Translations under genes and position numbers: made by a program
Source: a virus
DNA: 47,599 nt
IMG/VR virus record: IMGVR_UViG_3300037156_000069
Span: 1 to 47,599 of that record
Reading direction: 5' to 3' (one strand)
Notes under the pieces: model-generated
Seen by the model: only the letters and a program-made list of their open reading frames with translations
Database searches by the model: none
What the model was told of the DNA's origin: nothing
In this document: positions 1-47,599 of the stretch, in pieces
Position numbering within the stretch: the first letter of the stretch is position 1
Layout of the letters: the number at the start of each line of letters is the position of its first letter

Positions 1-127
1 AATAAAGCGACTCTGCGTACTTGCACAAATCCCCATGTACTTCTTCCTCCATCAAATCATAATGAAGAATCTCTTTAGCTAGGTAAAATAAATCCCACCT
101 ACACCTGTTAGCTATCTTTATAAGAGC
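1..127. repeat. Left copy of 127-bp exact end overlap
   Basis: These 127 bases recur identically at 47473-47599. A repeat of exactly 127 bp at both contig ends matches the k-mer overlap left by de Bruijn assemblers on circular molecules. I therefore read the molecule as closed (circular or circularly permuted) rather than as carrying true terminal repeats. Joining the ends restores an open reading frame through the terminase gene, which supports closure. Confidence 0.9.
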
Positions 128-145
128 TTGTTGCTGGGGGTCCAT
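1..145 (-). CDS. terL: Terminase large subunit, N-terminal part (continues at the right end)
   Basis: Across the joined ends the large-terminase frame extends upstream to an ATG at 145 on the minus strand. This adds about 31 residues beginning MDPQQQALIKIANRC before the segment visible at 46061-47527. The full protein is then about 518 aa. There is no good Shine-Dalgarno site. A TGA-TACACT extended -10 at 157-152 ends six bases before the ATG, the same geometry as other leaderless starts in this genome. The upstream RHH gene stops at 158, 12 bases away, so the two may also be cotranscribed. Confidence 0.85.
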   Translation of the reverse strand, partial: MDPQQQALIKIANRCRWDLFYLAKEILHYDLMEEEVHGDLCKYAESLY

Positions 146-157
146 ATTGTAAGTGTA

Positions 158-514
158 TCACTCTTCGCGGGTCTTAGCAGTTAGAGAGTTAACCCAATTG
201 ATATTATTTGAATCCCACACCCAATGCTTACATGGGGATTTTTTCTGGCAACAAGGATAACCTAACTCTGGGTCTGGTGGTTTAGGCACAAATTGATTGG
301 GTCGGGCGAGAGTCACATTATCAATTGGAGAATCGCCACCATATCTTCGATTGCTACCTTGGTTAAGAATATCAACAGGTATTTCTTTGTGTCTTGGAGC
401 TATTTGAGTATGCTCTACACGATATTCATTAAGCAATGTGTTTATAAGCCCCGACATACTTACACCTATGTTCTTTAGAAACTGTTCATTATCTTTAGTT
501 ATATATATGTTCAT
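158..514 (-). CDS. Ribbon-helix-helix regulator with C-terminal Cys/His cluster
   Basis: 118 aa from the ATG at 514. The first 32 residues (MNIYITKDNEQFLKNIGVSM and on through SGLINTLLNEYR) have the short beta strand followed by two helices typical of Arc/MetJ-type RHH DNA-binding proteins. The middle is polar and Pro-rich. Near the C-terminus CCQKKSPCKH could bind a metal. The frame stays open to an ATG at 538, but the strong promoter at 549-522 would start RNA at about 514, so I chose 514 (leaderless). Near-identical 15-bp direct repeats over that promoter suggest autorepression. It lies between the two terminase genes and is the only transcription-factor-like protein I recognise. Metal binding is inferred. 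Confidence 0.75.
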   Translation of the reverse strand: MNIYITKDNEQFLKNIGVSMSGLINTLLNEYRVEHTQIAPRHKEIPVDILNQGSNRRYGGDSPIDNVTLARPNQFVPKPPDPELGYPCCQKKSPCKHWVWDSNNINWVNSLTAKTREE

Positions 515-549
515 GTATATGATTATACTCATGTTCATATATATGTCAA
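507..549 (-). promoter_or_regulatory. Promoter with direct-repeat operator for the RHH gene
   Basis: On the minus strand TTGACA (549-544), a 16-bp spacer and TATAAT (527-522) form a consensus sigma70-type promoter. Predicted transcription starts at or next to the ATG at 514. Two 15-bp direct repeats with one mismatch, ATGTTCATGTATATG (507-521) and ATGTTCATATATATG (531-545), cover the region from the -35 box to +8 and lie 24 bp apart. Tandem direct repeats over a promoter fit cooperative RHH dimer binding. Binding by this regulator is inferred. Confidence 0.75.
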
Positions 550-1106
550 GTACTAAATTTTTTCTGGGCTATGTGGGGGCTGTATCTGTTAGAAAGTAGA
601 GGTTGTACTAATATATAGTACATGTAAGGATGTAACTGAATCGGGTACTACCGGGTCAACTAGGCAAATGTAATCTGTTATGAGTGCGGGTTTTAGTTTG
701 AGCAAGTTGGTAATAATATAAATAGTAATAGTATTATGATAACACTATATGTAGTGTGTTAATGAATGATTAGTTATATTAATATATATAACAGTGGTGA
801 GTGTGTCGTACAATACTCATTGTGCGACTTAGTGTGTTGTGTTAGTAATGGGTTTGTATACGTCTTTGATATTTAAACGGCTTATATGGCTTTATATGAG
901 GTCGATTAGTGAGTTAGATGAGTTAAATAGCACTGTCTATACCAATCTGATAACAAAACCCTAACCCACTAATACAATCTGATAACTACTTATTATTGCT
1001 AATTCATTAGTTCTAGTCTTATTACTCTATATACTTATTATCTGTTTAGGACATTTGGTTTGAGTGCGGTTTTAGTAATACGTGTTTAAGTTTAGGTTAA
1101 GTTTAC
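550..1106. other. AT-rich non-coding region with several inverted and direct repeats
   Basis: No convincing gene in about 557 bp. Visible structure: a palindrome TGTACTA-ATATA-TAGTACA (604-622); ACACTA-TATG-TAGTGT (742-757); an inverted repeat GTCGTACAAT / ATTGTGCGAC with a 4-base centre (805-828, 9 of 10 positions paired); a 12-bp direct repeat CAATCTGATAAC (943-954 and 975-986); and two copies of TGAGTGCGG (681-689, 1061-1069) followed by similar T-rich bases. It lies between the two terminase genes. A packaging site, replication origin or control region is plausible, but I cannot tell which. Confidence 0.5.
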
Positions 1107-1538
1107 TTAGGTTTTACGGAACACTAGCTTTTGTAGCTCAACCTCATCAACATTATTGTTAATAGCATCTAAGAGTTCTTTGTTTTGGGTTGGGTTGGGT
1201 TCGGAGGTTTTAGCGTTCTTTACACCTAGTAAGTCTAGCGCCATGGCTGAAGCTTTTAGTCTAGTTGAATGGTCAGCAAACACTTCGCCGGTTTTAAAGT
1301 CTATCTTATCTGCATCTAGAGCTTCCCTTATTCGTTTGAGTGGGCGTTGTACGTTTATATCGGCTCGTTCTAGCTCGATGCTTAAATCGTGTTGGATTGA
1401 TTCATCATGACTCAAAACATGGCCTGCGACTTTAGCAGCTTCCCTATTCTTACTACCAGCTTTGAGTGCTGCTTCGGTATTATTCAAACCTTCGGCTTTG
1501 GCTTTAACAAAAGCTTTCTTATTTAAGAATTTAGGCAT
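1107..1538 (-). CDS. terS: Terminase small subunit (probable)
   Basis: 143 aa from the ATG at 1538 (MPKFLNKKAFVKAKAEG...). The N-terminal 50 residues look like the helix-turn-helix of small terminases: residues 8-20, then NNTEAALKAGSKNREAAKVA. A long helical middle and a region resembling RIREALDADKIDFKTGEVFA and ADHSTRLKASAMALDLLG follow, as in TerS families that regulate packaging and bind the cos/pac site. The frame continues upstream to 1595, but that part is hydrophobic and unlike the family, and the extended -10 box at 1550-1545 favours a leaderless start at 1538. It is unusual that the gene is separated from terL by the RHH gene and about 560 bp of non-coding DNA. Confidence 0.7.
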   Translation of the reverse strand: MPKFLNKKAFVKAKAEGLNNTEAALKAGSKNREAAKVAGHVLSHDESIQHDLSIELERADINVQRPLKRIREALDADKIDFKTGEVFADHSTRLKASAMALDLLGVKNAKTSEPNPTQNKELLDAINNNVDEVELQKLVFRKT

Positions 1539-1544
1539 AATCGC

Positions 1545-1553
1545 ATTATACCA
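1545..1553 (-). promoter_or_regulatory. Extended -10 promoter for the small terminase gene
   Basis: Minus-strand TGG-TATAAT, with TATAAT at 1550-1545, is an extended -10 element ending exactly six bases before the ATG at 1538. No good -35 box is present at 16-18 bp. The predicted RNA starts at the ATG. The 12-mer TATAATGCGATT at 1550-1539 recurs on the plus strand at 10080-10091. Confidence 0.65.
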
Positions 1554-1579
1554 CGCTACTAATAAAATATATAATACTA

Positions 1580-1608
1580 TTGACAATAAGAACAATATAA
1601 TGTATTAT
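1580..1608 (+). promoter_or_regulatory. Early promoter, leaderless geometry
   Basis: TTGACA (1580-1585), 17-bp spacer, TATTAT (1603-1608). Six bases separate the -10 box from the ATG at 1615. The -35 box is part of ACTATTGAC, also found at 6620-6628 and, on the minus strand, at 39186-39178 and 43197-43189. It is divergent from the small-terminase promoter 30 bp away. Confidence 0.7.
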
Positions 1609-1614
1609 GTACTC

Positions 1615-1770
1615 ATGTCCAACAAACTACAATACCAATACAAAGTTATTTACTTCAAAAACAACAAGTTAGATTTACGTCGCAGCTTGATGTCTCATAG
1701 TGTATTTTATGCTCATAAAGGTTTGAGTGCGGTTGCTGATAAGTTATCCACAACTTTATCGCAATATTAG
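1615..1770 (+). CDS. Small basic protein, leaderless
   Basis: 51 aa (MSNKLQYQYKVIYFKNNKLD...) ending KLSTTLSQY. The frame is open upstream but overlaps the divergent small-terminase gene. The -10 box six bases before this ATG sets the start. There is no Shine-Dalgarno site. Rich in Lys, Tyr and Ser, no membrane segment, no family recognised. It is the first gene of the rightward early block and contains one copy of TGAGTGCGG (1724-1732). Confidence 0.55.
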   Translation: MSNKLQYQYKVIYFKNNKLDLRRSLMSHSVFYAHKGLSAVADKLSTTLSQY

Positions 1771-1781
1771 ATGTTATCTGC

Positions 1782-1837
1782 TTGACATAGCCGTTATGGT
1801 GATTTATACTCTTACATAGAGTTAGCTGATAGCTAAC
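1782..1837 (+). promoter_or_regulatory. Early promoter with spacer operator and 5' hairpin
   Basis: TTGACA (1782-1787), 17-bp spacer, TATACT (1805-1810). Predicted start is near 1817. The spacer holds CATAGCCGTTATG (1786-1798), the exact reverse complement of CATAACGGCTATG (6628-6640), which sits at the same place in the promoter at 6624. Just after the start site GTTAGCT-GAT-AGCTAAC (1821-1837) is a perfect 7-bp hairpin or operator. Unlike the leaderless promoters, this one gives a leader of about 145 nt before the ATG at 1961. Confidence 0.7.
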
Positions 1838-1960
1838 TAGCACCGAGAGTGAACCGCATAAGTAACAGGCTAAGCCGATGACACTAACGCCTACTAGCTC
1901 TCAGCCCCATTAACAATTCAGATAGATAACCTAGATATGGTCAGCAGGAATGAGGACGAT

Positions 1961-2122
1961 ATGAAGGCAACCGTAAAAGTCACACACTTAGGTATAGATT
2001 ATGCAACCATTAAGCTGCATATCAGTACTTCTAAAGGGAGTACGACCACCGAGGACATCGAAGTTCCACTTTATATAGGAGAAGCACTAGAAGCTGCTGG
2101 AATGGTTGAATATGATGACTAA
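1961..2122 (+). CDS. Hypothetical small protein
   Basis: 53 aa, MKATVKVTHLGIDYATIKLH... ending EYDD. Beta-rich with an acidic C-terminus; no family recognised. An upstream in-frame ATG at 1937 exists, but the ATG at 1961 has GAGG five to eight bases ahead, so I prefer it. The 3' end overlaps the next gene by 11 bp, implying translational coupling. It is the first SD-led gene after the promoter at 1782. Confidence 0.6.
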   Translation: MKATVKVTHLGIDYATIKLHISTSKGSTTTEDIEVPLYIGEALEAAGMVEYDD

Positions 2123-2375
2123 GAAAGATTACGAACTAATAGCAAGAGTTTTCAATAAGAACTACACGCAGGCTAAAGGCGGGCAGTTTGATAGGTGGAC
2201 AATTCCACAAGTCATTAAAGCCCAAACTTTACAAATGGCAGATGTTCTTAAAACTGAAAATAGCAAGTTCGACACAGCTAAGTTTACAAAAGCTTGCGGT
2301 ATAGATACGGATGGCGTTACATTAAGCAACGGACATCACTTAGCAGACCCAAATGGTTTGCTGAACGAAGATTAG
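2112..2375 (+). CDS. Hypothetical phage protein
   Basis: 87 aa starting MMTKKDYELIARVFNKNYTQ. The pattern of an N-terminal helix, a central MADVLKTENSKFDTAKFTKACG segment (split at two helices) and a short polar tail resembles small uncharacterised phage proteins, often annotated only as hypothetical. No catalytic motif. ATG at 2112 or 2115; a TTG at 2106 is possible but less likely. It directly precedes the structured non-coding stretch. Confidence 0.65.
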   Translation: MMTKKDYELIARVFNKNYTQAKGGQFDRWTIPQVIKAQTLQMADVLKTENSKFDTAKFTKACGIDTDGVTLSNGHHLADPNGLLNED

Positions 2376-2390
2376 AGCAATATTAAATAT

Positions 2391-2756
2391 TAAGCTAACG
2401 CCGCTGGCCATGTTCAGGTTATTTATCCAATAAGATTGATTAGCTAAATCTAGGTTAAGGGTGGCTCCTTAAGTAAATGTAAAAAGGATTCATGCCTTAG
2501 AATTACAGCCTAGAACCATGGCTGGCGGTAAGAGCGAACAGTAGACCTGGGAGCTAGGTGCTAAGCACTCTTAAGAAGCTGCCGCTGGCTATGGCTACTT
2601 AATCTCATGTTTTCCAGGAGGGCACACGAAGGGTTGCTTGTTATCGGGGCATAGAAGTAGAAATACTGCGCGTGCCATCTTGATAGCCTTTAATAAGTCC
2701 TTCGTGGCTAGCCTAGAGTACATGAACTTGTGTAGTTTGCGAGGCTACATAAGCCT
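2391..2756 (+). ncRNA. Large structured RNA with two mutually exclusive long helices
   Basis: 2376-2780 holds no gene but many complementary segments. 2400-2412 can pair with 2517-2529 (13 bp); the same central strand, 2516-2530, can instead pair with 2580-2594 (15 bp). The two helices exclude each other. The 3' domain nests 2621-2635/2696-2709 (14 bp, one bulged A), 2640-2645/2682-2687, 2648-2651/2673-2676 and 2656-2659/2664-2667, capped by a GAAA tetraloop. Further stems: 2455-2460/2467-2472 and 2710-2714/2742-2746, the latter competing with 2730-2735/2745-2750. It lies in the sense direction of the early block and is visibly richer in GC than its surroundings. I do not recognise tmRNA, RNase P or a known riboswitch. 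Helices were read by eye, not computed. Confidence 0.6.
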
Positions 2757-2780
2757 AAATAATTAAAGAAAGGGTTTAAG

Positions 2781-2954
2781 ATGCATACAGTAGATTATAT
2801 GGATGGGGTGCGAGTTGATACCTTCCCACGCATTAAACGCGCTCACAAACGAGCTGCGTGGCTCAGAATGCCAAGTTTAGACGATATGATAGACACCGCA
2901 CTCATCACAAGTACTATTACTTTACTAGCAGCTATAGTTTGGGTTAAAGGTTAG
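2781..2954 (+). CDS. Small protein with C-terminal membrane segment
   Basis: 57 aa, MHTVDYMDGVRVDTFPRIKR..., ending LLAAIVWVKG. Basic middle (residues 15-30) followed by a likely transmembrane helix at about residues 38-55. AAAGGG lies upstream at good spacing. First gene after the structured RNA and first in a chain of five very small genes. Function unknown; membrane association is inferred. Confidence 0.6.
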   Translation: MHTVDYMDGVRVDTFPRIKRAHKRAAWLRMPSLDDMIDTALITSTITLLAAIVWVKG

Positions 2955-2955
2955 A

Positions 2956-3066
2956 ATGAAATATCTAGCTACTGGAATTCTAATAGGTTTGTTGGTTGGG
3001 TTTATTTTGACTGATAATTGGAGACTCAGGGAGAAGGTGCAAGATTTAAAGAAGGCTAAGAAATGA
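2956..3066 (+). CDS. Very small single-pass membrane protein
   Basis: 36 aa: MKYLATGILIGLLVGFILTD then a basic tail (NWRLREKVQDLKKAKK). One transmembrane helix at residues 3-18 with a charged C-terminal tail. It starts one base after the previous stop (TAG A ATG) and its stop overlaps the next ATG, so it is probably translationally coupled. Function unknown. Confidence 0.5.
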   Translation: MKYLATGILIGLLVGFILTDNWRLREKVQDLKKAKK

Positions 3067-3167
3067 CCATACAAGTTAAATATCTAATAAATGTCACCCA
3101 CTACATCGTTAAAGACCATAGGTTTATAATAAATAGTATCTATGAGGAGCGTGATGGATTATTATAG
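3063..3167 (+). CDS. Very small hypothetical protein
   Basis: 34 aa, MTIQVKYLINVTHYIVKDHR... ending ERDGLL. The ATGA overlaps the preceding stop, and the 3' end overlaps the next gene by 14 bp. No family recognised. The GAGGAG inside its 3' end is the ribosome binding site of the next gene, which supports the gene chain. Confidence 0.45.
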   Translation: MTIQVKYLINVTHYIVKDHRFIINSIYEERDGLL

Positions 3168-3255
3168 TCGTATATTTGAGTGGCTGGTGAGTGACACCTC
3201 CGACCCATCCATACTAATTGAGGGCATAGAGCCAGTACAGGAAGTTAAGTTATGA
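3154..3255 (+). CDS. Very small acidic protein
   Basis: 33 aa, MDYYSRIFEWLVSDTSDPSI... ending PVQEVKL. It has an excellent ribosome binding site (GAGGAG four bases ahead of the ATG), so it is likely expressed despite its size. Its stop overlaps the next start (TTATGA). No family recognised. Confidence 0.5.
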   Translation: MDYYSRIFEWLVSDTSDPSILIEGIEPVQEVKL

Positions 3256-3353
3256 CCGACCAAGAATTTGACTATATAGAAGACCAGAACCGCCGTAGAG
3301 ATTGTGAGCTGGATATGCAAGAAGATAATATAGAGGAGAATGATTGTGAGTAA
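3252..3353 (+). CDS. Very small acidic protein with two cysteines
   Basis: 33 aa, MTDQEFDYIEDQNRRRDCEL... ending EENDCE. Strongly acidic. ATGA overlap with the previous gene and an 8-bp overlap with the next one. The GAGGAG in its 3' end serves the next gene. Function unknown. Confidence 0.45.
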   Translation: MTDQEFDYIEDQNRRRDCELDMQEDNIEENDCE

Positions 3354-4104
3354 AGTCATGTACAAGTTTTTAAATCAAAAAGGTAAGGGTATTGTGTCGG
3401 AGCATGGTGGCCTGAAGTGGAAGATTGGTGAGTGGGTTCACGTTGATGGGGAAATAGAAGCTTGCCAGAATGGCCTACACGCCTCTAAAACTATCTACCA
3501 TGCTTTTAGTTATGTTCAAGGTTCGGTGCTAGCTAAAGTAGAAGTTAAGGGCAAACATGATGACCAAAGCGATAAATCTGCCTACTCTGATATGCGAATA
3601 GTTGAAGCCTATAAGTGGACTAAAAAAGACTCAGTAGCTTTGGCTATCTTTACCGCTGAAATGTGTCTAAAAGAGTTTGAAAAGCTTTACCCTGATGATG
3701 ATAGGCCTCGTAAGGCCATAGATGCAGCTAGAGCTGTTTTGGCACACGATACAAAGGTTAATCGAAATAAAGCGTCTGCTGCTTGGTCTGCTAGGTCTGC
3801 TGCTGAGTCTGCTGCTAGGTCTGCTGCTGAGTCTGCTGCTGAGTCTGCTGCTAGGTCTGCTGCTTGGTCTGCTGCTTGGTCTGCTGCTTGGTCTGCTGAG
3901 TCTGCTGCTGAGTCTGCTGCTGAGTCTGCTGCTAGGTCTGCTGCTGAGTCTGCTGCTGAGTCTGCTGCTTGGTCTGCTGAGTCTGCTGCTAGGTCTGCTG
4001 CTGAGTCTGCTGAGTCTGCTGCTAGGTCTGCTAGGTCTGCTGCTATTAAACAAAAAGACAAATATATGCTAGCTCAAGTTAAAAACTTAGAGAGGATTAA
4101 ATAA
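3346..4104 (+). CDS. DUF7666-like / Imm5-like Ala-Ser repeat protein
   Basis: 252 aa from the GTG at 3346, which has GAGGAG seven bases upstream; the ATG at 3340 is too close to it. Residues 1-90 (MSKVMYKFLNQKGKG..., CQNGLHASKTIYHAFSY) resemble the phage domain DUF7666. Residues 105-135 contain FEKLYPDDDRPRKAIDAARA, typical of the Imm5-like family often labelled a putative immunity protein. From about residue 144 to 235 there is an array of SAAW/SAAE/SAAR tetrapeptides (with SAE, SAW, SAR triplets), which would form a long charged helix. The final 20 residues are basic. Function is not established; combining both domains in one phage protein is notable. Confidence 0.65.
   Translation: MSKVMYKFLNQKGKGIVSEHGGLKWKIGEWVHVDGEIEACQNGLHASKTIYHAFSYVQGSVLAKVEVKGKHDDQSDKSAYSDMRIVEAYKWTKKDSVALAIFTAEMCLKEFEKLYPDDDRPRKAIDAARAVLAHDTKVNRNKASAAWSARSAAESAARSAAESAAESAARSAAWSAAWSAAWSAESAAESAAESAARSAAESAAESAAWSAESAARSAAESAESAARSARSAAIKQKDKYMLAQVKNLERIK
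3776..4044 (+). repeat. Coding tandem repeat (gct gct [tgg/gag/agg] tct)
   Basis: About 270 bp of 12-bp and 9-bp units encoding SAA[W/E/R] and SA[W/E/R] inside the Ala-Ser repeat gene. Because nearly every unit uses the same codons, the tract is likely to change length by slippage. It also creates long open frames on the other strand and in another frame that are not genes. Confidence 0.9.
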
Positions 4105-4301
4105 TGTTTAATTACGAACACCTACCGAATATCGAGGCAGTCCATGAAGCAATAATGAAATGTGAAAGTAGGCACACGCAACAATGTGTATTCTCCACTT
4201 TTCACGATGCACTGACACAGATATGCTATGGCTGTATGAAAATACGGACTACTATATTTGTTGAAATAGTAGAAGATAATATGGATAGGAGTGAAGTATG
4301 A
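4104..4301 (+). CDS. Small Cys/His protein, probable zinc binder
   Basis: 65 aa, MFNYEHLPNIEAVHEAIMKC.... A cluster of Cys/His residues (C20, H24, C28, H34, C41 and C44 in ICYGCMKIRT) resembles small phage proteins with a zinc knuckle. It starts at the last base of the preceding stop (TAATG) and overlaps the next gene by 4 bp. Function unknown; metal binding is inferred from the pattern. Confidence 0.6.
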   Translation: MFNYEHLPNIEAVHEAIMKCESRHTQQCVFSTFHDALTQICYGCMKIRTTIFVEIVEDNMDRSEV

Positions 4302-4576
4302 GTTTGCGAGCAATCAAATGGCTTTACAAAATGGGCTGGGAGCATAATGACCGCATGATTAAGTCTAAGTTTAATGAGTTTGTGACTAATATTTCTGCAA
4401 CGGCTAATCAAGAGCGGATGAGAAAAGTAACGGAAGCACCGTCTGCTAGTACAGGGTTTTATATGAAGCCAAACCCCGACAAATATTACGCCCAGCTAGA
4501 AGCCCTAGAAAACCTATACGATATGTTGTGGCCCGAAAGATACAATAACCATATGGATAGGGGGAGCGATGAGTAA
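4298..4576 (+). CDS. Hypothetical protein
   Basis: 92 aa, MSLRAIKWLYKMGWEHNDRM... ending NNHMDRGSDE. Mostly helical with aromatic residues. ATGA overlap with the gene before; the next gene starts inside its last codons, with GGGGAG as the binding site. No family recognised. Confidence 0.6.
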   Translation: MSLRAIKWLYKMGWEHNDRMIKSKFNEFVTNISATANQERMRKVTEAPSASTGFYMKPNPDKYYAQLEALENLYDMLWPERYNNHMDRGSDE

Positions 4577-5360
4577 AAATATTAACACAGGCATCGATAA
4601 TACGGGCGAAAATAATTCTGGTGACCGGAACAGTGGTTACGGGAACAGTGGTGACAGGAACAGTGGTTACGGGAACAGTGGTGACAGGAACAGTGGTTAC
4701 GGGAACAGTGGTTACGGGAACAGTGGTAGCCGGAACAGTGGTGACAGGAACAGTGGTGACCGGAACAGTGGTTACGGGAACAGTGGTGACCGGAACAGTG
4801 GTTACGGGAACAGTTCAGATAGACAGTCTGGGATATTCAACTCAACTGAAACGACTGTACGCATGTTTAATAAGGAAATTAATCTTAAATGGGACGAGAT
4901 TGACCACCCACACTTTAATGAGTTCTATTTGAATAAATGGATTTCAGAATCAGAAATGACCACTCAAGAGAAAAAAGACGAAGCAGAGTTCCATGTTCGT
5001 GGTGGTTATCTTAAAACCTACTCATGGAATGACGCTTGGACTAACTTTTGGGAAGACACAGATGAGACTAATCGTAAGAAGTTCTTGGCACTTCCTAATT
5101 TTGATAGTGAAATATTCAAATCCATTACAGGTATAGATGTCGGCAAAAAAGACTGCACACCAAAAGAAGCAGAACGTCAAATAAATGAGCTACTAAGAGA
5201 AGCTAGGATAAAAGGATTTAAAGACGCTAAGGTGGGGTGTAGTTTTGACGATACCTGCAAACACTGTCGGGCTAATATGCTTACTTTAGGCTTTTTAAGT
5301 CAAGATGATAATCTGCAACACCTAAAAGAAACCGAGGAAACGCAAAATGACATTTTATAA
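4569..5360 (+). CDS. Pentapeptide-like repeat protein with C-terminal domain
   Basis: 263 aa. Residues 12-85 consist of pentapeptides of the form N-S-G-[DYS]-[RG] (NSGDRNSGYG...), related to the pentapeptide-repeat beta-helix families. Residues 95-180 contain MFNKEINLKWDEIDHPHFNE and WTNFWEDTDETNRKKFLALP, a conserved block that follows such repeats in other phage and bacterial proteins. The last 80 residues have a possible zinc site (C235, C242, C245: DDTCKHCRAN). Pentapeptide repeats often mimic DNA or make rigid spacers; the role here is unknown. The repeat DNA is a near-perfect 15-bp tandem array. Confidence 0.65.
   Translation: MSKNINTGIDNTGENNSGDRNSGYGNSGDRNSGYGNSGDRNSGYGNSGYGNSGSRNSGDRNSGDRNSGYGNSGDRNSGYGNSSDRQSGIFNSTETTVRMFNKEINLKWDEIDHPHFNEFYLNKWISESEMTTQEKKDEAEFHVRGGYLKTYSWNDAWTNFWEDTDETNRKKFLALPNFDSEIFKSITGIDVGKKDCTPKEAERQINELLREARIKGFKDAKVGCSFDDTCKHCRANMLTLGFLSQDDNLQHLKETEETQNDIL
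4612..4815 (+). repeat. 15-bp coding tandem repeat in the pentapeptide gene
   Basis: About 13 units of [ggtgac/ggttac][agg/cgg/ggg]aacagt. Variation is almost confined to the two codons that set DR, YG or SR. This suggests recent expansion or recombination between units. Confidence 0.9.
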
Positions 5361-5394
5361 ACTTGCTAATCTAGCTAATTGTGGAGGGTGTTAA
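5347..5394 (+). CDS. Possible 15-aa leader peptide
   Basis: MTFYKLANLANCGGC, with GAGG eight bases ahead of the ATG. Its Gly-Gly codons and stop form the GGAGGGTG ribosome binding site of the next gene, so it may only couple translation. It overlaps the 3' end of the pentapeptide gene. Confidence 0.3.
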   Translation: MTFYKLANLANCGGC

Positions 5395-5546
5395 TGTATC
5401 ACTATTCTCTAAGACGGTGGCGACCGATTGGGTTACAGATAACGAATATAGACGAGCTGGAAAGATGGGTTGGCGTTGATGATTATGGCGAACTGCAAGC
5501 CAGAATAACCGAACTTAAAGCCCTTAACCATAGGAAGGATGACTGA
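5394..5546 (+). CDS. Hypothetical small protein
   Basis: 50 aa, MYHYSLRRWRPIGLQITNID... ending LNHRKDD. Preceded by GGAGGGTG, one of the best ribosome binding sites in the early block. The C-terminal half looks like a short amphipathic helix (ELQARITELKAL). No family recognised. Confidence 0.55.
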   Translation: MYHYSLRRWRPIGLQITNIDELERWVGVDDYGELQARITELKALNHRKDD

Positions 5547-5547
5547 A

Positions 5548-5844
5548 ATGGGCAAGTACAAGAAATGGGACTTAATAGAGGTTTTGTGGCACGACTCATA
5601 CATGGTGCATGGCTGGACTCATGTTGAGAATGTAGGGCTGGACGAAGATATAAGCCTAGACCATAGAAGCGTTGGCTATTACCTAGGCGAGACTCCCCGC
5701 CAAATTACTATATGCCAGTCTAGCAAGGCTAACGAAGACCTGATAGACGAGCCTGAAACCAATGTGTGCGGTGTATTTACCATACCCAAGAAAGCCATAG
5801 TTAAAGTTAGCGAGTTGGTTGCCACAGACAAGGACGTGAAATGA
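5548..5844 (+). CDS. Hypothetical protein
   Basis: 98 aa from the ATG at 5548 (MGKYKKWDLIEVLWHDSYMV...). GGAAGG at 5533-5538 is nine bases ahead of this ATG but abuts the alternative ATG at 5539, hence the choice. Residues 1-70 (DLIEVLWHDS, SVGYYLGETPRQITICQS) resemble a small beta-barrel protein of the kind phages often encode near replication genes. Function unknown. Confidence 0.6.
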   Translation: MGKYKKWDLIEVLWHDSYMVHGWTHVENVGLDEDISLDHRSVGYYLGETPRQITICQSSKANEDLIDEPETNVCGVFTIPKKAIVKVSELVATDKDVK

Positions 5845-6122
5845 ATGGTCAATCTAAGCCGCAATCAGACGACACTAAACTAAACGAGCAAGAATTACGG
5901 AAGAAAGTAACATTGGCTTTAGCGACTGGTGCTCACTTTTATGGCACACACATGCAAAAACAAGTAGAAGACCAAATGCTCAAATTCCTCTCCGACAACC
6001 GTAAAGCTGTAGAGATTGAGGCGAAGATTGATGAGCTGGAATTGGTGCGACAATGTAGTTTGTCTGATGACCGAGCATGGTTCTATATTAACGAACGCAT
6101 AGCTGAACTTAAAGGTAGGTGA
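5841..6122 (+). CDS. Hypothetical helical protein
   Basis: 93 aa, MNGQSKPQSDDTKLNEQELR... ending INERIAELKGR. Almost entirely helical and charged with a likely coiled-coil C-terminal half. ATGA overlap with the preceding gene. No family recognised. Confidence 0.6.
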   Translation: MNGQSKPQSDDTKLNEQELRKKVTLALATGAHFYGTHMQKQVEDQMLKFLSDNRKAVEIEAKIDELELVRQCSLSDDRAWFYINERIAELKGR

Positions 6123-6129
6123 CTATCCC

Positions 6130-6306
6130 TTGACAACACGTAACCAACAGAGTACAATACTTGCCAAACAGCGTGTGGAATATTTAAACTCCCGAGGCAA
6201 CCATTCAGGCTATTCACGAGGTGAAATATGGGACTATAAAAACAATTATAAACGTTTAATGCGTCTCAAGCACAGAATAGAGACTTTTTGGACAGAATCA
6301 TTATGA
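6130..6306 (+). CDS. Small basic protein, TTG start
   Basis: 58 aa if the TTG at 6130 starts it (TTRNQQSTILAKQRVEYLNS..., SRGEIWDYKNNYKRLMRLKH). AGGTAGGTGA lies at good spacing upstream and there is no in-frame ATG until residue 44. The sequence is protein-like, basic and helical, and its stop overlaps the ATG of the next gene. The same bases also look like a promoter (TTGACA 6130-6135, 17 bp, TACAAT 6153-6158), so the start is uncertain. Confidence 0.5.
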   Translation: MTTRNQQSTILAKQRVEYLNSRGNHSGYSRGEIWDYKNNYKRLMRLKHRIETFWTESL

Positions 6307-6398
6307 CACGTAAACTATTTAACTACCTGTTTATAGTTGTAGTCCTGTTTATTCTTTGGGTCATATTCTTTAAATATGAAATTATAATAGGGGGTTGA
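6303..6398 (+). CDS. Very small membrane protein
   Basis: 31 aa: MTRKLFNYLFIVVVLFILWV then IFFKYEIIIGG. A single hydrophobic helix spans residues 6-24. ATGA overlap with the gene before. Its GGGGG-containing 3' end is the ribosome binding site for the next GTG start. Function unknown; holin-like size, but it lies in the early block. Confidence 0.5.
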   Translation: MTRKLFNYLFIVVVLFILWVIFFKYEIIIGG

Positions 6399-6596
6399 GT
6401 GCGGACTATAGAGAAGATTCTAAGTGTAGATAAGCGAACCGACACCAAGGGTAAAGATTATTTTATTACTACTGCTATAGTTGATGGGGATGAGTGCGAA
6501 GGGTATGGTAAAGATTTTAAAGTAGGAGATAAAGTAATGGCATTTTTCGACGAGAGATATAATAAAGCTAAGATGCAAAAGAATAAGGGTATATAG
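6399..6596 (+). CDS. Small OB-fold-like hypothetical protein
   Basis: 65 aa from the GTG at 6399 (MRTIEKILSVDKRTDTKGKD...). The sequence (DYFITTAIVDGDECEGYGKD, FKVGDKVMAFFDERYNKAKM) reads as a compact beta barrel ending in a basic tail, reminiscent of small OB-fold phage proteins such as the SSB-like protein at 7880. It directly follows the previous TGA. Function inferred only weakly. Confidence 0.5.
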   Translation: MRTIEKILSVDKRTDTKGKDYFITTAIVDGDECEGYGKDFKVGDKVMAFFDERYNKAKMQKNKGI

Positions 6597-6623
6597 TATA
6601 ACACGATTAAATTAATAAAACTA

Positions 6624-6652
6624 TTGACATAACGGCTATGAAAGCATACACT
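6624..6652 (+). promoter_or_regulatory. Early promoter with shared spacer operator, leaderless geometry
   Basis: TTGACA (6624-6629), 17-bp spacer, TACACT (6647-6652), then six bases to the ATG at 6659. The spacer carries CATAACGGCTATG (6628-6640), the reverse complement of the element at the same place in the promoter at 1782. The preceding ACTA matches the extended ACTATTGAC motif at other promoters. Confidence 0.7.
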
Positions 6653-6658
6653 GATTAT

Positions 6659-6802
6659 ATGAATGAAACGCAAGAGGGTCTAATTGATTTAGAAGCAACT
6701 AATGAACGTTTATGGGATTTATATGTAGCTATATGTGAGCGCGATAAAACCCAGCCTCAGATTAAAGATTATTTCGTATGGCTTGAAGAGAATTACGATT
6801 GA
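6659..6802 (+). CDS. Small acidic protein, leaderless
   Basis: 47 aa, MNETQEGLIDLEATNERLWD... ending VWLEENYD. Acidic and helical. No Shine-Dalgarno site; the -10 box ends six bases before this ATG. Its TGA overlaps the ATG of the nuclease gene by one base, so it could couple or modulate nuclease expression. No family recognised. Confidence 0.55.
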   Translation: MNETQEGLIDLEATNERLWDLYVAICERDKTQPQIKDYFVWLEENYD

Positions 6803-7590
6803 TGAAAATTAAATTATCAGCTACAGTGCCAGTAGTTCAATATGGTAACCTTGTCCCGGAAGTTGAAGTAGAGTCTAAGACCTTTGCAGACGGTATGGCC
6901 GAGGCCGAGAGTTATATAAGAGAGTTTTGGAATAAGTATGTTGAGTCCGGAAAAGAATTACCCAACGGCAATACTGAGCGTGTCAAAGCTTTTGTCGGAG
7001 GCGAAATAGATTATGACAAAGTAGCCCATGTCTATACTTGGAATGGTAAAGTTTATCAGTCTGGGTCTCAGTATGCAGATAGTTTTCGTAAGCCCTTTGA
7101 CAAGCAAAAGATAGCTTCATTAATGGGGGCCAAAGTTCAAGCCAAGCCAGAAGATATTATTAAGATGTGGGAACTTAAGGGAAAAGCTAGTAGGAACTTT
7201 GGGAGTGCGGTTCATGAAGCCCTACAACTCCACGAGCAATATAAAGCCCTTTCAGAGAGTTTAGGAAAGACAACCCACATACACGATAACTTTATCCTAA
7301 AAGACATTGTAGAGAGCTACTATAAGCTTCACGGAGAAGAAAAAGCTGTTAGCGAGATTACTGTAGTAGACCACGCTGCTGAGAGAGCGGGACAGATAGA
7401 TAGATTGGTTATCTTGGGCGAGAAGCATGGACAGGTCAGAGATTTTAAGACAGGAGAAGTTAAAGATAAACTATCCATTTATTTTAAACAATTAGAATTC
7501 TATACAGAAATTATGCAAGCAGCGGGCTGGAAGATGGATAGCCCAGAGATAGATAGCTGGAATGGAAAATGGGAGATACATAAATTATGA
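6802..7590 (+). CDS. PD-(D/E)XK exonuclease, RecB/Cas4-like
   Basis: 262 aa from the ATG at 6802. Residues about 120-260 hold the RecB-family nuclease signature: FGSAVHEALQLHEQ (motif with catalytic-site His/Glu), AGQIDRLVIL (catalytic Asp), VRDFKTGEVK (D-x-K), and KQLEFYTEIM (the QxxxY motif). Such phage enzymes resect DNA ends for recombination or degrade host DNA. The N-terminal 115 residues are unlike the nuclease core and may contact DNA or a partner. It is followed by an SSB-like gene and ninG, which makes a small recombination module. Active-site residues look complete. Confidence 0.8.
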   Translation: MKIKLSATVPVVQYGNLVPEVEVESKTFADGMAEAESYIREFWNKYVESGKELPNGNTERVKAFVGGEIDYDKVAHVYTWNGKVYQSGSQYADSFRKPFDKQKIASLMGAKVQAKPEDIIKMWELKGKASRNFGSAVHEALQLHEQYKALSESLGKTTHIHDNFILKDIVESYYKLHGEEKAVSEITVVDHAAERAGQIDRLVILGEKHGQVRDFKTGEVKDKLSIYFKQLEFYTEIMQAAGWKMDSPEIDSWNGKWEIHKL

Positions 7591-7880
7591 GCCTACCTGT
7601 ACATTTAATGAATAAGGTAATTGTGTGGCAACCTAGATGGCATGATAGAGTAATTTTGCCTAGAGTAGATAAATTTGTAGGCGGTGATAACATCATTACG
7701 ATTAAACACCATAACTGGCCTTCTCTATACTACATAAACTCGGCCACAGCTAGCCAATACCCACAAGAAACTAAATATTCTAAAGCTGGCGACCCATACC
7801 AAGTTTATGTAATCCCCCTTAAAGATTTAACCACGGTTCAAGAGAGACAAGATATATTAGATAATGTAAGGAGCTTATAA
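7587..7880 (+). CDS. Hypothetical protein in the recombination module
   Basis: 97 aa, MSLPVHLMNKVIVWQPRWHD... ending RQDILDNVRSL. ATGA overlap with the nuclease gene and a one-base overlap with the SSB-like gene (TAATG). Beta-rich with several Trp, Tyr and His residues. No family recognised. Its position suggests an accessory role in DNA processing. Confidence 0.6.
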   Translation: MSLPVHLMNKVIVWQPRWHDRVILPRVDKFVGGDNIITIKHHNWPSLYYINSATASQYPQETKYSKAGDPYQVYVIPLKDLTTVQERQDILDNVRSL

Positions 7881-8257
7881 TGTTTACATACCAGATTGCA
7901 GAGTTAAGTAAATTAGGTGAGTTCGATGAGACTTATGGGCAGACTTATTGGGTTAAAGTTTCTGATGACCTTATGCCGCTAAAATTTAATTCTAAAGACC
8001 AGCATATTGGAGTCGGAGATAATATTGAGTGTGAAGAAAAAGCTATGAAAAAAAGCAATAAAGGCATTGAATACTGGCAACTTAAGAAAGTCAGGGTAGT
8101 AGAAGCTGCTTCTCCACCACAAAAGAGTACAGCTCCTTCTGCCGAGTCACAAACCCAATTAGACCGCATCGAAGCTAAACTAGACAAACTCTTGGGCGTT
8201 GACGAAGATTTAGATTCCCAAGCAATAGATGATATGCCACCAGATTTTTTAACTTAG
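7880..8257 (+). CDS. SSB-like OB-fold protein
   Basis: 125 aa. Residues 1-75 (TYQIAELSKLGEFDETYGQT, YWVKVSDDLMPLKFNSKDQH, IGVGDNIECEEKAMKKSNKG) fit a compact OB fold. A low-complexity linker follows at 78-90. The end is an acidic tail DEDLDSQAIDDMPPDFLT, like the partner-binding tail of bacterial SSB (DDDIPF type). I infer single-stranded DNA binding and recruitment of host or phage repair proteins. It sits between the nuclease and ninG modules. It is shorter than host SSB and lacks a clear canonical core, so the assignment is moderate. Confidence 0.6.
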   Translation: MFTYQIAELSKLGEFDETYGQTYWVKVSDDLMPLKFNSKDQHIGVGDNIECEEKAMKKSNKGIEYWQLKKVRVVEAASPPQKSTAPSAESQTQLDRIEAKLDKLLGVDEDLDSQAIDDMPPDFLT

Positions 8258-8278
8258 TTGTTATACTGAAAGAATATT

Positions 8279-8446
8279 ATGAAAAAAGTCGACCCCCAAG
8301 TTAGTGAATACATGAGACAGCTCAATGCTAAGCGCAAGAAAAGAGTTGGTGGATTCTCTGTACCAGAAGTCCAAGAAAAGATAGCTAAGATTAGGCAGGA
8401 AAATGCTAAAAAAGCCCAAGAAAACTCCAGTCCCAAAACTACGTAA
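8279..8446 (+). CDS. Small basic protein overlapping ninG
   Basis: 55 aa, MKKVDPQVSEYMRQLNAKRK... ending ENSSPKTT. Lys-rich and helical. Its last 44 bases overlap the start of ninG in another frame. AAAGAA lies upstream. No family recognised. Confidence 0.5.
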   Translation: MKKVDPQVSEYMRQLNAKRKKRVGGFSVPEVQEKIAKIRQENAKKAQENSSPKTT

Positions 8447-8825
8447 GCAAGCTGATACTTTATTTAGTAAAGCTATAAGGTATAGGGATTCAGAAAAGCG
8501 CGGAGATGTTGTTTTTTGTGAATGTATAACTTGTGGCGTATGGAAGCCAATGGCTATTATGCATTGTGGACATTTTATGAGTCGGCGTTTTCCGTCCACT
8601 AGATGGGATTACGAAAACTGCAATGCACAATGCGCGGGATGTAATATGTTCGGTAATGGAGAACAGTATAAGTATGGTTTAGCTGTAGATTTAAAATATG
8701 GAGACGGAACAGCTAAGAAACTCCAAAAGCAATCTCAACAGTACTTTAAAGTAACTAGAGAGTTTTTAGAACAAGTTATTACCGATGCTAAAGAAGAAAT
8801 CCGATACTACGAAAACTTGACTTAG
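8403..8825 (+). CDS. ninG: NinG/Rap-like recombination endonuclease
   Basis: 140 aa. It matches the NinG family of lambdoid phages (Holliday-junction-type nuclease in RecBCD-associated recombination): an N-terminal basic helix with LRKQADTLFSKAIRYRD; a zinc-type CECITCG motif near residue 39; MHCGHFMSRRFPSTRWDYEN near 53-72; a second CNAQCAGCN cluster at 73-81; and GNGEQYKYGL. Length is somewhat shorter than lambda NinG. It closes the nuclease/SSB module. Family assignment is by motif order. Confidence 0.8.
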   Translation: MLKKPKKTPVPKLRKQADTLFSKAIRYRDSEKRGDVVFCECITCGVWKPMAIMHCGHFMSRRFPSTRWDYENCNAQCAGCNMFGNGEQYKYGLAVDLKYGDGTAKKLQKQSQQYFKVTREFLEQVITDAKEEIRYYENLT

Positions 8826-8932
8826 TAGAGTATGCTTAAAATGATTGGGTAAGCAATAGCACTTTACACCTTCTTAGATTGTTAACTTTCCATACAATAA
8901 ACTCTTAGCCCTATTTTACACATACTCTTTCT

Positions 8933-8958
8933 TACCCCAATGCTTGCCAATTGGGGTA
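8933..8958. promoter_or_regulatory. Perfect inverted repeat in an intergenic gap
   Basis: TACCCCAAT (8933-8941) and ATTGGGGTA (8950-8958) are perfect 9-bp arms around an 8-base centre. The right arm overlaps a TATACT -10-like box (8957-8962) 26 bases ahead of the next gene, and there is no T-run. An operator or leader hairpin is more likely than a terminator. Confidence 0.5.
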
Positions 8959-8987
8959 TACTATAAGCATTAATATAAAGGATTCAT

Positions 8988-9155
8988 ATGTCATTAAGCT
9001 CATTATTATTAGGTGTTTGGTTAATCTTGGTAGGTATAGCATGGTTGGGCTGGGTAGTTATTAATATTAAGTTCTTAGGACTATGGGCATTTATAACTGG
9101 GATTTTAATAATCGTAGAAGGTTATCACCCACTTATTATTTGGAAAAGACCGTAG
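8988..9155 (+). CDS. Small membrane protein with two helices
   Basis: 55 aa: MSLSSLLLGVWLILVGIAWL, GWVVINIKFLGLWAFITGIL, then IIVEGYHPLIIWKRP. Two transmembrane helices at about residues 3-26 and 28-43. AAAGGA sits six bases before the ATG. It stands alone between two regulatory gaps. The size is holin-like, but its early position suggests another membrane role such as superinfection control. Both roles are inference. Confidence 0.6.
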   Translation: MSLSSLLLGVWLILVGIAWLGWVVINIKFLGLWAFITGILIIVEGYHPLIIWKRP

Positions 9156-9179
9156 GTTTAGATAATTTGACACAGAGCG

Positions 9180-9185
9180 TATACT
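9180..9185 (+). promoter_or_regulatory. -10 box with leaderless geometry
   Basis: TATACT ends six bases before the ATG at 9192. The -35 position at 17 bp is TTTAGA, a weak match; TTGACA at 9167-9172 is too close to be its partner. The spacing equals that of the other leaderless promoters. Confidence 0.5.
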
Positions 9186-9191
9186 TAACGC

Positions 9192-9257
9192 ATGTCCGAA
9201 CTAATCCAAACAAAAGAAGTCCGAAAAGAAAATCATTGTAGAATTGAAGGCAAATAA
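9192..9257 (+). CDS. 21-aa peptide, leaderless candidate
   Basis: MSELIQTKEVRKENHCRIEG then K and stop. The ATG is placed where the RNA should begin. Its 3' end (GAAGGC) provides the ribosome binding site of the next gene, whose ATG follows one base after the stop. It may be a leader peptide that feeds ribosomes into the next gene. Confidence 0.4.
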   Translation: MSELIQTKEVRKENHCRIEGK

Positions 9258-9258
9258 G

Positions 9259-9585
9259 ATGGAGTTTGGTAAAACTCCATTTAATGTAACAATTAGATGG
9301 CGAGATATAGGTAAAGCAACTGTAGCTTGGGCATTTGAACATATCATGCCCAATGCTGATGGTTATAGGTCAAACCACTTTAGCCATGGACTAGTTGAGA
9401 CAGAAGCAGGGGTAGAAGTACTAGAACCAAACGATATCGTCGGTTTCTACTATGATGAACTTGGCTACCAGCAACCACTACATACTACAGTTGATAAATT
9501 TGTTATGAATCGTACCGAAACTGAGATGGGCTGGGATGATAAGTTCGATAGTGAGGGTTGTTACACAGACAGAGAAAACCTGTGA
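9259..9585 (+). CDS. Hypothetical protein
   Basis: 108 aa from the ATG at 9259 (MEFGKTPFNVTIRWRDIGKA...). An in-frame TTG at 9244 is less likely. Mixed alpha/beta with an acidic C-terminal half (DEL, ETEMGWDDKFDSEG). No family recognised. Confidence 0.6.
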   Translation: MEFGKTPFNVTIRWRDIGKATVAWAFEHIMPNADGYRSNHFSHGLVETEAGVEVLEPNDIVGFYYDELGYQQPLHTTVDKFVMNRTETEMGWDDKFDSEGCYTDRENL

Positions 9586-9586
9586 T

Positions 9587-9736
9587 ATGCACCCTAAAGC
9601 CTACGACATTCTAGTTACTTACGAACGGAATGAACGGCTTTTAATCTCTAAACAAATTGCTAAGTTATCTCAGGCGTGGGAAGAGTCTTGGGCGCGCGAA
9701 CAGGCCATAGAGCTACCTGAGGTGCAAAGTGAGTGA
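9587..9736 (+). CDS. Hypothetical small helical protein
   Basis: 49 aa from the ATG at 9587 (MHPKAYDILVTYERNERLLI...), one base after the previous stop. The longer frame from 9536 overlaps the previous gene and is not protein-like. Helical, with the 3' end overlapping the next GTG start. No family recognised. Confidence 0.5.
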   Translation: MHPKAYDILVTYERNERLLISKQIAKLSQAWEESWAREQAIELPEVQSE

Positions 9737-10052
9737 GACATTAAGCGACAGACCTGATTGGTTCGATATAGAGAGAAAATCCCCAGTTATTGAGTTTGAG
9801 ATTAAGGGCCGAGTGTTTGAGTGCCATTATGGCAATACTTTCATTTACACATTCCCAGGAATCTATACCGACTTTAACCATGTCTTTATTATGGATGAGG
9901 ATATGGACAGAGGCACTTATATATTTAATTGCCCAGACTTAATGGATGGCTTGCATGATTATGACTTCCCAACTACCCACCAGCCGTGGCCCAGCGAACA
10001 AGACGTTGAAGCCTTTATTAAGACTGAGATGCAAGACTTTAATAACTTATAA
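9729..10052 (+). CDS. Hypothetical acidic protein, last early gene
   Basis: 107 aa from a GTG at 9729 (MSETLSDRPDWFDIERKSPV...). Beta-rich first half with many aromatic residues, acidic throughout, ending TEMQDFNNL. GAGGTG lies ahead of the start. No family recognised. It is the last sizeable plus-strand gene before the terminator. Confidence 0.6.
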   Translation: MSETLSDRPDWFDIERKSPVIEFEIKGRVFECHYGNTFIYTFPGIYTDFNHVFIMDEDMDRGTYIFNCPDLMDGLHDYDFPTTHQPWPSEQDVEAFIKTEMQDFNNL

Positions 10053-10054
10053 GG

Positions 10055-10085
10055 TTGACTTATATTAGTTGGCCTGCGTTATAAT
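10055..10085 (+). promoter_or_regulatory. Possible promoter for a short terminal transcript
   Basis: TTGACT (10055-10060) and TATAAT (10080-10085) with a long 19-bp spacer. The -10 box and the following GCGATT are identical to the small-terminase promoter. The predicted start near 10092 would give a transcript of about 135 nt ending at the terminator at 10193-10228. Confidence 0.5.
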
Positions 10086-10129
10086 GCGATTGTTTAAATA
10101 AGGAGAACACGGAACAATAGTTCCCAACT

Positions 10130-10213
10130 TTGACAAATTACGAACGCAATAAGTGGTTTTTATACTACGAACCAATGCCATTTACAATCGGCAAGACTCT
10201 CATACGAAAGTAG
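10130..10213 (+). CDS. Possible 27-aa protein with TTG start
   Basis: MTNYERNKWFLYYEPMPFTI then GKTLIRK. Rich in aromatic and basic residues, unlike random reading of AT-rich DNA. The only in-frame start is TTG after a stop at 10118. AAGGAG is 24 bases upstream but could be brought close by the intervening hairpin. Its stop lies within the terminator. Confidence 0.35.
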   Translation: MTNYERNKWFLYYEPMPFTIGKTLIRK

Positions 10214-10228
10214 GGAGTCTTTTTATTT
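10193..10228 (+). terminator. Rho-independent terminator of the early block
   Basis: AAGACTCTC (10193-10201) pairs with GGGAGTCTT (10213-10221), 9 bp with one wobble and an 11-base loop, followed by TTTTATTT. It ends the plus-strand early transcripts exactly where the convergent late block ends (stop codon at 10223). Confidence 0.9.
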
Positions 10229-10426
10229 CTTGGCCGCTAAAGCTTTTTCTACTTTAGCTATTGCTGCCCTTAGTGAGCTAAGACCACCGGCGGCTACAAA
10301 AGCCGTTACGCTAGCCACGGTGAGGTGTTTTACGTCTACAACGTTTACAACGCCCAGAACAGCTGCTACGACGCTCACAGCATATGTTTTGTACCCAGCT
10401 AATTTAGTTTGTAATGATTTGAACAT
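10223..10426 (-). CDS. Small membrane protein, holin-like
   Basis: 67 aa: a basic N-terminus (MFKSLQTKLAGYKTY), a hydrophobic segment AVSVVAAVLGVVNVV at 16-30, a second moderately hydrophobic stretch at 38-52, and a basic tail (AIAKVEKALAAKK). AAAGGAGAT precedes the ATG. It is the final gene of the late block, next to other membrane proteins and the lysin, so a holin or holin-like role is likely. No family is securely recognised. Confidence 0.6.
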   Translation of the reverse strand: MFKSLQTKLAGYKTYAVSVVAAVLGVVNVVDVKHLTVASVTAFVAAGGLSSLRAAIAKVEKALAAKK

Positions 10427-10444
10427 AATATCTCCTTTTATTAA

Positions 10445-10681
10445 TTACCCATTCCTATGAACTATTAAGAAATGAGCTACTAAATATCCGATACCAGCTC
10501 CCAGAATACTGAGGCCGATTTTAGTTACAAGCCAGTGGGTTAAGGTAAATGAGTCGCCTACATGGTCTTTCTTGCCTTCATAAACAGCAGTGAAGTCAAA
10601 TATAACTATAAAAGTCAAAACTGTAATTACCAGAACTGCCCAAAGCGTTGACCAGAAATGAGAACTATTTAGAAAGTTCAT
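10445..10681 (-). CDS. Two-helix membrane protein, holin candidate
   Basis: 78 aa with transmembrane helices at about residues 10-32 (WSTLWAVLVITVLTFIVIFD) and 50-72 (VTKIGLSILGAGIGYLVAHF), separated by a charged loop (EGKKDHVGD). The topology and the position directly after the PLD-like and lysin genes suit a class II holin. It starts right after the PLD stop (TAA ATG). Confidence 0.6.
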   Translation of the reverse strand: MNFLNSSHFWSTLWAVLVITVLTFIVIFDFTAVYEGKKDHVGDSFTLTHWLVTKIGLSILGAGIGYLVAHFLIVHRNG

Positions 10682-11155
10682 TTAATTTACTTGAGCCTCA
10701 TTGGCTTTAATCCAATTATACATACCTTCCCAATCTGTCAAGAAAACTTCAGCCAGACTAGGGTTATTCTCAATACAGAAAAAGTTATCTTCATCACTAG
10801 CAGCCGTAGTGTAATTCCAGCTTCCATATTGAATCCAAGTATCATCTAAAATAGTATATTTATTGTGCATTATCTTATGTTTGTCGCTAGTGCCTATCAT
10901 CATAGGTATGTCTGAGGCACGTAGAGCCTCTACGACAGGTTTTTCGGTTGAGCCACCACTCTGCGACTTATCTAGCACTAATTGGACATCTACACCTTTT
11001 TTCTGAAGAGCAGGCAGTATCGTCTCAAACTCAGGAATATTAAAGGAATAGTCAGCAATACGAATACTTTTAGTTGCCGTTTGAAGGAAAGTAAGATAAG
11101 CATCTTTGGTGTCATCCAGAGGAGAGAAATACCATTTACGTGTTAAATCTATCAT
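10682..11155 (-). CDS. Phospholipase-D-like protein with one HKD motif
   Basis: 157 aa. The sequence follows the single-domain PLD/Nuc family: TATKSIRIADYSFNIPEFET (residues 26-45), KKGVDVQLVLDKSQSG (52-67), and the catalytic H-x-K-x4-D motif HNKYTILD at about 96-103, followed by GSWNYT. Active enzymes dimerise to bring two motifs together and cut phosphodiester bonds in DNA or lipids. It overlaps the lysin gene by 4 bp (ATGA). There is no signal peptide, so it probably acts in the cytoplasm or at the membrane inner face. Whether its substrate is phospholipid (lysis) or nucleic acid is unknown. Confidence 0.8.
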   Translation of the reverse strand: MIDLTRKWYFSPLDDTKDAYLTFLQTATKSIRIADYSFNIPEFETILPALQKKGVDVQLVLDKSQSGGSTEKPVVEALRASDIPMMIGTSDKHKIMHNKYTILDDTWIQYGSWNYTTAASDEDNFFCIENNPSLAEVFLTDWEGMYNWIKANEAQVN

Positions 11156-11802
11156 GAGAGATGTTGGTTAATATAAGTTTGCACGCTACTTTTGTTTACC
11201 CCTGTTTTAGCAGCGGTAGCAACATCATTATCATAATACTTAACTTTAGCGTAGTTATTTTTCCAGGGTTGGTAGGTCATTATCTGATTAAGAGCATCTA
11301 ATGGAGTTCGCCCAATTAAATTCTCTACCTCTTGTGTGGTTGGCTGCCTATCTGGAGCCGCTCCATCCTGCGCTAATATTGTTGTGGCTGAAAGCATTGC
11401 TCGTGCTGTTGCATCATCTACCATTTCTTCTTCTCCTTCTACTACTCTTATTGTGTTAATATCTTCGCTCCACCCTAGATAAGTCATGCCTTCGCCCATC
11501 CAGCTTACGAGTTCAGCAACATTGCCGAAGACTTTATCGCCTTGGGCACTGGTTGAATAGATGCCTTTACCGGGGACAGATACAGCTACATGGCCATCCG
11601 GGCCGTTATATGAAAACCAAACTGGGACAGCGACGTCAATGGGCGGCTGTTCGCCTGGGTGTTTAAATTGGGCATCTTCCCAAGCAACCGTCGCCGAGGG
11701 ATAATCATTAGGCACGCCAAAGACTTCAGTTACATAGGCCAAACACAATCCTTCTTGGCCGACTACACTTAGATTTGGTTGCTTTATCTGACTATAATTC
11801 AC
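11152..11802 (-). CDS. CHAP-like endolysin
   Basis: 216 aa from a GTG at 11802 with AGGAGA upstream. Residues 10-105 resemble a CHAP/NlpC-type amidase domain: QEGLCLAYVTEVFGVPNDYP (catalytic Cys about 20), DVAVPVWFSYNGPDGHVAVS (catalytic His about 71) and KGIYSTSAQGDKVFGNVAEL. GMTYLGWSEDINTIRV follows, then a helical C-terminal half (130-216) that may bind the wall. No signal peptide, so export needs a holin. GTG/TGA overlap with the preceding membrane gene and ATGA overlap with the PLD-like gene make a lysis cassette. Confidence 0.75.
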   Translation of the reverse strand: MNYSQIKQPNLSVVGQEGLCLAYVTEVFGVPNDYPSATVAWEDAQFKHPGEQPPIDVAVPVWFSYNGPDGHVAVSVPGKGIYSTSAQGDKVFGNVAELVSWMGEGMTYLGWSEDINTIRVVEGEEEMVDDATARAMLSATTILAQDGAAPDRQPTTQEVENLIGRTPLDALNQIMTYQPWKNNYAKVKYYDNDVATAAKTGVNKSSVQTYINQHLS

Positions 11803-12086
11803 TTATCTCTCCTATAGTGGTTTTTAATACCTAAGTGCTTATGGATAGCCTTAACATGACTGTTCAATTCTTTAGTATCATCTGATTGTATTTTCTGACC
11901 TACTAAAATTATACTTAGTAAAACTAATTGCAGGAACTCCTGGGCGAACCATTGGATAATAACCTTAGGGTCATGTGAGCCATAAGGAAAGCCTACTAAG
12001 GCTATTATAGCGAAGAGATAAGCACAGTACATTGTCGCTACTCCGTTTGTAATTTTCAAACCTAGCCAGTTATTAAACTTTTTCAT
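11799..12086 (-). CDS. Membrane protein in the lysis region
   Basis: 95 aa. Hydrophobic helices at about residues 14-33 (VATMYCAYLFAIIALVGFPY) and 45-63 (WFAQEFLQLVLLSIILVGQK), then a charged tail ending HYRRDK. Similar two-helix proteins with a FLQLVLL...GQ pattern sit beside lysins in other phages without a proven role. A holin or antiholin is possible. Confidence 0.6.
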   Translation of the reverse strand: MKKFNNWLGLKITNGVATMYCAYLFAIIALVGFPYGSHDPKVIIQWFAQEFLQLVLLSIILVGQKIQSDDTKELNSHVKAIHKHLGIKNHYRRDK

Positions 12087-12433
12087 TAGTTTATCCTTTG
12101 TGTCTGACCATTGGATGTGTCAGTTACTTGGCATTTAGTAATATCCGTAATCACTAAATTAGTTCTATTGGGCTCAGTAAACAAACTCACTACACAGTCA
12201 ATATGATTCTGTAAGTCTTTTATCTGTTGACTGCTCTGCTCCGAGCTTAAAGCTTGTTCTTGGAGGAGTTTAGTATTTTGAGATTGTTGTCTTAGAGAGA
12301 AAATTATAAGTACTACGAGCCCGATAACCAAAATGGCAAAGAAAAGAGCTTGTGCAACTCGGAACCGGTTATCTTTTTTCCCTAGGACTCTTATGAGTTC
12401 ATCTTTATCGGGAGTATTACTTAGTTCGTTCAT
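12086..12433 (-). CDS. Single-pass membrane protein with periplasmic coiled coil
   Basis: 115 aa. A charged N-terminus (1-24), a transmembrane helix at 28-47 (ALFFAILVIGLVVLIIFSLR) and a Gln/Ser-rich coiled coil at 48-80, then a short domain with two Cys. The layout resembles an inner-membrane spanin, but no outer-membrane lipoprotein partner is visible. One-base overlap with the next gene (TAATG). Confidence 0.55.
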   Translation of the reverse strand: MNELSNTPDKDELIRVLGKKDNRFRVAQALFFAILVIGLVVLIIFSLRQQSQNTKLLQEQALSSEQSSQQIKDLQNHIDCVVSLFTEPNRTNLVITDITKCQVTDTSNGQTQRIN

Positions 12434-12749
12434 TACTATCTTTCTTCAAAGTCTTGTTAATAGTCGAAGTTAGCGCTTCCACGGCTTTAGTTAAGGTTTT
12501 AAGTTGAGGTGAACCCTGGGCCTTGTCCCATAGTTTTGAATTCTGTTCTTTAAGTAACTTGTTTTCGGTGAGTACGGAAGTCGCCTCTTTTTCAAGCCGT
12601 GCAATCGTTCCATCACGGAGTTGAATCTCGTTGGCTTGGTATTTAATAATCGAGTCGCCACGACTTTTCCCGAAGTATCCGACAACACCACCAGAAGCTC
12701 CAATGATGCCGATTGCATATGCGAGTATTTCAACAGTTGACCCATGCAT
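12417..12749 (-). CDS. Membrane-anchored coiled-coil protein
   Basis: 110 aa. Transmembrane helix at 6-27 (VEILAYAIGIIGASGGVVGY), then a long charged coiled coil (EIQLRDGTIARLEKEATSVL..., KLLKEQNSKLWD). AAGGTC precedes the ATG. It overlaps the next gene by 17 bp. Two adjacent genes with the same helix-plus-coil plan suggest a complex. Function unknown. Confidence 0.55.
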   Translation of the reverse strand: MHGSTVEILAYAIGIIGASGGVVGYFGKSRGDSIIKYQANEIQLRDGTIARLEKEATSVLTENKLLKEQNSKLWDKAQGSPQLKTLTKAVEALTSTINKTLKKDSNERTK

Positions 12750-12758
12750 AAGACCTTA

Positions 12759-12992
12759 TCACTTCGTTCTAACTTTACTGACTTTTTTAGCATATTTCAT
12801 TCTGGCTTTTATATCTTTCTTATGACCTTTAGCGTGGGCTAAATTATAAGCTTTAGACTGAGGGTTTTTAGTTGCTTTAGCAGCTTTCAGGTGGTCGGAT
12901 ACTTTCTTCTTTTCAAGTTTAACAGTAGCTTTAACGTGCTTCTTCGCCATTTTGACGTCAAGCTTTGTTACCGGTAAACGGCCCACTTTCAT
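12759..12992 (-). CDS. Lysine-rich basic protein
   Basis: 77 aa, about one third Lys/Arg (MKVGRLPVTKLDVKMAKKHV..., AKGHKKDIKARMKYAKKVSK). Helical, no hydrophobic core. The ATG overlaps the stop of the preceding basic gene by one base (TAATG). Its late position and charge suggest a nucleic-acid-binding or packaged virion protein. This is inference. Confidence 0.6.
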   Translation of the reverse strand: MKVGRLPVTKLDVKMAKKHVKATVKLEKKKVSDHLKAAKATKNPQSKAYNLAHAKGHKKDIKARMKYAKKVSKVRTK

Positions 12993-13159
12993 TATTTTCT
13001 CTTACGCCCAGCAGCAGCCATTCGAGACATTTTTTTAGCTCCATATTTTTTGCGGCCTACAGCTGCAGCAATTGCAGCTCCTTTTTTACCACCGCCAGCT
13101 GCTTTAGCAACTTTTGCAAATCTTCCACCGCCTCCAAGTTTCATAGATTTTCCAGCCAT
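12992..13159 (-). CDS. Small basic Gly/Ala/Lys protein
   Basis: 55 aa, MAGKSMKLGGGGRFAKVAKA..., ending MAAAGRKRK. Rich in Gly, Ala and Lys. Tightly coupled at both ends (TAAATG upstream, TAATG downstream). It resembles short basic phage proteins encoded among structural genes, perhaps a DNA-condensing minor virion component. No family recognised. Confidence 0.6.
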   Translation of the reverse strand: MAGKSMKLGGGGRFAKVAKAAGGGKKGAAIAAAVGRKKYGAKKMSRMAAAGRKRK

Positions 13160-13243
13160 TTAGAAGCCTCGGTCTGTGTGCTTCCAGGGCTTATTCTTTG
13201 AAGGGTGTTGTGGGATTAAATCGCCGTTGTCTTGTGTTCCCAT
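13160..13243 (-). CDS. Possible 27-aa protein
   Basis: MGTQDNGDLIPQHPSKNKPW then KHTDRGF. It fills exactly the gap between two coupled genes: its ATG touches the upstream stop (TAATATG) and its stop abuts the next ATG. GGGAGC lies ahead. Polar, with no fold predicted by eye. Confidence 0.5.
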   Translation of the reverse strand: MGTQDNGDLIPQHPSKNKPWKHTDRGF

Positions 13244-13244
13244 A

Positions 13245-13427
13245 TTAGTAGCTCCCGCTTCCGCCTTTTAAATTAGAGTTAGCTTGAATTGATTTACCAC
13301 CTTGAGGCTTACCAGCAGGTTTTGGAGTCATGCCCTTTGGGGTAGGGTTAGCTAACTTTGGATTTGATGCTTTTGGACCGCCGTTTTTGTGGATGGGTGT
13401 CATTGCCATCTGATTTCTTCCTTTCAT
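13245..13427 (-). CDS. Small Pro/Lys/Gly-rich protein
   Basis: 60 aa, MKGRNQMAMTPIHKNGGPKA..., ending NLKGGSGSY. Low complexity, basic and disordered. The first ATG (13427) has GAAAG-type sequence upstream; ATG at 13409 (MAMTP...) is the alternative. It overlaps the preceding gene by 80 bp in another frame. A minor virion or DNA-binding role is possible. Confidence 0.5.
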   Translation of the reverse strand: MKGRNQMAMTPIHKNGGPKASNPKLANPTPKGMTPKPAGKPQGGKSIQANSNLKGGSGSY

Positions 13428-13707
13428 CTAATTGTCTTATCTGGGCTACTATAGTCCCAATGTTTCGATTGTAATAGTGATACTCACACATGTCTACCAT
13501 CAGTCCAGTTACTAGACGTTTTCGGGTTGCAGGAGCTTCACAGAATAAACAGCGTGGTCTATCTGGTTGTTCATCGTATTTAACAGTATCAGTAAACTCA
13601 AACTTTTCTAATACTTCAGCTGGAACTCTATCAGATTTTACAAATAAGTTATTCTTGAGATAACGAACTTCACCATCTTTTCTATTAACTTTAGTGTATA
13701 TAACCAT
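13348..13707 (-). CDS. Small zinc-finger-like protein
   Basis: 119 aa. A Cys4/His-type site is visible: RCLFCEAPATRKRL with C52-x2-C55, then MVDMCEYHYY with C73-x2-H76. The C-terminal 35 residues are very basic (RKKSDGNDTHPQKRRSKSIK). It directly follows the large ejection-type protein (stop and start nearly abut). Possible nucleic-acid binding; role unknown. Confidence 0.6.
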   Translation of the reverse strand: MVIYTKVNRKDGEVRYLKNNLFVKSDRVPAEVLEKFEFTDTVKYDEQPDRPRCLFCEAPATRKRLVTGLMVDMCEYHYYNRNIGTIVAQIRQLDERKKSDGNDTHPQKRRSKSIKSKVS

Positions 13708-16700
13708 TTAAGCTCCTTGCTTCTTATTAGTATTAGGCGCGGTTGTTAGAGCAGATACTGGTACTCCATAGGCTGTAGGGTTAGTCTTGATGTCATAATT
13801 GACATTAGAGTTTGCGTTCTTAAAGGTAATCATAGTGCTTCGTAGTAACTGTAGCATATTTGAGTCAAAATATTGAGCGTCTGGAGATTGTGCCCAAGGG
13901 ACTAAAGCTTTAGCAAGCTGTTGATTATATTTAGATATAAGAGTCTGAACCTTAGTTTGGGCCGCCGTAGCAGCGTTAGGGTCAGTAGACTTCCTAGCCT
14001 GAGCTAGAATTGAGGTAGCCTGTTTAAGAACCTTAGAACGACCAGTATCGCCCTGTCCTAAAGCTTCTACGAAGTTAGTATCAGCATTAATCTGTGATTT
14101 AGGTATTCCAGGAGTTGCTTGTAGCTGTTGCAAGTAAGTCTGGGCAGCGATGGGTGAGTACTCGAGACTACCTTGAGGCGTGGCATTAAAACCAACAGTA
14201 TTAGCTATAGCTGCACCAACAGACTGATTTCCTGTCCCTGTCTGTTCAGCTTGAGCCAAAGGAATTGGCAAAACCCCGCTAGCTACATTAGCTAACGTGC
14301 TACTAAGAGGAATAGGACGGCCAAAATAGTCTTTGCCATAAATTGCATTACCTGAATAGTTTTTATTAGCGCCCAGTTCAATAGCTTTACTTGGGGCAAA
14401 GGCTAAGTGAGAATTAGCAAAGTTCTCTGCTCCTGTTAAGACTCCTTTACCTTTCTGTGCTCCAGTAATAGTTTGTTCTATAGGTTTTACTACGTTAGAT
14501 ATTTGAGTAGCCGGTAGTCCGACTCGATAGCCTCCAATATTAAAACTAGGGTTTACGACCTTATTCATAATATCTAGAGCTATTTGTTTAGGTGTTTGAT
14601 TTTTAAAGTCTCCACCAGCAGCAGCTCCTAATGTAGCCAACCCGCCAAATAATAAAGCTTTCCCAAAGACTGCTTGACGAGCTAGAGCACCTTCTGGACC
14701 TCCTTTAGATATAGCATCTACTAAAGTACGTATTTGACCTTCTTGATAACTGGCTGCAAGTACAACTCGAGCTGCCCTTTGAAATTGTTTAGGAGTTAAG
14801 CCTTGAATATCACGATTTATGCTACCATAGTTTTGATTAATCTCTTTAGCAATCTTAATGCCTTGTTCTCTATCTGCTGCGTTTCCAAAGATGTCTAGAC
14901 CTTGAGTCTTTTGTTTAAAAGTTTCAAGCATCATAGTGGGGATTTGGCGTTCAAAAATAGCTTGGTGAACTTGTTTAAGAATAGGTAAGCTAGCTATCTT
15001 GCCAGCTGCACCTGTATCGCCCGGCTTACCAATATCAGCTGAAGTATTGCTATATTTTAAGCCTGTGGCATCAGCAGCATTAATAACACTATGGTTAGCG
15101 TCAAATGTACCTTCTTGAGCCGCAGTATCAAGATAGTTCTTGGTAGCAGTATCACTAAAAGTATTAGCTATTACTCGTCCAGTAGCAGCAGGATTAGTAA
15201 ATAATTTACCACTAGTCATTTGTTGGCCGACAAATATACCGCCCGTGTTAGTACTGTGGAATAGTCCACCACCTAGTTCTAGGTTCTTACCAGCAGCGTT
15301 AATAGAGTCATACTTGCCCATTGCTCCGTTAGCTGGAGTAGCCATAGCTCGTTCGTTAATCTTACTAGCTATCTCACTAGGCATAAATATCTTATCCCCA
15401 TTAGGAATAAGGAGTTGCTGATAGCCAGTAGGTATTTGGCCTTGGTTAATAATCTTAACTTGACCTGGATAGGCATTCTCCAATCCCTTGGCTAATGCTA
15501 ATTGTGACTGGTCGTGGGCACGATTGTTGATGTCAGATTGTAAATCTTGAAGAGCATTATCGTACCTCGGCGCTTCACCGTTCGCCAGAGCTTCTTGATG
15601 AGTATTATATTGTCGACTTTTAGTATAAGCTGCGTTTTCTGGTAACGAGGCATTAGGAGTTTGCCCATTGGCAATATCCTCTGGGGCTGCGTATGGTGTT
15701 CTAAGACCATAATTCTGACGATAGGGAATCGGCTGCCCTAACTCAGCTCCAGCAGCTTGTGTGTAGTCGTTGTAGTCTTTAAGCGAACTTACTACTTTAG
15801 CAAATTGAGCTTTATCGTTTGCTTGAGCAATAATATCTCCCGGTTGATTACCTTTAAGTTCTCGAACCAAAGCTAGGTCATGGTCATCAAGTTGTTGCAT
15901 TGCTTCAAGCGCTGGCCTGCCTGCTTGAACCAAAGTGTTATTGGCGTATTGGCCGTTAAGAACAGCAGCATCTTTAGTAGTAGCCTCAGGGAAAGTAGCC
16001 TTACTAGTCTGAGGATTAAGTGAGGCATTTATCTTGCTTCGGTCTAGACTACCTTCAGTGCCAGATTGATTTATTAAATCATTTAGTTGGCCTTGTGCCT
16101 CTCCATAACCCGAACCAGTAGTCTCCATGTAATGATTCAAAGCTTCATCGGTCGTGCCACCTTGGTTAAGAATATCGTGCATACCTATTACAGCCCCAAG
16201 TTTACTAACATGGGCTGCTTGAGCAGTCTCTTCGCCTTCTTTAGTGGGAGCATTCATAAAGTTGGGTTGTTCAACCGGAGGAGCGGTTGCATTTAAAGAA
16301 GCTTGTTCGGAAGTAGGTTTTTCTGGAGTTGGTGGAGAATTGCCCCCTTGTTCGGCCAACATACCCCCTTTATTTCGGTAATTATTAAGTGCTTCATTTA
16401 ATGTTTGAGTTTTATCTTCAAGACTCATTCCCTTAGTTTGTTCATCAAATTGTTTTAATAATTGTGGTTGATTATTACGTTGAGCTATACCAACTAATTC
16501 AGTTCTAGCGTCATGGTAGTCGTCCATTGGAGTGCGTGGAACATCAGGGTTTATAGAATTATCTAGGGCATCTTTTATTGGAATATTATTATTTTCTACT
16601 TGCCCAATTATTTCTGCAGCTAAATCTCCAGCCTTATTCGGCATATCAGCCGCTTGCATAACAAATTCATTATAGAACTTATTGTCATTACCATAAGAAC

Positions 16701-17700
16701 TTCTGTTTTTTCCAAACTCATTAAGGATATCCTGATTAGACAATGGAGTAGATGCAGCAGTTAGATTGGGTTGTGCAGTAGCAGCTTGAGCTGAGACTTG
16801 AGCAGGAGTATTAACATCACTGGTTGGAGTAGTTGGAGTAATGGGTAATTGGTCTACTGGAGAAGCACTCCCCTGCTGGCCTGGTGTCGCTGTATTTAAA
16901 TCATTAACTGGGGTGGGGGGAGTTATATCTGCCGGGGCAGGGGAGGGGAGGTTGGGTATTGCTGGGGCTATCTTATTGTTAACTGATTGGTCTATTTGAT
17001 TCTTAATAGTATTGGCATCACTATCGGAAGCTATTGACGGGGCAAGTTGTTTAGCAACTATAGGTCCCGTGATTGGCTCTAGGGTTTTCTGGACAACCTT
17101 TTGGCTATCAGTTGTTGCTAGTTTCTGTAAGTCAGCATCACTTAATTGGTCAGAAGGGTTCCCGGCTGCCATCACTGGTTTAACTGCACCTTGAAGCGCT
17201 GCTGCGCCACCACCAAGAACTCCACCCGTAGCTGCACCAAAACCAGCTCCTTGTACAAAATCCATAGCTAAGTTACTAGGAGTAGCTTTTTGTCCGTTAC
17301 CAACTGCTTGAGCGACATTTGATGGTGCATTAATAGCTGCACCTTCTACTGCTCCCTTTACAGCTCCACCGACTATTTTCCCTCCAGCTTGCGTAGCTGC
17401 ATCAATGAATGGACTGGCTAAATCTGCTGCAGGCCCTGCAATTCCTGGGGCCAATGCAGCCACTCCTACTTGAGCCACGTCTCCTCCTAATTGAGCATTT
17501 TTACCAGTTGCTTGACTAAAGTTTAAAGCAGCATTAGTGACAGGATTGCCTCCCATGTTCTGCTGGATGGTCTGGTCTTGTCTTCCAGCTAAACGATTAC
17601 CGAGATTAGCAAATTCATTAGAATAGTTTTCAGCAGTTTGAATCGGTAATCTAGCTATTCCTTCTACTCCATGGATAAAATCCATTACTAAATTAGGCAT
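13708..17700 (-). CDS. Very large internal virion (ejection-type) protein
   Basis: 1330 aa, the largest gene. Gly/Ala-rich hydrophobic stretches near residues 65-185 could insert in a membrane. A Pro/Thr/Gln linker covers about 230-320, then long helical, Gln/Asn-rich regions, another hydrophobic segment near 1005-1022 (ALLFGGLATLGAAAGG), and a polar C-terminus. There is no lytic transglycosylase or protease motif I can recognise. The size, the Ala/Gln composition and the position after two smaller Ala/Gln-rich genes match podovirus internal or DNA-injection proteins (T7 gp14-16, P22 gp7/16/20 by role). A tape measure seems less likely because no tail-tube genes exist. Confidence 0.65.
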   Translation of the reverse strand: MPNLVMDFIHGVEGIARLPIQTAENYSNEFANLGNRLAGRQDQTIQQNMGGNPVTNAALNFSQATGKNAQLGGDVAQVGVAALAPGIAGPAADLASPFIDAATQAGGKIVGGAVKGAVEGAAINAPSNVAQAVGNGQKATPSNLAMDFVQGAGFGAATGGVLGGGAAALQGAVKPVMAAGNPSDQLSDADLQKLATTDSQKVVQKTLEPITGPIVAKQLAPSIASDSDANTIKNQIDQSVNNKIAPAIPNLPSPAPADITPPTPVNDLNTATPGQQGSASPVDQLPITPTTPTSDVNTPAQVSAQAATAQPNLTAASTPLSNQDILNEFGKNRSSYGNDNKFYNEFVMQAADMPNKAGDLAAEIIGQVENNNIPIKDALDNSINPDVPRTPMDDYHDARTELVGIAQRNNQPQLLKQFDEQTKGMSLEDKTQTLNEALNNYRNKGGMLAEQGGNSPPTPEKPTSEQASLNATAPPVEQPNFMNAPTKEGEETAQAAHVSKLGAVIGMHDILNQGGTTDEALNHYMETTGSGYGEAQGQLNDLINQSGTEGSLDRSKINASLNPQTSKATFPEATTKDAAVLNGQYANNTLVQAGRPALEAMQQLDDHDLALVRELKGNQPGDIIAQANDKAQFAKVVSSLKDYNDYTQAAGAELGQPIPYRQNYGLRTPYAAPEDIANGQTPNASLPENAAYTKSRQYNTHQEALANGEAPRYDNALQDLQSDINNRAHDQSQLALAKGLENAYPGQVKIINQGQIPTGYQQLLIPNGDKIFMPSEIASKINERAMATPANGAMGKYDSINAAGKNLELGGGLFHSTNTGGIFVGQQMTSGKLFTNPAATGRVIANTFSDTATKNYLDTAAQEGTFDANHSVINAADATGLKYSNTSADIGKPGDTGAAGKIASLPILKQVHQAIFERQIPTMMLETFKQKTQGLDIFGNAADREQGIKIAKEINQNYGSINRDIQGLTPKQFQRAARVVLAASYQEGQIRTLVDAISKGGPEGALARQAVFGKALLFGGLATLGAAAGGDFKNQTPKQIALDIMNKVVNPSFNIGGYRVGLPATQISNVVKPIEQTITGAQKGKGVLTGAENFANSHLAFAPSKAIELGANKNYSGNAIYGKDYFGRPIPLSSTLANVASGVLPIPLAQAEQTGTGNQSVGAAIANTVGFNATPQGSLEYSPIAAQTYLQQLQATPGIPKSQINADTNFVEALGQGDTGRSKVLKQATSILAQARKSTDPNAATAAQTKVQTLISKYNQQLAKALVPWAQSPDAQYFDSNMLQLLRSTMITFKNANSNVNYDIKTNPTAYGVPVSALTTAPNTNKKQGA

Positions 17701-17701
17701 T

Positions 17702-18577
17702 TTAACCCCCTGCTGTTTGCTGAGATTGTAAACCGCTTAATAGACTAGATAGACTAGTATTGCCGCTACCTAATAAATTAGAAGTAATTGGATTAGGACT
17801 CGTTAGACTGGGATAGGCCTGAAGTTCGTAATATGGGGAACTAGCCATGGGGCTGTTTTGAGAGGCAAGAGTAGAGTTGATTCCAGACTGAGCTAGTGAG
17901 TTTTGATTACCTTGAGGTTGTCCGAAATACTGTCCATATTGCTGCATAAATGCAGACTGAAGTTGACCAAGTTCCATATTCTTTAAGCCAGGGTTGGCAG
18001 CTTGGAATTCTCCAACAGCAATCTTAGCTTGTTCGTCTCCATTCTGAGCGGCGATTTGGTCTTGAGCATAAGTCTGGAAGTTATTATAAGCAGTTATAAA
18101 TTGTTGAGAAGCTTTATCAGTAGCACCAGCTTTTTGAAGTGCTTGAGCTGGATTATCTCCAGTGAGGGCAGCATAAGTACCAATATCTACCTTATCTCCA
18201 ACAGAATTTAGAATTGTAACTGACCCGTCTGGATTCTTAGTAAAGTTATATTTGGTTGGGTCAAGAGCATTTTGTTGATTCTGAATTTTAATTAGATTTT
18301 GAGCTTTCTGGGCTTCAAACTGCTGTTGAGCGACTTGACCCATAGCTTGGCCTGCACCTGCAATAGCTGCTGTTTGACGAGGAATATTGTAGTAGTCTCC
18401 GATTTTAGCAATAGTACCTGCTGTATCAAAGTTAGGAGTTCCAACAGCTGCTGGAGCTGGGGCTACTGCTGGGGCGGCTGGTTGGGCTGCGGCACTTGGT
18501 GCAGCAATTGGGCCTACAGCAGCTACACCTTGTGGCGTACTAGTAGTTGCTTGGGGGGTTACTTGTATGGGTGGCAT
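17702..18577 (-). CDS. Ala/Pro/Gln-rich internal virion protein
   Basis: 291 aa. An Ala/Pro-rich disordered N-terminus (residues 1-50), a helical middle (QTAAIAGAGQAMGQVAQQQF) and a Ser/Asn/Leu-rich C-terminus ending LQSQQTAGG. One-base spacing to the 1330-aa gene. Composition resembles ejection proteins of podoviruses. No motif. Confidence 0.6.
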   Translation of the reverse strand: MPPIQVTPQATTSTPQGVAAVGPIAAPSAAAQPAAPAVAPAPAAVGTPNFDTAGTIAKIGDYYNIPRQTAAIAGAGQAMGQVAQQQFEAQKAQNLIKIQNQQNALDPTKYNFTKNPDGSVTILNSVGDKVDIGTYAALTGDNPAQALQKAGATDKASQQFITAYNNFQTYAQDQIAAQNGDEQAKIAVGEFQAANPGLKNMELGQLQSAFMQQYGQYFGQPQGNQNSLAQSGINSTLASQNSPMASSPYYELQAYPSLTSPNPITSNLLGSGNTSLSSLLSGLQSQQTAGG

Positions 18578-18585
18578 ATTATCTC

Positions 18586-19674
18586 CTAAACAGACGCTCC
18601 ATAAGCGTTTAAGTAATCACTTTGGGCAGGTGCACTCGGTAGAGACATACTTGGGTTAAGCACATTACTGTAAGCCGATTCACCAGCTGCGTAGTTCTTG
18701 CCACCACCACCAGTAAGGGCTTGAAGCTGTTGTTGTACAAGCTGTGCTTCAACTTGCTGGGTTTGAGCCGTAACAGCTTGCTGCCGTGAAGCGGCAAGGG
18801 CTTGCTGGTACTGGGAATCATTATAACTTGCCTGGCGTAGATAGTCATTAAGGTTAAAGTTAGTCTGGGCTTCCTGTTGGCCTTCAGCAGTAGTTGCATA
18901 TTGGCTAGACTGGGCAAGTTGGGCGAAGGTATCTTGAGTAGAAAGGTTAGAAGTATCACGCTGATACTGGAATTGGCCCTGCTGCTGGGCATCAGCTACT
19001 ACTTTAGCGTTAGCTGCATCCCATAGTTGTTGCTGGCCAATACCAGAAGCTCCTAAATTACCACTACCAATAGATTGATTAATAGATTGAAGCTTCTGGT
19101 TTTGAGCCATTCCTGAGTTAAGCTGATAGTTTTGGCCTTCAGCGTTTATATTGCCTTGAGTGAGTGCGTTAGTACTAGCAGCAGCTTGTTGGGATAGTTT
19201 GTTTTGGGCAAGAGTATTGCCAAGAGCCGATTGTTCTTGTCCTAAGTTAAGAGTGTTTTGAGATTGGGCTGCTTGCTGGTTAGCTGCTAGTTCCTGGTTG
19301 TATTCGTTTAGATATTGGGTATATAGAGGGTTAACAGTGTTTTGGGCTTGGGATTGGGCTTGGGCGTTTAAAGCGTTTAGGTTAAGACTTGGAGCAACTC
19401 CTGGAGCATTTGCTTCTTCTTCAGCTTGAATAGATTTGAGCAGAGATGCAATTGTAGCACTCTCGTTGTTAGTCTGAGCTATGCTTGAGTTAATAGAGCT
19501 TTGGTTTTGTGCTACTTGGGGGGTGAGATTAGCATTTCCGCCAATTCCACCGACTGCTACACTCTGAGAACTAGAAGCTGGCTGGATTAAAGAGCTACCA
19601 GCTGCCGGTTGAATAGCACTAGAACCCGCTACATTTCCGGTAAGTACTGAAGAGCCAGCTGCGTTATTTTGCAT
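18586..19674 (-). CDS. Gln/Asn/Ala-rich internal virion protein
   Basis: 362 aa, dominated by Gln, Asn, Ser and Ala, with predicted long coiled coils in residues 60-310. The N-terminal 40 residues repeat AAGSS-type motifs (AAGSSVLTGN, AAGSSLIQPA). It is the first of three consecutive large proteins of this type, the usual arrangement for podovirus ejection proteins. No Shine-Dalgarno site is clear. Function is by position and composition. Confidence 0.6.
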   Translation of the reverse strand: MQNNAAGSSVLTGNVAGSSAIQPAAGSSLIQPASSSQSVAVGGIGGNANLTPQVAQNQSSINSSIAQTNNESATIASLLKSIQAEEEANAPGVAPSLNLNALNAQAQSQAQNTVNPLYTQYLNEYNQELAANQQAAQSQNTLNLGQEQSALGNTLAQNKLSQQAAASTNALTQGNINAEGQNYQLNSGMAQNQKLQSINQSIGSGNLGASGIGQQQLWDAANAKVVADAQQQGQFQYQRDTSNLSTQDTFAQLAQSSQYATTAEGQQEAQTNFNLNDYLRQASYNDSQYQQALAASRQQAVTAQTQQVEAQLVQQQLQALTGGGGKNYAAGESAYSNVLNPSMSLPSAPAQSDYLNAYGASV

Positions 19675-19713
19675 ATCTAAATTATTAAGTACTTATAGGG
19701 TACATTGCAATCA

Positions 19714-20226
19714 TCAGTTAAGGGTTATCGTTTGGACTTGAGGATTATTACAAATTAGATATTTGATTTGAACTTTATAATCAGGCGCTACTGAAGTATA
19801 ACTACCGCTCCCCCCACCAAAAGATTCAACAGTATGATTAAAAGTGAGAGTAGTTGAGTTAACAGTATATCCAATAAAGTCCACGCTGTTACCACCTTCC
19901 CCTAGAAGAACTTGGCCTATGCCATAAGTGTTGGCAAATGTGCTAGGATTAATACTAGGGTTGATAGGTATTAGATAAAATGTTGTATAAACTTGAGGGA
20001 CATAGCTAAGATTATGATTTATAACAGCTAGTTGTTCTGAGTCGGTCGTAATAGTAGATAAATCAATACTAAAGCCAGTTCCAGCTTCTAAAGTAATCAA
20101 ATTAAATAATGGAGCTGGATTATTTAAATCAATCTGTAGTCTATTCTGGGTAGTCGTATAAGTTGGATTATGAACCGCGTCCCCATTGGTATTAGCAAAG
20201 TTCATTCCATAAGCTATATCAGTCAC
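19714..20226 (-). CDS. Virion protein with HNL-Y-P motif
   Basis: 170 aa from a GTG at 20226. Beta-rich (LITLEAGTGFSIDLSTITTD, LSYVPQVYTTFYLIPINPSI). It shares HNL[SG]Y[VL]P with the next gene upstream (HNLGYLPAFDYEI), so the two are probably distant paralogues. It lies between the hub-type and ejection-type genes; a small tail or fibre-associated role is likely. Confidence 0.55.
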   Translation of the reverse strand: MTDIAYGMNFANTNGDAVHNPTYTTTQNRLQIDLNNPAPLFNLITLEAGTGFSIDLSTITTDSEQLAVINHNLSYVPQVYTTFYLIPINPSINPSTFANTYGIGQVLLGEGGNSVDFIGYTVNSTTLTFNHTVESFGGGSGSYTSVAPDYKVQIKYLICNNPQVQTITLN

Positions 20227-21053
20227 TGTATAAGTCCTATAGGGTCTTTTAAAAGAATATAAGTAAAACTACCGATAAGATTAGATTGCACACCATTAAC
20301 AGTAATCGTGGTGGAAGATATCGTACCACGGCCTCCCTGGAAGCTTAGTGAACCTACCAAAGAGTTACCAATGGATATGTTAGCGGTGTTATAGCCATTT
20401 GGAAAATATTGCGCTAAAAGATAAATTGGGTTATTAGGATAATTGTAATTAATACTGATAGAACCATTTGAAGTAGCTACTGTGCCATTTTGAAGAATGT
20501 TTAAGGGTTTAAGTCTTGTGCTAAAGTTATATTCTGCCACAGGTAATTCTCCAATCAAAGGTGCCGCGAGTGTAGGATTAACAAACTCTACCCCGTAATT
20601 AGAAGTAGTTGGATTGTTAGTTGATACTGCTTGAATTGTAGGAGCTTGGAAATAGGTAGTAATATCTAAAGCGTAGACCTGAACAGTAATTGTTATAGTC
20701 AGAGTTAAAGAAGTTAGAAAAGACCCAATTTGGGGAACTAAATAAACATTGTTACTATCTGATACTACTAGAATATTATTAGCTAATGCGCTTCCATCCG
20801 AAATACTTATAGAGTTAATCTCATAGTCAAACGCTGGCAAATAGCCTAGGTTATGAGAATACAAAACAAAATATTGTGTTGTAAACCCTAAGTTTCCTCC
20901 TGTAGCATTAGTAGAAAGAGTTACTGTAGTATTGAATACATTACTGCCAAATATATCTAAAGTTTTCCAGCGAGTATCTAGAACCTTTTGGTCATCAGAT
21001 GCTTGGCTGACCGGTATACCCTGCTGACTGATTTCTGCGCCATACTCATCCAT
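20223..21053 (-). CDS. Beta-rich virion protein, paralogue of the next gene
   Basis: 276 aa. Residues 30-130 include FTTQYFVLYSHNLGYLPAFD and beta-strand patterns; residues 170-276 are Asn/Ser-rich beta. The GTGA overlap with the following gene and the shared HNL-Y-P motif imply duplication. Probable minor tail protein. Confidence 0.55.
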   Translation of the reverse strand: MDEYGAEISQQGIPVSQASDDQKVLDTRWKTLDIFGSNVFNTTVTLSTNATGGNLGFTTQYFVLYSHNLGYLPAFDYEINSISISDGSALANNILVVSDSNNVYLVPQIGSFLTSLTLTITITVQVYALDITTYFQAPTIQAVSTNNPTTSNYGVEFVNPTLAAPLIGELPVAEYNFSTRLKPLNILQNGTVATSNGSISINYNYPNNPIYLLAQYFPNGYNTANISIGNSLVGSLSFQGGRGTISSTTITVNGVQSNLIGSFTYILLKDPIGLIQ

Positions 21054-21414
21054 TTAGATTCCCCAGTATACCAACTGTATTACCATTTTGGTCAAGTATA
21101 GAAATTGCTCCATTAATACCGTCAATAACTATACTACCCGCACTTCCGCCACCACTACCATTCGTACTGCCACCACCTACAGTTATAGCACCACCCACAG
21201 AACCACTAACTTGTGTAGCATCATAATTAGTAGGAGTAGCTGTAGTTTGCATTTGACCAATCGGTAAAGTCCCTAGGGTAGTATAGTAACTGCCAAGAGT
21301 AGATTGCCAAGACACTTCATCTATAGAACGGCTCATAAAACCATCCATACCAGAACCTGACTGATAATCGTAATCATTGCTAGCAGCACTACCCCCTTGT
21401 AAATCAAATGCCAT
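21046..21414 (-). CDS. Small Gly/Ser-rich virion protein
   Basis: 122 aa. The middle (residues 60-95) is a Gly/Ser-rich linker, followed by VIDGINGAISILDQNGNTVG, a motif seen in phage tail-fibre and trimerisation segments (ISI-D-NGN-V). It overlaps the next gene by 8 bp. Likely a small tail-tip or fibre-attachment protein. Confidence 0.6.
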   Translation of the reverse strand: MAFDLQGGSAASNDYDYQSGSGMDGFMSRSIDEVSWQSTLGSYYTTLGTLPIGQMQTTATPTNYDATQVSGSVGGAITVGGGSTNGSGGGSAGSIVIDGINGAISILDQNGNTVGILGNLNG

Positions 21415-21415
21415 T

Positions 21416-23464
21416 TTAGTGGCCTACGCCTATTTCGTTAACTATGGTTTCAGATAAGTTAAAGTACAGAGTCCAGCCGTTAAAGTATGGGGGGTCACCA
21501 CTATTATTATGAGTAAATCGTAAGTTAATATCATGGGCAGTATTGAGAGCTGAGTCAGCTTGAGGGAAGTTGAGAGTAGTTATATCTTTATCTATCTGCC
21601 CCAGAGTCTTCCAATTTCCACCATCTAGAGAATATTGCATGAGCCCAGTGCGCGTTCGTTCTGAATCTATCTGTACCGCACCAAATATCTTCTGTTGCTC
21701 CGTGCCGCAATTAGTACGGCCAAATTCCACTAACATAGGAATAGATTGTCCCGCGTCAGTTAGGCTAGTTTCATCTCTAAATAAATATCCATTCTCATCT
21801 GTAAAATAGGGTTTAGTAAATCCATTCATACTATGCATGAATTGGAAGCGTATTTCACGCGTATGTTGCTCAGGCCACCAAATATTTAAATCAAAGTCAT
21901 AGCAAAGCCTAGTAATAATCTTATTAGTAGGTTGAGTAGTTGTACTCGTTAAGCTAGTAGAAGTCGAACTCGAAGTACTTGTCGATGAAGTGCTAGTGCT
22001 AGACGTACTGCTAGAAGTTGACGATGTAGAGCTGGAAGTACTACTAGTCGAAGTAGATGAAGTACTAACCGAAGTCGAACTAGTAGAAGTGGTTGTGGTT
22101 AGACTTGAACTGGTAGATGTGCTAGAGGTGGAAGTGCTCGAAGTAGAATAACTAGTTGAACTTGTAGAGGTTGAGCTAGTAGAGGTCGAAGTAGTCTCAA
22201 TATAAGTAGTGTTTGCGGGTTGGGCATTCATTAGTTGGCCAACTGATAACTTATAAGTACGGTTTGATATGACTGCTGAAGCGTATTTTAGATTACTAGG
22301 GTTGATACGTGCTATTGTTGGAGTTATTGCACGTGAAATCATCTTTAGTTGTCCTGTAGTATCGTTATAACCCCATACACCCGTAGTATGTAGCCATAAC
22401 GTCCAGCTACCTATGTTAGCTATGCTCTCATGCGAAACAGTCCCTACGCTTTGAGCTAGTATATTTAAGTTGGTGCCATCCCACTTAAACATAGAACTTT
22501 TTGAGTATAAGAAGAGACGGTTATTATTAACTGTCCAACCAGTAAATTCAGCAGTTTCTCCTTCTCCAGATGGTATCCTAATCCAGTCTGAAGTTTGAGG
22601 GGTAGGATAGTCAGTATTCCATAAAGTAGTCAATTGGTTAAAACGCCCACTAATCCAAACTTCATCATTGAGGGCTATATTCATTGTCTGGCCACTAAAA
22701 CCAATTGAGTTATTAATTTTATCCACTGAAACAATGGTTAGTGCTTGAACTTTTAGGTTGCTTGTCTGGGCTCCGTAAATATCTATAGTCATGCCCACTT
22801 TAAGATAACGCACAGTAGTAAGTTGTAATTGGGTGGTCCAACCTTGTACTGCTGCATTTATAGTCGTAACCACCCCTAGAGCAGGAGATGAGATATACAA
22901 CCGGTCAGGATAAGTTACATTATTGACTTGGCAGTTAATTGCATATAATTGGCCGCTATATTGAGCTATAAATTTACAAGCTGGGGCATTTAGCACATTA
23001 CTATTATTACTAGTATTATCTGGAACCATCTGGGTGTTGATAGTCGTTAAGGGGAAATATTTATTATTCCCCTTACCAGCTACATAGAATTGATTTAAGT
23101 AATTTAAGCACTGAAACCGCGTGTTAGCTGTAGCATTAGTTATAACTGGCGTCCAGTAGCCTCCAACGTCCAAATAACATAATATGGCATTTGTTCCATT
23201 CGCGTTATTAATACCTGCGAATATTCTATTATTATTAACATTATAACTGTAAATCCCTGCATATAAAGAATCGTTACCATATTGAATAGTCTGGCCGACC
23301 TGTTCATAGCCGAAGCGCCTAGCCGCTGAACCTATCTTAATGTTGTAAGCAGCGTTATAGGAGTTCGCCACTTCCATACGTTTTTTAATTAAGTGGTTTG
23401 TGGCAGTCTGATTGCCACCCGACATATCAAGTAAGTCATATGATTTCTGGGATGAGGTGGGCAT
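21416..23464 (-). CDS. Beta-propeller hub-like tail protein with internal Ser/Thr tract
   Basis: 682 aa. Residues 20-400 and 515-680 are repetitive beta blades (LYAGIYSYNVNNNRIFAGIN, GYWTPVITN, SWTLWLHTTGVWGYNDTTGQ) like the stopper/nozzle proteins of podovirus tails. Residues about 423-508 are almost only Ser and Thr, then TTQPTNKIITRLCYDFDLNI resumes the fold. The tract therefore sits in a loop of the folded protein, which suggests an exposed surface arm that tolerates or carries sugar. It follows the adaptor gene with no gap, as in podovirus tails. Confidence 0.6.
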   Translation of the reverse strand: MPTSSQKSYDLLDMSGGNQTATNHLIKKRMEVANSYNAAYNIKIGSAARRFGYEQVGQTIQYGNDSLYAGIYSYNVNNNRIFAGINNANGTNAILCYLDVGGYWTPVITNATANTRFQCLNYLNQFYVAGKGNNKYFPLTTINTQMVPDNTSNNSNVLNAPACKFIAQYSGQLYAINCQVNNVTYPDRLYISSPALGVVTTINAAVQGWTTQLQLTTVRYLKVGMTIDIYGAQTSNLKVQALTIVSVDKINNSIGFSGQTMNIALNDEVWISGRFNQLTTLWNTDYPTPQTSDWIRIPSGEGETAEFTGWTVNNNRLFLYSKSSMFKWDGTNLNILAQSVGTVSHESIANIGSWTLWLHTTGVWGYNDTTGQLKMISRAITPTIARINPSNLKYASAVISNRTYKLSVGQLMNAQPANTTYIETTSTSTSSTSTSSTSYSTSSTSTSSTSTSSSLTTTTSTSSTSVSTSSTSTSSTSSSTSSTSSSTSSTSTSSTSTSSSTSTSLTSTTTQPTNKIITRLCYDFDLNIWWPEQHTREIRFQFMHSMNGFTKPYFTDENGYLFRDETSLTDAGQSIPMLVEFGRTNCGTEQQKIFGAVQIDSERTRTGLMQYSLDGGNWKTLGQIDKDITTLNFPQADSALNTAHDINLRFTHNNSGDPPYFNGWTLYFNLSETIVNEIGVGH
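21937..22197 (-). repeat. Ser/Thr-only tract in the hub protein
   Basis: About 260 bp encoding runs of TSS, STS and TSSS. The units repeat on the protein level, while codons for Ser and Thr are mixed (AGT, TCT, TCG, ACT and others). Selection on the residues rather than simple DNA slippage is implied. Confidence 0.9.
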
Positions 23465-24673
23465 TTAACGTCTAAAGCTCTTTCTAGTCCAACCCTCATT
23501 CTCGAAACGTCTGGGCGTCCCAGCATCTCTACGGTCTTGGCCTTTATAACGTACTTTCTCCATAACATACTGTTGATAATGGTTGTTAGCTATTTGGAGA
23601 TAAGAAGGTTCAGTGACAGACCGTTTTAAATAATATTTATAATCTACATAAAGTTTATAAATACGCGGAGTTGGAGTTTGGATAAAGTCGCCCTCAGATA
23701 CTATTTCATCAAAGGTTGTCCAGTAGTACAAATACCAAACAGCACTAGATGTAGTTAGGGAACCGGGGTAATAGTCAAATTGCTGTTCAGCTTCATTGAG
23801 TGCCATCTCTTGCACCATATCACTTTGAGTTGTAGAATCATTTTCATTGCTAATCCAACGATTCCTAAAATAAGATAAGGGTACGGTTTCAACAGTATAC
23901 GTATTGTTAGTAACTGGAGTTGTTGAGTTATCCACATAGTTATAGTCCATGCGGTCAAACTTCCACATAGCGTTATTACCAGCTGAGTCAGTAGGCCACG
24001 CTAAAGAGGTTGCACCCGCAGTACGACTAAAGGCTTGCCGAGTATACAAAAAATTATATGGCCGAACTACCTGCATAAGTAAGTCGTCGTTAACTTCATT
24101 AAAGTAACCAATAATCTCACTTCTAGACATATTATCTTCGTTTGCGTCTGTGAGTTCGTTATAAATCTGGTCTATAAGATAACCGACTTGATTTCTAGCC
24201 CATCCTCCAGCCGGAACAGCATCTGAGAGAGCACTTTCCACTGTAGTAACTGAGTTATACATAGAAGTCTTATAGTAATAGTTACTTGCGGAAGTTAAAT
24301 CATTATAAGTAGTCTGTAAGTTGGCATTCGTAACATCGAGATTAACTGCTTGAAGTAATGAATAAGAACCATTTATACCTGTAGTTGAGCGATAGAATTT
24401 AGCTTGGTCAAATTGCAGTAAGTAAACTGGGGTATCCGCTTCGTGGGCGAACAATGTAGCACTTATCGGTATCGTTGTACCATTAACTCCTGGCGTGCCA
24501 GTGGTAACAATCTCAGTATAGGCCATGCCAGGTTCACCTAGTTGTATGCGAACATTATTACTAAACTCTTGGTTATTTTTTACCTCTATAGAATTAACCC
24601 CTAAATTGTAAGACAAAGATAGATAAGTCTTTTCTAATTGAGATACGTCTGGATTAAAACTAGTTATGACCAT
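23465..24673 (-). CDS. Head-tail adaptor / tail tubular protein A-like
   Basis: 402 aa from the ATG at 24673, with GAGG ahead and a TAATG overlap; a TTG at 24691 is the alternative. Residues 155-220 (GYLIDQIYNELTDANEDNMS, IIGYFNEVNDDLLMQVVRPY) match the helical adaptor domain that docks under the portal in podoviruses. The N-terminal 150 residues (FAHEADTPVYLLQFDQAKFY, RSTTGINGSYSLL) form a fibronectin-like beta domain often fused to such adaptors in uncultured phages. The C-terminus is basic (VRYKGQDRRDAGTPRRFENE). Confidence 0.7.
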   Translation of the reverse strand: MVITSFNPDVSQLEKTYLSLSYNLGVNSIEVKNNQEFSNNVRIQLGEPGMAYTEIVTTGTPGVNGTTIPISATLFAHEADTPVYLLQFDQAKFYRSTTGINGSYSLLQAVNLDVTNANLQTTYNDLTSASNYYYKTSMYNSVTTVESALSDAVPAGGWARNQVGYLIDQIYNELTDANEDNMSRSEIIGYFNEVNDDLLMQVVRPYNFLYTRQAFSRTAGATSLAWPTDSAGNNAMWKFDRMDYNYVDNSTTPVTNNTYTVETVPLSYFRNRWISNENDSTTQSDMVQEMALNEAEQQFDYYPGSLTTSSAVWYLYYWTTFDEIVSEGDFIQTPTPRIYKLYVDYKYYLKRSVTEPSYLQIANNHYQQYVMEKVRYKGQDRRDAGTPRRFENEGWTRKSFRR

Positions 24674-25347
24674 TATGCTGTCCTCTGCCAAAAATATACT
24701 ACTATAAATGGTTGTAAGTTATTGTGGGCATTTGAAGCATTAGAAGCTGAAGAGTTATTAACTGTTAGTCCAGTGGTGCTAGTACCAGTATTGGTTACAG
24801 TAATTCCCACTGCTGGTGAGCCTACAACTCCATCTGCTCCTCCTATGACGATACCTTGAGTATGTAAGTGGCCTGGGTCAGTTACTCCATGCCCATGAAC
24901 CGAAGTACCGCTTTCCGCTCCAGTTAGTAAGTGAGTGGATTCTCCACCAGTATTACCTACAGTACCAAAGTTAGTATCTCCAGTTTTCTGACCTACTAAA
25001 ACTTCTCCTTGCCCGTACCGTAGCCAGGTTCCAAGACCAAAAGTAGTACCAGGGTTTGTCCCTGTTATCTCTGTATATATACAGCCAACTGGATAAACTT
25101 GCTGTAGCACACTTAGAGGAGAAAACCCTATATCAGAGCTGTTTATAGTTCGCCACGCTGAGCTACCGGCTCCATTACCAACTAAGAAAACATTGTTAGT
25201 GGGAGTACTAGCTCCAGTTCCTATCTTAGTTGCAATAGCTGTAATATCACCCTGTTCTTGATTATGCTGAGAAGCATGTTGAGCCACGGCTAAAGTTTCA
25301 GAAGAGGTAAAGCCCGTATAGGATGGTATGCTCGAAGGAAATGACAT
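24673..25347 (-). CDS. Tail collar / baseplate-type protein
   Basis: 224 aa. The C-terminal 140 residues follow the phage baseplate/collar structural domain: VYPVGCIYTEITGTNPGTTF, GLGTWLRYGQGEVLVGQKTG, TVGNTGGESTHLLTGAESGT, HGHGVTDPGHLHTQG and HNNLQPFIVVYFWQRTA. The His pairs in HGHG and HLH may bind a metal as in trimeric tail-fibre tips. The N-terminal part is helical. The ATG at 25347 lies after a 38-bp gap. Confidence 0.8.
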   Translation of the reverse strand: MSFPSSIPSYTGFTSSETLAVAQHASQHNQEQGDITAIATKIGTGASTPTNNVFLVGNGAGSSAWRTINSSDIGFSPLSVLQQVYPVGCIYTEITGTNPGTTFGLGTWLRYGQGEVLVGQKTGDTNFGTVGNTGGESTHLLTGAESGTSVHGHGVTDPGHLHTQGIVIGGADGVVGSPAVGITVTNTGTSTTGLTVNNSSASNASNAHNNLQPFIVVYFWQRTA

Positions 25348-25385
25348 ACTATAAGCTAATCTTAAAAGTAATTAAAAATCTAGTA

Positions 25386-25655
25386 TCAGTGTCTTGGTTG
25401 AATAGTTACATTAGGCGCATTATTAGATGAGTTAGTTTTAAAGGTTAAATTGGAATTAGTTATATTAGGTGTGGTGCTATTGGAGTTTAGTTTAATATCT
25501 GACGAAGCTACAGTTAAACTCCCCACTAGAATCCTAGAATCGTCCACTAGATAAACTGGGTCATCTACTAAGCAACTAGGAAAACCATCTAAGGCTGTTT
25601 CCATTAAAACTTGTGATGGGTAAGTCGTAACTTGCGGTATCCTACTATCGTTCAT
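25386..25655 (-). CDS. Small virion-associated protein
   Basis: 89 aa from the ATG at 25655 (MNDSRIPQVTTYPSQVLMET...), with GGAG eight bases ahead. Asn/Ser/Thr-rich C-terminal half ending NVTIQPRH. ATGA overlap with the large fibre gene suggests a fibre assembly or tip protein. No family recognised. Confidence 0.6.
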   Translation of the reverse strand: MNDSRIPQVTTYPSQVLMETALDGFPSCLVDDPVYLVDDSRILVGSLTVASSDIKLNSNSTTPNITNSNLTFKTNSSNNAPNVTIQPRH

Positions 25656-28600
25656 GATAATCTCCAATTGGATGTTACTCTAGGTATAAATCCTAAGTCA
25701 ATTAAGGTTGTGCTAGTGGATTGAGAAGTAGAGGAGGTAGATATGGAGCTACTGGTACTTGAGGTAGAAATTGAAGTACTGGTGGAGTTGGAAGTCGATG
25801 AACTAGTAGAAGTTGAAGTACTTGTTGAAAAGGATGTACTACTACTTGTGCTAGATGTACTAAAACTAGTAGAAGTCGAGTGGCTGGTACTGCTTGTAGA
25901 AAAGCTTGTAGATGAACTAGTAGAAGACGTAGAGAGACTTGTAGAGCTTGATGTGCTAGAAGTGGAGAAGCTACTGGAAGTTGAACTTGTGGAAAAAGAG
26001 GTGGAGCTGGAAGTGGAACTCGTGGAGATGCTAGAACTCGTAGAGGAAGTTGACAAGCTAGTAGTTGTAGAAGTACTGCTAGAGGTTGAAGTAGTAGTTG
26101 GAGCATTAGAGAATGTCCAGCCCGTATTACCACTAACATTTGTTGAGTCAGCTCCAGCGTAGAAAGTAGCACCACCTGTAGCCGTAGAGTCCTGCAAGAT
26201 GAGGTAATCACTAGAGACAACCCCCGAAGCTACAGAGATTGTGGCTGCACTTCCTGGAGTAGTGGCCGCTATGCTAAGTCTGCCATCGCCAAGCTGTGCA
26301 CCACTACCATTGATGGTTACAGTAGCGGCATTGGTTGAGGACTCCGTAAAAGTATTGGCACCGAAAGTCTTAGTGGTAAAATCAGCATCGAACGCAAGAG
26401 TACCTGCGACCCCATTATATACCTGTATGCGATAGAATTTGCCAGGAGTTAGAGTAGCCGTTCCAGCAAATATTGACCCAATCTCAAACACTGCTGTGCC
26501 GTTAAAGATAGAAGCTATAACAGTAGAGCCGGTTATACCTAATTGAGTCCAATCACCTGCTACTGGATTTAATATCGACCCACTAGCAGTATAGAAAGTC
26601 ACCACTCCGCTACTCTGAACCCAGGTTGCCCTTACCCATACGACCTGATTAGTAGTTATAGGTAGCGCAACACTCGACTGGGCGTTGCCCTGCGTTGTGC
26701 CATTCGCTGATAGAGCAAGATATAATTTACCTGCACTAGCAATACCTAAAGTATAACTAAGATTACTTGAGTTCCACTTACCAATAATCCCAGTAAAAGT
26801 TGAGGTAGATAATGTATCAAATGACATTCTGGCACGTAAATCAATATCGCTCGTAATATCAAGTGCCGCTGCATTAGGTGTTGATACATAGTTGCCAGCA
26901 ACCCCTGGTAAATATTCATAGCCATTATTCTGACCATTTACCTGCCAACCTGTAGCCGAGGAGATAGTTTGGGTCGTACCAGAGGTAAATATAATAGAGG
27001 ACATTGACGGTGAGATAATATTACTAAATGTATTTGAGCCAGAGATAGTTAAAGAGCCTGGGTTAGAGACTACCTGAAGGGTGCCATACGTATGACTTCC
27101 ACCAGCAAATACTTTAGCAGTTAGAGATGTGAGCGATAACAGAATAGTCGAAGTGCTAGCATTTATCGTCGCTCCCGCTGTTGCTGTCCATGGCGTAGTA
27201 CTACCTGCTGCAACTCCCGTTAAGCTCCATGTGCCACTACCCATATTAAGGGTTACTACAGCTGCGACACCACCAACATAAGAAGTTGAAAAGTTAAAGC
27301 CATTAGCATTAAATGTACCGCTAGTAAATGTAGTTGGGCCGTTAGAGTGATTGAAACTATCCTGTAAAGTATACGTACCAGTAAGAGAATTAAAAGCTAC
27401 TGTACGGTTAGTACCAAAGTTAATATTAAATCCACCAGTCGTTATAGTTTGACTACTGCGACCAGCAAAAGTAAGACCACCAGAGCCCGACGAGGTCATT
27501 GTGCCATTAGTAGTCCAATTTCCCAGCACCATTAGTAAGGCAGATTGGCCCCAAACACCCGTAAAGCCTGTCCAATCAACATTGGCTGCTAAAATTGGGG
27601 TTTCGGTTAAGATCGTACCTGAAGCATGGCTATCAATCATGGCCGTATCTTGTGGAAGCGGTACTCGACCAGTTCCACCTGTTCCACCAGACGAAGAAGC
27701 CCAGTTAGAAGCTGACGACCAGTTTCCTCCAGCTCCTACACGATAGTTGGTTTGAGGTGTAGCAAATGTAATGCCCGAGTTACCTAAAGCATCTCCCCAC
27801 CCTGAGTTACTCCAAGTAGCAGCTCCTGCTCCAGTAATATCCTGAAAATCTATTAGTCCATTTGTACTTACAGATGTCGCTGTAATAGTTCTAGCTGTGC
27901 CAGCTGTATCAGACTGAATCATGACTCGATTCGGAGCAGCTGCACCAGTAACAGTAAATGTACTGGTAATAGTTGGGTTGCCTCTAATCTGCAGGCTATT
28001 CGTCGTGCCTGGAGTGCTTGGTGCATAGGTGAAATTGGCGAATGTGGCATTGCTTCCTGTACCACCCCAAGAAACTGTGCCTGTATTATTGATGACTATT
28101 GATAACCCATTGTAATTATAGGCTACAGGATTAAAAGGTAAACCTGCCCCCGTGAACGTCATTGTAGCCGTATTGGCAGTAACAGTTAGAACAGTTGCAG
28201 TATTATTAAATGCACCAGAAATAGTGATAGCCGAACTCCCTAATGTAAGAGTCTTGGCACTAGCACTACTAATAGCAAATGCTACCCACGAGCAAGTAAG
28301 GCTGTTGGTGTTAAATCCTCCTCCTGTATATGTAATCGTTCCGCTAGAGGTAAGGCCATTAGTAACCAATTGCGTAGTAGTGGTAGAGCCGTTGGCTATT
28401 GTTAAGTTGCCTATGGTGAGTCCTGCAAAGTTATAGGTATTAGTGGCAGCCGAAGTGTCGGTAATGTTAATAGCTGATGTGGTTGCACTACCAAGTGTGT
28501 ATGTCTCAGTACCGACAAAAAGCAACGCAATATTGCTAACTGGTGCAGACGCACCGCCGATATTAAGAGTAATAGCGGCATTATGAGTAATCGTCCCCGT

Positions 28601-28771
28601 ATAACCTGTACACACTAAAGAACGAATGCGGTTAGTATTAACGTCAATAGTTAAAGGGCCCGAGGTAGCACCTAAGACAACATCATCACCGGCTGCTGGA
28701 ACGGAGCCAGGTGCCCATGTAGCTGAAGCTGACCAAGCACCTCCTGTTGCTGATACGGTTTGAGTTGCCAT
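25652..28771 (-). CDS. Large tail fibre with G8-like start, lectin-like domain and Ser/Thr tail
   Basis: 1039 aa. Residues 1-60 resemble a G8/beta-helix cap (TWAPGSVPAAGDDVVLGATS). Residues 60-600 are a repetitive Thr/Gly/Asn beta-helix. Residues about 615-830 look like a LamG/concanavalin-type sugar-binding domain (YEYLPGVAGNYVSTPNAAAL, IDLRARMSFDTLSTSTFTGI, WVRATWVQSSGVVTFY). Residues 890-1021 are almost only Ser and Thr, followed by a short end IDLGFIPRVTSNWRLS. It probably binds host surface glycans. The Ser/Thr tail may be a flexible or glycosylated linker. It ends the sugar cassette's downstream side. Confidence 0.65.
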   Translation of the reverse strand: MATQTVSATGGAWSASATWAPGSVPAAGDDVVLGATSGPLTIDVNTNRIRSLVCTGYTGTITHNAAITLNIGGASAPVSNIALLFVGTETYTLGSATTSAINITDTSAATNTYNFAGLTIGNLTIANGSTTTTQLVTNGLTSSGTITYTGGGFNTNSLTCSWVAFAISSASAKTLTLGSSAITISGAFNNTATVLTVTANTATMTFTGAGLPFNPVAYNYNGLSIVINNTGTVSWGGTGSNATFANFTYAPSTPGTTNSLQIRGNPTITSTFTVTGAAAPNRVMIQSDTAGTARTITATSVSTNGLIDFQDITGAGAATWSNSGWGDALGNSGITFATPQTNYRVGAGGNWSSASNWASSSGGTGGTGRVPLPQDTAMIDSHASGTILTETPILAANVDWTGFTGVWGQSALLMVLGNWTTNGTMTSSGSGGLTFAGRSSQTITTGGFNINFGTNRTVAFNSLTGTYTLQDSFNHSNGPTTFTSGTFNANGFNFSTSYVGGVAAVVTLNMGSGTWSLTGVAAGSTTPWTATAGATINASTSTILLSLTSLTAKVFAGGSHTYGTLQVVSNPGSLTISGSNTFSNIISPSMSSIIFTSGTTQTISSATGWQVNGQNNGYEYLPGVAGNYVSTPNAAALDITSDIDLRARMSFDTLSTSTFTGIIGKWNSSNLSYTLGIASAGKLYLALSANGTTQGNAQSSVALPITTNQVVWVRATWVQSSGVVTFYTASGSILNPVAGDWTQLGITGSTVIASIFNGTAVFEIGSIFAGTATLTPGKFYRIQVYNGVAGTLAFDADFTTKTFGANTFTESSTNAATVTINGSGAQLGDGRLSIAATTPGSAATISVASGVVSSDYLILQDSTATGGATFYAGADSTNVSGNTGWTFSNAPTTTSTSSSTSTTTSLSTSSTSSSISTSSTSSSTSFSTSSTSSSFSTSSTSSSTSLSTSSTSSSTSFSTSSTSHSTSTSFSTSSTSSSTSFSTSTSTSTSSSTSNSTSTSISTSSTSSSISTSSTSQSTSTTLIDLGFIPRVTSNWRLS
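25707..26100 (-). repeat. Ser/Thr-only tract in the tail fibre
   Basis: About 390 bp encoding S/T runs such as SSTSSST and STSFSTSS, the longest of three such tracts. Codons are mixed as in the other two. It produces false open frames in other registers and strands. Confidence 0.9.
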
Positions 28772-28784
28772 ATCAAAAAGTATG

Positions 28785-28824
28785 AGTAAAAGAAGACTAA
28801 GCCGCTAGTATCAGTCTATAGCGG
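28785..28824 (-). terminator. Weak terminator-like hairpin after the sugar cassette
   Basis: On the minus strand CCGCTA (28824-28819) and TAGCGG (28807-28802) pair around the stop codon of the last glycosyltransferase gene, followed by CTTAGTCTTCTTTT. The U-tract is imperfect and starts late, so this could be a partial terminator lowering fibre expression or a processing site. Confidence 0.35.
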
Positions 28825-29775
28825 TTGGATTTTGACTTGAGGTATCTCGTATATTTCGTCTAGATGTTTAGGACAAACTGCAGTTATATTATCTGTAGTT
28901 CTTAAACGTTCTTCGCATTGGGTACATTTAATACCCCAGATATCAAATCTCTTGCCCCAGACTTGGTTGTGGTCACCCATACGTAAATCATCTTGCACTA
29001 ATCCCTTAACATCTTCTTTGTCATTAGCATTTAATGATTTACTCCAGTGGTGAAATACCCAGCTTTTAGTTGTTCCTACGCACCTATAGCCCTTTAAACT
29101 AGCTCTACAGCAATAATCATAGTCTTCTGCACCCCCTGGATAATAAGATTCATCTAAGTATCCAACATCTAAAAATTTATGAGTATCAAATACAGAGCAA
29201 TATAGAGTAATGCCATCTATTACAGAATCCGGCTTAAGCGTAAGATGTTCATTCACATAATGTTCATCATTAACTAACTTATTATATTCTTCATCTGAAT
29301 ATTCTTCTTTATAAGGTAAAACATAGAAGTCATCCCCCGACTTACGACCTACTGACCAATCAGGGAGTTTAACAGATGAAGGAGTTACTATAATAGCTGG
29401 ACGGTCGGGAGTAGCTTTATCAACTTGCGAGAAAGTATCAAGAACTCCCTGCCACCACTTGTCATTTATAAACTCAACATCATCATTACACATAGTAAAG
29501 TAGGGAGTTGATACTAATTGAACTGCTAAGTTATTAGCTTTAGAGAAACCCAAGTTACCGGTTTTATGGAAATCAGTTATTGGTGGGCGAATTAACATCG
29601 TTCCAGGATACTTTTTTCGGTTAATTGTAAGTCCACCTTTAGTTTGGTCAACTATATAAATATAAAAAGTATCATGTTCCGTATACTTATATATAGTGTC
29701 CAAACATCTTTCTATAAGGTCAGGTCTTATAACAGGGATTATAAAGGTATTCCACTTTGGGTAACTAAATGGCAT
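28816..29775 (-). CDS. Family 2-type glycosyltransferase
   Basis: 319 aa. GT-A fold pattern: NTFIIPVIRPDLIERCLDTI at the start, FTMCNDDVEFINDKWW with the DD/DxD-type metal site near residue 115, and GAEDYDYCCRASLKGYRCVG (ED motif) near 215. The C-terminal end has a four-Cys site (CTQCEERL...CPKH), perhaps zinc. It transfers a sugar from a nucleotide donor. Last gene of the sugar cassette; it overlaps the preceding gene by 11 bp. Confidence 0.8.
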   Translation of the reverse strand: MPFSYPKWNTFIIPVIRPDLIERCLDTIYKYTEHDTFYIYIVDQTKGGLTINRKKYPGTMLIRPPITDFHKTGNLGFSKANNLAVQLVSTPYFTMCNDDVEFINDKWWQGVLDTFSQVDKATPDRPAIIVTPSSVKLPDWSVGRKSGDDFYVLPYKEEYSDEEYNKLVNDEHYVNEHLTLKPDSVIDGITLYCSVFDTHKFLDVGYLDESYYPGGAEDYDYCCRASLKGYRCVGTTKSWVFHHWSKSLNANDKEDVKGLVQDDLRMGDHNQVWGKRFDIWGIKCTQCEERLRTTDNITAVCPKHLDEIYEIPQVKIQPL

Positions 29776-30733
29776 TTATAACCTTATCTATTTGTTCCAT
29801 CATCGAATCTATCGTGTAACCTTTATCAATTAAATAATTTCTATAATCATTAGAGTCATAGTCATCACTTATAATCATCTGTACGGCCTCTGAAGGGGTG
29901 TTCCAGGTCATTTCAGGCCAAAGACGTTCTGCACCATAGAAACTATGTAGAACTGGTTTAATGCCCTTTGCCATAGCTTCAGCAGTCGCATATGAAAAAG
30001 CTTCTTTAATACTAGCTATTAACATATAATCTTTATCCTCTAGCCATTCGTCTAGGTTATCTACCCAATCATAAAACGTAAAGTTTAGGTTATGGCGTTT
30101 AATGAAGTCTTCAGCATAATCACGGAAATAAGGGTAATCATTCGACCAAATTCCAACCCAATGAAACTCATAGTCTCGTGGCAATTCATAAGCTATCTGG
30201 AGAATATTCTGCATTCCTTTAATAATCCATTTCTCTGAAACAATGGCTACTTTTTTACCTGGGTTGTGTTTATTCCAAGTCCATCGGTCTAGATTTACTC
30301 CCATAGGTATAGTGTGTAGCTTCATATTGCTTGCCTGGGGGCGTGAGTCGGACATCATTAAGTCTCTAATATGGGGAGCTATAAATATACAATCAGTTAC
30401 TACATCCCACATATTGTCTCTAGCATGAGCGCCACCCCAAACTTCAATGTCTATTGGCTGTACTATAATTTTTTTACCAGTTAAATCCATTTCGTGCATA
30501 TCCCAAGCACCTGGACGATTAGTATATTTCCATTCATCTTTAAGGGCTTGGTCAGGGTTGGTAGCAGAAGTAAGATTATTATCACATGTATGAAAAAACA
30601 CTACATCAGCCCACATCACTAATTCTGGATTATAATACGGTTCCCATTTAACTTCATAGCCATGCTTCTGCCACCACTCTACAGAATCACGCATAAATTT
30701 AAGCTGGTAGGGGTCAAATAGTGCTATTTTCAT
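29765..30733 (-). CDS. GT-B glycosyltransferase (group 1-like)
   Basis: 322 aa. The layout is that of GT4-type enzymes: an N-terminal Rossmann domain (MKIALFDPYQLKFMRDSVEW), then KVAIVSEKWIIKGMQNILQI (donor-domain start), WVGIWSNDYPYFRDY, and the C-terminal EAFSYATAEAMAKGIKPVLH that replaces the usual E-x7-E motif. It overlaps both neighbours by a few bases. The sugar is unknown. Confidence 0.75.
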   Translation of the reverse strand: MKIALFDPYQLKFMRDSVEWWQKHGYEVKWEPYYNPELVMWADVVFFHTCDNNLTSATNPDQALKDEWKYTNRPGAWDMHEMDLTGKKIIVQPIDIEVWGGAHARDNMWDVVTDCIFIAPHIRDLMMSDSRPQASNMKLHTIPMGVNLDRWTWNKHNPGKKVAIVSEKWIIKGMQNILQIAYELPRDYEFHWVGIWSNDYPYFRDYAEDFIKRHNLNFTFYDWVDNLDEWLEDKDYMLIASIKEAFSYATAEAMAKGIKPVLHSFYGAERLWPEMTWNTPSEAVQMIISDDYDSNDYRNYLIDKGYTIDSMMEQIDKVINAI

Positions 30734-31683
30734 AATATAGAACCTACTATAGTTAATAAATCTCTAACCTTATCTTGAACATAGAAACCATCGAAATAAT
30801 ATTCCCAATCTTTCAAGTTAAAAGTTTTTCCTTGGAAGGTTTGGGGGTTAAGTAACCACTCAATTTTATTCAGACAATCCTCAATATTATAAAAGTATGT
30901 AACCATATCGCCAAAACGAGTCTCAGATAACGGAATATACCTAAATAAGGGTTTGCGCCCACAGGCTATTATCTGAGCATTTCTGTCGCTCCAGTAACCA
31001 GATTCTATAGTGTGGTCGATAGACAGAATAACTTTAGCTCTAACATATAATTTTGGCAGCTCTTTGTCCATGATGGGAGGTCGAACATCCAGACCCCACT
31101 CCTCTGGCCAACTATTAACCGAATGAATTACAAGATTGAATTTCTCATTAACTGCTTTTAGAGTTTCATTGCGCTCTGTAGCCCATTCTAGATAACTGCC
31201 CGTGAAAAGAACATCTATATCTGGTATATCTTTACAGGAGTTATCTTCTACTAACGTATTAGAGAGCCATGATTCATAATAAGGTTTAAGAAACTGAGGT
31301 GCAAAGTCTTGCGACAAGTATTGCCAATTAAGATATTTAGAGTCAGCTATTCGCTTACTGAGGTATAAATCAGATTGTTCTATTAGTTTTTCATGCCATT
31401 CTTGGCCATCTGCTTGGTAATCGAACGCCCAATAAACTATTGGACATTTAAATTTCTCTCTAATATTAGTTATTAAATGTACAGAATAACCATCCCACTG
31501 AGCAACTAATATAAAGTCATACAATTCTAAAGCATCAGTCGGATAATCTATAATCGCATTACTATATCGTTGTTGTCTAGTAACCTTGTGCCCTAAGTCT
31601 TCTAGAGCTTTAGCAATATGCTCTTCATCGCAAATTGAGCCATCCCAACCTGTACCAAAGTTTCCAATAGATAATATCCTCAT
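30730..31683 (-). CDS. CgeB/YkvP-type glycosyltransferase
   Basis: 317 aa. N-terminal MRILSIGNFGTGWDGSICDE with a Rossmann-type start; middle VDVLFTGSYLEWATERNETL; C-terminal YWSDRNAQIIACGRKPLFRY, matching the Glyco_trans_1_2 (CgeB-like) pattern of DR-x-x-E/Q-x-x-A-C-G. Overlaps the next gene by 4 bp. Likely adds a sugar in the same glycan. Confidence 0.75.
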   Translation of the reverse strand: MRILSIGNFGTGWDGSICDEEHIAKALEDLGHKVTRQQRYSNAIIDYPTDALELYDFILVAQWDGYSVHLITNIREKFKCPIVYWAFDYQADGQEWHEKLIEQSDLYLSKRIADSKYLNWQYLSQDFAPQFLKPYYESWLSNTLVEDNSCKDIPDIDVLFTGSYLEWATERNETLKAVNEKFNLVIHSVNSWPEEWGLDVRPPIMDKELPKLYVRAKVILSIDHTIESGYWSDRNAQIIACGRKPLFRYIPLSETRFGDMVTYFYNIEDCLNKIEWLLNPQTFQGKTFNLKDWEYYFDGFYVQDKVRDLLTIVGSIL

Positions 31684-32243
31684 TTATATGCCCTTATCCT
31701 AATATCATACTTGGGTTCGGCAATACCATGACCCTCACCTAATTTAATTTTTTTAATATCTTTAAAACCGATATTCCCCAAAAGATTCTTATACCGGTTA
31801 AAGTTAAATCCTGTCTGATGTAGCTGGCCAGGTTCATCTGTACGGCCTCCATAAAACAATCCAAGTACTCTATCAGATTGGTCACCTTCCAGCCATAGTT
31901 TACAAGCTTTATCTAAGTCGGGAGTCTCAATTTCTATATAAGCCCGAGGGCGTAAGAGATTATAACATTTTTTAACAATCTCATCTGCATCCTCGGTGGG
32001 TACATGTTCTAGAGCATGAACTATATGGATTACGTCAAATGAGTCGCCAGCAAAATGTTTATCAATATTCTGAGCTTTAATTGGTAACATATGATATCTT
32101 CCAACTAAACTAGAATCAGTTAATGGATGGTCTTGGGTATAAAAAGGCTCAATATTAATCCATTTAATTTCATCAGTATCACCATACGGAGAATTACCAG
32201 CCCCTATATTAAGGCCTAATTTAGCTCGTTTACTATCGTCCAT
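31680..32243 (-). CDS. SAM-dependent methyltransferase
   Basis: 187 aa class I type. Motif I is LGLNIGAGNSPYGD (residues 9-22), a motif-IV-like region FDVIHIVHALEHVP near 84-97, and YIEIETPDLDKACKLW. LHQTGFNFNRYKNLLGNIGF is typical of small methyltransferases found in polysaccharide clusters. It probably methylates a sugar hydroxyl or carboxyl. ATGA overlap with the gene after it. Confidence 0.8.
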   Translation of the reverse strand: MDDSKRAKLGLNIGAGNSPYGDTDEIKWINIEPFYTQDHPLTDSSLVGRYHMLPIKAQNIDKHFAGDSFDVIHIVHALEHVPTEDADEIVKKCYNLLRPRAYIEIETPDLDKACKLWLEGDQSDRVLGLFYGGRTDEPGQLHQTGFNFNRYKNLLGNIGFKDIKKIKLGEGHGIAEPKYDIRIRAYK

Positions 32244-33087
32244 CTTCTTCGTAATATTTCATTATCCAGTCTGGGTCATATTTAATATCATCTATATCAT
32301 CAGGTAGCATTTTCTTGTTATACCAAACATCTGAGCCTAGAGTATCTCGGTTAAAGCCCCATTTCTGGTCAAAATAGTCCCAGTTCTTTTGCCAATCTTC
32401 TTGGTGGGTGCCATCGAATGTACCACTCTTATTGCTAAAGTGATACACTAATACATCTTTTAATCTAATAGGAGTAATGCCAGCTAAGTTTATTTTAGTT
32501 TGTAAATCCGTATCAGAGTTACTCCCCCATGGGTCAAACTTAGTATCATATCCTCTAATTGTTCTCCATACATCAGCTCTTATAAAGAACGGAAGGTTGA
32601 ACCCACTTTCCTCCTTATTATCCTGTATGGAGTGAATATGACCATTAACAAATTTATCGATACTTTCTGGATTAAACTCATCTAAAGTAAACCCTCCATT
32701 ATATTTTATAAATGGTTCTGCACTACCAGGATTGTTAGTGGGCTCGACTAAATTAGGTGAGAAAACAGGATAGTCAAAACGTAAATTCTTATCCCAACCT
32801 GGCGAGAAATACATATCTGAGTTAATCACAAAGAAATAATCTGTATTAGATTCTGCAACTTCAGCTCCTACATTGACTGCATGGCATTGTCCTTGCTGCC
32901 TAGTATGTAGATGTTTAGTAATACCTTTAATATCATACTGAGCGAGAGGCTGGGAGTTTTTACTCCCGTTTGTAACTACGTTAATATCTCCATCAAATCC
33001 AGACTCTCTCAAACTTTCAACACATAATTTTAAATATTCTCCATCCACTTCTACTAAAGAAGGAATTATTGCTGTTATTTTAGTCAT
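32233..33087 (-). CDS. Family 2-type glycosyltransferase
   Basis: 284 aa. The start TKITAIIPSLVEVDGEYLKL and YFFVINSDMYFSPGW (DxD-type site near residue 93) fit a GT-A fold; WGSNSDTDLQTKINLAGI carries the later acidic motif. Two Trp-rich stretches in the C-terminal half (WQKNWDYFDQKWGF). Overlaps the methyltransferase gene by 11 bp. Acceptor and donor unknown. Confidence 0.8.
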   Translation of the reverse strand: MTKITAIIPSLVEVDGEYLKLCVESLRESGFDGDINVVTNGSKNSQPLAQYDIKGITKHLHTRQQGQCHAVNVGAEVAESNTDYFFVINSDMYFSPGWDKNLRFDYPVFSPNLVEPTNNPGSAEPFIKYNGGFTLDEFNPESIDKFVNGHIHSIQDNKEESGFNLPFFIRADVWRTIRGYDTKFDPWGSNSDTDLQTKINLAGITPIRLKDVLVYHFSNKSGTFDGTHQEDWQKNWDYFDQKWGFNRDTLGSDVWYNKKMLPDDIDDIKYDPDWIMKYYEEDGR

Positions 33088-33694
33088 TTAAAACCTCACT
33101 AACAAACTGAAAACTATCAGCTGATTTTACCATTTCTTCTACTTGGTCATATGTCTCATATATCCCATTACCTACACAATCCCATGTGTGCCCATGCCAC
33201 GCTTTATCTATATCAGTGTCTTGGTGACCGTCCCAAGCTACAAAGCCTCCATTGTTATTAACATAAGCTTTCAACTCTTTAGGGCGTCGCACATTATTAT
33301 AAGATTGGTCTCCAACCCACCATTTATGCTTGGCTAACCATTTAAAACAGTCATCGCTTATTTGCCAACCTGGAGCTTTAAAACCATTAACAAAGTACTC
33401 ATCTAGCATTGGTTTAAAAAACTGCATCTTCTCATCAAACTCTTCATAAGTCATTTCTGCACATTCATAATTAGATGAGTGAAAGAAACCATGAACAGCT
33501 AACTCTACCCAGGTATTGTTAGATTTACACCAATTGGCTAGTTCAGCTGTCATCTCGCCAGGTATAGCAAATAGAGTAACTTTAAAATTATTATTAGCGT
33601 AATGTAGCTGGTCTAACTTGTCTCGACAATCGTGCGACTGACATTGGTCGTTAATTATATGATTCGCTCCTAGGTCATCAAAATCTACTATCAT
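33080..33694 (-). CDS. Polysaccharide deacetylase-like protein (NodB fold)
   Basis: 204 aa. MIVDFDDLGANH gives the metal-binding Asp pair; ELAVHGFFHSS has the H-x3-H motif of NodB deacetylases; FKAPGWQISDDCF corresponds to the R/K-x-P-[WY] motif 3. These enzymes remove N- or O-acetyl groups from sugars. The protein is compact and lacks a signal peptide, so it acts in the cytoplasm, consistent with modification of an intracellular glycan rather than host wall. Overlaps both neighbours. Confidence 0.75.
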   Translation of the reverse strand: MIVDFDDLGANHIINDQCQSHDCRDKLDQLHYANNNFKVTLFAIPGEMTAELANWCKSNNTWVELAVHGFFHSSNYECAEMTYEEFDEKMQFFKPMLDEYFVNGFKAPGWQISDDCFKWLAKHKWWVGDQSYNNVRRPKELKAYVNNNGGFVAWDGHQDTDIDKAWHGHTWDCVGNGIYETYDQVEEMVKSADSFQFVSEVLND

Positions 33695-34407
33695 TTGTAC
33701 TTACCAATCCTTTCAACCCATTTATCAGGGAATAATTTATTTAATAATCTACTATTCTCACGTACACAATGACCTCCGATTACTCCTTCAGGAGCATCTA
33801 ATACAAATTTCTGGAATTGTTTATCTAATCCTAATTTTTTATATAGTTTATTATAATCTCTATTCCACTCTTTAGTGAGTTCAAAATCTGCGTCTATGTC
33901 ATCGAATACTCTTTTTTTATAGTCAGCGAACATTAAGTTAATTCCATACTCAGTTGTGCTTAAGAGTTTAAGCCCTTCAGTTACCCTAGTATCTTCAACT
34001 AATCTAGTTTTAAGTTTGGCTTTCTTAAAATATTTATCAAAGAACTTTGCCGAGTCTAAATCATTATACCCAATCCAACGAGTCATTAACCTAATGCTAT
34101 TAGCTAGGTCAGGATGTTTACCCTCAACTGGAGTGTGTATGACTCGCCTCCCTAACTTCTTAGTAACACCCATAGGAACTGTTGACCACACCACAACATG
34201 CTGAGGCTCGTATTGGGCTATATAATCCCAGACTTGAGTTATAAAACTATCAGTATAGGGAAAACAAATATGCATAATATCTACATTAATTATTCGTTTC
34301 CTATTAAAACTGCTCCTTAATTTAATATCATAAATATTAGCAGTAGGGTCTATGACTTCTTGCACAGCCTTGCCTATCTCTCCTAACCCAATGATTAGAT
34401 TTTTCAT
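33691..34407 (-). CDS. Short nucleotide-sugar dehydrogenase-like protein
   Basis: 238 aa. The Rossmann motif GLGEIG lies at residues 7-12. Middle: VWSTVPMGVTKKLGRRVIHT and TRVTEGLKLLSTTEYGINLM. End: APEGVIGGHCVRENSRLL, in which GGHC carries the catalytic Cys of UDP-sugar 6-dehydrogenases (about residue 217). Normal enzymes are about 430 aa; this one lacks the C-terminal UDP-binding domain, so either another protein supplies it or the reaction differs. It would oxidise a sugar to a uronic acid. ATGA overlaps on both sides. Confidence 0.65.
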   Translation of the reverse strand: MKNLIIGLGEIGKAVQEVIDPTANIYDIKLRSSFNRKRIINVDIMHICFPYTDSFITQVWDYIAQYEPQHVVVWSTVPMGVTKKLGRRVIHTPVEGKHPDLANSIRLMTRWIGYNDLDSAKFFDKYFKKAKLKTRLVEDTRVTEGLKLLSTTEYGINLMFADYKKRVFDDIDADFELTKEWNRDYNKLYKKLGLDKQFQKFVLDAPEGVIGGHCVRENSRLLNKLFPDKWVERIGKYK

Positions 34408-35039
34408 CTAGGTTCTTCCTTATCAATAATATAATAGGTATGGGGTCGGTTAGCACGAGTCGAGGTTTCAGTATAAAGCCAGGTGTGCCCTATAGAGTCT
34501 AACCAGGTTTCCCATTCATCTTTGTTAATGTCGGCTCCGTAGCCATTAGTCCCTTTATCGGTGTCATCATTTACTTTAGTAATTACACCATCCATTGTTC
34601 GCCAAAAACATACTATAACCCGTTTCCTAGCTAGCCGTAGAGCTTCTTCTAGTGGCTTTTTATAACTATTAGTGTGTTCAAGTATGTCCTGCAATAAAAC
34701 TACATCAAAAAAATCATTCGGAAAACCAACATCTCTACAATCACCAAGTGAAATCGGCGTCACCCCATATTTTACTTTAAGTCGTTCATTAGCTACTTTT
34801 ACAAATCTAGGAGATAAATCTACTCCAATATAGTCAATTGCCGGACCGTATTCTTCAAAATGGTCAAAATTCCAAGCAGGTCCACACCCTACGTCTAGCA
34901 CAGATTCTCCATCATTTATAAAAGAGCTGATAATCATTCGGGTTTCACAGCCTGGGCCTTCTCCATAACTATGCATATAATTAGCAGCCGTCTTATCATC
35001 AACCATTAAGTTATCCCAATAATCATTGTCTGGGTTCAT
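34404..35039 (-). CDS. SAM-dependent methyltransferase
   Basis: 211 aa class I methyltransferase. Motif I is SVLDVGCGPAWNFDHF (near 48-63); IDYIGVDLSPRFVKVANERL gives motif II; FFDVVLLQDILEHTNSYKKP gives motif IV. It may methylate a sugar, like the other methyltransferase of the cassette. Overlaps both neighbouring genes by 4 bp. Confidence 0.8.
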   Translation of the reverse strand: MNPDNDYWDNLMVDDKTAANYMHSYGEGPGCETRMIISSFINDGESVLDVGCGPAWNFDHFEEYGPAIDYIGVDLSPRFVKVANERLKVKYGVTPISLGDCRDVGFPNDFFDVVLLQDILEHTNSYKKPLEEALRLARKRVIVCFWRTMDGVITKVNDDTDKGTNGYGADINKDEWETWLDSIGHTWLYTETSTRANRPHTYYIIDKEEPR

Positions 35040-35704
35040 AGTTCTTCCCTAATAAATAAATTAGTTACCTTATCAGATATATCAACTTTGAATAAGGAAG
35101 GGTTATCTAAGTAGTTTTCGTCAGATACATAAGTAGTGTTGGGATTAAGTTCTATTCGACGATTAGTATTCCAAAAGTGAAAAGAGACTATGGTAGATAA
35201 CTCTACAAGATTTTTTGTGTCCCAAGGTAAAGTATCGATATCTCTACCCAAAGCCGACATCTTTATAATAGCCCCTGGCACAAAACCAACTTGGATATTA
35301 TAAAGTTTCATATCCCGTTTCTTACGACAAGGCTGCACATGCCAGCCTTTAGTTGCTGGACCATCTTTAACATTTTCTAATTTATAATTATATATACGAT
35401 TATCAAAAGTTTTAACTCCTAAACAAGAAGAAATCATAGATAATTTTCTATTACCTCCCCCAGTAATATCGTCATTCTTCTTCTTCATTAACCCGTAATT
35501 AGAAGACAAATAATTTGCGCTCAATATACAGTCAGCTTCAACTAAACATACATAAGGAGTTCTTACTTTTCTAAGTCCTTCTACCCAAGAATCTTCGAGT
35601 AATATTTCAGCCCCATTAATATCTGATAATTGTCTAACCATATCTTGTTGAGTCATTTGTATAACAGTCGGCTCAGCGCTTCGCTTTATTATTACAGTAA
35701 TCAT
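35036..35704 (-). CDS. GT-A-like glycosyltransferase, short
   Basis: 222 aa. VRTPYVCLVEADCILSANYL carries an EADC site where DxD is normal (near residue 58), and GFVPGAIIKMSALGRDIDTL follows the acceptor side. It is shorter than usual family 2 enzymes and the N-terminal strand pattern is weak, so the assignment rests mainly on the VEADC region and context. ATGA overlaps with both neighbours. Confidence 0.55.
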   Translation of the reverse strand: MITVIIKRSAEPTVIQMTQQDMVRQLSDINGAEILLEDSWVEGLRKVRTPYVCLVEADCILSANYLSSNYGLMKKKNDDITGGGNRKLSMISSCLGVKTFDNRIYNYKLENVKDGPATKGWHVQPCRKKRDMKLYNIQVGFVPGAIIKMSALGRDIDTLPWDTKNLVELSTIVSFHFWNTNRRIELNPNTTYVSDENYLDNPSLFKVDISDKVTNLFIREEL

Positions 35705-36480
35705 AAGAAATATCTCTCAGACAATTCTTTTCCAGCATACTTTTCTACTTCTATAGGGTCATCACCATTAGTTAAAGCGGGGTGAGAGATATCTGAGTGT
35801 CCAGTATCTTCTGGTTTTAAGTTCTTATCATATCCCCAAAAGTCAGTTCCATTATTATCCCTAGTCCCGAATAAATGAAGAGTAGGAATGTGAGTGGCAA
35901 AACCAGTTCTGTACCCAGCTTCTCGTAACTTACCTCCTATATATCGTTCCTCTTGTCCACGGCCATTTGATAGCCTATCCCAACCATCAACCTCATTGAC
36001 TGCACTTGTAAGCATAATACGTAGACTACCCCCTGGATGAGGAAAGTCAGTAATATCACTCGTCTCATCTTCAAATATATTGCCCGTACCTATCATTACC
36101 TGTGTTCTACAAGCTATCGCTGCGTAGTCTTCATACTTATCCATTAAGTTACTCAATAAATCTACCCAGTCTTTTTTGTCTACCATTGGAGGCGGCAAAC
36201 AATCATTATCTATACAAATAAAATAATAACCATAGGTTTGTTTATCAAAGAGATACTGCCTGGCGTATTCTAAGCCCATATTCGATTTAAGATTAGTATA
36301 GGAGTCCATGAGTCCATTATCATAAAATTTTTGGAGCATATCTCTAGTTTCTTGGTCAGAGCCGTTATCTAAAACATGTAATCTAAAGTTCTCACGTTTA
36401 GTATTACGATGGATAGTCTCTATAACTAACTTAGTCATCTTGGGTCGGTTCCAGCTAACCAAGTGTAAATCTATAATCAT
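35701..36480 (-). CDS. Family 2-type glycosyltransferase
   Basis: 259 aa. DLHLVSWNRPKMTKLVIETI at the start; FRLHVLDNGSDQETRDM; YYFICIDNDCLPPPM with the DND metal site (near 82); NGRGQEERYIGGKLREAGYR near 180. A complete GT-A domain. ATGA overlap with the gene after it; the nuclease gene lies 12 bp upstream. Confidence 0.8.
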   Translation of the reverse strand: MIIDLHLVSWNRPKMTKLVIETIHRNTKRENFRLHVLDNGSDQETRDMLQKFYDNGLMDSYTNLKSNMGLEYARQYLFDKQTYGYYFICIDNDCLPPPMVDKKDWVDLLSNLMDKYEDYAAIACRTQVMIGTGNIFEDETSDITDFPHPGGSLRIMLTSAVNEVDGWDRLSNGRGQEERYIGGKLREAGYRTGFATHIPTLHLFGTRDNNGTDFWGYDKNLKPEDTGHSDISHPALTNGDDPIEVEKYAGKELSERYFL

Positions 36481-36492
36481 TCTAGCCTTCCT

Positions 36493-36993
36493 CTAAGCGA
36501 GTAGATGCCAGGCGTTTTTATATTGTTCATACTTAGATTTTGATTTTCGGTCAACGATACGATATGTTCTATCTTCTGTTGGTGTAGGTACGACAATTGA
36601 AACTTTTTCACCAATAACACCTTCAGGAATAACATAAAATATATCATGTTCCACCAGCCAGAAAATAAAGTAATCAGCGATACCAGCATAACTCTTTTTA
36701 TTAAATTTCTTTTTGTATAATCCGTTACCAGCATTACGAAACTCTGGTCGCCTGATGCCGAACGAATATTTGTAGGAATAACTACTCGGTGTATGACTAG
36801 GTCTATAAGATGTCTTAACTTGCAACTTTTTGCCATTGTCCACCAGAATAATATCGACTCCATCATCTTGGTCACAAACTGCTGGTGCAAAACCTTGTAA
36901 TATAAGTTCAGCTCGTACACGTAATTCACCCGCTTTTCCTATTTGTGTCGATTTTAGTGTCAAAAACTTCTCCGAAACAATTGTATTTACCAT
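36493..36993 (-). CDS. PD-(D/E)XK endonuclease inserted in the sugar cassette
   Basis: 166 aa from the ATG at 36993, which has AAGGAG eight bases ahead; an earlier ATG at 36999 is too near it. Residues 14-60 (IGKAGELRVRAELILQGFAP, DDGVDIILVDNGKKLQVKTS) give the E...D...x-x-Q-x-K core of the PD-(D/E)XK family that includes the homing enzyme of Synechocystis introns and archaeal resolvase-like proteins. No sugar-enzyme feature. It overlaps the preceding glycosyltransferase gene by 68 bp. A mobile homing-type nuclease is the likely reading; a virion or host-takeover nuclease is possible. Confidence 0.7.
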   Translation of the reverse strand: MVNTIVSEKFLTLKSTQIGKAGELRVRAELILQGFAPAVCDQDDGVDIILVDNGKKLQVKTSYRPSHTPSSYSYKYSFGIRRPEFRNAGNGLYKKKFNKKSYAGIADYFIFWLVEHDIFYVIPEGVIGEKVSIVVPTPTEDRTYRIVDRKSKSKYEQYKNAWHLLA

Positions 36994-37864
36994 CTTCATC
37001 ACTCCTTGGATATTGAATATATAAAAGTGCCCCTAGGGGTTTACTCTTATTATCCCTTGTCAGAAGATAAAAAGCAAGCGCATCGTCACCCCAAGGATTT
37101 CCTAGGCTAAGACCATGTCTCTTTACACCATCTTGGAAAGCTCCATCTGGATTCTCTGTGTTCTCATACTGAAACTTATCAGCTACTGGGTCAAGTTTAA
37201 GTGGGAATTTAGAGTCAGCCGCAAACTGGTAAGGATTAGGCTCATCTGGTATACGGTACTTCTTATCTGAGGCCCATAGGTCACGTTTGAAAATAAATGA
37301 CCCAGTTCCTATCTGTCCTGACCTAAACCATTCGTGGCCCTTACCCTCTTCAGCTGGCCTAAACGTCTCTCTAATTGTGGTTCTGTGGTCAGCCCAATGT
37401 ATAATAGACCCAAAGTTGAAGATACTGTATTCTGGAAAGTCTTGAATAGCTTTATCTAATTCTCTAAGGTAGTGTGTTGAATACTCATCATCTGAATCAA
37501 GCCAACAAATCCACTCGCCAGTAGCAGCGTCCATGCCTGTATTCCGGGCTATAGCGCGATTTCCATTAGGTATATGAATATACCGTATTCTTTCGTCCAT
37601 ATCCTCAAAAGCTCCTAAAATTCTAGAAGTAATAGGAATAGAACCTTCTATGGGCTCACCATCTTCACTTTTAGGATAATCACAACAACCATCATCAACT
37701 ATAATTAGCTCCCAATCTTTAAATTGCTGGGCTAGAATCGACTTGATAGCTCTCTGGACTGTCGCTCCCCGGAAGTGCCTCTGCCCCGAAGCCCCCCCCT
37801 GTACTGGGTCCAGCTCCGAATACACGGGAAGGACTACGGAGAATTTCGGTTTCTTGTCTGACAT
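36926..37864 (-). CDS. Family 2-type glycosyltransferase
   Basis: 312 aa. PKFSVVLPVYSELDPVQGGA at the start; DWELIIVDDGCCDYPKSEDG; NGNRAIARNTGMDAATGEWI; CWLDSDDEYSTHYL with the DSDD metal site (near 134). A typical family 2 enzyme. It starts inside the previous gene (146-bp overlap) with GGAG upstream, and its last 68 bases overlap the nuclease gene. Confidence 0.85.
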   Translation of the reverse strand: MSDKKPKFSVVLPVYSELDPVQGGASGQRHFRGATVQRAIKSILAQQFKDWELIIVDDGCCDYPKSEDGEPIEGSIPITSRILGAFEDMDERIRYIHIPNGNRAIARNTGMDAATGEWICWLDSDDEYSTHYLRELDKAIQDFPEYSIFNFGSIIHWADHRTTIRETFRPAEEGKGHEWFRSGQIGTGSFIFKRDLWASDKKYRIPDEPNPYQFAADSKFPLKLDPVADKFQYENTENPDGAFQDGVKRHGLSLGNPWGDDALAFYLLTRDNKSKPLGALLYIQYPRSDEDGKYNCFGEVFDTKIDTNRKSG

Positions 37865-39155
37865 CCTCTTGCTCCTTCATTAATAATGGTTCTAAATAAC
37901 GTTGGAAAACATAATCTGGGTTGCGACGGGTTCTGACCCATGTCTTAGCTTTTAAAACATGCTCATTGTCTAAATAATATTTAATTGAACTAGCCATATC
38001 TCTATAATAAGCGTCAGAATCGCTGTGCTGAGTGCGGATTTCCCCATTATAACCACTCATAGCTATATTAGAACCATCAAATTGCTTATATAGAGCGTTC
38101 TTACCATATATTTGTCTAAATGGAGCGAAGTCGTGGTTTAAAATACATAAATTACCTCTAGACATAGCTTCTTGGGCTATCAGGCTATAGGTTTCACTCT
38201 TAGATGGAAGCGCAAAAACGTTTGATAAGGTGAATAATTCTAGAATAACTGAGTGGGGAACCTCCATACTAGCAGCTTCATCAAACTCAGACAAAAAAGT
38301 AACCCTATCTTCTACACCTAACCTCAAAGCTAATTCTTTGAGTTCCTCTCTATAAATAACTTTATCGCCTCCAGTAGACTGGAAATCACAAACAACCAGA
38401 TGGGAACTTACATTTGACGCCTTACACCCTCCCATAATTTCAATAAGACCTTCAACATACTTACCTCGGTCTAATCTAATAGGATAAACCATTAAAATAT
38501 CTGGTCTGCCTAATCCTAGTTCATCATAAAGCCGTTTTGTAATTCGGCTCATACCTTCTGTTGGGTCGCTAGAATGAGGAACTTCAATTATTTCATTCTC
38601 TTCAAAAGAATAATTTAAAGCTACTCTAGGTATGTCATAAGCATTTGGATAGGTAATGATTGAGTGCGGGAATCTTTCAGCTAAGTGAATGGCATATTGC
38701 TCACCATACATAGCCCGTTCTTTTATCAGTATGCTAGGGTTAGTAGCTGAATGTATAGTATGAATCCACTCAATACTTGAGTTTTCAGCAGCTATTTTCC
38801 TAGAAGCTATATTTAGTTTTACGTAATCGGGCAAGAAAATAAGGTCATGGGTTAACACTACCGAATCATCTTCTAAAAATCCCCTGAGTTCTTCATAGAG
38901 AATGTCTATATCTTTTTCAGCGGCTTCATCTATCTCAGTACCATCTATGGGCACAGGAGTAAGATATTTAACCTCGACACTACTAAAAATAGAATCCTCG
39001 GGTGGGTCAAAACCTTTATTAGTAATTAAAGTAGGCTGATAGCCAGCTCGCAACAACTGATTGAGTTGGCCACCTACTACTATAATCGGGCTATAGCTTT
39101 TTAGATAAGTGCTAAAGTTCGTTAGAATGAATACTTTGCGTTTTTTGGTGTCCAT
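37719..39155 (-). CDS. Family 4-type glycosyltransferase
   Basis: 478 aa from the ATG at 39155 (MDTKKRKVFILTNFSTYLKS...). N-terminal GGQLNQLLRAGYQPTLITNK; donor-domain DILMVYPIRLDRGKYVEGLI; VTFLSEFDEAASMEVPHSVI; and FALPSKSETYSLIAQEAMSR with the E-x7-E motif near 345. First gene of the cassette. The last 48 residues are Ser/Gly-rich and overlap the next gene in another frame. A promoter-like element (GTCAATAGTCGGT repeat) lies just upstream. Confidence 0.85.
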   Translation of the reverse strand: MDTKKRKVFILTNFSTYLKSYSPIIVVGGQLNQLLRAGYQPTLITNKGFDPPEDSIFSSVEVKYLTPVPIDGTEIDEAAEKDIDILYEELRGFLEDDSVVLTHDLIFLPDYVKLNIASRKIAAENSSIEWIHTIHSATNPSILIKERAMYGEQYAIHLAERFPHSIITYPNAYDIPRVALNYSFEENEIIEVPHSSDPTEGMSRITKRLYDELGLGRPDILMVYPIRLDRGKYVEGLIEIMGGCKASNVSSHLVVCDFQSTGGDKVIYREELKELALRLGVEDRVTFLSEFDEAASMEVPHSVILELFTLSNVFALPSKSETYSLIAQEAMSRGNLCILNHDFAPFRQIYGKNALYKQFDGSNIAMSGYNGEIRTQHSDSDAYYRDMASSIKYYLDNEHVLKAKTWVRTRRNPDYVFQRYLEPLLMKEQEDVRQETEILRSPSRVFGAGPSTGGGFGAEALPGSDSPESYQVDSSPAI

Positions 39156-39202
39156 GCTAAGCACAAACATAACACTCGTCAATAGTCGGTGTCAACTACT
39201 TT

Positions 39203-39559
39203 TTATAGTGGAACAGGGGCACCTTTAGAAGGAGGGCAGACGTAGACCGTTACATCTACATCCGTAGATATGTAGACTGGCCATGGGCAATAGAAATGCT
39301 GTTTATAGTCTCTGGCAGTCAAGGCTCCAGCCATAATCATTTGCGTCGTACCCGCACTATCTTGGAAAAATTCATTTACACCAGCAGTTGAGGTCACATT
39401 AACAGAAACTAGAGTAATGACTGAACCAGAAGTACATACTTTAAAGTTTGTAGCTCCACCCGGAACATGTACCGGGTCATTCGCAAACCCGGCACCAACT
39501 AAAGCACCTTTTTGAGCTGTTTGTATTCGTCTTGTGTAGTCACCTGGTAACATCGCCAT
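39203..39559 (-). CDS. Small beta-rich virion protein
   Basis: 118 aa, MAMLPGDYTRRIQTAQKGAL... ending VYVCPPSKGAPVPL. Beta-rich and lacking charge clusters. AGGAG precedes the ATG. It sits between the Ser/Thr-tailed head protein and the sugar cassette. Likely a decoration or fibre-base protein. Confidence 0.6.
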   Translation of the reverse strand: MAMLPGDYTRRIQTAQKGALVGAGFANDPVHVPGGATNFKVCTSGSVITLVSVNVTSTAGVNEFFQDSAGTTQMIMAGALTARDYKQHFYCPWPVYISTDVDVTVYVCPPSKGAPVPL

Positions 39560-39568
39560 AATTTACTC

Positions 39569-40426
39569 CTAAACCGGTAGGGTTGTGGTTGATGTTGAGG
39601 TGCTGGACGTACTAGTAGTTGTAATAGAAGTTGAGGAGCTAGTACTTGATGTGCTGGTAGTTGTCATTGAAGTACTTGTAGAGCTCGAAGTAGACGAGGT
39701 ACTTGTAGATGTAGTAGTACTGTAGAAGTCTGGAGAATCCTTTGGGGGATAAACCAAAACTTTGTAAAACCAATAGAAGAAGTACAAAAACTTCGTGCCG
39801 TCCGGAGCAGTAGCTGGTTGTGCCCAGTTTTTCTCTACAAACTGGTTATCCGTATTTGAACTAGATACAGCCGCTTCAACAACTGGAAAAGCAGTTTTAA
39901 GACTAGAGTTAGCAGGGTTATAAGGTGAAGTGGTTGCAGCATGAATAGCTACTATAGTTGAGTAGTTTGGCACTAAACGATGGTTAAGCCCAAGTTTGGC
40001 CGTAGTATCTATTGTAACTGTACCAGTTGCACCTAAAGCAGCAGGAACAAGTATTGAAGTAACTCGCTTGAATACGAGCGTACCGGCAGTTTGGCCACCA
40101 CCAGTGTTCATAGCAATAGTATTAGTAATAGTTTTGCCTTCAACATTAACACCAGTAATTACTACATTCCCTGCAGATATCCCACTACCACCAGTTGTGA
40201 TAGCCAAAACCCTAGGTACATCAGGATTAGTAATCCCAGTAGTTATGGTTTGAGCGCTCGTTGAGCCTGTGATAGAAGAGTGAACCGCCCCAGCAGTAGC
40301 TGCTGAAACTTTTTTTGCACGATAAGTATAAGCACCTGTCGTTTCAATAACATTTTGTAAAACATTGAACGGATACCCCCAAGCTGTATGTGCAGCCCAT
40401 GGATACGTTCTGTCGCCGATTGCCAT
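39569..40426 (-). CDS. Head-associated protein with Ser/Thr tail
   Basis: 285 aa. Residues 1-225 are beta-rich with Gly/Thr repeats (TGGSGISAGNVVITGVNVEG, KTITNTIAMNTGGGQTAGTL), a decoration or short-fibre pattern. Residues 236-282 are almost only Ser and Thr, ending TTTLPV. It lies directly after the capsid gene and directly before the sugar cassette, so it is a prime candidate glycosylated surface protein. Function inferred from position. Confidence 0.6.
   Translation of the reverse strand: MAIGDRTYPWAAHTAWGYPFNVLQNVIETTGAYTYRAKKVSAATAGAVHSSITGSTSAQTITTGITNPDVPRVLAITTGGSGISAGNVVITGVNVEGKTITNTIAMNTGGGQTAGTLVFKRVTSILVPAALGATGTVTIDTTAKLGLNHRLVPNYSTIVAIHAATTSPYNPANSSLKTAFPVVEAAVSSSNTDNQFVEKNWAQPATAPDGTKFLYFFYWFYKVLVYPPKDSPDFYSTTTSTSTSSTSSSTSTSMTTTSTSSTSSSTSITTTSTSSTSTSTTTLPV
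39578..39718 (-). repeat. Ser/Thr-only tract in the head-associated protein
   Basis: About 140 bp encoding TSTSSTSSSTS-type runs with mixed codons. Shortest of the three tracts, at the extreme C-terminus of its protein. Confidence 0.9.
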
Positions 40427-40449
40427 AAAAATCCTTTCGCTAGGGATTG

Positions 40450-40469
40450 GGGCAGCTTAATTGCTGCCC
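40450..40469 (-). other. Strong hairpin between capsid gene and next gene
   Basis: GGGCAGC and GCTGCCC form a perfect 7-bp stem with a 6-base loop in the 62-bp gap. It is not followed by a U-tract on the minus strand (CAATCCCTAGCG), so it is unlikely to terminate. A hairpin at the 3' end of the capsid message could protect it or reduce downstream expression. Confidence 0.7.
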
Positions 40470-40488
40470 GTTACCTAGACAATTAATA

Positions 40489-41421
40489 TTAGGAGTTATC
40501 TCCTTTTGAGCCGTAAATTCCGCGCCAGTTAGACCAACCAGCACTCCAACGGCAGACAGTACTCCAACGAGCAGTCTTTGTGTCAAAGTCCCAATCAGGT
40601 CCTTCTAGACCTCGGTCGCTACGATTGAACCAGTTAAGTTCTTCTACAGAGCGGTCCATAATAAACCAAGCTGTATCTGAACCACCGGCCGCACTACCTA
40701 AGTAATCCCAAGTCATAACTTCTAGTCGACCCTTGTAAGGGTTGATGTCGTTGTTAGTAGTTCCGGTTCGTCCCATCGAATCCATTAAGATTCGAGCTTC
40801 TTTTTCAAGAGAAGGAGGAACAATTAAATGAGTAGGCTTAACTAACATTAGTTGACCCTTACCATCGAGCGTAGCTCGCATAGTAACAAGTGCGTTCTCA
40901 ATTGAGTCTTCACTTAAATCAGCGGTATTATAGTTACTTTGAGTTGCACCACCATCTTCCCGAGGGTGAGCAGCATTAAATAGTGAAACTGAGTCAGGTC
41001 CTGTAAATAGAGCTGAACCAGAACCGCCTAGCGTAAAGCCGCCATTCAAAATATCAGCACCAAATTGTTCTTGGGTGCGAATTTTTGCGTTAGCTAAGTT
41101 TTGAGGTTTACGACGCATTACACCAAATTGGTCATCTTCCCAAAGCTCTTGAGATACTGAAGTACCTTTAGTGAACTTTAGGTGGGTGTAAATTACGTTG
41201 TAACCTTCAACTTCGTCTTCATATGTTATAGGCGCAGACTCTCCAGTTTGAACCAACTTAGATAGACCTGTTGCACTCGAGTCTTTTTCAATATTCTTAA
41301 CCGACGTATCGACATTGAATATAGTAAAGACCTGTTGTGGCAACTGGCGAATCTCGTCTCCGTAAATCTTACGGAAAGCAGGGTCAAGGATGTCTGGCCA
41401 TTGTGGTCGTTGTGATGCCAT
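40489..41421 (-). CDS. Major capsid protein (Mu gpT-like)
   Basis: 310 aa. Residues 150-310 follow the gpT-like HK97-fold pattern: SLFNAAHPREDGGATQSNYN, LVTMRATLDGKGQLMLVKPT, HLIVPPSLEKEARILMDSMG, WFIMDRSVEELNWFNRSDRG and the end VCRWSAGWSNWRGIYGSKGD. This is the main head shell subunit. AAAGGAAAA lies upstream. It stands after scaffold and decoration genes, the usual order. Confidence 0.85.
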   Translation of the reverse strand: MASQRPQWPDILDPAFRKIYGDEIRQLPQQVFTIFNVDTSVKNIEKDSSATGLSKLVQTGESAPITYEDEVEGYNVIYTHLKFTKGTSVSQELWEDDQFGVMRRKPQNLANAKIRTQEQFGADILNGGFTLGGSGSALFTGPDSVSLFNAAHPREDGGATQSNYNTADLSEDSIENALVTMRATLDGKGQLMLVKPTHLIVPPSLEKEARILMDSMGRTGTTNNDINPYKGRLEVMTWDYLGSAAGGSDTAWFIMDRSVEELNWFNRSDRGLEGPDWDFDTKTARWSTVCRWSAGWSNWRGIYGSKGDNS

Positions 41422-41443
41422 TTCTTATATTTTCCTTTCTAGC

Positions 41444-41956
41444 CTAGCTTGCCACGTATGGGTTAGTGAATGAATTAACTAATACAAATACTCCGACAGT
41501 TGTACCTGATGGAATCTGAATACCAGTGTTCGGGAAAGTAGTCGTACCAGGAGCATCAATAAGTACAAAAGCACCTACTGTCGTTCCGGTTACACTGACT
41601 GTCTGGGCACCTGTAGCACCTGTAATATCAAAATACTGCCCGATATTGCTGTTAGTGTTATTACTGATAGTTAATGCAGTCGTAGATTTTATTAAATAGC
41701 GCATATTAGCATCAATACACACTTTTACTACTACAGTGCCGGTAGCATTACCGGTAGCCGTACCTTCGGCCATACCAATCAAACGCGCGCCATTAACGCT
41801 AGCGTTTGTAACTGTACCACTTGAAAAATATACGAAGTCATTAGCGTTGATTGTCACACCACTAGCTACGACATAATCTTTAGAGGCATAATTTGTATGT
41901 CCATCAATACGACCAATAGCTGCTGGGTATTGAGTCCCAGTTACTGTTTGAGCCAT
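41444..41956 (-). CDS. Head decoration-like protein
   Basis: 170 aa, beta-rich and poor in charge (ASGVTINANDFVYFSSGTVT, LIGMAEGTATGNATGTVVVK). Resembles DUF2190-type or head-fibre proteins encoded next to capsid genes. AAGGAGAACATC precedes the ATG. It probably binds the outer capsid surface. Confidence 0.65.
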   Translation of the reverse strand: MAQTVTGTQYPAAIGRIDGHTNYASKDYVVASGVTINANDFVYFSSGTVTNASVNGARLIGMAEGTATGNATGTVVVKVCIDANMRYLIKSTTALTISNNTNSNIGQYFDITGATGAQTVSVTGTTVGAFVLIDAPGTTTFPNTGIQIPSGTTVGVFVLVNSFTNPYVAS

Positions 41957-41987
41957 GATGTTCTCCTTAGAATCAATTTGTAAAAGT

Positions 41988-42824
41988 CTACTTAACTGTA
42001 GACAAATCTTTTACAGCTTGCTCCCTGGATACATTTTTCATACGCATATAAACTTGTGCTTCAGCATCAGAGACTTTAGACCTCTTAGCTGGAGGCGCAG
42101 TAGAACTAACAGTTTGCGAGGAGCTAACAGCATCTTTCAGAGCGGCGTCTTTCTTGGCTGTCGCGTTAGCTGGTTGCCATCCTAGGGCACCAGCAATACC
42201 TTTATACAGCTCTGACCAGGTCGGGGTACGACCTTCTGTGGCTCGAAATGCAGCGCTAACACCATCACTAGCTTTCTGGAACTTATCAAATGAGTCTGCT
42301 TCAAGTGCTTGTGGGTAGTCCTTACTGAAATCGTTAAAAGAGGTAACCATGTCTCGGTTCATCTGAGCTTTAGCATATTGAATCTCAGGAAGCGAGTCTA
42401 GTTCTGCTCTTGTTGGATTTACTACTGGAGCTACGTCTGGGACTGCGGGAGAGTCAGGCTGAGCGGCCGGTTGGGCTACTTGTGCGTTCTTCTCTTTTAG
42501 CTCGTTATTAAGCCTCAAAGCTTCACTAAAACTGTTCTGGTAAGCAATCTCTAGTTCTTTAGCGTATGATTCCCATGTATCACCTTTTAGGTTAGGGAAC
42601 TGCTTTGTTAAAGATGGGGGCGTAGGTTCTGCTGCCTCTTCAGGTTCATCTTCAGAAGGTTTATCTTCTTCGGATTCTTCTTCGTCGGTTTGGGCTTCTT
42701 CTACTGGTTGGTTATCATTTTCCTCGTCGATTGGGGTTTCGGGTTCCGGGGTGGTTTCGTCCGCTTCGCTTTCTACGTCACCTAGTACTAACTTTGCCTT
42801 ATCTTCGTCGGTTAAGTCCGCCAT
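41988..42824 (-). CDS. Scaffolding protein
   Basis: 278 aa. Residues 1-75 are extremely acidic (EDE- and EEP-rich), the middle is a helical Glu/Lys/Gln/Ala stretch (YAKELEIAYQNSFSEALRLN), and the C-terminus is basic and helical (MRMKNVSREQAVKDLSTVK). This distribution matches phage scaffolds, whose basic tail contacts the capsid protein. It lies directly before the decoration and capsid genes. GGAG sits right after a hairpin string in its leader. Confidence 0.75.
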   Translation of the reverse strand: MADLTDEDKAKLVLGDVESEADETTPEPETPIDEENDNQPVEEAQTDEEESEEDKPSEDEPEEAAEPTPPSLTKQFPNLKGDTWESYAKELEIAYQNSFSEALRLNNELKEKNAQVAQPAAQPDSPAVPDVAPVVNPTRAELDSLPEIQYAKAQMNRDMVTSFNDFSKDYPQALEADSFDKFQKASDGVSAAFRATEGRTPTWSELYKGIAGALGWQPANATAKKDAALKDAVSSSQTVSSTAPPAKRSKVSDAEAQVYMRMKNVSREQAVKDLSTVK

Positions 42825-42832
42825 ATGTCTCC

Positions 42833-42914
42833 TTGGATTTTTTCCAATTATGTTAGATTTTGTCTAACCCAACTAAAGCGTTGGTAACTGTAGAAGGGGT
42901 GGGCACTTCTACAG
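42833..42914 (-). promoter_or_regulatory. String of four hairpins in the scaffold leader
   Basis: Read 5' to 3' on the minus strand: a 9-bp perfect stem (42914-42906 / 42896-42888), a 5-bp stem CCAAC...GTTGG (42884-42880 / 42873-42869), a 6-bp stem GTTAGA...TCTAAC (42868-42863 / 42857-42852) that follows without a gap, and a 5-bp stem TTGGA...TCCAA (42847-42843 / 42837-42833). The ribosome binding site GGAG follows at once. All four stems are perfect and tandem. None has a terminator U-tract. Probable translational control or RNA stability element for scaffold and capsid genes. Confidence 0.7.
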
Positions 42915-42925
42915 ATATCAATTCT

Positions 42926-43162
42926 TTACTTGTTCTTACTTACCTCTGTGCTAATCTTTCTTAGTTCCAGATGTAAGTTTTTAAGAGCATCGGCTTGGCC
43001 TTGAAACTTAGCTATATTAACTACATCATCTGGAGCCCAGACAATTAACTTAGTTGCTATATTAAGTCGCTCATTATCCAACCATTTTTTCAAAGATTTA
43101 TAAGTCGGAGCTTCGTAAATCGTTGCTAGCTCAATTCTGTCTTTGGAATTTAGCTCTGCCAT
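42926..43162 (-). CDS. Hypothetical small protein
   Basis: 78 aa, MAELNSKDRIELATIYEAPT... ending KISTEVSKNK. Mostly helical. Small helical proteins of this kind often sit between portal and scaffold genes in phages of uncultured bacteria, with no known function. A promoter-like sequence overlaps its start (43193-43166). Confidence 0.6.
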   Translation of the reverse strand: MAELNSKDRIELATIYEAPTYKSLKKWLDNERLNIATKLIVWAPDDVVNIAKFQGQADALKNLHLELRKISTEVSKNK

Positions 43163-43165
43163 AAT

Positions 43166-43193
43166 CTTATAGATATCCTTTCATGTTAGTCAA
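43166..43193 (-). promoter_or_regulatory. Possible late promoter
   Basis: TTGACT (43193-43188), 16-bp spacer, TATAAG (43171-43166) on the minus strand. The -35 box is part of ACCGACTATTGAC, a 13-mer repeated upstream of the first glycosyltransferase gene (39190-39178). RNA would start at or just inside the 78-aa gene, so it would mainly serve scaffold and capsid genes. Confidence 0.5.
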
Positions 43194-43200
43194 TAGTCGG

Positions 43201-45597
43201 TTATACATTAGTTCTAACTGGTTTGTTTAGGGACGTACTCTGAAAGCCTGCTGCTTGGGCTACAGGCTGGCTTTGTGGGCTGGAGGTTTGACCAAGAGCG
43301 GGCAAGTTAGGTAATTGACCTACTTGAGTGGGTGGAGTTGGCCGAGCGCCTGGGGCTGCAGGGTTTGGTCCTTGCATAGCTGGATTGCCAGGAGGTTGGC
43401 CAGGAGTTCCATTACCGCCTAGGCCATTAGCGCTCATTACTTGAGCTGCCGAGTTAGTCGCTGGGTTTGCTTCGTGTTCTCCCATAATATGGTTTGCAAA
43501 TATCTGAATAATTTCTGGATGGGTTTGTTGAAGTTGTTGGTACTCGGCGCTCTTAGTGAACATAATGTGAACGAGAGTGTGCTCTTCCGTTGCACCCGGA
43601 GTAGGCCCAAGTGGTTGACCGGCAGCCATAACTCGGTTTTCAGTTTCAGCCTGCAACATAGCTGAGCCCGGGTCTTGGTTATACCCAGCCAGCCAATCTT
43701 TAGGCTTCTCGTCATTAACAGCAAGCACTCGAGAGAAAGCTTTGCCTACATCGGTGATTCCCTGAATGGCAGGATTGCTCATAGCCAAAGAGAATAGTTC
43801 AGTAATTTTAGTTTGCTGGACAGTCTTGCTTACAGGGGTAAACTGAGTAGCATCTACCGATATCTCGAAATCTCCCTCAAGATACTTAGCCATCTTCTTA
43901 TTGAGTTCAAATGAACTTGCTCCAGTAACATCTTCGAGTTTAAGAGTAGGCGTTCCGTTGTTATCAACTATTTGGAATTTCTGTCCGTTAGTTGTGATAG
44001 TCCGAAGGACTGGCTGCTGTTTCTCTTCTCGGTCTTCATAAATAGTGTCCATTCTCCCCAGCGGGTAGAAGAACTGAATATTACTCCACTTCAAACGGCC
44101 AATACGAACTATAGTATCCATTTCATCTAAAGAAGCTATCATTACGATTCGTTTAAGATAATTCTCTTGGGTAAGGGCAGCGGCCGTAGCTGTAGTGCTA
44201 GGTTGCTCTTCTTTCACTAAATCAATTCCTATCGCCCGGCCTAAATCAGCCAGTAAGATATCATCACTCTTAAAGTAACTAGGGCCAACATCCCCATACT
44301 CCAGGGGCATTAGGGCAGTACGGACATCTTGTCCATTGGTGTCGATTGAGATTAGACCACCAGGCCTAGTTACTAAATCTTCTTCATCTATATCAAACAT
44401 ATTGTTATGGATAAACATCTTGTTAAGTTGCATGTGTTGGCGGTCCATATTCATATTTCTAATAGTGGTGCGCTCGGCAGCTAGCATATGGATTATCCTA
44501 GGGATTCCCATACCCCAGAAGCGACCTGGAACCCGGTAGTAATAGCGGACTGCAAAAGGTAGTTCTTTGTGCTTTGTCGGGAGAGGCCCGTAGTGTATAA
44601 CAATATTATTAGCTACAACCCAGTAACTATCTAATGCTCGGTTGTAGTAGTGTAGGATTTCGACATCATTTCCTGTTATATCTTTAGGTAGTTTAAAGAA
44701 ACTCCGGGTAGTTGTTTCACCTCCTCGGACTACTTCCGATTGGTTTATAAAGTCTTTTTTCTGCCCGTAAACACGTTGAAATTCCCGAATATTTAATATT
44801 TCCCGTTTAACTCCGTCAACAGCATAATCAACATGGCGGGCTTTTTCATCTATATAACAAAACTCATTGGGTAACCATTCAGTCATATCATCATCAAAAT
44901 CAGTAATCTGACGCTTCTTATAAGTTAGATTACCTTCGTCATCTACATCATCAAGGTCATTGACCCACCGTTTATCTACCCGGTAATAATCAAATAGAAA
45001 TGAAGTCCCCCGAATTGCACAAGCCATCCCACTCATATACCAATGGTAGTCGAAGTTTGTATTGTTCATATTGTAGTTCAGTACGGCGTTCGCAAACTCT
45101 TGGACTGGTTCATCACTTGAGTTAGTAGCAGTCAGAGTGGGACGGCTTTTTCTGGCAACAGTTTCTTGCATGTGGGACTGTATAGCAGCGAAAGCATCTG
45201 GAAGCATGATTCTAGAACGGGTATCGTCTGGGTCCGGGATTTGAGAAGTAGCCGTTTCGTAAGTATAAGTACTACTAGTGCCGTTCTCTCCAGCCACCAT
45301 TGTAGTTGTGTATAAATCTCCAGCGGACGCTGACCATAAACTGTATTCCTTATCGGCCATTTCCCATTCTCGTTCTGCCTCAGAGCGCCAATCATTATCA
45401 CGCATCTGGTAATAACGAATGTAAGTTTGGCGTCGGACTTCACGTTCTTTTTTATTAGGCGAGTAGCTAGTTTTGTTAGTTGGGATTGGATAATTAGGGT
45501 CTATAGGAATTGAGGCTGGGTCTGTATATTTAGTTGTTTCGGCATCAGCTAGCGACAGTTTATTAGTTTCTGTTGGGTTTGAAGATGATTCGGCCAT
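43201..45597 (-). CDS. Portal protein
   Basis: 798 aa from the ATG at 45597 (a TTG at 45609 is the alternative). N-terminal RYYQMRDNDWRSEAEREWEM, then MQETVARKSRPTLTATNSSD. The middle, PFAVRYYYRVPGRFWGMGIP and RIIHMLAAERTTIRNMNMDR, is characteristic of large portals of uncultured podovirus-like phages; GRAIGIDLVKEEQPSTTATA follows. A disordered Pro/Gly/Gln-rich tail covers about 700-798. It forms the dodecameric DNA channel at one vertex. It follows the terminase at 450 bp and precedes the scaffold. Confidence 0.85.
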   Translation of the reverse strand: MAESSSNPTETNKLSLADAETTKYTDPASIPIDPNYPIPTNKTSYSPNKKEREVRRQTYIRYYQMRDNDWRSEAEREWEMADKEYSLWSASAGDLYTTTMVAGENGTSSTYTYETATSQIPDPDDTRSRIMLPDAFAAIQSHMQETVARKSRPTLTATNSSDEPVQEFANAVLNYNMNNTNFDYHWYMSGMACAIRGTSFLFDYYRVDKRWVNDLDDVDDEGNLTYKKRQITDFDDDMTEWLPNEFCYIDEKARHVDYAVDGVKREILNIREFQRVYGQKKDFINQSEVVRGGETTTRSFFKLPKDITGNDVEILHYYNRALDSYWVVANNIVIHYGPLPTKHKELPFAVRYYYRVPGRFWGMGIPRIIHMLAAERTTIRNMNMDRQHMQLNKMFIHNNMFDIDEEDLVTRPGGLISIDTNGQDVRTALMPLEYGDVGPSYFKSDDILLADLGRAIGIDLVKEEQPSTTATAAALTQENYLKRIVMIASLDEMDTIVRIGRLKWSNIQFFYPLGRMDTIYEDREEKQQPVLRTITTNGQKFQIVDNNGTPTLKLEDVTGASSFELNKKMAKYLEGDFEISVDATQFTPVSKTVQQTKITELFSLAMSNPAIQGITDVGKAFSRVLAVNDEKPKDWLAGYNQDPGSAMLQAETENRVMAAGQPLGPTPGATEEHTLVHIMFTKSAEYQQLQQTHPEIIQIFANHIMGEHEANPATNSAAQVMSANGLGGNGTPGQPPGNPAMQGPNPAAPGARPTPPTQVGQLPNLPALGQTSSPQSQPVAQAAGFQSTSLNKPVRTNV

Positions 45598-45720
45598 AGT
45601 ATAACTCAATCATATCATAGCAATAAACAAAAGTATCAGTAGGCATGACGCCCCCATTACTCTGCTAGAGATTATGGTGCGGTTTATTACTACTAACCAT
45701 GCAAACGCATAGCCCTGTAT

Positions 45721-45798
45721 CTATACGTTGTGTTTGGCCAAAAAAAGCAATGCAGAGACCACGTTGCGGGGGCGTTGGCAGAGCGTGGTATTTAACAT
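45721..45798 (-). CDS. Possible 25-aa leader peptide overlapping a terminator
   Basis: MLNTTLCQRPRNVVSALLFL then AKHNV. AAGGAG lies nine bases ahead of the ATG at 45798, one of the clearest ribosome binding sites in the region. The ATG is inside the 5' arm of the terminator stem and the U-tract lies inside the reading frame, so a translating ribosome would open the hairpin. Confidence 0.45.
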   Translation of the reverse strand: MLNTTLCQRPRNVVSALLFLAKHNV

Positions 45799-45804
45799 TG
45801 CTTT
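45740..45804 (-). terminator. Terminator or attenuator between terminase and portal genes
   Basis: Minus-strand AAAGCAATG (45804-45796) pairs with CATTGCTTT (45752-45744), 9 bp, enclosing a second stem CCACG (45788-45784) / CGTGG (45763-45759). The last T of the arm begins a run of seven T. A promoter 170 bp upstream and a peptide frame across the stem suggest controlled read-through into the portal and later genes. Confidence 0.65.
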
Positions 45805-45910
45805 CTTCTCCTTCAGTTGAGTTATGGGGAACTGAGAACACCTTAGTAATAATATATGTTGACAAAGTGATATATGTAGCGTAGCATTAGAGCATAACGG
45901 CACAAACGTC

Positions 45911-45934
45911 TGACCCACGAAACGGGTCATTTTT
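45911..45934 (+). terminator. Short terminator on the plus strand
   Basis: TGACCC (45911-45916), 7-base loop, GGGTCA (45924-45929), then TTTTTAA. It is on the strand opposite to the late genes and would stop antisense transcripts, for example from a weak promoter-like TTGACA at 45859. Confidence 0.55.
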
Positions 45935-45946
45935 AATTGTCAGGGC

Positions 45947-45970
45947 TATTTGTGTTTAACGGCACAAATA
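45947..45970 (-). promoter_or_regulatory. Inverted repeat at the start of the late leader
   Basis: TATTTGTG / CACAAATA, perfect 8-bp arms with an 8-base centre, falling at about +5 to +28 of the transcript from the promoter at 46010. Part of it, TAACGGCACAAA (45957-45968), is repeated at 45895-45906. Operator or leader hairpin. Confidence 0.55.
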
Positions 45971-45981
45971 ACTTAAACCTA

Positions 45982-46010
45982 TTTATACGCGCTTACAATT
46001 ATTAAGTCAA
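45982..46010 (-). promoter_or_regulatory. Late promoter upstream of portal genes
   Basis: TTGACT (46010-46005), exactly 17 bp, TATAAA (45987-45982) on the minus strand. It lies just after the terminase stop and would drive the leader (45975 onward) and, if the terminator at 45740 is passed, the whole structural block. Confidence 0.7.
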
Positions 46011-46060
46011 GATTTAATTACAAACAGAACTGAACAAAAGGCGCAGTTACATTCTTGCAT

Positions 46061-47599
46061 CTAACGTCCTATTCCTTGGTAACCAGTTATTGGGTTGCGG
46101 GGTTTGTAAAGGCTTCTACCACTTCTACGTTCCCGTTCTTCGCCCTGGTACTTCTTATTAGGAGCACTAACATAGCCTAGGATACTAGCCAGAGCGTCTA
46201 TTACATCGTCATGCTTACCGGCGGGGAACCTGAGTAGTTCATATTCCAACTCATCAAGCTGCGGACAACCTCTAATGTGGAAGATATGCCCGAACTCATA
46301 AAAAGGAGCCAACCCCCTAATTCGTTCTTCCTTACTTTTAGGTTGGGTTTTAATCTCAGTAATAGGCAACCAAGTAGCCCGGCGTTTCATTTCATTATTA
46401 AGTTCATACATAATAGACTTCTGTGCTCCAATAGTTTCGATTAAGATTCTTTGAGGGCGGTACTTTAAGTACAGTTTGAAAGTCTCATCTATAATATCTT
46501 TATACGTCATCTTCTGACGGGTGATGTGCCTAACGTATAAGTCTTTCTGGTAATCCATCCCAGCTACAACGAGGGCTGCGTAGTCAGAATACTGACCCAT
46601 ATATGAGGGGTCGATACTTAGAACCCAATTAATAGGCCGGTCTTTAACTAACTCCCAGTCTTTTCTAACCATGTTACTTCGTTTAAAAGTAGCTGTCTCG
46701 TCATCTATGGGTTCGTTCATGTACTGTTTAGAGAAGTGCGAGCTACCTTGTTTGTGTTTTATCTTCTCTAGTTCTTCTAACGGTAACCGTTGGGGAAAGA
46801 ATGCGTGAGGTGGTTTCCCTTTTTCTTCAATGATAGCTCGCCGAATTAAAATATTGAACTCATCCCGATGGTCATCTAGGATTAATTGGTAAAGGTCATC
46901 AAAGTGCCACCGTGTCCCGATTACAATCATAGGCTTTCCAGGGTCGAGAAGGGAGTAACTTAACTTCCAGTGGTCTTTAACTTTATCAATTTGTTCCTTA
47001 TTGGTTACGTTATTCTCGGAGTGTAAGTCATCAAAGATAATTAAATCGTAGTGCATACCATTTTTAGTAACGTCAATCCCGGCGCAGGAGAAGGTTGGTT
47101 CTTTTCTGGGTTTATTCCTACAGGCTAAATTAACTTGGGAGTCTGTCCAGAGGATTTCTTTTTTCTTGCCTTCGTTCGGGTACATTCCGTGGATTGTCTT
47201 GAAAACTTCTCGGTATTCATCATTACCTTCTAGGTGTCCTTTAATCTCCGCCAAGAAAGCTTTGCTCTTAGAGAACGTCTCAGAGTCGATTAGAAGCCGT
47301 ATATTTGGGTCGTGCAGAATTACTTGCAATGAGTAACCTACGGTCACCACAGAGCTCTTAAACGTCCCACGGGGCATAAGTAATAGGAGGTTAGTGTTTC
47401 CGTTTCTGAACTGGTCTTGTAAGCCTTCGCCCTGCTTATTCTCGGGACTCACCCATTCCGGAGGATGTACTGAATAAAGCGACTCTGCGTACTTGCACAA
47501 ATCCCCATGTACTTCTTCCTCCATCAAATCATAATGAAGAATCTCTTTAGCTAGGTAAAATAAATCCCACCTACACCTGTTAGCTATCTTTATAAGAGC
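46061..47599 (-). CDS. terL: Terminase large subunit, main part
   Basis: Packaging ATPase/nuclease, about 518 aa when joined with the piece at 1-145. ATPase: modified Walker A LLMPRGTFKSSVV (near residue 85), Walker B YDLIIFDDLHSE, coupling region IVIGTRWHFDDLYQ. Nuclease: acidic residues in LSIDPSYMGQYSDYAALVVA, LIETIGAQK and HDDVIDALASILG. All expected catalytic residues are present. The visible frame up to 47527 begins with a TTG and is not the true start. The C-terminus (GEERERRSGRSLYKPRNPIT) is basic, as usual for portal contact. Confidence 0.9.
   Translation of the reverse strand, partial: ALIKIANRCRWDLFYLAKEILHYDLMEEEVHGDLCKYAESLYSVHPPEWVSPENKQGEGLQDQFRNGNTNLLLLMPRGTFKSSVVTVGYSLQVILHDPNIRLLIDSETFSKSKAFLAEIKGHLEGNDEYREVFKTIHGMYPNEGKKKEILWTDSQVNLACRNKPRKEPTFSCAGIDVTKNGMHYDLIIFDDLHSENNVTNKEQIDKVKDHWKLSYSLLDPGKPMIVIGTRWHFDDLYQLILDDHRDEFNILIRRAIIEEKGKPPHAFFPQRLPLEELEKIKHKQGSSHFSKQYMNEPIDDETATFKRSNMVRKDWELVKDRPINWVLSIDPSYMGQYSDYAALVVAGMDYQKDLYVRHITRQKMTYKDIIDETFKLYLKYRPQRILIETIGAQKSIMYELNNEMKRRATWLPITEIKTQPKSKEERIRGLAPFYEFGHIFHIRGCPQLDELEYELLRFPAGKHDDVIDALASILGYVSAPNKKYQGEERERRSGRSLYKPRNPITGYQGIGR
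47473..47599. repeat. Right copy of 127-bp exact end overlap
   Basis: Identical to 1-127. See the left copy. The unique genome length is therefore 47,472 bp. Confidence 0.9.

Follow-up and report, generated by a model that had tools for sequence, protein, structure and literature searches.

A phage genome of 47.6 kb, recovered from IMG/VR, probably encodes the means to coat its own particle with sugar, as mucin does. We put the probability of a phage-encoded O-glycosylation system for the virion, yielding a mucin-like sugar coat, at roughly three in four. The reading is preferred because long Ser/Thr stretches in virion proteins and a cassette of sugar enzymes appear and disappear together across relatives. 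The initial annotation had already proposed that these enzymes act on the Ser/Thr tracts, a part of its reading that joint presence and loss support well. With slightly lower confidence, a large uncultured phage group would have mucin-like virions, built from interchangeable Ser/Thr modules and a linked, lineage-variable O-glycosylation cassette led by a family 4 glycosyltransferase (GT4) and gained or lost as a unit.

The late operon, its Ser/Thr tracts and its sugar cassette

The window, meaning the whole stretch of 47,599 nucleotides that was analysed, is an IMG/VR virus record. It most likely represents a complete phage genome, since an exact 127-base repeat lies at its two ends. The late operon runs on the minus strand in the order terminase, portal, capsid protein, head-associated protein, sugar cassette, fibre-like protein, hub-like protein and further structural genes. 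'Fibre' and 'hub' are names given by position and are supported by no family model. The features referred to below are:

21416-23464, minus strand: hub-like protein, proposed acceptor 3; internal Ser/Thr tract at 21926-22201, a loop insertion missing in G021, G022 and G031
25652-28771, minus strand: fibre-like protein, proposed acceptor 2; Ser/Thr tract at 25706-26104; phrog_5313, unknown function
28816-29775, minus strand: GT2 glycosyltransferase (PF00535, E 4.8e-8)
29765-30733, minus strand: GT1/GT4 glycosyltransferase (PF00534, E 6.2e-7)
30730-31683, minus strand: glycosyltransferase (Glyco_trans_1_2, E 1.5e-7)
31680-32243, minus strand: SAM methyltransferase (Methyltransf_23, E 1.4e-7)
32233-33087, minus strand: GT2 glycosyltransferase (PF00535, E 4.7e-7)
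33080-33694, minus strand: polysaccharide-deacetylase-like protein, a weak call (invariant D6 D7, H68 and H72, FxAPGWQI motif)
33691-34407, minus strand: nucleotide-sugar-dehydrogenase-like protein, a weak call (NCBIfam NDP-sugDHase, E 3.9e-4)
34404-35039, minus strand: SAM methyltransferase (Methyltransf_11, E 2.3e-15)
35036-35704, minus strand: GT2-like protein with an ExD motif (sub-threshold PF00535, E 0.0034)
35701-36480, minus strand: GT2 glycosyltransferase (PF00535, E 9e-11)
36493-37002, minus strand: PD-(D/E)XK-like nuclease, called by eye from the translation (phrog_5018, E 8e-7, function unknown)
36926-37864, minus strand: GT2 glycosyltransferase (PF00535, E 1.4e-21; structural matches GT2 5hea and SpsA 1h7l)
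37719-39155, minus strand: GT4-type glycosyltransferase that constantly accompanies the tracts (Pfam Glycos_transf_1)
39569-40426, minus strand: head-associated beta-rich protein, proposed acceptor 1; C-terminal Ser/Thr tract at 39575-39727, kept in relatives
40489-41421, minus strand: major capsid protein, on which the comparison is anchored; no tract (Phage_capsid_4, E 1.2e-18, Mu-like gpT)

The three Ser/Thr tracts reported in the initial annotation were recovered at closely similar coordinates. Serine and threonine make up 45/51 residues in the head-associated protein, 118/133 in the fibre-like protein and 84/92 in the hub-like protein. The best 25-residue window contains 23-25 Ser/Thr in each of the three tract genes, and the next gene of the window reaches only 12. 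Across relatives, all ten Ser/Thr codons are used, with AGY and TCN serines interleaved. The tracts therefore do not look like a DNA microsatellite, and this codon usage is better explained by selection on the protein than by slippage of the DNA. AlphaFold predicts a confident beta-rich core for the head-associated protein and a disordered tract (pLDDT<50); a fold search with this protein gave no match below E 0.001. No description of Ser/Thr tracts in phages was found in a literature search whose reach excluded most subscription papers.

The sugar cassette comprises 13 overlapping genes (28816-39155) inside the late operon, and neighbouring genes mostly overlap by 4-11 bases. Seven of the products are glycosyltransferases (GTs) that pass the Pfam cut-off and an eighth is a weak GT2; the other five are two methyltransferases, a nuclease and one protein each of deacetylase-like and dehydrogenase-like type. 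Twelve genes with seven GT-like products had been counted originally; the overlapping cassette is real, and the recount gives 13 genes, eight of them GT-like by Pfam (one sub-threshold). The enzyme classes first assigned hold for the GTs and the two methyltransferases, which have Pfam support, and the nuclease is assigned by eye. Motifs and weak matches are the basis for the names deacetylase and dehydrogenase. The deacetylase-like protein itself has no Pfam match, and its relatives match DUF2334 at E 0.004 and Polysacc_deac_1 at E 0.02; relatives of the dehydrogenase-like protein match Pfam UDPG_MGDP_dh only at E 0.04-0.06. PDB sequence searches with both families returned no matches. The 'methylated, partly deacetylated, acid-sugar' glycan first proposed is thus less supported than the action on the tracts, given these weak calls and the fact that the two genes do not occur in every relative.

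Membrane segments, a flippase, a polymerase and a lipid-carrier transferase were not seen among the cassette genes, and in none of the GTs does any 19-residue window exceed 1.3 on the Kyte-Doolittle scale. The lack of membrane segments and flippase fits a soluble, cytoplasmic addition of sugar to proteins. The GC content of the cassette (37% vs 41-43% in the flanking structural genes) is consistent with separate acquisition. One member of the dehydrogenase-like alignment matches an HNH model; together with the nuclease inside the cassette, this suggests that selfish nucleases may move it. In G017 (locus L039), the reading frame of the dehydrogenase-like protein is longer, at 450 aa. An alternative frame overlapping the nuclease gene (36477-36929) had no family matches.

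Distribution of tracts and glycosyltransferases among capsid relatives

Relatives were collected in two scans with the capsid protein (loci L002-L033 and L054-L104), the second of which matched 448 relatives in IMG/VR, with the best 80 of the 448 kept. The relatives examined are mostly tract-bearing. GTs were called with Pfam on whole records, and L005 was counted as positive through its similarity to the GT4 of the window. Co-occurrence was counted among relatives whose sequence continues for at least 4 kb past the capsid gene, a limit that two loci with a tract and no GT (L012 and L054, merely 2.6-3.1 kb) fall below. Among the relatives counted, 32 have both tract and GT, 12 have neither, one has tracts without a GT and none has a GT without a tract. 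The association is strong in a Fisher test that ignores kinship (p 5e-10). Co-occurrence in related phages, which the initial annotation had suggested as a check, is thus borne out, and tracts without sugar genes, which would speak against its reading, occur at most once.

That single case, L081, is a fragment in which tracts are present and GTs absent across 19.9 kb. The region after its capsid gene runs into minus-strand genes, including one for an amidase-like protein identified by eye (L081:14482-16460). In L089, from the same sub-lineage, a GT2 gene lies on the strand opposite the capsid gene (L089:7562-8332). The cassette may have moved in this sub-lineage.

On the capsid tree, the tract-free group is nested within tract-bearing ones with moderate support (81/80). 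The simplest reading of this nesting is that the tract-free state reflects one joint loss, plus the outgroup. Phylogenetically independent contrasts amount to just two pairs, for which a sign test cannot reach significance, and the phylogenetically independent evidence for the link between tracts and cassette is thin.

The tract-free genomes indicate what was lost. G021, G022 and G031 (41-49 kb; G031 complete) have no tract anywhere, with a maximum of 13-14 Ser/Thr in 25 residues, and none of their genes reaches the Pfam cut-off for a GT. Tract-free head protein homologs end at a motif resembling NPTNDxPxYGV, exactly where the Ser/Thr tail of the others begins. The hub alignment shows the tract inserted into a short loop, and the tract-free homologs lack the insertion only. 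Tracts on separate proteins therefore change state together with the cassette, as the tract-free head and hub homologs lack just the tract, in genomes from which the cassette is absent. At the same place, these relatives retain a single GT2-like gene encoding about 200 residues with an ExD motif (for instance G021:23990-24583, L072:5336-5938 and L020:7250-7843). It is homologous to the gene at 35036 (21-26% identity), the only cassette gene with a homolog found in tract-free relatives.

In nine of nine long tract-bearing genomes (the window, G012, G017, G040, G047, G051, G078, G079 and G084), tracts lie on head, fibre-region and hub-region proteins, and the GT cassette sits between the head and fibre genes. 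In more distant tract-bearing genomes, the tract-bearing head proteins are different and shorter, and a short ORF of its own carries the hub-region tract. The distant relative L083, at 43% capsid identity, repeats this layout and reads head tract, GT2, dehydrogenase-like, GT2, two methyltransferases, deacetylase-like, GT4 and a fibre-like protein whose tract spans about 240 residues. In a separate observation, the major capsid gene of L018 (G017:27820-29381) is interrupted: a 168-aa ORF separates its two ORFs, likely through an intron or homing-endonuclease insertion.

A candidate priming enzyme and a proposed route to a sugar coat

One cassette gene is constant across the group. Homologs of the GT4 at 37719-39155 were found in 44 loci, with identity down to 30%, while other cassette genes come and go. 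Its alignment has invariant K232, E321 and E329, corresponding to the conserved lysine and EX7E pair, and its structure has a GT-B fold with MshA/BshA as best matches. GtfA was considered as a structural match and is absent from the top 50. An NCBIfam scan returned only generic GT4 models and none for GtfA/GtfB, a PDB sequence search gave no matches, and no sequence relative was present among 50,697 phage records. Serine-rich-repeat glycoprotein loci, which encode GtfA/GtfB, pair a constant priming GT with variable further GTs that elongate the chain (PMC6973325); by this analogy, the GT4 is the best candidate for adding the first sugar to Ser/Thr.

The proposed pathway would operate late in infection, when soluble cassette enzymes, working in the host cytoplasm, would assemble sugar chains directly on the Ser/Thr tracts. 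We infer that the tracts of the head-associated, fibre-like and hub-like proteins are disordered modules dedicated to accepting sugar. The GT4 would put on the first sugar, and the remaining GTs, the methyltransferases and the deacetylase-like enzyme would extend and trim lineage-specific chains. Sugars would be added before or during particle assembly, and the resulting mucin-like coat might benefit the phage through shielding or binding to surfaces.

Phage virion glycosylation is already known from mycobacteriophages, and the Ser/Thr acceptor tracts are the apparently new element here. Glycosylated virions of Che8 and others (Freeman et al. 2023, as cited in PMC12619734 and PMC11256854) likewise involve several phage-encoded GTs, compared with the seven above the Pfam cut-off here. 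The citing papers report glycans at the C-termini of capsid and tail-tube subunits, whereas the major capsid protein of the window has no tract, and the acceptors proposed here are dedicated tracts of 50-130 residues on accessory head, fibre-like and hub-like proteins. Che8 was rejected as a sequence precedent for such tracts, its capsid and major tail proteins having at most 8 Ser/Thr in 25. In the Che8 relative Maravista, the account in PMC11256854 places GTs near the 3' end of the genome, in contrast to their position between head and fibre genes here.

Serine-rich-repeat glycoprotein loci resemble the present system in their long Ser/Thr-rich acceptor, their constant and variable GTs and their intracellular O-glycosylation (proposed here). 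They differ in having a recognisable GtfA/GtfB pair, to which no family match was found here; moreover, the acceptors here are virion proteins, for which accessory Sec export is not expected, and no SecA2 or SecY2 was noticed in the scanned genes. Chlorovirus PBCV-1, with its autonomous glycosylation of the major capsid protein, also encodes its own glycan assembly for the particle. However, it is a eukaryotic virus with mainly N-linked glycans on a folded capsid protein, and the accessible part of the source does not describe mucin-like tracts (PMC4691112).

Virion glycosylation has been documented in few phages. Because the acceptor is recognisable here from its sequence, metagenomes could be screened on a large scale for candidate glycosylated phages. 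Relatives that naturally lack the tracts offer a direct control for the effect of a sugar coat on the phage, and the GT4 would count as a new soluble enzyme of O-glycosylation.

Tract-bearing contigs elsewhere and other explanations

Outside the group, the link is only suggestive. An order-free Ser/Thr codon pattern (WCN x18) retrieved mostly homopolymeric, microsatellite-like repeats and was discarded. A scan with a mixed Ser/Thr codon pattern gave 58 contigs with verified tracts, 37 of them of 12-110 kb; such tracts occurred in 0 of 80 control loci. Eight of the 37 belong to the group by their capsid, and all eight (8/8) encode GT2. Among the others, GT2 was found in 14/29 vs 5/47 control contigs drawn with a random 14-mer (p 4e-4), so that it is missing from half of the out-of-group tract contigs. 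The control rate for any GT2 agrees with the earlier remark that phages rarely embed so many sugar enzymes. GT4 alone was not enriched outside the group (11/29 vs 10/47, p 0.19), enrichment of any GT was borderline (p 0.05), and the expectation that GTs would adjoin the tract failed there, as they lie no closer than random. These three results confine the strong link to this phage group.

The lack of proximity is compatible with an explanation in which the tracts and the cassette each reflect adaptation to the same host or habitat, with no enzyme-substrate relation: the tracts would be unmodified, flexible, sticky spacers and the cassette would remodel the host envelope, for receptor masking or superinfection exclusion. 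Phage GTs are well known for host surface conversion (noted in PMC12619734), and the linkage seen here stems from few independent events. However, the serotype-converting gtr cassette has the membrane flippase GtrA and membrane-anchored GTs, neither of which was seen in the window cassette, where no membrane protein, flippase or lipid-carrier transferase is visible. The cassette also sits within the structural operon, separate proteins lose their tracts along with it, and the head tract, being C-terminal, is no linker. This explanation is considered unlikely.

A division of labour in which host enzymes or the GT4 alone glycosylate the tracts, with most of the cassette serving another purpose such as a free polysaccharide, draws on the GT4 being the sole constant across the group while other GTs vary; yet serine-rich-repeat glycoprotein loci likewise combine constant priming with variable elongation (PMC6973325), and we regard this division as very improbable. 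Glycosylation of phage DNA bases as an anti-restriction hypermodification, with unrelated tracts, seems about as improbable. Some phages are cited as hypermodifying DNA through multi-GT pathways (Pyle et al. 2024, in PMC12619734), and a pentose on cytosine is described in phage Thanatos (PMC12838424). However, no base-hydroxylating or nucleotide-modifying enzyme was found in the part of the early genes that was searched, and base modification would not predict the loss of Ser/Thr tracts along with the cassette. O-glycosylation of the virion proteins remains the preferred reading.

A host search by capsid across 84,980 genomes gave two matches at about 30% identity, both metagenome-assembled genomes and uninformative for the host. 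Elsewhere in the window, an early protein carries GNSGDRNSGYGNS repeats (4569-5360, Pentapeptide_2), a DUF7666/Imm5-like protein is followed by SAAESAARSAAW repeats (3340-4104), and a small PLD-like protein (PLDc_2, 10682-11155) lies close to the end of the late operon.
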